A stretch of 64,000 nucleotides of DNA, taken from Alitta virens. Taxonomy: Eukaryota > Annelida > Polychaeta > Phyllodocida > Nereididae. Below the pieces are notes generated by a model. The model was given only the letters and a program-made list of their open reading frames with translations. It was not told the DNA's origin and did not search any database. This document shows positions 1-64,000 of the stretch, one piece after another (position 1 is the stretch's first letter; every line of letters starts with the position of its first letter). The stretch lies in the NCBI GenBank assembly GCA_932294295.1, contig OW028585.1:23248313-23312312 (forward strand), read 5' to 3'. The position numbers and the translations under genes were made by a program.

Positions 1-3000
1 GATCATAAAAAGTAATTTTTATTAATGCAAAAAGCATTAATGATTATGTAATGTTAACAATTTATCAATATACTGTATGTACCTTTTTGAGAAATGAAGC
101 TAGGAAAATAACATTTGTTCATAGTATAAGTACAGTTAGGCGGGGGGGCAGAATGCCACAAGTACTCATTGTCGTGGTGCGAAAGTTGGTTCTATTCTTG
201 GGCCAACCTTGTCACAACTTCCTTTATTTTTCTTCTGAGAAATGAAATTTTAGAATTGAGTCAATTTCTTGTTTTACTTCTAAATATGATAGCTTCCTTG
301 TAATCAGTGAGATAATTAATCTGGTCACTAATGTTTTCCACTATTTAGATAAGCCTATTAGGACCTAATTAGAAAGTTTTCCTTTGTTCAACATTGCAGT
401 CTAATAACACTTCCCATTGAATTACACAATTTTAAAGCCGTTTATTTAACTATACTTTTGTCCATCATACATTACAATAAAGCAATTCCTATGTGTGTAT
501 GTGACCAATTTTAACTAATTTATGCAGGTATACATTCTGAGTGTTTGAGAATAATAAATATTGTTTATGAGAATTTGGCTTATGAAACCATAGGCCTAGG
601 TCCACAGAGTCCAGGTATTGCTATGTCCACAATAAGTTATACATACAACATACATGTATGCAGATAACGTTTTAGTTGGGGGGGGGGGGGGTTATTTCAT
701 CCAAATAACCAAATAAATATATATATATTATATTTATTTAAAGGTGCCCTAAAATAAAATTTAAACTTTCTTACTTTTGTTAGCCATGTGAAAATTGGAA
801 ATTTCAGATTCCTAGGTTAATTGGTTAATGTTGAGCCCTAAAAAACAGACTTTAAAGTTGACATTCTCCAGTCATAATTACTGCAGTTGAAGAAGTAGCT
901 CATTGTTGACATATAGGTTTTTTGTGATCTCATGTTGGTAAAATTCATTCATTTATATGCATGATCTAACATCACAAACTAATTGCGCTGACCAGGGGTC
1001 AAGTGCCTGGGAATCACTGAGGTGTGACCAAGATGCACCATGAACAAAACTTTAAGCAGGAGATTCACTTTAAGTTTGTGGTTTTTAGTGTTTTAAAATT
1101 ACATGTATTTGCAGTATGACCAGTGAAAGTTTGTTTCCAATATAAATGCCAACACCTTGATAAAATAAAATAAAATCCATTTTAGGGCACTTTAAGATTA
1201 CATTTGTCCATATCAAAATATGATGTCTTGGATTGAGGGCAATGCGACAGACATTATTTCAGTTATGTCTTATGATTTTGTTTTGGAATAAATAGATACA
1301 ATAAAAGCGATAATTAGCTACATATGAGATGTTTAAAGCCGAGATAGGATGACATGAGAGGTTGATCATTGTAAAATTGCATGGTTTCATCAGCAATGAA
1401 CTCAGTCTGATAAATGCAATTGATACAGTCAATTCTCAGTCATACAGTACGCCAGTGGGTGCTTCAGAAGCATCTGCACATTCTGGTTTTCCTCAAAGTT
1501 TACCTCGGTCACTTGTCCCACCATTTGGCCCAGTCTATATATTTGATGGGCACCCTGCCCCCCTGGTTTAACATAAACCTTCATCTCTCGGCTATTTATA
1601 CCCTATAATCTTCCAATTTACATTAACATGATTATTTTTCTAATGCCTAAAAACTGAGAAATTAGATTTATATAAGCATCCATAATTAGCCAATTATTAT
1701 TAAATGCCAAAGACATAAAAGTTCAGAGGAGAGGTTACCTCAGGAAGGAAGGAATTCTTATAATTGAAGAAATTACCAGCAGGTTAAAAGTTCTGAAGGT
1801 CCATATTCATGTACTGGAATTTTTTGATGAGCCTCAAAATAAAATAATGTAACTCTTCAGGTCAAAAGTATAGAAAGAGGGTAAAACAAATCATCCCATA
1901 AATGGTTATGACCTTCTCATATAGGGTTAATGGGCAATAAAGCACCTTGTCCGCACAAGTTTAATATTTTTATGGGGTTATAATGACTCAAACAGTATGT
2001 TTGCCATTAGCTGCAGATGTTGATATGAAAATATGAATGACACCATTATAGTCGTTGACCTTAATCGCACTGCCGTAAATTTGGATTGAAGATTTCAGTG
2101 TTAATGTCAAGATGCCATGGAGTGACTCCATGATATATCCAAGAATACATAACAAGAGCAGCCCAATTTAAGCCTAAAATGTATGAAACATGATGCTCAG
2201 ATTACATGTCATTTTCATTTAACCATGGAGCCAAAAGTCAATCATCTACTCTGTAACGTAAGTTAGGATGGTTAATTTGCCATGTGACAATATAAAATAT
2301 CCATACTTGCTTCCAGTATATTGATTGTGCGATTCAGCACATTTTTGATAAATATTTGCACTGATTCTTAACATTTCCTTTCGTTTTTTATTCAATTGTA
2401 TGAGCAATTAAACATATTGGTTAGGCATGATCGAACAGGGTACTTTTATTGGAAGGCGCGGAAAAACGGGTACACACATGGGGCAAAATGAGACATTGAA
2501 AATTCTCTTACCTTTTGGCACTGTCACCAAGTGTAAATAGTATAAATTACCTAATGGCATCGCAGATATCTCCATAACAGTAATTTCAATGATCCAGACA
2601 CTTTGTGTTAATATGCGAAAAAATGTATTTTTCTTAAAATATTTATCTTTTTGGGAAATTGCAATTAAATAGGTTAATGAACGTGACTCATTAATGTATG
2701 ATATTCACTCTGGAAGAGCAATTACTGTAGTTGATTTTCAGTTATAAATTTTGAGTGTAATGGACATAATTTGTTATTGTTGATTAACTTCATTAAATAA
2801 GTCCATGGGAGCAAAATGGGACAGACTGAATGGGGCAAAATGGGGTCGCCCAGATATCATTGCTAATGTCCCCATTTTGCCCCACTTCCCTTTTTCTTTC
2901 CTTTTTAACCGTGAATCTCTAAACCTATTATGATATTGAAACAGGGAAAAAAATTAGAATGAGACACAGTAAAAAAAACACGATGTGACATAACCAATTT

Positions 3001-3433
3001 TCTACCAGTGACATATAGTGGTAGACTACCACGATATAGATAGCCCATGATTAAATCAACATTATTTTTGGGAAATGTGTTTCACTAAAGACATTCACTT
3101 ACTGCCCATTAATATGCCTTTTGTCTTTTAGCTAATCAGGATCATGTTTTTGGTATTTTGACTGATGTGAAAGGTATTCAAGAAAACATAACCCTTGCTG
3201 AAATATATAAAATACATTAAACTTGACATATATATATGAAATTCTATACAAGTCACCCTACAAGGGAACAAGTACTACTAATCTCCCCGTTATTTCCTAT
3301 ACATTGCATAAAGGAAAACTTTATACCACTAAATTCTAGTTAGGTTGATAGGATCTTTAGGATCCAGACAGCATTTCGGATTATTTCATTCAATTACACA
3401 CTGGTAATTACTGTGCATATTTTTTTTTTTCAG
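1..3433. other. Left arm 5' flank, no clear gene
   Basis: AT-rich sequence upstream of the kinase exon. It contains a G run at 678-690, short AT repeats, a MITE-like unit near 2,478-2,886 and a 69-codon open frame at 1,362-1,571. That frame is preserved in the right arm at 31,322-31,531, but an overlapping frame is equally preserved, so this is not evidence of coding. A promoter or 5' exon of the kinase-transposase gene should lie here or further upstream. I cannot point to one. Confidence 0.5.
2478..2886. mobile_element. MITE-like unit with TGGGGCAAAATG ends
   Basis: atggggcaaaatgagaca near 2,478 is opposed by gtccccattttgccccac near 2,868-2,886. A further internal inverted pair (tggggcaaaatgggg at about 2,830 against the right end) can form a hairpin. 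There is no coding sequence between. The same unit is in the right arm near 30,010-30,425. The ends suggest a non-autonomous DNA transposon; the family is not identified. Confidence 0.45.
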
Positions 3434-4565
3434 GTGAAATTATTCCTGTTCAGCAACAGCAGTACCATGAAACGTGGTGTACGACGCAAGTCATTTGACG
3501 CCCAACCTGCACTCCTGCAACCACCGGTGCCAATCAACAATGTCACCTGCATTGACAAAAATGATCTCAAATTTTTGAAGTTCATTGTCAGTGGCACATA
3601 TGGGCAAGTCTTGTTATACCAGCATGGCCTAATCAAATGCGTGATGAAGGAGAGCATCCACAACACCGATGTGTGTAATAAACTGTTCATCAAAGAAATG
3701 CAACTGCTTAGTGCAATCAACCATGCTAACATTGTGCAATTCATTGGCATTGTGAGGGACACTGAGCAGCAAAAATTCGGGATGCTAATGGAGTATCTGT
3801 CGTTCGACTTCAAGCATTATTTTGATGGACAATGTCCCCCCTCCGTTTCAACTTTGAGTTCTTTCATGAGAACTTTGAACAAAATAAAATTCGAAGACAT
3901 GGAACATTTTCAGTTATTCATAGCAAGGGACATTGTGAAAGGACTGCAGCATCTTCATGATATGGGGATTGTGCACAGAGACTTGAAACCTGATAACATT
4001 CTCATATCCAATCAACATTTCGAACATGTTGATTCATCATATCTTGATGAAATGTTCTTCAAAATACCTGTGGTGGCAAAATTAACAGACTTTGGGGAAG
4101 GAAGAGCTGAACTCATACAAACGGCCACTGTATTTTCCACATGCACTGGCACCCTGAATGCCCGGAGGGGTACTCCACCATACATGGCTCCTGAAGTATT
4201 GTCTCATGATGGCATATCTCCCCTAGGTTTGCATGAACTCAAATTAGCTGATGTCTGGTCAGTTACAATGGTCCTATTTATGATGCTAAATCCTGATTCA
4301 ACCTGCCCATTCTACTACGAGTACAGCAATGCCAAGAAACACAATGACAATGCAAACAAGGAACCATGTGACATTTTCAAAGATGTTATCACTGAAGGAC
4401 GCATGCCCATGGAAAGCCTGCAGTACTCAGAAATACGAGAACTAAATGATCCATGCTTCGAGATGCGTATCTGATGGGGGCCCGCTTCAATCCATATGAG
4501 AGACAACCACTCAGCAAAGTACTTCAGTGCCTTGAACTAGCTGTTTCGTCTTCACAAGCTCAAAT
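3434..4565 (+). pseudogene. Protein kinase exon, left copy (frameshifted)
   Basis: This exon encodes a eukaryotic protein kinase domain. It follows a T-rich acceptor ending cag at 3,433, with a good start at 3,467 (accATGa), and ends at donor GTAAGT (4,566). Visible motifs are a glycine loop at residues ~40-47 (SGTYGQV), the beta-3 lysine in VMKE (~60), HRDLKPDN (~170), DFG followed by EGRA, GTPPYMAPE and DVWS. This is a full, apparently catalytic kinase fold, Ser/Thr or dual-specificity by HRDLKPDN. In this copy the first loop glycine is replaced (IVSGTYG; the right arm has IGSGTYG), which may weaken ATP binding. The reading frame stops at 4,474 within the last kinase helices, but the next frame continues with kinase-like sequence to the donor. 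A one-base indel present in both arms therefore breaks it. The exon is the first recognisable part of the kinase-protease-transposase gene. Confidence 0.85.
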
Positions 4566-7482
4566 GTAAGTGTCCTTTAAATTCATTTTCTATTGTTCAG
4601 TGCTGCCCCCAGCCCCTAATCAAAATTATGTGGATACCATAAAATACAGCAATCAACCAAGGAAGTTTGTAATGCCTACATAGGCGAACCATGAAGCCTT
4701 AGCCCCTCATGCTGCCCAAGCTCCAGGTCTAATGAATAAAAGCAAATGCTAATTAATAGTAATACAAATGTAATGAATCCAAAAGCATGAAAACTATATA
4801 ATAAAAACATGTGTATAAAAGATGTGTAATACTGATATATAATGAGCATCCATCATGAAGGTTGCAAATATATATAAGAACAGGCCACAGCTTAAATTAA
4901 TATTGGCTTATATAGGAATTAGCAAAGTGCCTATATATAAGTTATCATGTTTTGGCGATTATTTAGGTGTATATTTCCTAAGTAAAATGTTCTCTCTCTC
5001 TTTTTCTCTCGCTCAATCAATCAATCTTTATTCGCCTCAGTAATTGAGATCATTGAGAAATGAGCATGTCTACATAAACATACATAAATCATATCATATT
5101 ATGCAAAGTGCATGACTACATTATTTCTCAACATTTTTATGGATTAACATACATTACCAGAATTCAGGGAATATAGCAGGATTATTAAAATTTCCATATT
5201 TTCATTATTATAAAAAAATAATGAAGTAAATGTAAAATTAAAATTCTAGCTAAACTTTATGTATCTTGGTATCATAATAATAGTTGAGATGTAGAGTTTT
5301 GCGAAAATATTAGTTTTTCACATTTCCCCTCATCATAGACCGCAGGGCTTTTATAGCTATAGAGATTGGCCAGAAATGAAATCTAATATTTACAATAACT
5401 TACAATCATGTCTGTTAAGTACAATTGGAAAGAATAAAAAAAGGTGGATGTTCATTATTATCTACCGTAGTGTAAACAATGAAATTGCATTAATGTATTA
5501 GTATGAATTGCAAATATGCAAATATCTGATTGGACTAAACATTAATCAGATACTTTTTTTATATAAGAATTACAGCATACATGTCATGTTTGATATCATT
5601 TTGCATGTTTTTTTATGACAAATTTGATGGTGATGTTAAATAATCAATATTTACAAGTTCCACGAGTTTCATACTTGAAATATACTTCAAACAGCCACTA
5701 AATTGGACCCATATTGTGGCCAGCTGGTACTTGTTATGCTTGGCTGATCAGAAGGCGTTAGCCAATCTAATTCTGTCTTCATTTAAAATATTTTCTTCAA
5801 TACATTTACTTAAGATAGGCGCACCAATAAATATATTCTTTCACATTCTTTAAAGCACAATTTTCTCTTGGTGTTGGGTTCAGATGTATGTTTGCCACAT
5901 ATACATATATAGTTCTCCAAACTTTTAGGGATATCATTGTAAACATAGAGCACCCATCCTCGGTCCACACTTGGATTTAGGGAAAATTACAAACAAATCA
6001 ATTTGCAACTATTTTTCATCTTTTCCATTATGAAAAAGGTATGAAATGAATGTCAAAGTGAAGTCTTGAGAGGGAAAGCACTGTAATTTATACATTTTGT
6101 AGCCAAATTAAATTTTTGTAGGTATAATCTTGGTGAAATTAGAACAGGAGAGAACACTGAAGCACAAAAAACACGCCCCTAATTGAGGAGCAATAGTGCA
6201 ACAATGAGCATGAAATATACATATCAGTTTTAAGCATATTTATTAATATTGCATGATATGCAGAATTTGATTTTTCGGAGCACTAAAGCTCCTCTACATC
6301 TCCACCTACATACATGAAGTTTAACTTGTAAAAGGTCGAAATCATAGTAATGTAAATTTATTTCAAAACTTTAACATCACATATATTTCATACTTTTTCA
6401 TTATAATGGAAATTTAGTGAAATTATAAAAATTTGTTGTTGCTACATTGCGTAAACCATGGAGTGTATGTTTACTATGACATCCATACAATTGCCTACGT
6501 AAAGTTATATAAATAGGTATTTAATTTTGATGACTTTCTAGATATCATACTCTTAATATATAAGATATCATGATATATTTATGAAAAGAAAGTGCCTAAA
6601 TAATTGGTCAAAGAATGTTTTAATTCACCCTTTTGTCAAATATCTCTAATGCCATTTCTCACTTTGGTCTCCCATCAATCAGTTTAAAGACCCTTTACAC
6701 TTCAATATTTTATATTTAATGCTGCAGTTTATCACAACATTGTGCAGTGAGTCATGAATTACAATCCTTAATATTTTGAATCTGAAACTTATACACAGAC
6801 AGTAAAGTAGGTTAATAGATTGGATTAATTGTGGTATCATGCATATGGTTATTTAATTGGTTCATTCCTTGGCGAGATAAAAAGTGTTCCACTCCAATCT
6901 GCATTATTTTTGCCACTGGCATGATCTGGTGTATGAAATGACAAAATAAAATAAAAAATTTATCATTTGCCCCATGGGTAAATTATTTGACAAAAGTAAA
7001 GATATCTCCAACCCCATGTGTTGGACTATCCAGCTTTAAAAGATGAAATGCTGAAAACATGTATGTAATTAGGTTTCAAACAATTTTAAATTTGTAACAT
7101 TTCTTTTTTAAAGGAGATTTAAAACTAAACACCCCAATTTATAACTCTCCTCTCCCCTTGCAAGCAATTTGTAATTGCATCATAATTTTCATATAAACAG
7201 ATAATTAAATCTAAACAAATTAGACGGCAGTATACTGAAATATTTATCTCTGTGTGAGTATTATGATGTATATGGGGTATGAGTGGACATAGTGCAGGCA
7301 ATGAGGATCAATGCAATCCACTGCAATCTGTATTGGTGATGATGGTTCTTTTTTCTTTTTTCTTTGCATATAGAACATTTGATGTACTGAGAAGCATCTA
7401 CTAAGCCATTATACCTAATAGTTAAGTAAATTAACAAGCAAAGTTATCTCTAGTCAAATAAAGCAATGTTTGATTATTGCAG
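4566..7482 (+). other. Intron-like interval, left arm
   Basis: Non-coding AT-rich sequence between the kinase exon and the 17-residue-repeat exon. It holds a CT-rich stretch near 4,991-5,015 and a truncated dispersed repeat (about 5,580-5,760) related to copies at 27.1, 33.4 and 46.4 kb. No convincing exon was seen. Confidence 0.55.
5580..5760 (+). repeat. Dispersed repeat family R1, truncated copy
   Basis: The stretch with catgtttgatatcattttgc and cttgttatgcttggctgat recurs at 46,440-46,640 (same orientation), and at 27,150-27,330 and 33,430-33,620 (opposite). Here it ends abruptly at ctgatcagaaggcgttagcc. The right arm continues with ~270 bp more of the element, so this copy has probably lost its outer part. 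Confidence 0.7.
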
Positions 7483-7979
7483 GGAGGCTGCTGGACTTGT
7501 TGAGTGTAGCAACAATGAGTTGCATTTGGCTTCATCGGTGGGAAGAACCTCTACAGATGATCAAGCTGAAGTAGAAATTGCTGAAGCAGATGGAAGGACT
7601 TCAATGGAGGACCAGGCTGAAGTTCAAATCGCTGAAGCAAGTGGAAGGACTTCTATGGAGGACCAGGCTGAAGTTCAAATCGCCGAAGCAAGTGGAAGGA
7701 CTTCAATGGAGGATCAGGCTGAAGTTCAAATCACCGCAGCAAGTGGAAGGACTTCAATGGAGGACCAGGCTGAAGTTCAAATCGCTGAAGCAAGTGGAAG
7801 GACTTCTATGGAGGACCAGGCTGAAGTTCAAATCGCCGAAGCAAGCGGAAGGACTTCAATGGAGGACCAGGCTGAAGTTCAAATCGCCGAAGCAAGTGGA
7901 AGGACTTCAATGGAAGACCAGGCTGAAGTTCAAATCACTCAAGCAGGTGCAAGGACCTCAACAAAAAGACAATCTACTG
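7483..7979 (+). CDS. 17-residue tandem-repeat exon (8 units)
   Basis: Exon between acceptor ag at 7,482 and donor GTAAGG at 7,980. It is open throughout and encodes eight near-perfect copies of a 17-residue unit, consensus GRTSMEDQAEVQIAEAS, each from a 51-bp DNA repeat. The first and last units are more diverged (GRTSTDDQ..., ARTSTKRQ), as expected when unequal exchange homogenises the middle. The unit is acidic and hydrophilic with periodic alanines and glutamates, perhaps a flexible or helical spacer. No known repeat family is recognised. The intron phases (2 before, 1 after) connect to the next small exon. The mirrored exon has six units. Confidence 0.65.
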
Positions 7980-8086
7980 GTAAGGATATGAAATTATCTA
8001 TCAAGTTGTGTCACCTCTTTGCATTTCAATACATTGGTGAACTTGCAGACAAAAAACCATAAGTTGCACTTTTTTTGTCATCATAG

Positions 8087-8176
8087 GTCCAGGCAAAATG
8101 TCAGTGTCAAGAAAGAGGGTTGTGGAAGGATACAATGATGAAATGCCCAGTAAGAAGACAAGAATGGTTATTGAGG
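8087..8176 (+). CDS. Short basic linker exon, left copy
   Basis: A 90-bp exon with acceptor atag (8,086) and donor GTGAGT (8,177), phase 1 on both sides. It encodes lysine/arginine-rich sequence (SRKRVVEG, PSKKTRMV) that resembles a nuclear localisation signal. It is conserved with the same borders in the right arm. It links the repeat exon to the protease part of the gene. Exon status is inferred from splice signals, open frame and phase agreement. Confidence 0.5.
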
Positions 8177-8724
8177 GTGAGTTTCAGTTATATCTCATGT
8201 GAATAATACCTAGTTTAAAAAATATACTGTGAATCCTAATAATTTTCTGTTACTTGTTGAAACCGACTGAGTAAGGCTAAAACATTACCTATAAGCAGGG
8301 TAAGATGAGCCATTGTTTCATATATTTCTGATTTATTCATGATAAAGGTATTCAGCACAGTTGACACTGTGGTCATATCTGCCTCAGATGTTGTTATTGT
8401 ATACTATGCTGAAAACACCCTTAGTGCAATTAAACTCATACCCCCCCCCCCCAACACCCCCTTTTCAACAGTGGCTCATCTTACCTCCCTCCACCTTGCA
8501 CTGAGCAACACATGGGAGTGATCATTAATTTTGTTGTACCTAATCTTTTATCGTATTCTGTTAGAATTACATTGAAGATTTTCACTTGTGCTGATATTTC
8601 TCATTCAAAGTGATGGGAGTTGATATTAACAAATGTAGAATAGTGAACTCCTTTTTTTAAATTCTTTAAATCTAATGTAGTCATACTATTCCTACTAAAA
8701 TGGCCCCCCCCCCTTTTTTCACAG

Positions 8725-8768
8725 ATGACATAGGATTCCTGGACTGCATCAGTCTGCTTGATCCGCAG
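8725..8768 (+). CDS. 44-bp linker exon, left copy
   Basis: Exon between a pyrimidine-rich acceptor (tttttcacag, 8,724) and donor GTATGT at 8,769. It is open in the phase delivered by the previous exon and encodes about 15 residues including FLDCISLLDPQ. The mirror exon is at 23,951-23,994. Confidence 0.45.
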
Positions 8769-10524
8769 GTATGTACCGTTACTGCAATTTCTATAATGAT
8801 CATTCATATGTCAAAGATAACATAGAATGAGAATCATAGTTATGAGTAATTAAATACGAAGTGAATAATCTTCAAGGAAAAACATTTCAGCTTCAGAATT
8901 GAGCCGAAATGCAACAATTTCTTAATTAAATAAATATCTAATAAACAAATATTTGTGGGACCTATGGCTGGTTGAGAACATTGTTATGATATATTTCATG
9001 AAATCAAAGCTGACCCCAAAATAAGCTTGCTCATTTTCCATTAAGGCTCTGCACATTATGTTTTTATTTGAGTTGAGCTCACTATATGCTGATTTATGAT
9101 TAAGCTAATGGGGTCTAAAACAGGCAGTTCTTGCAAACTGTCTTACAGATGCGCTGGAAGGTTTGCATACTTCTTGACAAAATAAAACTTATGGCATAAC
9201 CAAAATCTGTTGTATCATTTAAAAGAGGGTCCCAGAGCATATTTTATGTTATATAGTATATCGGATGCTAGCAACAGCCAATTGGCTTGAGTGTATTCCC
9301 ATTTACATAAGGGTCACAAAATGTACTAAACAATTACACAATGGTTTATTGTGAGACATCATATGTACATCCTCAAATGTCATATCCAACTCAGACTTCT
9401 GCTGGCTATACATTTATTTGGGGTGAACATATCTTCATGACTCAAATGTAACATTCGTGCAGAAGCAATAGGTTTACACTAGATACGACTTTAAATAAAA
9501 ACAGAACATACGTTACATACGTATAATTCAACCCAGAAGTCTGACATGCTGACACTTATCCCATTGCCAAGGTTATGAATTGTTCTAGCTCTTGAGTGGC
9601 TTCACGTGGAGGAAAATAATTTTATCCTGAAAATTCTATTAAATTAAATCATTTTACATATAAATCTAGATTAAAAAGCCGACTGAGTAAGGCAAGACCA
9701 TTCCTTATTCCAAGTAGCCACTAGTGCCTCATGCTAATTCTATTTGAAAAATTTAAAGTAATCTTACGGATAATCACCAATATATGAACTGCACTGACAG
9801 CTACTGACAAACAATAGAGTCATTCAATGGCTCGTGGAACTCTAAAAGCAGTCTTAGTAACTAGTTACTATACACACTTATCATTAAACTAACACTTGGC
9901 ATGTGAAAAACAACTATTGGGGGATACTGATAATATCTGATGAGGGAGCAGAGCTAAACTAGGCAATGGTTATTTAGATTATTGGGATAAATTGATCAAT
10001 TATCAACCAAGCCTGCCCTGTGATATTTTCTGAGTGCCTATTTTCATGGAAGTTATTATTCTATTGCAAATCTAATCCAGTGGCGGCTCCAGGATTCTGG
10101 ATTGCAAATGAAGATGTGGCGTAGGCACAGAAAATTTTCACTGTTTCACTTTAAAAAACTGCATTTTGGACTACAGTGTATTCTGAAACTCTTTTTTAAG
10201 TGTTACATCAGATCTTTTTTACATGTTACTTCATGCTATTGACAGTTATTCAATTCCATATATATATATATATATATATATGATTCAGCTTAGCATTTCT
10301 TTAACAAATGATTAAATCAAGGAACAGAACCAAGTGCCACGGTATGACCTATGTATAAAATAGATCTATACTGGGATCCATAATAAATATCCACTTGTTT
10401 TTTGTTAATATTCACAACAATTAAACCCCATCATGCAACCCCCCCCCCCCTTTCCCCTCCTGGAGCTGCCCTTGATCCATTTAAATTCTGTAGTGGATTG
10501 ATTTTTCTTTTGCTTTGGTTTCAG
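8769..10524 (+). other. Intron-like interval, left arm
   Basis: Non-coding, AT-rich. It includes an (AT)n run at about 10,258-10,280 and a MITE-like unit at 10,078-10,476. No other exon was seen. Confidence 0.5.
10078..10476. mobile_element. MITE-like unit with GGCGGCTCCAGGA ends
   Basis: The left end, cagtggcggctccagga at 10,078, faces tcctggagctgccctt at 10,458-10,474, giving imperfect terminal inverted repeats. A 12-C run sits just inside the right end. CAGTGGCG-type ends are common in short non-autonomous DNA transposons of marine invertebrates. The right-arm copy is at about 22,230-22,640. Confidence 0.5.
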
Positions 10525-11253
10525 GGATCATGCATCTTTGGAAAGATACATCAAGCCTCTCCAGATGTCTTTGACCATGAAGCCGCTGGTCACAGTGCTC
10601 TACCATTTCGATGATGGCAATTGTTGCACAGCACTTAAAGCCAATGAAACATTGGAAGTCTGAAGACCTGGATGCTATTGTGACAGAGGGAGACCGTCAC
10701 CATGTGTCTCGATTAGTTTATTTGGGATGGCCATCCAATAGAGATGATACAATGTTGGATATTGACGAAATCCCTAGTGTCATGAACTGTAGGCTGTGGG
10801 GAACCAATACCTCAGTAAGCTTAGGCTTTACTGAGGGAGCTGTTTACGGATTTACCAACCAAATCAGTGATATGCTGAAAAAGGCTGTTAAATGTTATCC
10901 AAAAATGTCTTTTCTGCTGAGGATGCAAGGTAGATATCGTGCTCTTTTGTACAAAATCAGCCAATACAGCTTGTTTGATCCCCACGCCTGCAATAGCAAG
11001 GGTCTACCAGATCCAAATGGCAAGGCGTACCTGCTGTCATTCCATTCTATTGATGACGTCATACGACATCTTAACTACATAGCTGAACATTTTCCCTATG
11101 ATCAAGTTGACATCAACCCAGTGTTTGTGGCAGTCTTGGCAGGAGATGAGGCACACTCTGTATTAGCTTCAGCAGATGAGGTCCTCTGCATATCATCTTC
11201 GGCAGATGAAGGCGATGACAGTGACAACCTGTTAACAGAGGAGCCCTCCAAAG
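10525..11253 (+). pseudogene. OTU/C76-like cysteine protease exon, left
   Basis: Exon with acceptor tttcag (10,524) and donor GTAAAT (11,254). The main open frame (10,611-11,253, with the frame extending back to 10,593) shows the pattern of a papain-fold protease related to OTU and herpesvirus-tegument (C76-type) deubiquitinases found in many transposon proteins. It has a Gln-Cys pair with following MMAIV helix (10,593-10,619), a WKSEDLD...EGD block, and LFDPHACNSKG with the candidate catalytic His at 10,983. An acidic tail follows (SADEGDDSD). The residues just upstream (about 10,525-10,590) are open in different frames, and a frame break falls immediately before the Gln-Cys pair. The same break is in the right arm. 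The role would be ubiquitin or SUMO-like cleavage, by family analogy. Family assignment is from motif spacing only. Confidence 0.6.
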
Positions 11254-12053
11254 GTAAATCCATTTGTCAAGCTAATGTCAACTGGCTGGAACATAATAGC
11301 AAAAAAGTTAAGATTTAATTTATTCACCTGGCTAATGCCTGAGCTAAAGTTTAGATTTTTGGACAGAAAACCCCTCAGGTTTTATTTTGGTATAGATATT
11401 TAAGCACTTTTGACTGTCATCCGGTGAGATGAGTGACTTTTTGATTTGGTTGAAGTTCATATCTATCTATTGATATACCTAGCTAGCTAGCTAGCCAGCT
11501 ATCTATATAACTGTTTATCTCTTTTTAATTACTACTTAAATTACATGATGGAGAATTTCATCGGTCAAGAATTAGGGAAATATGATATTTTAGGGGCACC
11601 CCTTGATAGTGGCAACTGGCCTTAGTGAGGTGTCCTTACAATAGAAAAACGCATGTGATAATTATCTAGTCACTTATTTTTGTTAAAATTTGGTTCCTCG
11701 TCATTTATTATTTTATTGTCTCCATTACAAAAAGTGATCATCTCACTCTGACTCCATGTTTAAGAGGAGGCCAAGAGCCAGCATTTGTCTTTAAGTCATC
11801 ATTTTGATACTTTCAAAGCACACCAAAAAAATTAATGTGAGGCAGGAAAGAGTTAAACTTTGGTCTTTCCAAGCAAATGCTGTAGCTCTAAAATCCATTC
11901 CAACATTGTTAGGTTAAGAATATTATTTGTATTTGACAAAATGTGGTATTTATTCCTGCATTGAATGTAGAATAACAATGTTTCTTTCTATAATTTATTC
12001 TATAATATATATAATTTTTTAATACATCTAATGATATACCATTGCACTTACAG
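11254..12053 (+). other. Intron-like interval before transposase exon
   Basis: AT-rich, including a short tagc repeat (about 11,481-11,497). Nothing coding seen. Confidence 0.5.
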
Positions 12054-14691
12054 ATGCAGTGTGTCCAGTTTTTGAACACAGAAAGGAAGGCCTAAGGACC
12101 TCTGACCTAGTGCGGCTGTGCTGTTTCACAGAATATGCTGCTTATCAGACCTGCAAAACTGTTCCATCGCCCGCAAGTAATTCAACATTTGTTGTTGACC
12201 TTTCTGCTGTCAATGTTTCCAATTTATCTTGTGATGACTCTGGTAGTTATGCCAATAATTCATCCCCTTCCGCCATTGTCAGAGCAACTATTGAAAATGG
12301 ACAATTGTCCGTAAACATTATTAAAAGGAAAAATGTTAACAGAACAAATCCTTTGTTAAGTAGAGATGACATTTATCTTGTTAAACGTCTCTACAGTGAC
12401 AAAATCAATCAAGTACACCAGAAATTAAAGCGCATAATTACCAAAGTCATCACAAGGAATGGATTAGCTAATTATGCTGTGATACAATACCTAGGTAACA
12501 CTCACAAAAATTTACATAGACCCCATGGAAATTCCAAACTTGGTGCAACAACATTTGTCAGAACAAAGCCATCTGTCCTGAAACGCCAAAAAGAACTGGC
12601 ACGTTATGAAACGCCAAAAAATATTGTGAATATTATTGATGAAGAAAATGCAGGTGTTTTTGGTGCTAAAGCACCTAGTGATATTGCTAGAGATAGGCAA
12701 CAGGTGTACAATATTAAAAAACATGTTCAGAATGCAAAGAAGTCCAGGAACACTGGCAAAGTTGTTACCCCAAATTTTGCCAAACTAATAGCTATCATGG
12801 ACAGTGGCAATTTTGTAAAAAGTGTTGACTTTGACCTGAGACAGCCTTCCAACAAAATCTTCCCTTTAACTTTTGCTTCATCAGACAACTGTCTCAGGTG
12901 GATCTCAACGTTTTGTACCCCTTCTTCTAAAATAAAATCTCAACTCTGCGTGGATATGACATACAAAGTAGGACCCTTCTACACCACATGTGTTTCATTT
13001 GCAAATCCTGTAATTGTTCACAAGTCTAGAAAAAGGTGCACATCCTACTTCCTTTTTAAGCATGATGACTAGCACCACAAGAAATGTACAGGACTACTCT
13101 TTCCTGGCAAGCCAGTTAAAGTCCAGATGTGGTGACAGTCTGATAATATGGTACTGATGGTGAATTAGCACTTGAGACAGCATTTGAGAACGTGTTTCCT
13201 ATAGACCCTCCTGGGCACAATGCCCACAAAGCTAGCCTTCATTTAAGATGTTTTAACCATGTGCATGACGATATCAAAAGGAAATTGCAAGATATTGAAT
13301 CAAATAATCCAGATCAAATAATCAAATCCATCTTGGGGGCGGAATTAAATGGACAGAGACAGAGCGGGTTGGTGGATCAAGATCTTCCTAACTTCAACAA
13401 AGCCTATGAAAATGCCGCCAAAGCATGGCCAGCTGGATTTAAGGATTACATGGAGAGCAAGCGTCTCAGGGTAAGACCAATGAAGGACACTTTATTGTTG
13501 TGCATGGGTAAGCAGGTAAGGATTGATGCTGGACTTGGCAATCCACCTAACAAGTTTAACAATCAGAGAGCAGAGTCCATGAACAGCATCCTTAAGGAGA
13601 GCATTGGTGGCAACTTTGTAGATCAAGCCCACATCCATGAGCTTGTCCATGCCAATATTGTAATTCCTCATGAGCGGGAAATGATCAAAGCTCTCTATGG
13701 TCAAGGTGAGTATAGGCTCTCCAAACACTTCAAACATCTAGAAGTATCACCACAGGTATGGAGAGGAATGACAGAGCAGCAGAAAGAACTTAAAATAAAG
13801 AAGCTATTCTTGATACCACCTGCACAATCTGGCAGACCAATAACAAGAAAACTCTCAGTTCAACCTGAAGAGTTTAACGAAGAGATGGGGAATCTCCCAC
13901 GAAGCCTGGTTAGAATTCTATGGAAACAAGCAGAAGAAATTATATCACACGATGCCATAAAAGAACTTCAAAATGGCTCTGTATGCTTGATTCAGCCTGA
14001 TGGTGCAACTGTTGTCTCCTGTGATGGTCGAAGGCTCTCTTGCAAATGTGAGCAGTATGGCAAACTGCAGATTTGCCATCATGTACTAGTGGCAGCTGAC
14101 TTTAAAAACGTATTGCTGGATGTGATTGGGACGTACACTTATAAACCGTCACATGCCATTCATTGCCATAAACCAGATGGAGCAGGCGAAAAAAGGAACA
14201 AGAAGCTGCGAAAGGGCAACCAGCGAGTAGTTTGTCAACCAATTGAGCACTGCTTACCTGAACCTGCTACACAGGGTGAAGACATAAGCCTCAGCAGTCC
14301 AAGGCCATTCCAGTACTGTGAGATTTGGCACAACGATAAGCCTTTTTATCTAGTGAACATCAGTGATATCAACAAACCATCTTTGAAGTGCCAGACCTGT
14401 AACTGTGTATTAAACAGCAAAAATGCACTACCGCCATATGACATCATTTTCAAACATGAAGAAAGGTACAAGTACCCTCAAAAAGATGACCATGGCAACA
14501 TAACTGGCTGGATTCCCACACGTAGCAAAACTGCCCAGAGGTACTACTGTGTCAGACGATCATGTCTTTTAACCCGACATCCATACTTCTGGAATGGACT
14601 CATTAATGTTGATGCTGCACTTATGGATTCTCATGTCATCTTTTTGCAGCGAAAGTTGAATTTCAGTCCTCCATCCCTTCGCTTATATTGA
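12054..14691 (+). pseudogene. MULE-like transposase with SWIM finger, left
   Basis: Last exon of the palindrome gene, from acceptor ttacag (12,053) to the stop at 14,689-14,691. The catalytic pattern fits Mutator-like (MULE) DDE transposases: first Asp in CVDMTYK (12,953), second Asp in TDGE (~13,156), a Cys/His pair in RCFNHVH (13,249-13,260), and Glu in RAESMN (13,573). A SWIM zinc finger (CxC at 14,041 and CxH at 14,074) and further Cys pairs follow. Two frame changes break it. One is private to this arm (an extra A in an A run near 13,029, opening a path to the stop at 13,070). The other, just before the second Asp (about 13,150), is shared with the right arm. Start of the exon follows phase 1 from the protease exon, so protease and transposase were probably one polypeptide. 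It would have bound element ends and catalysed excision and insertion in the nucleus. Confidence 0.8.
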
Positions 14692-15407
14692 GTCTACTCA
14701 TCATCATCTTCCCCAATGCTGAGCCTGTCTTGTAAGTCATGTCTACTCATCATCACCTTGTCCAATGCTGAGCGTCGTCTGGTGTCTCGTAAGCTGTGTC
14801 TACTCATCATCTTGCCCAATGCTGAGCCTGTCTCGTAAGTCGTGTCTACTCATCATCAACTTGCCCAATGCTGAGCCTGTCTCGTAAATCTTGTCTACTC
14901 ATCATCATCTTGCCCAATGCTGAGCCTGTCTCGTAAGTCGTGTCTACTCATCATCACCTTGTCCAATGCTGAGCGTCGTCTGGCATCTCGTAAGCCGTGT
15001 CTACTCATCATCATCTTGCCCAATGCTGAACCTGTCTCGTAAGTTGTGTCTACTCATCATCATCTTGCCCATTGCTGAGCGTCGTCTGGCGTATCGTAAG
15101 TCGTGTCTACTCATCATCACCTTGTCCAATGCTGAGCGTCGTCTGGCGTCTCATAAGTTGTATCTACTCATCACCTTGCCCAATGCTGAGCCTGTCTCGT
15201 AAGTCGTGTCTACTCATCATCACTTTGTCTAATGCTGAGCGTCGTCTGGCGTCTCGTAAGCCGTGTCTACTCATCATCATCTTGCCCAATGCTGAGCCTG
15301 TCTCGTAAGTCGTGTCTAATCATCATCACCTTGTCCAATGCTGAGCGTCGTGTGGCGTCTCGTAAGCCGTGTCTACTCATCATCATCTTGCATAATGCTG
15401 AGCCTAT
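14692..15407 (+). repeat. 49/57-bp minisatellite, left arm
   Basis: A tandem array starting directly after the transposase stop, of two interleaved unit types. One is ~49 bp (ttgcccaatgctgagcct...), the other ~57 bp (ttgtccaatgctgagcgtcg...). Both share tgtctactcatcatca. There is no coding sense: frames stay open only because the units are short and regular. It is about 715 bp here against about 1.2 kb in the right arm. Confidence 0.9.
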
Positions 15408-15560
15408 CTAGTAGGGCGTGCTTTGCGTGTAGGCCTATACCCATTTTTTCTGCTGTTCATTTGTTATAAAATCAAAAAGGCTCAATTGATTTGCCTCAAA
15501 CTTTCAGACAATGCTCACAACATATACAAAATATTAAGATAAATATAAATAACAACAATG

Positions 15561-16557
15561 GACATTGATGTTTGAGTGGGGCACTGTTAAGATTTAATAA
15601 GTACTTTATACAATAAAACCAGGCACTTTTGACATATGGTCCTCCATTCAAAGTTGCTTTATTTTATTCAAGGAAGACAAATATGCCATAGTTAGGTTAT
15701 TTAAGCCATTTTCAAGGATGTGAAGTACAGTGATCTGGCCACAGCTTAAATTTACACAAACATCAGTGATGTCACTGGCAATCTTCACAAGGCTCAGAAG
15801 ATATTTCGTAAAACCAATCTTATGAAGTATCTATATCTCTATGAGTTCTGCTATTATAGGATATGTATGGATTGAGATTCTGATACAAAAATCTTAATTT
15901 CAGTGAACATAACCCTGGACAATGTAAAATGTAGGGAATTTCGCAAAATTTGTTACACAAGGAATATGTTATTAAAGGTGTACAAAACAACTATTGGCCA
16001 AACTCCAATAAAAAATAAAGCACAAAACACAAATATTACCACACAAAGTTTACAGATAACAGAAATTCAATAACAATGGAAACGTTGTTCCAAGCATATA
16101 ACTATCTGACAACCATCGGAAATTAGTATACAAAATATATGAAAAGAACAATGAAGAAGAAAATGTATTTGTATCAGCTCTGGTGGAAACCTTTTACAAA
16201 CAATGTGAACTAAACAGGATACTGTCATTTTCCTCAGTTTATTAAGAAATAATAAACCTTGAAAAGATTTGTATTGTAAAACAGTTAATAGTATTCTGCT
16301 GTGTAATATTGTTATAAAGAGGAAGTTTACCAAACTTGGTGCATTAACACCAATACAACATCAGGGTACACTGGCAAAGAGGAGCGAAGGTCTTTATATA
16401 TATATATATATATATATATGAGGACCGTTTGTTTTGATGCCAAACAAAGTAGGAGGTTCAACTTTAAATCACATAAGGCCTAGTGCAAAAATAATGAAGC
16501 CTTTGATATCATATTTAGTCTTACATTAAATACAACTGTACTTCTAATTCTACAGTT
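15561..16557. other. Unique spacer at palindrome centre
   Basis: About 1 kb that is not mirrored. It is AT-rich with a (TA)n run near 16,398-16,420 and no convincing coding sequence. A minus-strand 88-codon open frame at 16,067-16,333 resembles no family I recognise and has no mirror copy. The spacer separates two convergent transposon gene copies. Confidence 0.8.
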
Positions 16558-16699
16558 GTTATTTATATTTATCTTAATATTTTGTATATGTTGTGAGCAT
16601 TGTCTGAAAGTTTGAGGCAAATCAATTGAGCCTTTTTGATTTTATAACAAAATGAACAGCAAAAAAATTGGGTATAGGCCCACACGCAAAGCACGCCCT

Positions 16700-17915
16700 A
16701 CTAGACAGGCTCAGCATTATGCAAGATGATGATGAGTAGACACAGCTTACAAGACGCCAGACGACGCTCAGCATTGGGCAAGATGATGATGAGTAGACAC
16801 GGCTTACGAGACGCCAGACGACGCTCAGCATTGGACAAGGTGATGATTATTAGACACGATTTACGAGAAAGGCTCAGCATTGGGCAAGATGATGATGAGT
16901 AGACACGGCTTACGAGACGCCAGACGACGCTCAGCATTAGACAAAATGATGATGAGTAGACACGACTTACGAGACAGGCTCAGCATTGGGCAAGATGATG
17001 AGTAGATACGGCTTACGAGACGCCAGACGACGCTCAGCATTGGACAAGGTGATGATGAGTAGACACGACTTACGAGGCGCCAGACGACGCTCAGCATTGG
17101 GCAAGATGATGATGAGTAGACACGACTTACGAGACAGGCTCAGCATTGGGCAAGATGATGATGAGTAGACACAACTTACGAGACAGGTTCAGCATTGGGC
17201 AAGATGATGATGAGTAGACACGGCTTACGAGACGCCAGACGACGCTCAGCATTGGACAAAGTGATGATGAGTAGACACGGCTTACGAGACACCAGACGAC
17301 GCTCAGCATTGGGCAAGATGATGAGTAGACACGGCTTACGAGACGCCAGACGACGCTCAGCATTGAACAAAGTGATGATGAGTAGACACGACTTACGAGA
17401 CAGGCTCAGCATTGGCCAAGATGATGATGAGTAGACACGGCTTACGAGACGCCAGACGACGCTCAGCATTGGACAAGGTAATGATGAGTAGACACGACTT
17501 ACGAGACAGGCTCAGCATTGGGCAAGATGATGATGAGTAGACACGACTTACGAGACAGGCTCAGCATTGGGCAAGATGATGAGTAGACACGGCTTACGAG
17601 ACACCAGACGACGCTCAGCATTGGACAAGGTGATGATGAGTAGACATGGCTTACGAGACGCCAGACGATGCTCAGCATTGGACAAGGTGATGATGAGTAG
17701 ACACGGCTTACGAGACGCCAGACAACGCTCAGCATTGGACAAAGTGATGATGAGTAGACACGACTTACGAGACAGGCTCAGCATTGGGCAAGATGATGAG
17801 TAAACACGTCTTACGAGACGCCAGACGACGCTCAGCATTGGACAAGGTGATGATGAGTAGACACGACTTACAAGACAGGCTCAGCATTGGGCAAGATGAT
17901 GATGAGTAGACACAG
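16700..17915 (-). repeat. 49/57-bp minisatellite, right arm
   Basis: Reverse-oriented counterpart of the left array, with the same two unit types in a different order and more copies. The extra ~500 bp shows gain or loss of units after the arms separated. Between the array and the transposase stop lies ~100 bp (about 17,916-18,014) absent in the left arm, where the array abuts the stop through shared gagt. Confidence 0.9.
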
Positions 17916-18014
17916 ATTTAAAGTCACGATTTCAACTCTGATCTTCGACGAGGCAAATGCATGTCATCCAAAGTTAATCTAATGCATGTCCCTTTATGAA
18001 GAAATTTCGAATAC

Positions 18015-20651
18015 TCAATATAGGCGGAGGGATGGAGGACTGAAATTCAACTTTCGCTGCAAAAAGATGACATGAGAATCCATAAGTGCAGCATCAACAT
18101 TAATGAGTCCATTCCAGAAGTATGGATGTCGGGTTAAAAGACATGATCGTCTGACACAGTAGTACCTCTGGGCAGTTTTGCTACGTGTGGGAATCCAGCC
18201 AGTTATGTTGCCATGGTCATCTTTTTTAGGGTACTTGTACCTTTCTTCATGTTTGAAAATGATGTCATATGGCAGTAGTGCATTTTTGCTGTTTAATACA
18301 CAGTTACAGGTCTGGCACTTCAAAGATGGTTTGTTGATATCACTGATGTTCACTAGATAAAAAGGCTTATCGTTGTGCCAAATCTCACAGTACTGGAATG
18401 GCCTTGGACTGCTGAGGCTTATGTCTTCACCCTGTGTAGCAGGTTCAGGTAAGCAGTGCTCAATTGGTTGACAAACTACTCGCTGGTTGCCCTTTCGCGG
18501 CTTCTTGTTCCTTTTTTCGCCTGCTCCATCTGGTTTATGGCGATGAATGGCATGTGACGGTTTATAAGTGTACGTCCCAATCACATCCAGCAATACGTTT
18601 TTAAAGTCAGCTGCCTCTAGTACATGATGGCAAATCTGCAGTTTGCCATACTGCTCACATTTGCAATAGAGCCTTCGACCATCACAGGAGACAACAGTTG
18701 CACCATCAGGCTGAATCAAGCATACAGAGCCATTTTGAAGTTATTTTATGGCATCGTGTGATATAATTTCTTCTGCTTGTTTCCATAGAATTCTAACCAG
18801 GCTTCGTGGGAGATTCCCCATCTCTTCGTTAAACTCTTCAGGTTGAACTGAGAGTTTTCTTGTTATTGGTCTGCCAGATTGTGCAGGTGGTATCAAGAAT
18901 AGCTTCTTTATTTTAAGTTCTTTCTGCTGCTCTGTCATTCCTCTCTATACCTGTGGTGATACTTCTAGATGTTTGAAGTGTTTGGAGAGCCTATACTCAC
19001 CTTGACCATAGAGAGCTTTGATCATTACCCGCTCATGAGGAATTACAATATTGGCATGGACAAGCTCATGGATGTGGGCTTGATCTACAAAGTTGCCACC
19101 AATGCTCTCCTTAAGGACGCTGTTCATGGACTCTGCTCTCTGATTGTTAAACTTGTTAGGTGGATTGCCAAGTCCAGCATCAATCCTTACCTGCTTACCC
19201 ATGCACAACAATAAAGTGTCCTTCATTGGTCTTACCCTGAGACGCTTGCTCTCCATGTAATCCTTAAATCCAGCTGGCCATGCTTTGGCGGCATTTTCAT
19301 AGGCTTTGTTGAAGTTAGGAAGATCTTGATCCACCAACCCGCTCTGTCTCTGTCCATTTAATTCCGCCCCCAAGATGGATTTGATTATTTGATCTGGATT
19401 ATTTGATTCAATATCTTGCAATTTCCTTTTGATATCGTCATGCACATGGTTAAAACATCTTAAATGAAGGCTAGCTTTGTGGGCATTGTGCCCAGGAGGG
19501 TCTATAGGAAACATGTTCTCAAATGCTGTCTCAAGTGCTAATTCACCATCAGTACCATATCATCAGACTGTCACCACATCTGGACTTTAACTGGCTTGCC
19601 AGGAAAGAGTAGTCCTGTACATTTCTTGTGGTGCTAGTCATCATGCTTAAAAAGGAAGTAGGATGTGCACCTTTTCTAGACTTGTGAACAATTACAGGAT
19701 TTGCAAATGAAACACATGTGGTGTAGAAGGGTCCTACTTTGTATGTCATATCCACGCAGAGTTGAGATTTTATTTTAGAAGAAGGGGTACAAAACGTTGA
19801 GATCCACCTGAGACAGTTGTCTGATGAAGCAAAAGTTAAAGGGAAGATTTTGTTGGAAGGCTGTCTCAGGTCAAAGTCAACACTTTTTACAAAATTGCCA
19901 CTGTCCATGAGAGCTATTAGTTTGGCAAAATTTGGGGTAACAACTTTGCCAGTGTTCCTGGATTTCTTTGCTTTCTGAACATGTTTTTTATTATTGTACA
20001 CCTGTTGCCTATCTCGAGCAATATCACTAGGTGCTTTAGCACCAAAAACACCTGCATTTTCTTCATCAATAATATTCACAATATTTTTTGGCGTTTCATA
20101 ACGTGCCAGTTCTTTTTGGCGTTTCAGGACAGATGGCTTTGTTCTGACAAATGTTGTTGCACCAAGTTTGGAATTTCCATGGGGTCTATGTAAATTTTTG
20201 TGAGTGTTACCTAGGTATTGTATCACAGCATAATTAGCTAATCCATTCCTTGTGATGACTTTGGTAATTATGCGCTTTAATTTCTGGTTTACTTGATTGA
20301 TTTTGTCACTGTAGAGACGTTTAACAAGATAAATGTCATCTCTACTTAACAAAGAATCTGTTTTGTTAACATTTTTCCTTTTAATAATGTTTACGGACAA
20401 TTGTCCATTTTCAATAGTTGCTCTGACAATGGCGGAAGGGGATGAATTATTGGCATAACTACCAGAGTCATCACAAGATAAATCGGAAACATTGACAGCA
20501 GAAAGGTCAACAACAAATGTTGAATTACTTGCGGGCGATGGAACAGTTTTGCAGGTCTGATAAGCAGCATATTCTGTGAAACAGCACGGCCGCACTAGGT
20601 CAGAGGTCCTTAGGCCTTCCTTTCTGTGTTCAAAAACTGGACACACTGCAT
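18015..20651 (-). pseudogene. MULE-like transposase with SWIM finger, right
   Basis: Mirror copy of the left transposase exon, from acceptor ttgcag (20,652) to the stop at 18,015. The Asp, Asp, Cys/His, Glu and SWIM motifs are all recognisable. It lacks the left-arm extra A, so the first part stays open from 20,646 to 19,549. It shares the frame break before the second Asp. It also has two private nonsense changes: a Trp codon became TAG near 18,940, and a Glu codon became TAA near 18,740. No functional transposase can come from this copy. Compared with the left arm, amino-acid differences are few (for example KTDSLL for RTNPLL), consistent with a young duplication. Confidence 0.8.
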
Positions 20652-21452
20652 CTGCAAGTGCAATGGTATATCATTAGATGTATTAAAAAATTATATATAT
20701 TATAGAATAAACTATAGAAAGAAACATTGTTATTCTACATTCAATGCAGGAATAAATACCAGATTTTGTCAAATACAAATAATATTCTTAACCTAACAAT
20801 GTTGGAATGGATTTTAGAGCTACAGCATTTGCTTGGAAAGACCAAAGTTTAACTCTTTCCTGCATCACATTAATTTTTTTTGGTGTGCTTTGAAAGTATC
20901 AAAATGATGACTTAAAGACAAATGCTGGCTCTTGGCCTCCTCTTAAACATGGAGTCAGAGTGAGATGATCACTTTTTGTAATGGAGACAATAAAATAATA
21001 AATGACGAGGAACCAAATTTTAACAAAAATAAGTGACTAGATAATTATCACATGCGTTTTTCTATTGTAAGGACACCTCACTAAGGCCAGTTGCCACTAT
21101 CAAGGGGTGCCCCTAAAATATCATATTTCCCTAATTCTCGACCGATGAAATTCTCCATCATGTAATTTAAGTAGTAATTAAAAAGAGATAGACAGTTATA
21201 TAGATAGCTGGCTAGCTAGCTAGCTAGGTATATCAATAGATAGATATGAACTTCAACCAAATCAAAAAGTCACTCATCTCACCGGATGACAGTCAAAAGT
21301 GCTTAAATATCTATACCAAAATAAAACCTGAGGGGTTTTCTGTCCAAAAATCTAAACTTTAGCTCAGGCATTAGCCAGGTGAATAAATTAAATCTTAACT
21401 TTTTTGCTATTATGTTCCAGCCAGTTGACATTAGCTTGACAAATGGATTTAC
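20652..21452 (-). other. Intron-like interval, right arm
   Basis: Mirror of 11,254-12,053. AT-rich, nothing coding seen. Confidence 0.5.
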
Positions 21453-22181
21453 CTTTGGAGGGCTCCTCTGTTAACAGGTTGTCACTGTCATCACCTTCAT
21501 CTGCCGAAGATGATATGCAGAGGACCTCATCTGCTGAAGCTAATACAGAGTGTGCCTCATCTCCTTCCAAGACTGCCACAAACACTGGGTTGATGTCAAC
21601 TTGATCATAGGGAAAATGTTCAGCTATGTAGTTAAGATGTCGTATGACGTCATCAATAGAATGGAATGACAGCAGGTACGCCTTGCCATTTGGATCTGGT
21701 AGACCCTTGCTATTGCAGGCGTGGGGATCAAACAAGCTGTATTGGCTGTTTTTGTACAAAAGAGCACGATATCTACCTTGCATCCTCAGCAGAAAAGACA
21801 TTTTTGGATAACATTTAACAGCCTTTTTCAGCATATCACTGATTTGGTTGGTAAATCTGTAAACAGCTCCCTCAGTAAAGCCTAAGCTTACTGAGGTTTT
21901 GGTTCCCCACAGCCTACAGTTCATGACACTAGGGATTTCGTCAATATCCAACATTGTATCATCTCTATTTGATGGCCATCCCAAATAAACTAATCGAGAC
22001 ACATGGTGACGGTCTCCCTCTGTCACAATAGCATCCAGGTCTTCAGACTTCCAATGTTTCATTGGTTTTAAGTGCTGTGCAACAATTGCCATCATCGAAA
22101 TGGTAGAGCACTGTGACCAGCGGCTTCATGGTCAAAGACATCTGGAGAGGCTTGATGTATCTTTCCAAAGATGCATGATCC
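21453..22181 (-). pseudogene. OTU/C76-like cysteine protease exon, right
   Basis: Mirror of the left protease exon, same length (729 bp) and splice borders (acceptor tttcag, donor GTAAAT). It has the Gln-Cys motif, the EGD block and LFDPHACNSKG. Differences from the left copy are a handful of residues (Lys for Asn in WGTKTS, Asn for Ile in LYKNSQ, Glu for Ala in VLEGDE). The same frame break precedes the Gln-Cys pair in both arms, so it predates the duplication or was spread by gene conversion. Protease family assignment rests on motif spacing. Confidence 0.6.
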
Positions 22182-23950
22182 CTGAAACCAAAGCAAAAGA
22201 AAAATCAATCCACTACAGAATTTAAATGGATCAAGGGCAGCTCCAGGAGTGGAAAGGAGTGGAAAGGGGGGGGGGGGGTTGCATGTTGGAGTTTAATTGT
22301 TGTGAATATTAACAAAAAACAAGTGGATATTTATTATGGATCCCAGTATAGATCTATTTTATACATAGGTCATACCGTGGCACTTGGTTCTGTTCCTTGA
22401 TTTAATCATTTGTTAAAGAAATGCTAAGCTGAATCATATATATATATATATATATATGGAATTGAATAACTGTCAATAACATGAAGTAACATGTAAAAAA
22501 GATCTGATGTAACACTTAAAAAAGAGTTTCACAGAATACACTGTAGTCCAAAATGCAGTTTTTTAAAGTGAAATAGTGAAAATTTTCTGTGCCTATGCCA
22601 CATCTTCATTTGCAATCCAGAATCCTGGAGCCGCCACTGGATTAGATTTGCAATAGAATAATAACTTCCATGAAAATAGGCACTCAGAAAATATCACAGG
22701 GCAGGCTTGGTTGATAATTGATCAATTTATCCCAATAATCTAAATAAACATTGCCTAGTTTAGCTCTGCTCCCTCATCAGATATTATCAGTATCCCCCAA
22801 TAGTTGTTTTTCACATGCCAAGTGTTAGTTTAATGATAAGTGTGTATAGTAACTAGTTACTAAGACTGCTTTTAGAGTTCCACGTGCCATTGAATGACTC
22901 TATTGTTTGTCAGTAGCTGTCAGTAGCTGTCAGTGCAGTTCATATATTGGTGATTATCCATAAGATTACTTTAATTTTTTCAAATAGAATTAGCATGAGG
23001 CACTAGTGGTTACTTGGAATAAGGAATGGTCTTGCCTTACTCAGTCGGCTTTTTAATCTAGATTTATATGTAAAATGATTTAATTTAATAGAATTTTCAG
23101 GATAAAATTGTTTTCCTCCACGTGAAGCCACTCAAGAGCTAGAACAATTCGTAACCTTGGCAATGGGATAAGTGTCAGCATGTCAGACTTCTGGGTTGAA
23201 TTATACGTATGTTCTGTTTTTATTTAAAGTCGTATCTAGTGTAAACCTATTGCTTCTGCACGAATGTTACATTTGAGTCATGAAGATATGTTCACCCCAA
23301 ATAAATGTATAGCCAGGCAGAAGTCTGAGTTGGACATGACATTTGAGGATGTACATATGATGTCTCACAATAAACCATTGTGTAATTGTTTAGTACATTT
23401 TGTGACCCTTATGTAAATGGGAATACAGTCAAGCCAATTGGCTGTTGCTAGCATCCGATATACTATATAACATAAAATATGCTCTGGGACCCTCTTTTAA
23501 ATGATACAACAGATTTTGGTTATGCCATAAGTTTTATTTTGTCAAGAAGTATGCAAACCATCCAGCGCATCTGTAAGACAGTTTGCAAGAACTGCCTGTT
23601 TTAAACCCCATTAGCTTAATCATAAATCAGCATATTGTGAGCTCAACTCAAATAAAAACATAATGTGCAGAGCCTTAATGGAAAATGAGCAAGCTTATTT
23701 TGGGGTCAGCTTTGATTTCGTGAAATATATCATAACAATGTTCTCAACCGGCCATAGGTCCCACAAATATTTGTTTATTAGATATTTATTTAATTAAGAA
23801 ATTGTTGCATTTCGGCTCAATTCTGAAGCTGAAATGTTTTTCCTTGAAGATTATTCACTTCGTATTTAATTACTCATAACTATGATTCTCATTCTATGTT
23901 ATCTTTGACATATGAATGATCATTATAGAAATTGCAGTAACGGTACATAC
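22182..23950 (-). other. Intron-like interval, right arm
   Basis: Mirror of 8,769-10,524. It includes the MITE-like unit (about 22,230-22,640) with a G run at its end and an (AT)n run near 22,435-22,458. A duplicated gtcagtagctgtcagt near 22,910 is not in the left arm. Confidence 0.5.
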
Positions 23951-23994
23951 CTGCAGATCAAGCAGACTGATGCAGTCCAGGAATCCTATGTCTT
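23951..23994 (-). CDS. 44-bp linker exon, right copy
   Basis: Mirror of 8,725-8,768 with the same splice sites. One residue near its start differs (aagacatagg for atgacatagg). It encodes the FLDCISLLDPQ linker. Confidence 0.45.
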
Positions 23995-24541
23995 CTGTGA
24001 AAAAAGGGGGGGGGGGGGGCCATTTTAGTAGGAATAGTATGACTACATTAGATTTAAAGAATTTTAAAAAAGGAGTTCACTATTCTACATTTGTTAATAT
24101 CAACTCCCATCACTTTGAATGAGAAATATCAGCACAAGTGAAAATCTTCAATGTAATTCTAACAGAATACGATAAAATATTAGGTACAACAAAATTAATG
24201 ATCACTCCCATGTGTTGCTCAGTGCAAGGTGGAGGGAGGTAAGATGAGCCACTGTTGAAAAGGGGGTGTTGGGGGGGGGGGGGTATAAGTTTACTAAGGG
24301 TGTTTTCAGCATAGTATACAATAACAACATCTGAGGCAGATATGACCACAGTGTCAACTGTGCTGAATACCTTTATCATGAATAAATCAGAAATATATGA
24401 AACAATGGCTCATCTTACCCTGCTTATAGGTAATGTTTTAGCCTTACTCAGTCGGTTTCAACAAGTAACAGAAAATTATTAGGATTCACAGTATATCTTT
24501 TAAACTAGGTATTATTCACATGAGATATAACTGAAACTCAC

Positions 24542-24631
24542 CCTCAATAACCATTCTTGTCTTCTTACTGGGCATTTCATCATTGTATCCTTCCACAACC
24601 CTCTTCCTTGACACTGACATTTTGCCTGGAC
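24542..24631 (-). CDS. Short basic linker exon, right copy
   Basis: Mirror of 8,087-8,176 with identical length, borders and phase. It encodes the same lysine/arginine-rich segment. Conservation of splice sites in both arms supports exon status. Confidence 0.5.
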
Positions 24632-24738
24632 CTATGATGACAGAAAAAGTGCAACTTATGGTTTTTTGTCTGCAAGTTCACCAATGTATTGAAATGCAAA
24701 GAGGTGACACAACTTGATAGATAATTTCATATCCTTAC

Positions 24739-25133
24739 CAGTAGATTGTCTTTTTGTTGAGGTCCTTGCACCTGCTTGAGCGATTTGAACTTCAGCCTGG
24801 CCTTCCATTGAAGTCCTTCCACTTGCTTCGGCGATTTGAACTTCAGCCTGGTCCTCCATTGAAGTCCTTCCGCTTGCTTCGGCGATTTGAACTTCAGCCT
24901 GATCCTCCATTGAAGTCCTTCCACTTGCTTCGGCGATTTGAACTTCAGCCTGGTCCTCCATTGAAGTCCTTCCACTTGCTTCAGTGATTTGAACTTCAGC
25001 CTGGTCCTCCATTGAAGTCCTTCCATCTGCTTCAGCAATTTCTACTTCAGCTTGATCATCTGTAGAGGTTCTTCCCACCGATGAAGCCAAATGCAACTCA
25101 TTGTTGCTACACTCAACAAGTCCAGCAGCCTCC
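24739..25133 (-). CDS. 17-residue tandem-repeat exon (6 units)
   Basis: Mirror of 7,483-7,979, shorter by exactly 102 bp, which is two 51-bp units. Six units remain: the diverged first and last units flank four near-identical ones, one with Gly for Asp (SMEGQAEV). The frame is open and the splice borders are unchanged, so copy number varies without breaking the frame. Confidence 0.65.
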
Positions 25134-28100
25134 CTGCAATAATCAAACATTGCTTTATTTGACTAGAGATAACTTTGCTTGTTAATTTACTTAACTATTT
25201 GGTATAATGGCTTAGTAGATGCTTCTCAGTACATCAAATGTTCTATATGCAAAGAAAAAAGAACCATCATCACCAATACAGATTGCAGTGGATTGCATTG
25301 ATCCTCATTGCCTGCACTATGTCCACTCATACCACATATACATCATAATACTCACACAGAGATAAATATTTCAGTATACTGCCGTCTAATTTGTTTAGAA
25401 TTAATTATCTGTTTATATGAAAATTATGATGCAATTACAAATTGCTTGCAAGGGGAGAGGAGAGTTATAAATTGGGGTGTTTAGTTTTAAATCTCCTTTA
25501 AAAAAGAAATGTTACAAATTTAAAATTGTTTGAAACCTAATTACATACATGTTTTCAGCATTTCATCTTTTAAAGCTGGATAGTCCAACACATGGGGTTG
25601 GAGATATCTTTACTTTTGTTCAATAATTTACCCATGGGGCAAATGATAAATTTTTTATTTTATTTTGTCATTTCATACACCGGATCATGCCAGTGGCAAA
25701 AATAATGCAGATTGGAGTGGAACACTTTTTATCTCACCAAGGAATGAACCAATTAAATAACCATATGCATGATACCACAATTAATCCAATCTATTAACCT
25801 ACTTTACTGTCTGTGTATAAGTTTCAGATTCAAAATATTAAGGATTGTAATTCATGACTCACCGGACAATGTTGTGATAAACTGCAGCATTAAATATAAA
25901 ATATTGAAGTGTAAAGGGTCTTTAAACTGATTGATGGGAGACCAAAGTGAGAAATGGCATTAGAAATATTTGACAAAAGAGTGAATTAAAACATTCTTTG
26001 ACCAATTATTTAGGCACTTTCTTTTCATAAATATATCATGATATCTTATATATTAAGAGTATGATATCTAGAAAGTCATCAAAATTAAATACCTATTTAT
26101 ATAACTTTACGTAGGCAATTGTATGGATGTCATAGTAAACATACACTCCATGGTTTACGCAATGTAGCAACAACAAATTTTTATAATTTCACTAAATTTC
26201 CATTATAATGAAAAAGTATGAAATATATGTGATGTTAAAGTTTTGAAATAAATTTACATTACTATGATTTCGACCTTTTACAAGTTAAACTTCATGTATG
26301 TAGGTGGAGATGTAGAGGAGCTTTAGTGCTCCGAAAAATCAAATTCTGCATATCATGCAATATTAATAAATATGCTTAAAACTGATATGTATATTTCATG
26401 CTCATTGTTGCACTATTGCTCCTCAATTAGGGGCATGTTTTTTGTGCTTCAGTGTTCTCTCCTGTTCTAATTTCACCAAGATTATACCTACAAAAATTTA
26501 ATTTGGCTACAAAATGTATAAATTACAGTGCTTTCCCTCTCAAGACTTCACTTTGACATTCATTTCATACCTTTTTCATAATGGAAAAGATGAAAAATAG
26601 TTGCAAATTGATTTGTTTGTAATTTTCCCTAAATCCAAGTGTGGACCGAGGATGGGTGCTCTATGTTTACAATGATATCCCTAAAAGTTTGGAGAACTAT
26701 ATATGTATATGTGGCAAACATACATCTGAACCCAACACCAAGAGAAAATTGTGCTTTAAAGAATGTGAAAGAATATATTTATTGGTGCGCCTATCTTAAG
26801 TAAAAGTATTGAAGAAAATATTTTAAATGAAGACAGAATTAGATTGGCTAACGCCTGCTTTAGTTTTCTTCATACACATCGACTAATCAAGGACCAAAAA
26901 ACAGCGCATTCTCTGTCATACCAAATTACTTTTTCAGGATAATGTGGTAAAATAAACAAACAAAAAACAAGTGGACATCTATTTTTAATCCTACTACATA
27001 GTCTGTGAAGCAGTATGCCTCAGCACTTTGCACCAAATATATAGTATATTACAAAATATGTTGATTTATCAAGTGTTATTTTGTCTGCATTGGAAAATTC
27101 TTGAGAGTGCCCCCCCCCCTCCCACCAACTTGCCTCATGCCTTCTGATCAGCCAAGCATAACAAGTACCAGCTGGCCACAATATGGGTCCAATTTAGTGG
27201 CTGTTTGAAGTATATTTCAAGTATCAAACTCGTGGAACTTGTAAATATTGATTATTTAACATCACCATCAAATTTGTCATAAAAAAACATGCAAAATGAT
27301 ATCAAACATGACATGTATGCTGTAATTCTTATATAAAAAAAGTATCTGATTAATGTTTAGTCCAATCAGATAATTGCATATTTGCAATTCATACTTATAC
27401 ATTAATGCAATTTCATTGTTTACACTACGGTAGATAATAATGAACATCCACCTTTTTTTATTCTTTCCAATTGTACTTAACAGACATTATTGTAAGTTAT
27501 TGTAAATATTAGATTTCATTTCTGGCCAATCTCTATAGCTATAAAAGCCCTGCGGTCTATAATGAGGGGAAATGTGAAAAACTAATATTTTCGCAAAACT
27601 CTACATCTCAACTATTATTATGATACCAAGATACATAAAGTTTAGCTAGAATTTTAATTTTACATTTACTTCATTATTTTTTTATAATAATGAAAATATG
27701 GAAATTTTAATAATCCTGCTATATTCCCTGAATTCTGGTAATGTATGTTAATCCATAAAAATGTTGAGAAATAATGTAGTCATGCACTTTGCATAATATG
27801 ATATGATTTATGTATGTTTATGTAGACATGCTCATTTCTCAATGATCTCAATTACTGAGGCGAATAAAGATTGATTGATTGAGCGAGAGAGAAAGAGAGA
27901 GAGAACATTTTACTTAGGAAATATACACCTAAATAATCGCCAAAACATGATAACTTATATATAGGCACTTTGCTAATTCCTATATAAGCCAATATTAATT
28001 TAAGCTGTGGCCTGTTCTTATATATATTTGCAACCTTCATGATGGATGCTCATTATATATCAGTATTACACATCTTTTATACACATGTTTTTATTATATA

Positions 28101-28329
28101 GTTTTCATGCTTTTGGATTCATTACATTTGTATTACTATTGATTAGCATTTGCTTTTATTCATTAGACCTGGAGCTTGGGCAGCATGAGGGGCAAAGGCT
28201 TCATGGTTCGCCTATGTAGGCATTACAAACTTCCTTGGTTGATTGCTGTATTTTATGGTATCCACATAATTTTGATTAGGGGCTGGGGGCAGCACTGAAC
28301 GATAGAAAATGAATTTAAAGGACACTTAC
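25134..28329 (-). other. Intron-like interval, right arm
   Basis: Mirror of 4,566-7,482. It includes the fuller R1 dispersed repeat (about 26,860-27,340), with a C run near 27,110. Otherwise AT-rich with nothing coding. Confidence 0.5.
26860..27340 (-). repeat. Dispersed repeat R1, longer copy
   Basis: It contains the segment shared with 5,580-5,760 (reversed), 33,430-33,620 and 46,440-46,640. It also has ~270 bp missing from the left arm, including acaagtggacatctattttt. A related stretch is at 37,005-37,035. The left arm's clean junction within the element points to deletion there rather than insertion here. Confidence 0.6.
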
Positions 28330-29461
28330 ATTTGAGCTTGTGAAGACGAAACAGCTAGTTCAAGGCACTGAAGTACTTTGCTGAGTGGTTGTCTCTCATA
28401 TGGATTGAAGCGGGCCCCCATCAGATACGCATCTCGAAGCATGGACCATTTAGTTCTCGTATTTCTGAGTACTGCAGGCTTTCCATGGGCATGCGTCCTT
28501 CAGTGATAACATCTTTGAAAATGTCACATGGTTCCTTGTTTGCATTGTCATTGTGTTTCTTGGCATTGCTGTACTCGTAGTAGAATGGGCAGGTTGAATC
28601 AGGATTTAGCATCATAAATAGGACCATTGTAACTGACCAGACATCAGCTAATTTGAGTTCATGCAAACCTAGGGGAGATATGCCATCATGAGACAATACT
28701 TCAGGAGCCATGTATGGTGGAGTACCCCTCCGGGCATTCAGGGTGCCAGTGCATGTGGAAAATACAGTGGCCGTTTGTATGAGTTCAGCTCTTCCTTCCC
28801 CAAAGTCTGTTAATTTTGCCACCACAGGTATTTTGAAGAACATTTCATCAAGATATGATGAATCAACATGTTCGAAATGTTGATTGGATATGAGAATGTT
28901 ATCAGGTTTCAAGTCTCTGTGCACAATCCCCATATCATGAAGATGCTGCAGTCCTTTCACAATGTCCCTTGCTATGAATAACTGAAAATGTTTCATGTCT
29001 TTGAATTTTATTTTGTTCAAAGTTCTCATGAAAGAACTCAAAGTTGAAACGGAGGGGGGACATTGTCCATCAAAATAATGCTTGAAGTCGAACGACAGAT
29101 ACTCCATTAGCATCCCAAATTTTTGCTGCTCAGTGTCCCTCACAATGCCAATGAATTGCACAATGTTAGCATGGTTGATTGCACTAAGCAGTCGCATTTC
29201 TTTGATGAACAGTTTATTACACACATCGGTGTTTTGGATGCTCTCCTTCATCACGCATTTGATCTGGCCATGCTGGTATAACGAGACTTGCCCATATGTG
29301 CCACTGCCAATGAACTTCAAAAACTTGAGATCATTTTTGTCAATGCAGGTGACATTGTTGATTGGCACCGGTGGTTGCAGGAGTGCAGGTTGGGCGGCAA
29401 ATGACTTGCGTCGTATACCACATTTCATGGTACTGCTGTTGCTGAACAGGAATAATTTCAC
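28330..29461 (-). pseudogene. Protein kinase exon, right copy (frameshifted)
   Basis: Mirror of the left kinase exon, 1,132 bp with the same splice borders, start codon at 29,428. This copy keeps the canonical loop IGSGTYGQV, the VMKE lysine, HRDLKPDN, DFG and APE, so it looks closer to the ancestral kinase than the left copy. The open frame stops at 28,421 because of the same terminal one-base break seen at 4,474. The missing piece is the last kinase helices, after the catalytic core. The kinase belongs to the same transcript as the protease and transposase by position, strand and intron phase, but no transcript is available here to prove it. Confidence 0.85.
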
Positions 29462-32400
29462 CTGAAAAAAAAAAATATGCACAGTAATTACCAGTGTGTA
29501 ATTGAATGAAATAATCCGAAATGCTGTCTGGATCCAAATGATCCTATCAACCTAACTAGAATTTAGTGGTGTAAAGTTTTCCTTTATGCAATGTGTAGGA
29601 AATAACGGGGAGATTAGTAGTACTTGTTCCCTTGTAGGGTGACTTGTATAGAATTTCATATATATATATCAAGTTTAATTTATTTTATATATTTCAGCAA
29701 GGGTTATGTTTTCTTGAATACCTTTCACATCAGTCAAAATACCAAAAACATGATCCTGATTAGCTAAAAGACAAAAGGCATATTAATGGGCAGTAAGTGA
29801 ATGTCTTTAGTGAAACACATTTCCCAAAAATAATGTTGATTTAATCATGGGCTATCTATATCATGGTAGTCTACCACTATATGTCACTGGTAGAAAATTG
29901 GTTATGTCACATCGTGTTTTTTTTACTGTGTCTCATTCTAATTTTTTTCCCTGTTTCAATATCATAATAGGTTCAGAGATTCACGGTTAAAAAGGAAAGA
30001 AAAAGGGAAGTGGGGCAAAATGGGGACATTAGCAATGATATCTGGGCGACCCCATTTTGCCCCATTCAGTCTGTCCCATTTTGCTCCCATGGACTTATTT
30101 AATGAAGTTAATCAACAATAACAAATTATGTCCATTACACTCAAAATTTATAACTGAAAATCAACTACAGTAATTGCTCTTCCAGAGTGAATATCATGCA
30201 TTAATGAGTCACGTTCATTAACCTATTTAATTGCAATTTCCCAAAAAGGTAAATATTTTAAGAAAAATACATTTTTTCGCATACTAACACAAAGTGTCTG
30301 GATCATTGAAATTACTGTTATGGAGGTATCTGCGATGCCATTAGGTAATTTATACTATTTACACTTGGTGGCAGTGCCAAAAAGTAAGAGAATTTTCAAT
30401 GTCTCATTTTGCCCCATGTGTGTACCCGTTTTGCCCTGCCTTCCACTAAAAGTACCCTGTTCGATCATACCTAACCAATATGTTTAATTGCTCATACAAT
30501 TGAATAAAAAACGAAAGGGAATGTTAAGAATCAGTGCAAATATTTATCAAAAATGTGCTGAATCGCACAATCAATATACTGGAAGCAAGTATGGATATTT
30601 TATATTGTCACATGGCAAATTAACCATCCTAACTTACGTTAAGAGTAGATGATTGACTTTTGGCTCCATGGTTAAATGAAAATGACATGTAATCTGAGCA
30701 TCATGTTTCATACATTTTAGGCTTAAATTGGGCTGCTCTTGTTATGTATTCTTGGATATATCATGGAGTCACTCCATGGCATCTTGACATTAACACTGAA
30801 ATCTTCAATCCAAATTTACGGCAGTGCGATTAAGGTCAACGACTATAATGGTGTCATTCATATTTTCATATCAACATCTGCAGCTAATGGCAAACATACT
30901 GTTTGAGTCATTATAACCCCATAAAAATATTAAACTTGTGCGGACAAGGTGCTTTATTGCCCATTAACCCTATATGAGAAGGTCATAACCATTTATGGGA
31001 TGATTTGTTTTACCCTCTTTCTATACTTTTGACCTGAAGAGTTACATTATTTTATTTTGAGGCTCATCAAAAAATTCCAGTACATGAATATGGCACTTCA
31101 GAACTTTTAACCTGCTGGTAATTTCTTCAATTATAAGAATTCCTTCCTTCCTGAGGTAACCTCTCCTCTGAACTTTTATGTCTTTGGCATTTAATAATAA
31201 TTGGCTAATTATGGATGCTTATATAAATCTAATTTCTCAGTTTTAGGCATTAGAAAAATAATCATGTTAATGTAAACTGGAAGATTATAGGGTATAAATA
31301 GCCGAGAGATGAAGGTTTATGTTAAACCAGGGGGGCAGGGTGCCCATCAAATATATAGACTGGGCCAAATGGTGGGACAAGTGACCGAGGTAAACTTTGA
31401 GGAAAACCAGAATGTGCAGATGCTTCTGAAGCACCCACTGGCGTACTGTATGACTGAGAATTGACTGTATCAATTGCATTTATCAGACTGAGTTCATTGC
31501 TGATGAAACCATGCAATTTTACAATGATCAACCTCTCATGTCATCCTATCTCGGCTTTAAAATCTCATATGTAGCTAATTATCGCTTTTATTGTATCTAT
31601 TTATTCCAAAACAAAATCATAAGACATAACTGAAATAATGTCTGTCGCAGTGCCCTCAATCCAAGACATCATATTTTGATATGGACAAATGTAATCTTAA
31701 AAGTGCCCTAAAATGGATTTTATTTTATTTTATCAAGCTGTTGGCATTTATATTGCAAACAAACTTTCACTGGTCATACTGCAAATACATGTAATTTTAA
31801 AACACTGAAAACCACAAACTTAAAGTGAATCTCCTGCTTAAAGTTTTGGTCATGGTGCATCTTGGTCACACCTCAGTGATCCCCAGGCACTTGACCCCTG
31901 GTCAGGGCAATTAGTTCCTGATGTTACATCATGCATATAAATGAATGAATTTTACCAACATGAGATCACAAAAACCTATATGTCAACAATGAGCTACTTC
32001 TTCAACTGCAGTAATTATGACTGGAGAATGTCAACTTTAAAGTCTGTTTTTTAGGGCTCAACATTAACCAATTAACCTAGGAATCTGAAATTTCCAATTT
32101 TCACATGGCTAACAAAAGTAAGAAAGTTTAAATTTTATTTTAGGGCACCTTTAAATAAATATAATATATATATATTTATTTGGTTATTTGGATGAAATAA
32201 CCCCCCCCCCCCCAACTAAAACGTTATCTGCATACATGTATGTTGTATGTATAACTTATTGTGGACATAGCAATACCTGGACTCTGTGGACCTAGGCCTA
32301 TGGTTTCATAAGCCTAATTCTGATAAACAATATTTATTATTCTCAAACACTCAGAATGTATACCTGCATAAATTAGTTAAAATTGGTCACATACACACGT

Positions 32401-32877
32401 AGGAATTGCTTTATTGTAATGTATGATGGACAAAAGTATAGTTAAATAAACTGCTTTAAAATTGTGTAATTCAATGGGAAGTGTTATTAGACTGCAATGT
32501 TGAACAAAGGAAAACTTTCTAATTAGGTCCTAATAGGCTTATCTAAATAGTGGAAAACATTAGTGACCAGATTAATTATCTCACTGATTACAAGGAAGCT
32601 ATCATAGAAATTGACTCAATTCTAAAATTTCATTTCTCAGAAGAAAAATAAAGGAAGTTGTGACAAGGTTGGCCCAAGAATAGAACCAACTTTCGCACCA
32701 CGACAATGAGTACTTGTGGCATTCTGCCCCCCCCCCCCCAACTGTACTTATACTATGAACAAATGTTATTTTCCTAGCTTCATTTCTCAAAAAGGTACAT
32801 ACAGTATATTGATAAATTGTTAACATTACATCATCATTAATGCTTTTTGCATTAATAAAAATTACTTTTTATGATCA
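29462..32877 (-). other. Right arm 5' flank, no clear gene
   Basis: Mirror of 1-3,433. It contains the MITE-like unit at about 30,010-30,425, a C run at 32,203-32,215 and another at 32,728-32,740. No promoter or exon could be identified. Confidence 0.5.
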
Positions 32878-33429
32878 TTGCAATTAGTGAACACACGCAG
32901 TATGATTAATTGCCATTAAAAAAATTTGCGGTAACAATTGTAATCAAGTTAAGAGTTCCACCAGTTGAAGGAAACTAGAACAGGTTTTTTTTGCAAGGAC
33001 AAATTGGCTTCACAAGCCTTCAGTTAAATTAATACTTTGTCATGTTTATTGAAATCATCAATAAAACAGCACTGATTGCACTTAGCATCTCTTTTTATGT
33101 TCAATAATTACATGTTTACCCCCCCCCCCCCAATAATCTTTTTAATAAAAGCAAAACAGCAGGGGGTGGAGTTTTCCTTTCAACCTCCCCCCCCCCAAAA
33201 AAAAAAACAATAAGAAAAAAAGAATATTTGTTGACCTCCATCTCAAGGCAAGGCAGTGAAGCTGCATTACTATAATGTGCTCAGATATTACATGGGGTTT
33301 ACCCTTCCTTTAACATAATTATTTATGATAATAGTGAATATCTCTAAATATTCCTAGATCTCACCACTGTTTACACTTTATCAAACATAGGAAACTAAGT
33401 AGGTATAATCTTGAGATTGCCCCCTCCCA

Positions 33430-33620
33430 GCCCAGACCCTGTGATTGGCAAAGCATAACAAGCTGCAGCTGTGAAACATATGGGTCCAATTAGTTGCTGC
33501 TCAGAGTGCAGTTCAAGTGTCAAACTTAAGCGTGATTTGTAAATATTAATGATTTAACATCACCTTTACATTAATCATAAAAATACATGCAAAATGATAC
33601 CAAACATGAAATTTATTGTG
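33430..33620 (-). repeat. Dispersed repeat R1 copy
   Basis: Shares gcataacaag, atgggtccaatt, catgcaaaatgat and intervening sequence with 27,150-27,330, at visibly lower identity than the palindrome arms show. Confidence 0.65.
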
Positions 33621-34009
33621 TAATTCTTTTCAATTTTAAAAAGGAACAGCCCTTAAAGTTGGATATTGCACACTTTTCTATGGGACCCATTCTTATGCAA
33701 ATGCTATTCAAATGAAAGTATAGTAATATTGTATCTGAGTGTGCTACAATATCTCTATTTAACCTACGCCTATTTGAAGTTGTCAAGTGTACATTTAAAA
33801 AAAGACTTAGATAAATATATTTTTCAAGATTGTAAAAATGTCATATAATTTACACCATTACAAACACAGAAGACTTAAATATTGATATATATATTTTTTG
33901 CCATTAAGCATTTCAGTGTGATTTATTTATATAACGGCAATTTAAGATTTTTGCTGCTTGATTATAGTAAATTAAAAATTAACATTTCTAGAAATATTTT
34001 TTTTTATCT

Positions 34010-34228
34010 CTGTACACTCGGCGACAGTGAAATTCGCCACGACAATGAGATTCGCCACTCGTAATAAAGTGCAATAAACATTTATTAGATGTCTGTTGGG
34101 GTGACAGAGTATTGTCAATTATATAAACAATTAGTTTTGTAACTAATCATGAACTTGCAACGTGTATAATTCAGTATTAGGGATGGCGAATCTCGTTGTT
34201 GGCGAATTTCACTGTCTTTGAGTGTAGA
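34010..34228. mobile_element. MITE with ~45-bp terminal inverted repeats
   Basis: The left end has tacactc...gacagtgaaattcgcc and then gagattcgcca. The right end has tggcgaatctcg...ggcgaatttcactgtc...gagtgta, its near-perfect inverse. The unit is ~215 bp and non-coding. This is the structure expected of a miniature inverted-repeat element. Confidence 0.75.
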
Positions 34229-34309
34229 ATTTATTTCACTATACAATTGATGCATGTTACAATTTACTCCAATAAAAAGATCAATTCAGTTTATGTCAGT
34301 TCAACAACC

Positions 34310-34490
34310 CAAGTGATTCTTAAGCTCTGCCCCCCCCCCCTGGTTGCGCAATATGTGCGGTCCAGTCAATACATCAACTAAATGTAGCAACTTAAACTGA
34401 ATAGACAATCAAGTCTAATTGTTGATCATACAAACCATGCCTAGACCGTGTAGGTGATTGACAGCTATTAGATCATTGAACTGTAATGCA
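34310..34490 (+). repeat. Dispersed repeat R2, copy 1
   Basis: Shares taagctc, gcgcaatgtg/gcgcaatatg, agtcaa..accaact, gtcaagt.taattgtt, caaaccatgcctagacc and gattgacagct with 36,580-36,810. It is diverged, with a C run in place of part of the other copy. Confidence 0.65.
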
Positions 34491-34989
34491 AAATATAATA
34501 ACTTGGCCTAACACAATAGAATAAGTTGCATAGCCATTGATGCATAATCTCAGTAAAATTTCATTATTACCCAATGATGTGCATGTAATTCTGAAAAACA
34601 GGCATCCATGCCTTTTGAATTATGCTATAAATGAAGCAATTATTAAAACAATCTTAAAAAGCCCAAAAAAAAAAAAGTTTTTTTTTTACCGTTCCATAAC
34701 ATGCTTTAAAATAAAGGCAATCATTTCCACCTCTATTAAAGCAATGCCTCCCCCCCCCCCCCTCCACCTCACCACATATTTATACTAAATATTATTATTA
34801 TGAAACAGCAAATCATCCCCTTTTGAGACTGAGCACTAAAAGGAAACAAAGCCCAGAATATCACTTTATAAAGAGTGGACTTGTACACAGGGTTCAGTAG
34901 TAAGTACCCCTTGCCTTGCGAGGCAGTCGGTTAGGGCTAAGCACAAGCTGGCTGACAAGCCAACTGCTGGACGGCACCTGTGTGCTAAG

Positions 34990-35140
34990 TAATTAAGCCG
35001 ACCTCACACTATGCGATTTTGTCGCCGATTCCGTGTCGGCGATGAAATCGCGCAAGTGTGCATGGACCCGCCGTCGCGATTTCCCGGAAAAATCGGCGTC
35101 ACAAGGAGTCTGGCATGTCAAAGAAAATCGGCCGACAATC
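34990..35140. repeat. tcgccga-rich inverted-repeat segment
   Basis: A locally GC-rich block with repeated, mutually inverted motifs (tcgccgattc, gtcggcgatgaaatcgcg, cgtcgcgatttc, aatcggcgtc, aatcggccgac). It resembles the end of a small DNA element or a structured repeat. Boundaries are unclear. Confidence 0.4.
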
Positions 35141-36579
35141 ACCATCCAGCCCCCCCCCCCCACCCCATCCACTCCTCCTAGCACAGTGTCCGCAAAATCA
35201 AGTGGAATGACCCCTGAAGACGTTAAAATTTTTGGGACTGTTAATATTTACTGACTGATTGAACAGATTAGCTGCACTGACAGACAGAATTGACTGAGTT
35301 CAGTGACATAACTTTAACCATTTAGCTTTTAACCATCCTACATAGCCCCCCCCCCCCCCCCCCCCACTTGCTTCTTACAAGCACAAGAGCGATTTTACAT
35401 GTTTATTTACATTTAACAAAACCATTCTATATTTGAATTAGAGTCATTCCGTGTCAATTGAAAAATTTAAAATGCATAACTGGACAATGAACAAAGATCC
35501 CACAATGGAAGTTTAACTGAACATTGCCAAAAATATGATCTTTAAAATAATCTAGTTTTCAGGTTAGTGCATGTTACCATACATGGATGATTTTACTTTG
35601 AATTTATTGGAAATTGTGTTTTTTCCAGATTTTGTACTACATTTTCTTCGAAACTACATGTCTATAATATTATAGAACTCATTCTAGAAGTGCGATATTA
35701 AATGATTGTTGAATTATGCTAAATTTATATTACAATATATTCATGAGTATTAACCTGTACCAAAGAAATGATGGAAAATTAAACTTACAATAGTATTAAT
35801 ACGAAAATTGCCGTTATTTAGAAGGATGTGAGTTTTTATAAAACACATGCAGCAAGAAAATGAAGTACACCAGCTGCCTTAAATAAATGGCCATCGCACC
35901 ATTATTAGTCAAAATGTAAATAATTTGAAGTTTGCTTTATTTTCCATTGTAATTTCTGCTGCTTATTTGTGACCATAACAAATGGCTACAAATGATGACA
36001 ATAAGGCAAAAGAAGTTTGTACACAGATTTTTTTATGTTTTGAATATTCAATAAAATTCAGTTCAGATATCAATGTATAAACATATCTATTTTGTGCTTC
36101 TCCATGAAATAACATATGTAATTTATTTTGGAGTTCACTTTATTATAACTGCTCTAAAGAGTTTCAGTAAAATTTCTGTGTCCTATGTGATTACAAGAGG
36201 CAAAAAAACAAACTTTTGTTAGAAATAAATCAATGCACGCTTGCAATTCCATAGCATTTCATCAATTATATTATATATATGTATATTCATTGATAAAGGC
36301 CATATGGCATCTGGCTGCCAAAGCTACTATGTAATGGTAATTTGTGAAATGATTAAGTAAATATTTTACATTTTATGGTCAAATCCTTTTCATGTACTTT
36401 CTGTAATTTATATGTAATAATTACTGAAAATTAATTTAATATCAATAAATTTAATTTAATTAAAAAACTTGAATAGCTCTATTGATACCAGCAAAAGTGA
36501 GTTATTGTTTGACATATTTGCGGTCTATGGTTAAACAACCCACGTGATTAATGAATAAACAGAGATGTCAATCAAACTT

Positions 36580-36810
36580 AAGCTCCGTCCCCTGCAGTGA
36601 CTCGTGCGACGTAACGACATTGAAATGATTACGCAATGTGAGCGGGCCCAGTCAAAACACCAACTAATTGTAACAACTGTTAACTGAATAGCCAGTCAAG
36701 TATAATTGTTTACCAAGCCTCTAATAATGCAAACCATGCCTAGACCTATTAAAAACATGTAGATCATGTTGATGATTGACAGCTCAATTTGGGTTCAATG
36801 AACTTTTGAC
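36580..36810 (+). repeat. Dispersed repeat R2, copy 2
   Basis: Longer R2 copy without the C run. See the copy at 34,310-34,490 for shared blocks. A stretch related to the outer part of R1 follows at about 37,005-37,035, so R1 and R2 may be parts of one longer element. Confidence 0.6.
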
Positions 36811-38734
36811 AGTTGTTGATTTGTATATTATATACAATTTAGTAATTTGGATACCAATATACAAACCAGCCAACTTACTAAAATTATAATAATAGCCTAT
36901 TTTCATCACCTAGCAAGTTGGGGTTTGATTATATTTGATTCTGTCTATTTTGTGCTGATCCATCATGATCAAGCCTCCATGCCACAGGAAAAAAATATAT
37001 GACAAAACAGTTGGACATTTATTTGGAATCCTACTACCCTAAAACCCCAGTGAAATGCCAATAATAAAGTTATCGAATTATTTAAATTTAAAATCATCAT
37101 AATTTGCCACTTCTAGAAGTCGCCATTTCATTATATCATTGTTCTAATTGGCCTATACTGCTATAGACTAACACGACTACCCTGTAAAAATAAGGAACGT
37201 CAACAATGGTCTGGAATGATATGAAGAACATATAATAACATAATTTTTTGCTATTATATTTTTTCTAATAGATAAATAAATTTGTAAATATCTTGAGTAA
37301 TTAATGTAGTCTACAAGGCATAATAAATGTGATAAATCAATATTTTGCTGGACAGAGCCCCCTAGGGGTACTGATAAACAATTGTCAGAAAATATCAGAT
37401 ACATTTGAGAATAATTCAGTTGTATTGAAGCACAAATTTGTTCAAATTAGAGGGTTTAGTATAGTGTACCCAAATTTATGCCCATATTTGGGGGCCATTA
37501 AAAATTAAATTTTATCAAATATTTCACAAGTTTTAAGTTCTAGCACAATTAAAATAACATTTGGTGTAGATAAGCAGGGGTTTGAAAAAGCAAAAATAAA
37601 CACTGTCTTTACCGTGAAGATGAAACGGCCGTCATAACTACATTAATTTTTTGTGACGTCATAATTACATTTCAAGCATTTTACGTCATAGGCCTGGCAA
37701 TGAGGCTTGTTAAATATGGTCATAAATCTGGGTCTGCTATACTGCACTTTTTCCAATAATACTTTGGTCACAGAAATCGAACTAAAACTGTACACAAATG
37801 AACAATCAAGAATACTGGAAAACCCCCTAAAAACTGATTGTATTTAACCTTATCTAAATCAAAAGACTTTGAAACCTAGAGCAACACAGCAAGATTTAAA
37901 CTTAGTTCTCATAAAAGCAACTAACCTGATACCAAATTTCCATAAACTTATATAAAATACAATTTAAATCACTGACATCAAATAAAGAACCTGAAATTAT
38001 ATATACTTGCGTAATTTCCTTAAAAAAGTAATGTAGACTTTAATTTAACATTGAAAAAAAAAATGGCTGCGCCAGGTTCCTGTATTTGTGCCGCCATGGA
38101 CACTATATTTTTTTACATGTGCAGAAATTAATGCTTGTGGAACTTCATAAACTACTTTGAACTCACTTGTAATGATGCAAAATATAAATTATAATCTTAT
38201 TGTGATATTATGATCAGTATTTGTATAATAACGAAGCCAATTAGAAATATAGTGCATTTTGTATCTAATTGTAGTGAATCTGCCAGTGATGTAGATCTTT
38301 ATTGAAACATTTCTGGTACATCTTCAAAGTTGTTTTAGGCAATTATATGGTTGAATAGTGTTTTTGACAGATGTAGCAGAAGTTAAAGAAAACTGGTCAT
38401 GTCTGATGGGATAAACTTGTTTAGAAAAAGTGATCTTTGTCTATACATTAACTCTGTATATTATTTCTAGAACTGTAACAGTCGCCTAATCTTGAAAGGA
38501 GTGTGAATTTACTCTGGTGTGTTTACAGCACCCATCAGCCAAGTTGCTGGTGCTAATAACGACATCCAGAAACAGATCATCCCCCTCCTGAATGAAACTG
38601 TAACCCCCCCCCCTCCCCCATCGAAGATCTATATCCAGTAGCTTTTTGTCATATTTTATTTTGGAGCAGTAAAAATTGACAAATGTTATTAATAAATCAA
38701 TCAACTTGTAAAGTGCAGCCCCTGGCAACCACTT

Positions 38735-39015
38735 ATTATATGTCAGTTAGAATTATATGACAGGTGCATTATTGTACAATCCTCGTTACACTTGCCCTAG
38801 GTAAAGGATGTACATGCATGTCAGTTAGAATTGTATGTCGGGTGCAGTGATTGTACACTCCTCGTTACACTTGCCTTAAGCAAAGGATGTACACACAGGT
38901 CAGGCATTATTGTACACTCCTCGTTACACTTGCCCTAGGCAAAGGATGTACATACATGTCAATAGAATTATGTTAGGTACATTGATTGTGTGCACTCTGC
39001 ATTACACTTGCCTTG
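38735..39015 (+). repeat. ~60-85-bp tandem repeat
   Basis: About four imperfect units with cagttagaatt, gtacactcctcgttacacttgcc and aaaggatgtacat. Some units are shortened. Non-coding. Confidence 0.75.
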
Positions 39016-42000
39016 AGCGTTTTTGTTGCTCTAGCAGTTGCTTAATATATTGTTTGCTCTTCATTACACCTGCCCTATGCAGGTCTCTGCTCATGTGTGA
39101 CCTAAATGCAGTTGTTATGTGTTCCCATCATTTCCATGTGCTAGTCACTGCTCAGCTCACATGTGTCAGTTATTTTCTCATTACTCATGTTTAGCCTTAT
39201 ACTTAATTAGCCTGCTACAAGGAACATTGATTATATTATTAGTATTGATTACATTATCAATTGATTGACTGTGTTATTAATTAATTGATTGAGTCACTAG
39301 TTGATAATATTGATCACATTATCAATTGATTGACTGTATCATTAATTGATTGATTAAGTCATTAATTGATTGATTGCTTATGTCCAATTGTCAATTGATA
39401 GATTGTATTATTCTTTTTGTTCTTCATGTTGATTTATTGTCAGTATTATGTGAGTGCATTGCCCTGTTAAGATGCCTCACTGTTGAGTCCTAAATTGTGG
39501 GAGGAGCTTACTAACTTTCCCTCCAAAACTTTCCCTCCAAAACTGCTGACCAAGCCAAAGTTGACACTCAGCACAATAGCCCATTGTGACTTGAGCTATA
39601 AATAGCCTCAGCACAATGCAGAGCACTGCAGGGGGTCCACTTTTGCTCCATTGTCTTAGCTTCACTAATCCCTGCCAGATCTCAGCCAAAGATGCTGGTA
39701 GCAACCCTGTTTGGGGGAGGTATCACCCCACACAATGTTAATGATAATTGAGCAAATGGTCAGCAGCAGTGGAGTTTACTGTATTGTGATTGGTTGATAA
39801 TTCCCTCTCAGCCCTGCTGGGGGGAAACTGCATGAATTGTACCTTTAATACATATACCCTGTGCACAATAAAAATATCAGTTTCATCTTGCCAGCTCAGG
39901 GAAGCAAAACCACTCGTGTGTTATTACTTGTACACTTTGCATATATTGTGCTTACTGCACTTTGGACTCTACCCACTTTGGAACTGGGAGAACTTGACTT
40001 GCTTCAAGCTGAGATGAGACTCAGTTGAAAGTCTGCATTTTCAAGTCACTCTGACTTTGTGCTGTTTACTTGGAGATGAGCAGTTTGGACTGCAATGCCA
40101 TTAAACTGGAGTCTTTAATGACATGGACTTTTACAAACTGAAATTACAATGGACAATATAAACCATATAATTGTTTTCACCAAATTGATATGTTATAACA
40201 TGTAGTGGATGGTTTCCGTGATACACCCCACCGCCAGCTCCTTGCACCATTCCATTAATTTTGTAATAAATAGAGACTGTCCTGTTTGAAACAGGATGAA
40301 CAAAATGTGTTTTCACATGCTTGAATTATACATGGCTACTTCTGGGATTTCTGGAATTTATTTTAGTGCTATTATGTGTCCTCAGTATAAAGTTGTGCGG
40401 TACAACAAATGATGGGAACCAAAAATTATAGGGGCTGTGGTTTATGTTGTAAACATTGAATTAGCAAGCCTAATCAAAGATCTCACGGAAGCTGTCTTAG
40501 TTCTATTTTCCCCAAAATTCTTTGATCATTTGCCTATCATAATAAAAGTAAAATTCCTCAGTTGCACAAATGAAGTGTTACTAGAAAATTGTATGAATGT
40601 TCAATCATTTCTTCCAACTGCAGTTAACTTTTGTCGTTTGACTGGTTAACTATCTCTATTGGTAAAGTTGCTTTGCGACATATCATTTTTGCTATTTGAT
40701 TTTTCACTAATATTGGAAGATTCTTCATTATTGGAAGACTTATCATTCACAATGAAGAAAGCTTTGTTGTCTAGAACTCTGGTTCCCAATGGTACTGACA
40801 AGGCAGTAACTTTGACTGGGTAATGTTTCTTTATTTTGTATGTTTTATGCATGTCAAGTATTCAGTATTGACGTACTCCCAAAACTGCATACTGTTTTGG
40901 CAGGATTTCCCCATTAATCATGTGAAACCGCGCTACGACTCGCCCGCTGCACAAGGCAAGGGATGCCGGGCATCCTTGTGGGCGAGTGTCTGCCGGTGGC
41001 TGACCTAACCAGCAGGGGTCCCCTCTGTGAGAGGGCTTTTTGTAATCGGCGCCCAGCGCCCAGTGCTTTAATTACCCCAAAATGGTATGCAACTGACAAC
41101 ATCATTTGGACAACCCCAAATCCTTTTCGGCTCCCACTATTACTGTAAACACATGGCATCATATTTTTTATTTATACTGCAGTGGCGTAGCCAGGGTGTT
41201 GTTTGCCAAGGGGGGGGGCGAGGGGGGAGGGACAAGGATTTTCTTCAATGGTAACTAGATTAAACAGCTAATTAGAAAACTGTTTTTCTGTGGAGAACAA
41301 CCAAAAAAGTAACATACTTTACACAATTTAAAAAAATACCTTTATCAAGTTCTATGACAGCCCAGGTACGCTCTGAATTTTGACAAAATATAGGTCAACG
41401 CAGCAGCAGCGTAGGCAGCGTAGGCAGCGTAGGCAGCGTAGGCAGGGAGGGGGATTTTGCGAATTTGTACTATAATAAACTTTTCTAGGCTTCTATTGGT
41501 CAGATGTTCACCAAATTTGGTTTTTTAGTTGAGCTTTTGTATCGCGGTTCTAATGGTGTACCATTTATAGCTGTACTCCCAAAACTTTACGGAAGCGCAA
41601 GTTAAAGGGAGTGTATCCCCTATAAAAAAGTTTTGACAACACCATGTAATTCATACATGCATAGATAGATTACATACCCCTCAGTGCTACTTGGTCATAT
41701 TCTGATGAATGAAGTGCACAGTATCCATTTTATTTGCATTTAATTGGGCTTGCCCTCATGGACATTGGCCAGTGACCGTTATGGCAGTTGCCCTGCTCTG
41801 GTGAGCATTGGGGGAACACCCTGAGCTATTTTTAGCTGCTGCCTGTCATCTGGTCAGCAGGTCAGCTCTGCTAGCTTTGGTGATCAATAATGGGACCACT
41901 GATACACACATTTGTTGTTTTTGTATACTTTGTATGTCTTCCCATGCTATAATTGATCAACAGAGGCTTGTTTGTATCACTAAACATGAGTTTATCTTTT

Positions 42001-42224
42001 GCCGGTGAAAGTAGGTCACACTGACCTAGAATGATGCCACAGTCACATGACTGGACTGAGTAGCAGCAGCAGCAGCAGCCCAGTTTGAATAAACTGTCCA
42101 TGGCTCAGAAATCCTGCAGTGTTGTTGGAGCCAGTTTTCATGATAATTATTGAAGCATAGCAAAATATATTCACTGGGCTGAATATATGACTCTTCAGCT
42201 GTTTGATAGTATAAGTAGTGCAAA
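39016..42224. other. Gene-free interval
   Basis: Contains an attgattgatt-rich simple repeat (about 39,230-39,385), a GC-rich block at 40,925-41,070 that may be a repeat fragment, a possible CAGTGGCGTAGCCAGG transposon end followed by a G run at 41,180-41,225, and a 9-bp tandem repeat at 41,411-41,445. No supported gene. Confidence 0.5.
41411..41445 (+). repeat. 9-bp tandem repeat (gtaggcagc)
   Basis: About four consecutive copies of gtaggcagc. Confidence 0.85.
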
Positions 42225-42890
42225 ATGGATAAAATCAGGGGATACAGCCCCTTTAAAACGTTTTTGGCAGGATTTCCCTATATATTAAAGGGTCATTTAA
42301 ATTATGCCTTTCACATCTGGGATCCGATGGTAAATGCCAGCAATCGCCGTGAATTAAAACTTAAGCAGAATAAAACTATCAGATCCATATTTAAGTTATG
42401 TATTAGGACCAGACTCATTCCATACTACAAAAAAGGTCAACTTTTTGTTGTTAGAGGACTTGATAGACTTATCCCTATTAAATATATCATACAGATATGC
42501 TTCAGCCAGCAGGCGAGGGGGGGGGACAATAGGGGCACAGCATATTATCCAAGGTCCACTGAAGAGTCATTTTTGCGTGCCGGGATTACAAAAAGCCTGT
42601 GAGAGTGGCAGAGTTGTACAATATCCTAACTGGAATATCTTGAGAACTAAAAATCGTAGGAGAATGGTTTTTGTAACTACTTGTTTGCCACAGAAAGTTA
42701 TGTTTTGTGGATTTTGTTGCAAGTCCATAATTTGTATTTCTTTAGAGATGTAATTATAAAGGCCTGGAACAAAATTAAGCAGGAAAAGAAATTATAGAAA
42801 GAGTGTTTTGTTACTTTATTTATGAAATCAATGTAACACTGTACAGTTAGAAATTGATGATATAAATATATATGTATGTATATATACATA
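42225..42890 (+). pseudogene. Decayed non-LTR retrotransposon 3' end
   Basis: The open frame 42,225-42,602 resembles the C-terminal end of LINE reverse transcriptase proteins: LKGHLNYAFHIW followed by a KLKQNKTIRSIF block. These are hallmarks of the region after the RT thumb. The similarity continues in another frame (NILRTKNRRRMVFV, about 42,630-42,680) and after further stops, so it is frameshifted. No 5' part, endonuclease or RT catalytic motif is present: a 5'-truncated, dead insertion. The clade is not resolved. Confidence 0.6.
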
Positions 42891-45800
42891 TATCTTTTAG
42901 TCTAACTGATGACTCATGGTAATGCTAAAAAATGTTCACACTGTTGAGGCAACAAAAATCAAGCGCCCCCCCCCCCCCTTTTCCCCGTAAGTCTGTCACA
43001 ACACTTAGATATTTTCACATCTAATAATTCTCTTTTGGAATTAAATGAAAACTCTCTGATATGATTCGGTGGTATTATCTACACAAAACCGCTAAAAAAT
43101 GTGGCTAGTCAAATTCTAGTCTATCCTAGCCCGAACATGCAGACAGTCTCGCAGCCAGTCCCATAGGGCTAGTCTATCCCTTTTGATTTATCACCTTTAT
43201 TATGCTGTCTTCTCAATACAAATGTGTCAGTGTGACCATAGGAATTGTGATGGTCATTTACTGAATTTAACTGACAGTTTGGGCACAAAATATTAGTGGC
43301 AATCAACTACCTGAAATCCACCTCAGATCATGGGCTAACAAAGCGGCAAGCTGCAGCCTCTATGCCCCCCCCCCCCCCCACATGCAATTGGTTGGAGCTG
43401 ATTTCTCGATTCGCCCCTGATCACCATAATCGACCACAGATATAATCCTAATTGGCAAAGATTTTACTGTTTATGTAATTTCCGTTTTTATGACTGTTTA
43501 TATGCCTAAAACATATTGTATGAACATTGGCTTATTAAACACACTTGGCCTTTGAATGTATGGCCAAATTCTTTCGACCAGTGGATATGGATTGAACATT
43601 GCATATACTTTGTAACATCGGTTTTCAGAAGTTAATTGTTCCTCATACAATGTGTCAATCTATCTGGACAAATATTAATATATTTAAGGTTATGTATCAC
43701 TTCTGAGAGGGGAAAGGGGTTGTAAATCATGTTGTCAGTCACATGACATTTTGGGGGGGGGGAAAATTTGCCTGTGGTAATAGATTCAAATTTTTTACTT
43801 GGCACCCAGTGCTTTGGGCACTGGGTTACGATTACAAAAGGCCCAAAATCTGGCTTGAAACCCGAAATTACGCTTGTCAAATAAAGCTCCCCAAAAACAT
43901 GATTTTTGCTCCCTAACCTGGCTTCCTGAAGATTCTTATTTTAATCTGGTATTTTTCCCCATGACAAAGCAAGCTTGTGCCTCATACTGGCATTAACATG
44001 GAATTTCTTGTGTGGTAATAAATTAAATTGAAATTCACTGTGGCTCTTTCGCTGAAATCAAATCACAGCCTGGCCTGTATTCAAGACAGGCATTTATTAT
44101 TTTACATCCAGCCTACAACCCGGCTTCTAATCCAGACTGGCCTCTACTGTAGACCCCAAAGAGCAACCCCCCCCCCCTAAGGAAAATTGACTACAAAGCA
44201 GCTAATATTACATGCTGGTCATTAATTAGATGACGGTCGAATGCTGTATCTATTTGAAATACAATGGTCTCAACTCACCTTTTTCATCTAAAGAAAGTTT
44301 CAAGATCAAAAGGTGCTCTCTAGGAATGGATAAGCCCAAAATAAAAGTTTTAAATTATAAACATTCCTGACATATATGAATGCAGCAAAAACCATGGTTG
44401 ATATGCAACCCCTAAAGGCTGTCTGTGAGTACAAATTGATGTTGAGATACAAAGACTAGAAAATAGGGCATATTTATATTGCTTGTAGCTGGCATAACTT
44501 TGATTTCTCATACTTGAAAAACTAAAACGCTTCCCATAATGCTTTTAACAACACACGTCATACAGCTGTAAGCATCTCTAGTTTTCGAGGTAAAATAATT
44601 GGGGGGGGGGGTGGGGGTGCCTCTTTTGAGTAGAATGCCCTAATCATGGAGTCTCTAGTGACTCCATGCCCTAATCGAGAAAATACGGTATTTGTTTTTG
44701 TGTATTTTGATGATAAAACTGTCACACACATTGGTGGCTGAAAATATTTGATATACTTTCATCATCTACATTTTTGTGTGTTCATGCATGTACTAATGCA
44801 GACACATATTATGTCAGACATGACACACAACTGTCAATGCATGTTTGTGGTTTGACTGTGCTTTTTGGATAAACTGTGTTTATCCCTCGTCCGATGTGCT
44901 GAAGTGCTGCTAACCTATCTTATCCCTGCCTCTCTGTAACAATGACAATTGATCATAATGATGAGAAGATGAACAAAAATTATCATTTGAAAGTAGGGAA
45001 ACTTGGTGCTGAAAGGAGTTTTAATATTATTTATGGTCATTACTATAATGCAGCTTTTTATTATATCATGGTCAGTCTGGTGTCAAATGTCTTGTAATAA
45101 TAATAGTAAACGTTTTTTAAAATTCAACTGTATAAGCATTGAGGGTTTAAGACAGTAGCAAAGTACAGCGTGTACCTTTGAACCCTAGATGTGCCTCATT
45201 ATTCTTCTGGTTATTCAAGATCAAAGCATATATCGTCAGAAATCGTGCAGCATAATAAATTCATTGCTCTTATTATGTAATGTTCATCCATGCCTGACAG
45301 ACACTTCAATCCCGGTACTTTATTGCCTTGGAAAAACAGATTACTGGGCAGCTCCAGAATGTAATCAAGTTGTAAAGATTGAGCAAATATATGACAGCAT
45401 ATCCCATTTCAAACATTGTTCTGTGGAGAGGGGTACTTTTCCATTACATAAGAGACCACAGAAATGAGATTAATTAAACTAACTAATTAACAACATGTGC
45501 CCTATGTCACAACTGAAAAGCTGCATACATGCTACAATTTTACAATAAAAAAGCCAAAAAACAATTAAAGTAGATATTTGTGAATTTTAAACTGTCCAGT
45601 ACTGTACACAGTCTCGTGAATGTTTAATATTGTTAATAAAATGACACACTTTTAAATTGGTAAAATTAAAACCAAAAGATGCTATAATACAAAAACTAGT
45701 CCATTTTATTAACAGATATGTCAAGTTATCTAGTTATCTAGTGTCAACTTAATCCATTGAAATATAATTGAAGTTGATCATGTCTGACTAGCTGATTGCA

Positions 45801-46429
45801 GCTCTTTACTATTATTTTAAGGTTACAAAAAGGCTTTGACTATGAAATTTAATTATAGTGTTTTGGTATGGTTGCTTATACAAACGTTTACATGCAAACC
45901 TGTGCCCCCCCCCCCCCCCCCCCACCAGTTTTTTTAAAGACTAATATTCATAAAATACCAGAAATTATGGGAGCCGCAGTCTGGTGCAGAACCAGAGTGG
46001 GGGGTCGCTGTGCAGAGCATGTCACCCCCCCCCCCTGACAGGCTCCAGTTCAACATTCGGGGTAATACCGCCCCGCCCCCTTTCAGTAATATGCACCCTC
46101 CCTCTTTCAGTTCAGAATATGTTTCATCACCCCTAGGTGTAGAAAGGTGTTACTGAATTCAGAAATAATTTACTATGTTCAAAAATTTGCCTTGAATGAT
46201 AATATTATGTCATCTAAACTGCCTATTTACTGTCACAAATTAACAAGTGCCGAGGGCACCAAGGCCTTCTACTGTTCTAGATTGCCACATATCTGCAACC
46301 AACTTGCCATAGAATGTTTTGCTGGTCTAATTGCATGTTTTCACTAATTGAAGAAGCGTAAATTAATAAAAACAAAAATTTTGTATGGCAATACTATTTG
46401 GTGTCATTCGATGCTTATTCGTCATGATG

Positions 46430-46650
46430 ATTATGAAATATTCATGTCATGTTTGGTATCAATTTGCATGTATTTTTCATGAGAAGCACAATGCTGATGT
46501 CCATTGGTCAAGAAATCCAAGTATTACCGAGTTATATACTTGAACTGTCAAACTTGATAGCCACCCAGTTAGTCTTAATTACCACCAGGCAATCCGGTCT
46601 GCACGTTATGCAAACACTTGTTATGCTTGTTATGCTTGGCTGATTACACT
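46430..46650 (+). repeat. Dispersed repeat R1 copy
   Basis: Shares tgtcatgtttggtatcaatt, catgtattttt, cttgttatgcttggctgat and flanking order with 5,580-5,760, with a short internal difference. Confidence 0.65.
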
Positions 46651-47298
46651 AGTACAGATCCAGTTTATTGAAGTTGGGGTAGGGGATATACAAAAATTAG
46701 ATTTTATTCTTTCTTTTTCTCAATAGAGTCTTTTCACTGAGCAGCCCTGAATTCAGCAGGACATAAGTCTTTCCTCTCCTCTTATTGCTCATTTTGCTTT
46801 TCAGACATAGTATGTCATACTTAACTGATTCCATAAAAGCATTTTCTCTGGGAAATAACAGAAATAATAAGATGCAAAATATACATTAAAATGCACTCAG
46901 TATACTGCTGCTAGGATGCACTTTGATTTAGCCAATAAGAATCAAGGGCGGGAAATTTTTCAGCCAATAGAATTGCAGTATTCTGTCATTGCTACCTGGT
47001 GGAAATACAGAGAATCTCACGTTAAAATCCACTATTGCAATGCATCTAATAAAATAAATGTACGAAACAATTAATTCCTGAGGCTTTTATTTGCATGTAG
47101 ATCTGGGTTAAAATTGTTGTTAAATTAAAATTACATTGCACAAGTACATGACAATCATATCACAACTGCTGTCTATAGTTGCATTTATGAGTTTAAAATA
47201 TATTAACATACAGTACTATGCACTTCTTGATTAATCAGGTACTTCCCATGCACAATGCGCTCCTTTCCCAAGATAATGCAGTGCTGTATTGCTAAATC

Positions 47299-47355
47299 AG
47301 ATAGATAGATAGATAGATAGATCGATAGATCGATATATAGATCGATAGATAGATT
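47299..47355 (+). repeat. GATA microsatellite
   Basis: Tandem atag/gata units with a few interruptions (atcgatag). Confidence 0.9.
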
Positions 47356-48384
47356 GACAGGGCTGGTCATCTGAATTGTGGTAAAAGATAAACCTATATA
47401 TCAGGTATTAAGACTGGTCGCAATCAAATTCCTCTCGGAAGTTATTAAAATTGCAAACGCAATGAAGATTGAAGTATTTAGTAGTACAAGTACTAATTGA
47501 CCTGTGATTGTTTGAAGTTATTGAAGTTCATTTAACATATTCAACTGGCCTACGCAAAGTTGGGCGATGAGGGGGGGGGGAGAGCGTCAAGCAATCGGGT
47601 TAAACAAACACATTATCTGATGCAGTGGATCTGTAGCTAAGTATCTATTTAACTTTAGGAATTTGTAATCATTAGACACTTATCTATAGTACAATCCGTG
47701 ATAACAGTTTTGCTGTCATACATTTTGTACAAAAAAGAACCCCCCCCCCCTCCCCATCAGAGATTACAAGAGAATATGACAAATATATTATCTTGTAATC
47801 TCTGATTAGTGACAGTAGTCCTTGCTGCAGAATTATACATCCAACCTTATTTACAATTAAATTTAAATCCCCCCCCCCCCACATCTCCTTACTATATATA
47901 ATTCCACATATAACTAGAGTGGGCATATAACTAGATTTAGAAATAATATTATTTGGGGGTGGGGGGGGGGATTAGGCAATGTTTTGCAGAAATTCTTTAT
48001 AGTATTATTTTGGCTTGTCGTGCACTGGGCCTAATTTCCCCAAGATTTAACTAATCCACTGACAGATAAAGCTATAGCTGTGACCTAGTGTCATTTGCTT
48101 AAAGAAATGTGGATTAGGCCTACCCCAAATAATCATGGCAATGACATTTTACATTTACACAGTATCACAGTTACAAATACGGATCATGGTACGGATAGAC
48201 CTAATCTGTGTACATTAGGAAAAAATTGTGTAATGTCAAATTTAACATTTGGAATGATCAGAACAAGTGTGTTCAAGGTCTGCTCTTTTGGGAGGATTTG
48301 GCGGTCCTGAAAAGGACCAAGACGTAGTGTTTGGTTGCAGGAGGATTTTGATGTCAGGTACTTCAGTCAAACTTATCAGAACCA

Positions 48385-48735
48385 TCATACTGTTCTCCAT
48401 GTTAAGTTTATCAAGGCGTCCTTAAGTTCATCACTGATTTCCAATTGCCGCACAGCATATTCATAGAACATGTCTCGGACGCCTTCCATAACTTGCCCTT
48501 TGTGCTGCACAACAGATCTGAAACTTTCTCTGCCATTGTCCAGTGCCTTCTTATAGCAAACCATTAGTGCCAGGATCCTGTCATTGAGTATGAGGACTTG
48601 GCTTCTTGCCCGGTGGAATTTCAGCTCAGCTTCCAAAATACTGCGAACTAAATATAGCTCATACATTGCTTCAGCCTCAGACATCTTATCTTGATAGTGC
48701 AATTGATTACTGTTTAGAGTAACGTTTGAATCAAA
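48385..48735 (-). CDS. Orphan helical exon-like ORF
   Basis: An open frame of roughly 115 codons on the minus strand in an otherwise non-coding region. Its upstream edge coincides with a tttcag acceptor-like site at about 48,736, and the first in-frame ATG is at 48,684. The product is predicted by eye to be largely helical with heptad-like hydrophobics (EAMYELYLVRSILEAEL, MFYEYAVRQLEISDEL). No family is recognised. It could be the last exon of a gene whose other exons are not visible, or a retained fragment of a coiled-coil protein. The stop is at 48,385. Confidence 0.35.
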   Translation of the reverse strand, partial: FDSNVTLNSNQLHYQDKMSEAEAMYELYLVRSILEAELKFHRARSQVLILNDRILALMVCYKKALDNGRESFRSVVQHKGQVMEGVRDMFYEYAVRQLEISDELKDALINLTWRTV

Positions 48736-49359
48736 ACTGAAATCCAAATTTACAGCTTGACCTGTTTATAGGGCTTATATATGTAAAATAAGTTGAAAAT
48801 TGACACAGCTTAAATTTCAATGCTTTGAAGATAAAGCTACAGAGTTAAGATGGTTTTAGGTACAATGGTCAAATGTGTGTGTGCATAATCATAAAGAGGC
48901 GTGACGCCTATTATGATTATTATATGCAGTAATGGGTGTTTCATGAATACATACTATCTACCCACAATTATAATAAATGTGATGGAACAATGTTTCTAAG
49001 ATGACCTAGTACAAGGACTGCATGCTTCATTAATGCTCATTTCAGATATGACATCTTAAAAGATCATTACAATAACTGAATACTTTTCAAAATTAAACGA
49101 ACAGAGTAAAAAATGCATATTTCAATCTGCATTTATCTTTCTATCTCTCACTCTATCTCTCTATCTCTCTATCTATCCATATATCTATTTCTATTTAATT
49201 TTCAGCAATTTTCACTAAATGAAAAAGAGAGACTGCAACTCTCACATGTATCAAATGGGAGAAAATCCAAATAATTTATTTCTTCTTTCTCAATCTTAAA
49301 TCTAAAGGTGCCCTGAACTACTATATGCTACTGCATAGACCCCTTCTATTTATGACTCA
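48736..49359. other. Non-coding interval
   Basis: AT-rich with a tctctatc microsatellite near 49,136-49,190. Nothing else seen. Confidence 0.5.
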
Positions 49360-50100
49360 GGCCACGCCCCCTTTTGGCTTAGGCCACGCCCCTTATGAAT
49401 ACTAATGAGCTAGGCCACGCCCCTTTTGCATACTAATGAGGTATGCCCACCCCCCATGAATACTAATGAGCTAGGCCACGCCCCTTTTGCATACTAATGA
49501 GGTACGTCCACCCCCCTATGAATACTAATGAGGTACACCCACCCCCTCTATGCATACTAATGAGGTAGACCGACCCCCCTATGGATACTAATGAGGTACA
49601 CCCACCCCCCTCTATGCATACTAATGAGGTAGACCCACACCCCTCTATGTTCCTATGAATACTAATGAGGTACACCCACCCCCTCTATGCATACTAATGA
49701 GGTAGACCCACCCCCTCTATGTTCCTATGAATACTAATGAGGTACACCCACCCCCTCTATGCATACTAATGAGGTAGACCGACCCCCCTATGAATACTAA
49801 TGAGGTACACCCACCCCTTCTATGCATACTAATGAGGTAGACCGACCCCCCTATGAATACTAATGAGGTACACCCACCCCCCTCTATGCATACTAATGAG
49901 GTAGACCGACCCCCCTATGAATACTAATGAGGTACACCCACCCCCTTTATGCATACTAATGAGGTAGACCCACCCCCTCTAAGTTCCTATGCATACTAAT
50001 GAGGCAGGCCCACCCCCCTCTATGTTCCTATGAATACTAATGAGGCAGGCCCACCCCCTCTATGCTCCTATGAATACTAATGAGACAGGCCTATCCCATC
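49360..50100 (+). repeat. ~32-bp minisatellite (tactaatgagg)
   Basis: More than 20 tandem units, all with a core atactaatgag. Two unit types alternate, one with atgcatactaatgaggtag and one with atgaatactaatgaggtac, separated by C-rich caccccc blocks. This gives a ~63-bp higher-order period. The first units carry ggccacgccc instead. Confidence 0.9.
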
Positions 50101-51149
50101 TTTAATCCAATGTGTAAATAAACAAATTAATTCTTTAATTCAGTCTGTGTAAAATAAACAAATTAAGTTTTTTAATCCATTGTGTAAATAACACCATTTA
50201 ACTCCTTAATTATTTAATCCTCAATCATTGACACCTGTGTCAACATAATTTATGATTATAAATTTCAAACAATCAGTGGCTAGATCTGGTTTAACTGATC
50301 AAGCAGGACTGAGCAGTCTATTTCTCTCTCTGGCAATAAAATCAGAGACCTGCTGGTCAAGAATCATCATCACCAGTAGTATAGGCTTCACCATGCAGAC
50401 TAACGCATACAGCAGGTGGCGCTACTGTTGTACTGTGAGGTGCTGCCACCACACATCAGCCAGTTATGTGAGGTGCTGCCACCATGCTGTGTATATACGC
50501 ATTATATATGTATTTATCAAAGTTATATGTGTACACATGTGTAATCAAGGGATCCTAATTAATATATGATTAATTAGTTGCAGATATTTTACAGGTTTTA
50601 ATAATAAAAGTTTCAGAGGTGTAAGCATATGCAAGACTAATTATTGATGTTAATTAAAAACATTAATTATTATCATAATGTCTTAATGAAAGATTTTGAT
50701 GAAGATTTGATTGGCCATAATTTGTACAATGATACACAATTATATGCATTGTAGTGTTCACTGATATATATTTAAACCCTTCATATAACATCATGGTGTT
50801 GCACAATTTGGTACATCTAATGTTATTATCACAGAGTGAGGGGGCTGGAAATAGATAGAATTTCTTTCATTTGCAGATGGCCATGTTTTTTAAGGTAATA
50901 AAAGAAGTGCTATTTAATTGTAGCTTTTCTAGACATTGTATTCTTAACAATATAAACCGCACAGTAAGCCTTAATGTGTTTATATGTAAAATCACATGTT
51001 AAGAGTTGTGTTACAACTGTACACAGTTGCAACTTTAGTTGTATCAGTGAGAGGACGCCACCAGTTCTAAATGGGTTAAAATTTTAACTGGGGCAGTAGT
51101 TTTTCTGAGTGAGTAGCATAATACACATGTTAAAACTTCACGGCTAACC
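50101..51149. other. Interval between minisatellite and 191-aa ORF
   Basis: AT-rich, no gene. It contains the CTCF-like motif and the direct repeat noted at 50,410-50,485. Confidence 0.5.
50410..50425 (+). promoter_or_regulatory. CTCF-like motif
   Basis: cagcaggtggcgctac fits the core of the bilaterian CTCF binding motif. An 18-bp direct repeat, tgtgaggtgctgccacca, follows at about 50,434 and 50,468. Binding is inferred from motif only. Confidence 0.4.
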
Positions 51150-51725
51150 ATGGCACACAGTCGACAACATTGTCCAACACAGTCTGACATTGATACCTCT
51201 GAAATAAGTGAAATGAGCTACCAAATTCTGCAACTGGACATTAATGAAGATAAGGGAGCCGCACGTTTCTATGATGTCTACAGTGATCCAAGAGTTTCAA
51301 GCAGTTTCTTCAGTGATGAAGTGTGGGAAAACAGTGATATAACTATAACAACGGAGCTCCAGAAAGAAAATCCTGACACCTGTGTAATTCTAGAAGAATT
51401 GAAGGAACTCATAGGTGAGACTGTGGATTTCCAGAGATTTTTGGCAAGCCGTGATCCACCACAACTACCACCTGTATCAGAAGATGCTAAGACATGCGTG
51501 TGCAAGCGAGAAATCACACCTGAAAGACAAACATACTTGCCTTCAATGTCTAGAGCCGATACGTTCTTGACAGTTTCAATGAATCTGCAAGCTTTTCCTG
51601 AAGATCCAGACCTGTGCTTTCCGTGTAACCTTCTTGTTAAATACTGTGACGGTGTTCTTGTACATAGACCAGCACAAGAGAGCAAAGAACGATTTTGTGT
51701 TTCACTGTACAATGTACCAATGTGA
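51150..51725 (+). CDS. Orphan 191-aa acidic protein
   Basis: An intronless open frame with an excellent start context (accATGg). It is acidic and Ser/Thr-rich in the N-terminal half (for example ILQLDINEDK). The C-terminal half has a cluster of cysteines (TCVCK, LCFPCN). No signal peptide or membrane segment is seen. I recognise no family. A polyadenylation-like signal follows within 60-70 bp, so it is probably transcribed. It lies 620 bp upstream of the viral-type polymerase on the same strand and may belong to the same element, perhaps as a regulatory or early gene. That link is inference from proximity. Confidence 0.55.
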   Translation: MAHSRQHCPTQSDIDTSEISEMSYQILQLDINEDKGAARFYDVYSDPRVSSSFFSDEVWENSDITITTELQKENPDTCVILEELKELIGETVDFQRFLASRDPPQLPPVSEDAKTCVCKREITPERQTYLPSMSRADTFLTVSMNLQAFPEDPDLCFPCNLLVKYCDGVLVHRPAQESKERFCVSLYNVPM

Positions 51726-51764
51726 CATTATATTTCTTTGTAATGGTCAGTTTTATACTGTACC

Positions 51765-51807
51765 CTTTTTGATAATAATAAAAGAAATAAAACACAAAAA
51801 AAAAAAG
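51765..51807 (+). terminator. Polyadenylation region of 191-aa ORF
   Basis: aataataaaag and aaataaaac precede a 12-A run. This could be a normal poly(A) signal, or an A tail left by retroposition of the upstream gene. Confidence 0.5.
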
Positions 51808-51839
51808 CGTGAGGACAACTCATGTTTGGGCTTCTAAAC

Positions 51840-52155
51840 AATGACTAATCAACTGAGCAAGCGTGCTGCATGGTGTCACGTGGCAGTACCAGAGTTCAAA
51901 CATGCCAGCATCATGAGGTTTTGTTTCAAAAGCATCAAAGGTTAAGGACTTTTCGACCCCATACCTCAAATCAACTGTTAAGCACTGTATTGTGTTTGGT
52001 TAAAATAAAAGAAGGCTTGTAGACAGCACGTGCTGAGAGCGTTCATACAATGAGCAACCAAATGAGCACACGTATAACTTTGTGTTATGTTGTGACACTA
52101 GTGCTCAAACACAATAGCATCATGAGGTGTTGTGTTTCAAAATCACCAAAGGTCA
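51840..52155 (+). repeat. Diverged direct repeat upstream of polymerase
   Basis: Two ~105-bp blocks about 207 bp apart share agcatcatgaggt, gtttcaaaa and caccaaaggt/catcaaaggt, plus gagca...cacg. They sit between the 191-aa ORF and the polymerase start and could be repeated promoter elements. Confidence 0.5.
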
Positions 52156-52342
52156 AAAAACGTTTCTTTCCCCCTCAAAAATCAAATGATGATAGCGGGA
52201 ACCTCAAAAATGTACACATTCTATTGGTAATAAATTAAAACAAGGACCCCCCCTTTTTCGAGGACTTACCATTGGCCATTGAGTTTTGGCGCGGTTTTCT
52301 ATCTACACCCAAAAAACAACCACTTTTTTGCATGTGGCAAAG

Positions 52343-55300
52343 ATGGCTGAACCTCCTGGTAAGAAAAGGAGGAATGTTTCAACCAGTAGCGATGATGATC
52401 AAAATGACAGGAAGCCATACGTTATCGAAAGAATTAATGAGAGAAGAGCCAGACGTTATGATGTCGAAGAAATTACGTTTAGGGCGAAATTTGATGAGAA
52501 CCTTCAAGGTCAAAAATTGCTGGATGTTACAGACGACCTACACAATATGTTTGAAGACATTCTGGAGAATGTGAATGCTAATCATGTCAACAGTAACGAC
52601 AGAACAAGACTCTCCATTAGACATGCTGGTCTTGATAGGGAGATTTTCATACACTGTCAACCCCAGCACAATATAACTGCCGACGTCATCATGGAAAGTT
52701 TAGTGTAAAATGTCAAAATATATATATATGTTTTTTGAGCGATATTACAAGATCATGCTTCTATTGTTCTATTTCATTGTGTTTTCTTGTTAAAATTTAG
52801 AGTGGGTGCCGTTTTGCAGTCAAACCAAAGTCTGAACATAGATGAGTCTTTCATGGTGGATGTGGGTATAATGCATGATGCAGAGGCTGGGGGCGGTGGC
52901 GATGGTTCAGCGCGCCGAAAAGCCATTACCAATACAGACACCACTTCGGAAGATTGCTCAATTAAGAAAAAAAGATCAATGGTTTTCATACCCGATGTTG
53001 AAGGTGAATATCTGTGTGCAGGCAGGGCTATAGTAACATGTATGGCCAAACTGAAAAACATGAACAAAAAAGAGTACAACATGATTATTAGTCATAGAAA
53101 TGTCCACAGTGCCAATCCTAAGTCTCAAAGAATGAGGGCTATTAGATTGTACCTAGATACAGGAATGTCAATGCGTAGGGCTGTACCTGTTACAGAACTC
53201 AGTAGATTTGAAAAAAAAACTAGGTATACAAATTGTTGTCATTTCTGGGGACATGGGTAACACTGTGATTTACAAAGGCTTCAAGGTCATGAAAGACAAG
53301 ATATTTCTTTATTTGAAAGACCAACATTACCATAGTATTGTCAACATCAATGGTTTTTATGTCAACAAGAAGTTGTGTCAGCAGTGTCTCACAACATATG
53401 CCAGGAAAGTTAAACACTCGTGTAGATTTATGTGCAAAACTTGCGGGGAACAAGTGTGTATGTTTGGTGAGGACTCTTTAGCCTGCCCAGACTGTAACAT
53501 GGTGTGCCGCAACGCCAAGTGCTATCTTTTACACAAGGAGGCCAGGGAGTACAAAATTGGTGCAAAGAAAGGCGAAGAACGCCTATCACTTTGTGACACT
53601 TTTCACAGATGTAAAAAGTGCACAAAAATTATCGATAAGACAAAGAGAGACTTTAAATCTCATATCTGTGGCGAGTGGTTCTGCAGATGCTGTGGTGAAT
53701 ATGTGGTTAACGACCATCTGTGTTACTACAGAATTAAGAAACCTAAGATCACGTCGGGAAGGTTCCTTTATTATGATTTTGAAACGTGTCAAGATGCAGT
53801 CATACAATGTGAAAATGGTTACACTTGCAAATCTCTTCCTAACTGTCCTGACTGTCACCCAAATCAACTGTGTGCAAAGTGTCGGTTTACAGAGACATTT
53901 GCCTAACTACCTTGTCTGCCAGTCAGCATGTGACACATGTCAAGATGACCCTTTCAAACACGATTCGCTCTGTGAGAACTGCGGTGACAGGTGTTCAAAG
54001 TGTGGAACACGTGACAAAGACAGTTTCACCAAACCATTGTGCACCAATGGTTTGTGTGGCATGCGCGAACGTGTGTTTAAAGGTATGGACACATGCCGTG
54101 ATTTCTGTCAATGGCTGATTACACCCCAGCACAAAGGTATGGTTGTAATTGCACACAACTCAAAAGCTTTTGACAACCATTTCATTCTCAACCACTGCGT
54201 TGAAAATGGTATATTTCCAGATGTTACTTACACCGGTTCAAAAATTATGACCATGACCATAGGCGAGGGTGTAGACCTCCGATTTATTGACAGTTTAAAC
54301 TTCTTACCCATGGCCCTAAAAAAGTTGCCACAGGCTCTCAATCTCGGCCAAGAGTTAATGAAAGGGCAGTTTCCACATTTCCTTAACACAAAGGACAACT
54401 GGAACCTTGTGTCAGCCACACACCCGGCACCGCATTTGTACGGGGCAGACCACATGAGTGTTAAAGATCGAGCAGATTTCATGGCTTGGCATAGTGGTGT
54501 AAAGACTAAAGAGTTCGATTTCCAGAAGGAAATTTTAGCCTATACACGTTCAGATGTATCCATCCTGAGGGAAGCGTGCGTAAAATTTCGTAATCTGATC
54601 AGACAAATTACAACACTTGAAGGGTCAGCAGTGCAAGGCGTTGACCCCTTTGCGCACGCCACAATTGCATCCAGTGCCATGCAGATCATTAGACAGCTGA
54701 TGCTGTACGAGGAGCACGATGTTGAACTAGTTGATGGTCGCAAAGGTCGAGGTGTTCTGAAAAGGGGCAGTTGGGTTTTTGAGGGTGAACCCGTTGACAC
54801 AGTAATGATAGCTGAGACAAAATTTGTCAAGTCACCCATACCACAGATACCAGCAAGGGGTTATGGGCGACATACCAATGACAGCAATAAAGCCATAGTG
54901 TGGTTGGAATGGGTGGCTCATAAAAACCAGCGGAAGATCAAACATTCCAGAAATGGTGGTGAACACCGTATCCCCGGCACACGTTTTAGTGTGGACGGTT
55001 TTCATGAGGAGTCACAAAAGGTGTATGAATTTTTTGGTTGCCGTTTTCACGGGCACCACTGTATGAAAGACCGACAGAAGATCTATGATCCCCGGACAAA
55101 CTCCAGTTTAGAAAGCGTGTATCAGAGAACAATGCTGAGACTTCAGCAGATCCGTAGCATGGGCTACAGCACAGTGGTTATGTGGGAATGTGAATTTGAC
55201 GCCATGCTAAAATCATACAGCGAGCTACAGGCGTTTGCCTCAAAATGTGACACTGTCACGCCTCTGAAAATCCGCGATTCGTTCTTTGGAGGACGCGTGT

Positions 55301-56619
55301 CACCAGTGAAGCTTTTCTATGAGGCTCTGGAAGATGAAAAGATCTGTTATCTAGACGTGACCTCATTATACCCCTTTATAACGCTTTCTGGGCGTTACCC
55401 TACCAATCATTGTGATATTATAACAAATCATGATGATTTTGACTACACCCTCGAGAGTTACTACGGCCTAGTGAAACTCAAGGTTCTCCCACCCCGCAAA
55501 CTGTACATTCCAGTTCTACCCGTCCGTTGCGGTGGCAAGCTTAAGTTCCCCCTGTGTTCAAAATGTTCACGGACGGAGACATCGCGACCCTGCAAGTGTT
55601 CAGATGCGGACAGAGCTATAACTGGCACATGGACCACTGAAGAGGTCAAGGCAGCAGTGCAGGCGGGTTACAAGGTTGTTAAAATTTATGAAGTGTATCA
55701 CTTCTCGGAGACCAGCATGGACGATGGTTGCCCTGGCAACATTTTTGAAGAATACGTAAAAATGTTCCTGAAGGTTAAGCAGGAGGCGTCAGGCTACCCC
55801 AACTGGGTCGTTTCAGAGGATGATAAAGAGAGATACCTTGAAAATTACAGAGAAAAACAGGGTATTTCTCTGGAAAAGGACAATGTCCAATACAATGCTT
55901 CTCTGAGACTTATTTCTAAACTGTATGCAAATTCTGCGTGGGGAAAGTTTGTACAGAGATCCAACATGGGGCAGACAATGTATGTCAAAAGCTGCGCTGA
56001 TCTTGCAAAAGTGCGCAATGACCCCACAAAGAGCGTTACAAATTTTCACATCATTACAGATGAATACATAGTGTTAGAATTCAAAAACGCTGACACGTTT
56101 GAGGAAGAGAGCACTTTCACTAATGAAATAATTGGTACATTCACCACATTTCTAGCACGACTGCACCTGTTGAAAATTTTGCAAAAAACCGGTGAAGACA
56201 CCTTGTACTTCGACACCGATAGTGTAATTTTTAGAGAGAAGAACAATCACGAAACTCTCCATGTGGGGGACCTTTTAGGTGAACTGACAGACGAACTGCC
56301 AAGAGGTCAGTACATCAAAACATTCCTGTCTTCAGGCCCCAAGAGTTACTGTTACAAACAGAACGATGACACGTGCGTTACCAAAATCAAAGGTATAACT
56401 TTGAACCATACCAATAACATGATAATTGACTTTGATGTGATGAAAGACATTGTCATAGGTCGTCAACAAATTGTCAAACTCCCTGTAGCCAGTCAGATCT
56501 CAAGGGTTAAACATATGGGGATAATATACAACAGACCCCAGTCCAAAATATTTAGAAAGGTCTTCACTAAACGTGTTGTTATACAGGGCACTTTTGACAC
56601 TGTCCCTTATGGATATTAA
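52343..56619 (+). pseudogene. polB: Protein-primed family B DNA polymerase, virus type
   Basis: The product replicates linear DNA from a protein primer in Polintons/Mavericks, adintoviruses and relatives. Exon 1 (52,343-52,704) begins with a basic, acidic, nuclear-signal-like segment. A 96-bp intron (52,705-52,800, GTAAAA...TTTAG) keeps the frame. Exon 2 has an N-terminal array of CxxC zinc knuckles (53,370-53,730), exonuclease motif I YYDFET (~53,770), a second Cys cluster, Exo II AHNSKAFDNHF (~54,163), Exo III YTRSDVS (~54,541), a nuclease-like insert (RNGGEHRIPG...VYEFFGCRFHG), and polymerase motifs DVTSLYP, KLYANSAWGK and YFDTDSV. The stop is at 56,617-56,619. Two frame breaks are seen: at a 9-A run (53,211-53,219) and near 53,880-53,900 in the second Cys cluster. 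They mean a dead copy, or homopolymer sequencing error for the first. The lack of other disruption over 2.7 kb suggests recent activity. No neighbouring integrase or capsid gene was found. Confidence 0.9.
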
Positions 56620-57004
56620 CATAGGCCTAACCGACCACCTATTTTTCTATACATTTTTGTTTTTTTTGCACACGTTTTTGTAAATTTTCTGGAAAATACA
56701 ATAATTTCTTATTAACGTGAACCAGACAGAAAATGTTTTTAAAGCACTCTAGTATCAATAGTTAAGCGCGTGGCCAACTTATATCCGTGTTAGACATCCT
56801 CACTGGAGCTTATCGTGTTACAAAAATCAGGAAAAATGAATCCAATATGGTCTTATCGTTTTAAGTTCCCTAGGCCAACAAGAGATTGACTGCGCTGATC
56901 TGTTAGGCACCAGTATAGCACACCCTCAGTGATTTTCATCAGATCAGACGTCTAGCAAATTTCAGGATATTTTAACATATTTCTAGCAAAACACGCACAT
57001 TAAA
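56620..57004 (+). other. Intergenic, polymerase to membrane gene A
   Basis: AT-rich 385 bp with an A/T-rich stretch that may include the polymerase 3' end (aatacaataattt, ~56,695) and the promoter of gene A. No TATA box stands out. Confidence 0.4.
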
Positions 57005-58257
57005 ATGTCGATCGTTTTAATAGCATTTATCTGCACGCTTGCCTGCGCACATGGTTACACCTTTACATGCGGTGCTTACAAACTCCGAGAACAGTACAAT
57101 CTATGCTCATGCTATTATGATGCTACAATCAAGAAAGTGAGAGCTAACTGTACAATGACGTCGACACTGCAAGAAATCCCCTCATTTTCATCGACATTGA
57201 CAAAAATGCTGGTTTCAATAGACATGGGAGGAACGGCTTTTTGTCAATCAGTGTCACACATAGAGCATCAAGAAGCTGTGGTCATCTTGTGCAACAGGAC
57301 GGCTGGTAAGTGTCTTAAGTTTTCTTGCTAACAGTGTGTGTTGTTTTATTTTTAGTAGAAAAATATTTCATGCAACATTTCTCTTTTTTATATAACTAAG
57401 GAAGGGGCCAACAGACCCATCACCCCCAACAGCCAGAGGAAGCACGTCAAACAACCATCAACAGCCCAAGAAGTGTTTCCCCGTCTGACAGCTATGAAGA
57501 GACGTCAACACAAGGCATTGAAAGACCCCGAGAGGGCACCCCTGCAACCACATCACTGTCACCACCTCGTGGGACTTCACCGTTTACAGACAGGTCTGAC
57601 ATCCGTGAAGAGACCTCAACACAAGGTGTTGAAAGACCCCAAGAGGGCCCCCCTGCAACCACGTCACTGTCAACACCTCTAGAGGCCTCTACATTTACAA
57701 CAAGGTCAAGGACGTCTGTAATACTCGCCACACTTCTAGCGTCCACACAAACAGTGCACAACTTCGCCAGTATACAATCAACCACTGAGAGAACACCCAC
57801 TAATGCTGGCCCCAACATCAGCAACACCAAAAACAATTCGGTTAGTTTCAAACCAAACATGGCCCCCTTGATAACAGCCACAGACAAAAGATCAACCACC
57901 ACGTGGTTTACTATAACAATGTCACCGGATACTTGTCTACTGACATTAATCATTCTGTATGGTGTTGTAAAGGTATGTGTGTACTGTAATTTATATAAAA
58001 ACATATTTTCAGTTTTTTGGTTTTTAAAAAAAAAAAAAACTGTCACTGTATAAAAAATACTGTGATGTTTACGCTTTTTGCAGTTGTGTATCAGGACTGG
58101 TCAGAAAAAGTGTAAAAATATGTGTGTTCAACAGGAGGGAGGCAGGGCAATTTACAGGCCCAGCACACCTGAACCCTACAGATATTTTGGTGCAGCAGGG
58201 CGAGCCTCAAACACTGACGGTGATGATGGCGAGGTGCTCCTAACAACTTTTAGGTAA
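57005..58257 (+). CDS. Type I membrane protein A, mucin-like stalk
   Basis: Three-exon model: 57,005-57,305, 57,401-57,972, 58,084-58,257, with GTAAGT and GTATGT donors and matching phases, giving 348 residues. A signal peptide (1-17) precedes a Cys-rich ectodomain in exon 1 (CSCYY, then ANC, L..IP and a later Cys) that recalls an LRR N-terminal cap. Exon 2 encodes a Ser/Thr/Pro-rich, probably O-glycosylated stalk with a duplicated 37-residue unit (each starts EETSTQG, 111 bp apart) and a membrane segment at ~269-290. Exon 3 is a ~57-residue cytoplasmic tail with clustered Lys and Cys and a Tyr-rich piece. The ectodomain is paralogous to gene B, next downstream. The stop TAA overlaps a GTAAGA donor, so an alternative longer transcript is possible (see findings). 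A viral-type surface glycoprotein is suggested by architecture and neighbours, not by homology. Confidence 0.6.
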
Positions 58258-58399
58258 GACCAAAAAAAATAATTTGTAATTTTGTTAGCTATGGTAAGAA
58301 GCTATAATTTTCATTACAGGCGTTGTTTTACCCTCCCCTAGCAGTGGCTCATATGTACAGCACATTTTGGGTTTTAATTCATTTATATAACAAGAGTGT

Positions 58400-58860
58400 A
58401 AAATATTGTGAACATATGTGCGACAATCAGAACTCTTACGGTAAACATTTTTTTATTTTTGTATAAGAAATCTTCATTACTATAGCCAACAATATTTTGT
58501 ATTCCAAAATTTAGAATCTAAAGAACTGTTTATGCCACAACTTTTGCGTCTGAACTATCAGAACATTTACGGTAATTGATTTCCCCCCAATGCGTAGTAT
58601 TAAAAATAATTTTACTATAAGAAATCACCGCTACTAACACCGACAAAGCGCTGTATTCCAAAATTGTGCGGCAATCAGAACTCTTACGGTAAAAAAAAAA
58701 TTTAAAAAAAAAAAAATAATAATAAATAAAAAATCTTCATTACTATAGCCAACATTTTTTTTTTATTCCAAAAATTGCGAATTTAAACAGGCTCTTATAT
58801 CGCCGCTTTTACGCGTCTGAATTATCAGAACATTTACTGTAATTGCGATTTTTTAAACTA
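58400..58860 (+). repeat. ~250-bp imperfect tandem repeat
   Basis: gcaatcagaactcttacggta occurs at about 58,421 and 58,671. ttcattactatagccaaca occurs at 58,473 and 58,736. atcagaacatttac(g/t)gtaat occurs at about 58,557 and 58,817. A dimer-like unit of ~250-263 bp is thus repeated about twice. It is AT-rich and lies between genes A and B. It may be cis-regulatory or a replication-related element. Confidence 0.7.
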
Positions 58861-58884
58861 ATGCGTACTTAGCGTATTTGTTAT

Positions 58885-59004
58885 GAATTGACCTAATTAG
58901 CCAGGTGTTTCAGCGCAAATATTGTCCGCGTATTTGTAAAGAATCAGGTGCAAGCTTTTGTTTAAGAACTGACCTAATTAGCCAGATGTTTCAGAGCAAA
59001 TATT
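58885..59004 (+). repeat. 40-bp direct repeat upstream of gene B
   Basis: gacctaattagccag(g/a)tgtttcag(c/a)gcaaatattgt occurs twice, 79 bp apart, ending ~70 bp before the gene B start. It is a candidate promoter or protein-binding repeat. Confidence 0.75.
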
Positions 59005-59077
59005 GTTGATTAAAATTAGTTCTTTCCAGTCGTATTAATCACATGCTTTTTGTCATTTCTTACAGAGAGACAAGAGC

Positions 59078-60265
59078 ATGAGGAAGGTTTTTTTAGATGC
59101 CATTTTTTTAACATATTTTTTTTCGGGGCTGATGCCGTTGACGACGAACACTGCGCCAGACCCTAGGACTTATGGATATGAATATGACTGCGGACAGGCT
59201 GATACAGGACGACGCGTGTGCGCCTGCTACTACATCGACGGAGGGCGTGAAATCTTTGCCGACTGTAGCGGTAGGGCCATGCTAAGGTACATACCGGAAT
59301 TCACGGCAATAGAAATGGACCGCTTATCTACAATAGCTATGACTTCTACGCCCTACTGTGCTGACAGACCGCTGATCCGACGACAAATGCTCCATGACGT
59401 ACGCATCCTCTGCGACCCTGGGGTGGAGGAGGCACCAACTACACGACCACCCGAACTGTCCAGGCTTTCTAGGCCCCCCTCAGGATTGTTTTTTGAAGAC
59501 AGTGACAGCGTTGAGGATGGCAACGCTCTGGGCATCGCGGGCCTTTCCATCGGCGTGATTGCCCTTGTAGCTGTCATTGCCACGTGCACCACGCTTCTTG
59601 TGATCTTCAGACGTGTAAGTTCCTAAATTTTTGCATTTTCGACTTGTGCCGGTCCTGAATTAATCTACCCCAAAAATGTTATTTTAATTGTGCTAGAACC
59701 TAAAACTTGTGAAATATGTGATAAAAGTTAATTCTAATGGTCTCCAAAAAATATGTGCATAAAACATTTTTGAGGTCGTTATACTGTGCTATACTGTACT
59801 AAACACATTATTTTATGTCATTATTAGTTTTTCATAATCCTAATGGGTTTAATTATTTTGGAAAAAAGTACAGTAAAACCCCCAAAAATGTTATTTTAAT
59901 TGTGCTAGAACTTAAAACTTTGTGAAAATATTTTGATAAAAGTTAATTTTAAAGGCCTCGAAATATGTGCATAAAAAATTTTTTGGTTCGTAATACTGTG
60001 CTCTACTGTACTAAACACATTATTTATCTTTTATTTATTTTTTTTTACAGGGGCACCCTGGATTCGTTCGGCTGGTGGAGGCCCTTTGCCGGTGTTCCTG
60101 GGGGCGTGCTCTGCTCGCCCGCCTTGCAGGCCCTGTCGGAGGAGCGGCCCTGCAAAATTTGGCATCAACGGTGGCAGAGGTCATCGACATCTCAACGCAG
60201 TGAGTGGTCATGCTTTTCATCTTTTCTCCTGCATGGGTGGGGAGGGTCAAAAAACAAATGGAATG

Positions 60266-60299
<34 letters not shown>

Positions 60300-60664
60300 T
60301 ATTTTATTTTATTTATTAATTTTTTTTGCAAAACACAATTTTTTTAAAAAACGCTTAATTTATTAACACAATTGTTTTCAGATGTCCTACCGGCACAGGT
60401 ACAGGTACAGGCTGCAGACCCCCTGAGGAACATGTGGCCGGCGCCACAGCCTGCTTTAGTGACTCTGCATACGTCGAGGAACTCGGCGAGTTGTCGACGC
60501 CTCTGAAGCAGCAGGGTATACAGGCGGACAGCCACGTGGTTGATGTTCAAGCTACCGCTGGAATAGATAGATGGCCTCGCCGCGTCCTTATTGATGAAGA
60601 TGTCCAGTTCAACATCTTTGACAATGAAGCAGACATTAGTGGATTTTGTGAGACAGTTGTCTGA
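59078..60664 (+). CDS. Type I membrane protein B, paralog of A
   Basis: Three-exon model: 59,078-59,614, 60,051-60,199, 60,382-60,664. Donors are GTAAGT and GTGAGT, acceptors tttacag and tttcag, phases 0 and 2, for 322 residues. A hydrophobic signal (1-25) is followed by an ectodomain with the same Cys pattern as A (CACYY, ADC, L..IPEF, TPYC, ILC). A short Pro-rich acidic stalk, a strong membrane helix at ~150-177 and an unusually long 145-residue cytoplasmic tail follow, the tail having Gly-Thr repeats (GTGTGTG), a tyrosine motif (AYVEEL) and an acidic end. An acceptor (59,065) lies 12 bp before the ATG, so the 5' UTR is spliced. The gene is tandem to A and probably arose by duplication. Function is unknown; a surface receptor or viral envelope-like protein fits. 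Confidence 0.65.
60268..60299 (+). repeat. (TTA)n microsatellite in gene B intron
   Basis: About ten tta units inside the second intron. Confidence 0.9.
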
Positions 60665-62560
60665 ACTCTCTCCTCCCATTTTTTGGCAAGGAGTGTGATT
60701 TCCTACCGTTTTTTGATGTTGCACGCGTTTGTTTATTTAAACAAAAATTTTCTCCACAAAATGTCTGTGCGTGTTAGGACATGTTCTGTATAATGTAAAA
60801 AGTGTTGTAAAATATTTTTACTGTAAAAACATGTACGAAAAAATACGGTTTTAAAATGTCTAGTCATACAAAGTTATGGTGCAGGATAAAATATATAAAA
60901 GTGCAGAATACGTTTAAAATATTTTTCAGATGTACATATTATACTTGAAATCGTTTTTACAATATACTTGCTTAGCATAGACGCGTCATAAGATGGCGTC
61001 GTAAAATGGCATGTATATAATATATATGTATGTGTATAACATATCACAGTTGAACTTGGCCCTAAGATTGTATATATAAAATACTTTAAAAACACGTGTA
61101 GAAGGTTTGGATCCCTTCACTTTGATATTTTTTGCGCAGTTTATTTTTTACAATACGTTTTTTACAGTCCTGGCGGCCTGTCCGTATGTCTGTCTCTTTT
61201 GTGTCTTTTTTTTTTTTTGATGGACGCTTGTATATCAGTAATTTCTTTACCACGATGTTGTTTTTGGCATATATATAGTATGCACGAGTGCTGTGTATGG
61301 ATATGTGGGGTGTATATACGGTGTGGGGTATGGCGCAGTGTGTGGGGCGGGAGGGGGGTTTTGGTTAATAAAATGGTGTCATTTTAAAAACACAATATAT
61401 TTTCTTTTTTGTACATTTTCTTTGGTTTGTTTGTTCGAGATCGAGATCGAGATCGAGAGAGAGAGAGACGGCTGCGAGCGGCTCCCTTTAAATGCCGCTT
61501 GGCACGACGTGCCGCGCGGCACAAGGCCGCGTGGCACAAGGCCGCGCGGTACAATACCGCCCGGAGGCACAGAGTGCCGGTCGGCTCTAAAGAGCCGCGG
61601 CATGCACCCCCCCTAAGCAGGCGGCTTCGCCGCCTGCTGGTTGGCTATATATATATATAGTTTTTGAAACAGCATCTTTTCATTTCATTGTTTTTTTTGT
61701 TTTTTTTGCAGACGTTGCAATTAATAATGTAAAACTTTGCAAACGGATAATATAATAAAATATAATATAATATAATATATCTCCCACTCACTCGAAGAGG
61801 GGCTTTTTAATTACAATTATGAACAAAAAACAAAACTGTATGTTCAAAAAAGTAAAGCTTTCTAAGTTAATAGATAATTGTCTTTTCGTATCCAAAAAAC
61901 AGAAATAATAACCAGACAAGTTGACATCAGCTTTAAAAAAACACTACGCAAGCAAACTATAGCAGTGTATTTTTATTTTGAAAAAAACCCAAAAATCATT
62001 TTGCAGTGAACATTTTTAAAATACTCTTTTAACATGAAAAAAATACTGTGTCAAAGACATATCAAAAAGGAATATGTATGTAGTTACGTAGTTACGTAAT
62101 AACAACGTATGATAGGTTTTTACTTTTTACCACAAAAAAAAACTACACATGCGTAGCATTCGTTTTCTAAAACAAAAAAAAATAAAAAACAGTTTGTAAA
62201 AAATTTTAAGATGTAGAGATAGATATGTAAACACACATTTTGAGGCTAACAAACGATACACTGTTCCTCTATTTTCGCTTATAAAAGAAAAAAGGCTAAA
62301 TATTGCGTGGTGCGTCTTTTTTTCTTCAATAACCACGCGTGGTGGTACTGGTGCGACCAGGTTTTTCAGGTGAAGGATGCTATGACGAGGTTGTCCAGTC
62401 CTCATCACGTAGACGTGCTGCTCCCTCTCATCTGCCCTTTTTGAAACCAGACCACCTGTTTTGAAAGCACTAAACTACATAAAATATAAAAAAAGACGCT
62501 TAGACAACGGTGTGTGGGGGGGGCACCAGTCGTCCTATGACAGAGCCGTTTTTGCACCCC
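60665..62560. other. Region between convergent genes B and PC4-like
   Basis: AT-rich 1.9 kb with no supported gene. It contains a (gagatc)n/(ga)n run at 61,436-61,468, a GC-rich hairpin string at 61,493-61,637, a (ta)n run just after it and an (ataat)n run near 61,750-61,780. Confidence 0.6.
61493..61637. other. String of GC-rich short hairpins
   Basis: A run of adjacent inverted repeats with 3-5-nt loops: ggcac-gac-gtgcc (61,501), cgcggc-acaag-gccgcg (61,515), gtggc-acaag-gccgc (61,531), gcggta-caa-taccgc (61,546), ggcac-aga-gtgcc (61,566), cggctc-taaa-gagccg (61,582) and gcaggcggc-ttc-gccgcctgc (61,617). Nearly every base is in a stem. The open frames crossing it are by-products of composition. 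It could be structured RNA or DNA near the 3' ends of both genes. Confidence 0.8.
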
Positions 62561-63945
62561 TCAAGCTGCCGGTGATGCCCTGGGCCGCTTCAGGGGCCTG
62601 GCAGGGGTCACATCGCTTAGCCTGGGACGCTTCGCCGGAGTGCTTGGAGGCGGTGGCGATGATGTTGCCGCCGGTAGAATGCTGGTGAACTGCTCGGGCA
62701 CATACCCCTCGGCATCTTCCAACAGGGTGTCATCATTTTCAAAGCTGACAGGCGGCCCAGCCTTGTTCTGCAAGTTGTTGCTCTTAGGCATCGGCATGCA
62801 ATGAACACAACGTGCCTGCGAAAGTGGCGTCTTGTGCGTTGTGTTGCATTCTGGCAGCTCTCTCAAACCTTGCCACGTTTCTTCCAACTGAGGTAGAAAC
62901 CTCTTTAATTTCTCGAACTCGTACTCGCCTAGATTGATGCCCTTACGTGTCGGATGCACAGATTTAGGATTTTCATTCGTAAAAAAGTAATGGCGTACAT
63001 CTAGGGAGCTGTACGCTTTCTTGGCAACAGCGAACACGTTTTTCCCCACGTGGTGTTTTATTTCGGCCGGAATGAGGTCTCTGAAGCCGTCTTCATCCGT
63101 GCCATTGTGGAGGCACTCCCCAGTCCCAGCATCGCCGGGCTCACAGTCATCGTCATCAAACATGACGGGGCCCGATTCATCAGCCCCCGTATTGGTGTCC
63201 GCCGGCAGTTCCTCGTCACTGTCAAAGTCTTTGCCCTGTTTTTTTTAAAAAAATACAAGAAAAGTGTCAAATCGGTGCTTGAAAATTTTACACGTACATA
63301 CATACATACATACATACCTACATACCTACCTACCTACATACATACATACGTACGTACATACATACATACGTACGTACATACATACATACATACATACATG
63401 CTGACTTTTTTAATTAAATAAGTTTCTTGGAGATCTCTGCAAAAACGTTTATTTTAAAAATAAACGACTTTACTTAAAAGAGCTGTATACAAGTGCTTTA
63501 ATACAGTGAAAAAATAGTTTTTTAAGTAAATCAGTTACTTTTTGGGGAAAATCTCTCAGAGAAAAAGCAAAAAAAAAAAAAATTTTTTAAAAGGAACTTA
63601 TAGAAGAACACTTGAAGGGTGTTGTTTCAATAAAATAGAATAATTTTTGAAAGTAAAACTTACATTTTTGATGACCTTGCTCAATTCTGGTAAAGCGCAG
63701 AGGAGATCTCTGGTCTGCTGTTTATCTAAGACTACGCCTCGTTTCGTCGGCACCAACACGTATTCTTCTTCTTCCAAAACGTAATTTCTCAAATGTAGCT
63801 TCACCAAACCTTTGTAACGTTGCAGTACCAGGAATTTTCGCGAGCCTAGTTCGCGGAACCATAAAAATTTTCCGCGAACTAATGTCCCCAAGTCGGTGTG
63901 AAACACCTTCGCTTCAGATGTGTTACTTCGTGCTAACTTTGACAT
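62561..63945 (-). CDS. Double PC4-like transcription cofactor protein
   Basis: Two exons on the minus strand: 63,945-63,664 and 63,235-62,561, with donor GTAAGT, acceptor aacag and phase 0, giving 318 residues. Exon 1 has a PC4/p15-like single-stranded-DNA-binding fold signature: a strand-rich segment with LVKLHLRNY, a short turn, PTKRGVVL, then a helix with LPELSKVI. Exon 2, after an acidic linker (FDSDEEL...FDDDDCE), has a second, weaker version: LDVRHYFF, PTRKGINL, FLPQLEETW. The C-terminus is Pro-rich with two nuclear-signal-like KRPR motifs. PC4 relatives act as transcription or replication cofactors and occur in several large DNA viruses. The tandem arrangement is unusual for a host PC4. 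The start is the first ATG in the frame. The next gene upstream lies outside the window. Confidence 0.7.
63292..63402 (+). repeat. (CATA)/(CTAC)/(CGTA) microsatellite in PC4-like intron
   Basis: Tandem tetranucleotides catac/ctac/gtac inside the intron of the PC4-like gene, close to its acceptor. Confidence 0.95.
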
Positions 63946-64000
63946 GATGACGACGAGTGAGCAGTGGATGCTGAGAGCGTGGGGTCCGGCAGGAAGGATG
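63946..64000 (-). other. 5' flank of PC4-like gene
   Basis: Only 55 bp before the window edge. A second cat (ATG on the minus strand) does not occur in frame upstream here. Promoter not visible. Confidence 0.4.

Follow-up and report, generated by a model that had tools for sequence, protein, structure and literature searches.

The stretch of DNA analysed here (64,000 nt of the Alitta virens genome, called the window) contains a gene of six exons on the + strand at positions 3434-14691. The exon borders, which were set by eye from the sequence, follow the GT-AG rule, and the intron phases (2, 1, 1, 0, 1) are compatible. The initial annotation had described a protein kinase, a repeat, a protease and a transposase at these positions and on this strand, and all four were present according to reading frames, Pfam matches and homologues. 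Absent from that first reading was an inverted repeat of at least 15.5 kb, by which the whole gene is present twice. The following features were assigned:

1-15556, + strand: arm A of the inverted repeat, reaching the window edge (self-comparison)
3434-4565, + strand: exon 1 of arm A, Ser/Thr protein kinase (Pkinase E = 7.6e-32, reading frames, gene model)
7483-7979, + strand: exon 2 of arm A, 7.8 tandem copies of a 51-bp unit encoding 17 residues (tandem-repeat search)
8087-8176, + strand: exon 3 of arm A, short linker with basic residues (matched at C6:20.58 Mb)
8725-8768, + strand: exon 4 of arm A, short linker (matched at C6:20.58 Mb and at C13:17.6 Mb)
10525-11253, + strand: exon 5 of arm A, cysteine protease resembling viral-tegument-like deubiquitinases (VTD-like), with Q-C and D-x-H motifs (homology, motifs)
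12054-14691, + strand: exon 6 of arm A, MULE-type DDE transposase with CxC...CxH motif (homology, motifs)
14692-15420, + strand: tandem array with 49/106-bp units, directly 3' of the transposase stop codon (tandem-repeat search)
15557-16554, no strand: unique spacer of about 1 kb separating the arms
16555-32876, - strand: arm B of the inverted repeat, in which the gene is present a second time
16709-17914, - strand: arm B tandem array with units of 57 bp and more
18018-19559, - strand: transposase of arm B (3' part), two in-frame stops
21388-22125, - strand: VTD-like protease of arm B, open part
24656-25162, - strand: repeat exon of arm B, 5.8 copies (tandem-repeat search)
28439-29428, - strand: kinase of arm B

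On its outer side, arm A may continue past the window. Exon 1 has an ATG at 3467 and a phase-2 donor at 4566, and its reading frame is broken near 4460. The 51-bp units of exon 2 are in frame, with 92% matches between copies. Further frame breaks were found near 10590 in exon 5 and near 13030 and 13150 in exon 6. Judged against relatives, the breaks near 4.46, 10.59 and 13.15 kb are common to both arms, while the break near 13.03 kb is private to arm A and the two stops are private to arm B. By these lesions the window copy is a pseudogene; the initial annotation had overlooked that its reading frame is broken. Comparison of the two arms revealed 12 synonymous changes in 1039 sites and 37 nonsynonymous changes in 3809 sites (ratio 0.84), with a noncoding difference of 1.0% and an overall difference of about 1%. 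The differences between the arms look neutral. The palindrome itself may be an assembly artefact.

Homology to the window transposase was found for 26 proteins at E ≤ 0.001, the best being 70% identical over 100%; named sources were Mytilus galloprovincialis and Desmophyllum pertusum. The core of the transposase is RNase H-like, resembles the IS256 group and contains the catalytic DDE residues, and the residues of the CxC...CxH motif (C877, C879, C888 and H890) were invariant in 23 transposases. The Pfam SWIM profile matched six of these 23 at E ≤ 0.1, with P0019 above the cut-off. With the Pfam MULE profile PF10551, three of the 23 gave a match at E ≤ 0.1 (lowest value 0.002), and the cut-off was not reached; two of the scores, 18.9 and 14.3 bits, lay under the cut-off of 27.6 bits. 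The window loci were not among the 64 PF10551 matches in the genome. Since the PF10551 cut-off was not reached, the transposase is a divergent MULE-like enzyme rather than a canonical one.

The protease had been described as OTU/C76-like. No Pfam OTU match was reported for the window protease or for P0027, a 1082-aa metagenome protein that aligns to the protease and the transposase with 37% identity and 99% coverage. The window protease ORF alone matched Herpes_teg_N with E = 0.0067, below the Pfam cut-off, and the read-through piece containing X gave no Pfam match; P0027 was barely above the cut-off for Herpes_teg_N (26.0 vs. 25 bits). A profile of the window protease and P0027 was compared with solved VTDs, and the only significant match was to 8add (E = 3.4e-6). 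The matches to the herpes large tegument protein 7et3 (0.022) and to 8adb (0.65) were both non-significant. The 8add entry carries the label DNA helicase, and we take it to be the zebrafish helitron VTD treated in PMC9741609. The residues QC together with D-P-H or D-S-H are present in window exon 5, in the C6:14.98 Mb copy and in P0027, and an Asp-x-His motif has been described for VTDs (PMC9741609). With the OTU profile silent and a VTD structure matching, the OTU identity was dropped; the protease is most likely a VTD rather than an OTU protein. The structure model of P0027 was unreliable for the fold of the VTD, as pLDDT was ≤65 by blocks over the first 200 residues.

The window kinase scored 110 bits against the Pfam Pkinase cut-off of 31.7, and the HRDLKP and DFG motifs were invariant across 18 aligned kinases. 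Its closest relatives, 17 proteins (P0029-P0045) with named members from Mytilus edulis and Clytia hemisphaerica, stood apart from ordinary kinases among the best 120 matches (E ≤ 2e-29 vs. 3e-13 for the next). Six of the 17 continue into a second domain, which is complete in five and there has an N-x-C ... D-T-H pattern, in this respect resembling a tegument-type protease. As a homologue of the window VTD, the C-terminal domain of the P0038 type was rejected (hhalign probability 0.8), and BLASTP of P0027 against P0038 gave no match. The match of this domain to 8adb was weak (E = 0.34), Herpes_teg_N in P0036 reached 0.061, and the result of a fold search with the P0038 model was taken up by kinases. 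A search of viral contigs yielded no relatives of the kinase or the transposase.

We surveyed the genome (671 Mb, 23 contigs) for further copies; the best candidates were scored, and all counts are lower bounds. The transposase exon gave at least 38 matches at E ≤ 1e-10, which were merged by hand to at least 22 places. The window kinase exon detected at least 12 loci at E ≤ 1e-20, and a kinase query from the second subfamily described below returned the identical 12 loci and none further at E ≤ 1e-15. All 12 kinase loci found were located upstream of a transposase place and on the same strand, at a distance of 8.7-11.3 kb in 10 loci, 34.3 kb on contig C3 and 30.3 kb on contig C14, where the 24 kb examined contain VTD and transposase. 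A kinase without the transposase, which had been named as the case that would speak against the proposed linkage, was not seen among these loci. Since all 12 kinase loci pair with a transposase, the survey supports the view that both belong to one repeated unit. Besides the window, ten kinase-transposase loci were found on nine contigs, and the pairing is therefore independent of the palindrome. An assembly or duplication artefact, in which haplotypes are joined in the inverted repeat and kinase and transposase are linked by accident, would agree with the arm difference, which lies in the range possible for alleles, but in view of the ten further loci we regard it as exceedingly improbable.

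Ten of the 22 transposase places had no kinase. The places at C1, C3:7.85 Mb and C13:28.5 Mb, for which more than 15 kb upstream were examined, are partial or decayed copies, and C13:17.6 Mb keeps the repeat, the linker and the VTD, with the kinase absent from the 10 kb examined. Two subfamilies could be distinguished. Subfamily I consists of the window, the copy at C6:20.58 Mb and fragments; in subfamily II there are nine kinase places (C6:14.98, C11, C8, C14, C7, C3:42.0, C10, C9 and C4). Between the subfamilies the transposases are about 52-55% identical and the kinases about 40%. Copies within a subfamily are near-identical and were therefore counted as one event. Because both of the two half-diverged subfamilies have it, the pairing of kinase and transposase is, by this comparison, old. 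The order kinase-VTD-transposase was the same as in the window at C6:14.98 and C11 (subfamily II) and at C6:20.58 (subfamily I). A VTD was found in the flanks of both window arms, C6:14.98, C11, C14, C6:20.58, C1 and C13:17.6 Mb; its presence rests on the flanks examined, which for subfamily II were the long flanks of C6, C11 and C14, and for the kinase itself also C8. Subfamily II likewise encodes a repeat in an exon located between its kinase and its VTD, with a different unit of 30 bp and 5.6 and 9.2 copies.

No copy was intact among the window arms, C6:14.98, C11, C14 and C6:20.58. In C11 and C14 the VTD match does not include the region of the catalytic cysteine, and in C6:20.58 the first 115 residues of the kinase are missing. 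Four of the nine subfamily-II kinases (C8, C9, C11 and C14) are truncated by about 100 residues at the N terminus, and the kinase of C4 is split.

In the C6:14.98 Mb copy of subfamily II, five GT-AG exons join into 985 open codons, which run from the kinase start through the linker and the VTD into the first part of the transposase and then break; only 1 of 81 frame combinations is open. Both subfamilies have a phase-2 end of the kinase exon, and in both a phase-1 intron separates VTD and transposase at the same place. The proposal of a single gene is partly supported by phase-compatible exons, the repeated order and the 985-codon frame; the copy on which it had been based is a pseudogene. We infer that a single protein would be made from the gene. 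Alternatively, a separate kinase gene could be followed by a VTD-transposase gene with its own ATG, which in the window would lie in exon 3, where an in-frame ATG is followed by a basic stretch. P0027 starts with its VTD and has VTD and transposase in one ORF without a kinase there; for the two proteins with VTD/transposase annotation among candidates of 936-2977 aa, no kinase domain was given in either. Short lengths of 298-449 aa for 11 of the 17 closest kinases also agree with two genes (the search covered proteins of 293-931 aa). We nevertheless consider two genes unlikely, as this arrangement is at odds with the phase-compatible junctions in both subfamilies, with the long open frame and with the phase-2 splice donor that closes the kinase exon. 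Among ten relatives that carry no further domain, four have Arg as their last residue, as would be expected from read-through of an AG/GTAA donor; this likewise speaks against separate genes. In both subfamilies the phase-2 donor after the kinase runs straight into a stop codon. Because a retained first intron hits this stop codon, a kinase-only product might possibly be made beside the fusion.

We also compared synonymous and nonsynonymous changes between copies, leaving out the segment MULEa of the C6 copy, for which a wrong frame had been used; several loci yielded no match, probably because the search covered one strand. Between arm A and C6:20.58, the kinase showed 7 synonymous changes in 132 sites vs. 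3 nonsynonymous changes in 495 sites (p = 0.001; dN/dS 0.11) and the transposase 14 in 533 vs. 16 in 1924 (p = 0.003), and the values for the VTD were 5 in 156 vs. 8 in 570 (p = 0.17). In this one pair of copies, kinase and transposase look as if they had been under purifying selection before the window copy decayed. Between the window and C1, dN/dS was 0.93 in the N-terminal and 0.26 in the C-terminal part of the transposase, and 0.85 in the VTD. Very few changes separate C6 and C11: the kinase showed 1 synonymous and 4 nonsynonymous changes (ratio 1.1), and the ratios were 1.1 for the C-terminal part of the transposase and 0.16 for the VTD. With so few changes, no constraint on the kinase was seen between these recent subfamily-II copies, which may simply be decaying.

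Capture of host fragments by MULEs is on record (PMC6446971, PMC8277862), and one MULE copy might have taken a host kinase by chance, with no function for the element. The unconstrained kinase of the recent subfamily-II copies would agree with such a capture. We regard it as very improbable: none of the 12 loci of the kinase family was found away from a transposase, the kinase is common to two subfamilies that are about half diverged, its dN/dS was low in the sole comparison with enough changes, and its 17 relatives are set apart from ordinary kinases.

It is quite probable that the window harbors a decayed, inversely duplicated MULE-type transposon with a single gene for kinase, linker, VTD and transposase, in that order. 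The linker between kinase and VTD is repetitive and rich in S/T and acidic residues. In the mechanism that we propose, the DDE domain would cut and join the element, and the VTD would trim ubiquitin from the transposase complex or from nearby host factors and stabilise it, as stabilising removal of ubiquitin was proposed for helitron VTDs (PMC9741609). The kinase, held in cis, would have as its substrates the repetitive linker, the transposase, or DNA-repair or chromatin factors of the host, and this phosphorylation would time or license transposition. We slightly favor the view that these copies represent an animal transposon lineage in which transposase, kinase, substrate-like linker and deubiquitinase form one protein that would bring phosphorylation and ubiquitin removal to the transposition complex, with retention of the first intron freeing the kinase.

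Transposons with deubiquitinase or SUMO-protease domains are already known. MuDR-6_HM of Hydra (MULE group 14) is likewise an animal MULE with a deubiquitinase-type domain; it has one ORF, and a TIR is not listed for it (PMC6446971). It carries an OTU domain, whereas the window element carries a VTD, and the main text of the same article does not contain the word "kinase". Helitrons and Helentrons with VTD, also present in molluscs and cnidarians, have the same deubiquitinase family in a DNA transposon protein, but they depend on a rolling-circle RepHel and not on DDE (PMC9741609). Cnidarian VTDs are fused to transposon-associated domains, and the words "mule", "mutator" and "kinase" each have 0 occurrences in the main text (PMC9741609). 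Mutator with Ulp1 and Ginger1 with OTU/Ulp1 likewise pair a DDE transposase and an accessory cysteine protease of the ubiquitin/SUMO type, but these proteases are of another class, C-terminal in Ginger1, and "kinase" occurs 0 times in the main text (PMC2836005). The words "kinase", "OTU", "protease", "SWIM" and "Herpes" do not occur in a survey of arthropod MULEs (PMC13359780). Among the literature matches listed, which covered few subscription papers and no Repbase Reports, neither a kinase nor a VTD was reported for any MULE. An unnoticed Repbase entry for a kinase-bearing MULE is possible. OTU or Ulp1 domains in MULEs and VTDs in helitrons are known, and a MULE gene with both kinase and VTD is most likely new. 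A kinase retained in a transposon gene hints that a two-enzyme signalling module can travel with mobile DNA, and kinase-dead and protease-dead versions would be direct tests of the roles of accessory enzymes in transposition.

The copies at C6:14.98 and C11 share a block of 25.8-28.2 kb with sharp ends on both sides, which is 97-99% identical over long aligned stretches, insertions and deletions aside. No TIR was found at the ends of this block; animal MULE groups that have no TIR are listed in PMC6446971. The ends of the C6 block had no TSD, and C11 had a displaced 9-bp repeat with one mismatch. For six of the nine copies of subfamily II, the nearest contig end is no more than about 0.55 Mb away, so that subtelomeric duplication instead of transposition may account for the spread of some of them. 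The array that follows the transposase has units of 315-317 bp in subfamily II, compared to 49 to 106 bp in the window.

The first 32,876 nt of the window form an inverted repeat, whose arms are 15.5 kb or longer and flank a spacer of 1 kb. The two arms, each with a copy of the putative gene for kinase, repeat linker, protease and transposase, differ from each other by about 1%. This arrangement represents either a palindrome in the genome or an assembly join. A segment of 286 bp opposite position 5752 was present in arm B and absent from arm A, and is possibly a later insertion.

The 51-bp repeat exon comprised 7.8 copies in arm A (7565-7961), compared to 5.8 copies in arm B (24757-25051). 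In subfamily II, the second of the two subfamilies of the element in this genome, the repeat exon had a 30-bp unit with 5.6 and 9.2 copies. Since repeat copy numbers differed among the element copies, the length of the linker is variable. Six of the nine subfamily II copies were located at most about 0.55 Mb from a contig end (contigs C7, C8, C9, C10, C11 and C14), which may reflect either an insertion preference or subtelomeric duplication.

Other MULE families of the same genome were represented by 64 matches to PF10551, some of which (C7, C11) had open frames of 1092 codons. Among the closest relatives of the kinase, the database proteins P0036, P0038, P0040, P0041 and P0045 (the latter from Clytia hemisphaerica) belong to the same kinase family and carry a C-terminal domain with an N-x-C ... 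D-T-H pattern. This domain is possibly another tegument-type protease.

Two further features were found in the right part of the window:

49384-50091, minisatellite in which units of 31/63 bp are followed by units of 40 bp

53482-56616, + strand, DNA polymerase B of the viral/organellar type (PF03175, E=1.2e-44)

The ORFs adjoining the polymerase gene span positions 51117 to 63244, and the region resembles an adintovirus/Maverick-type element.
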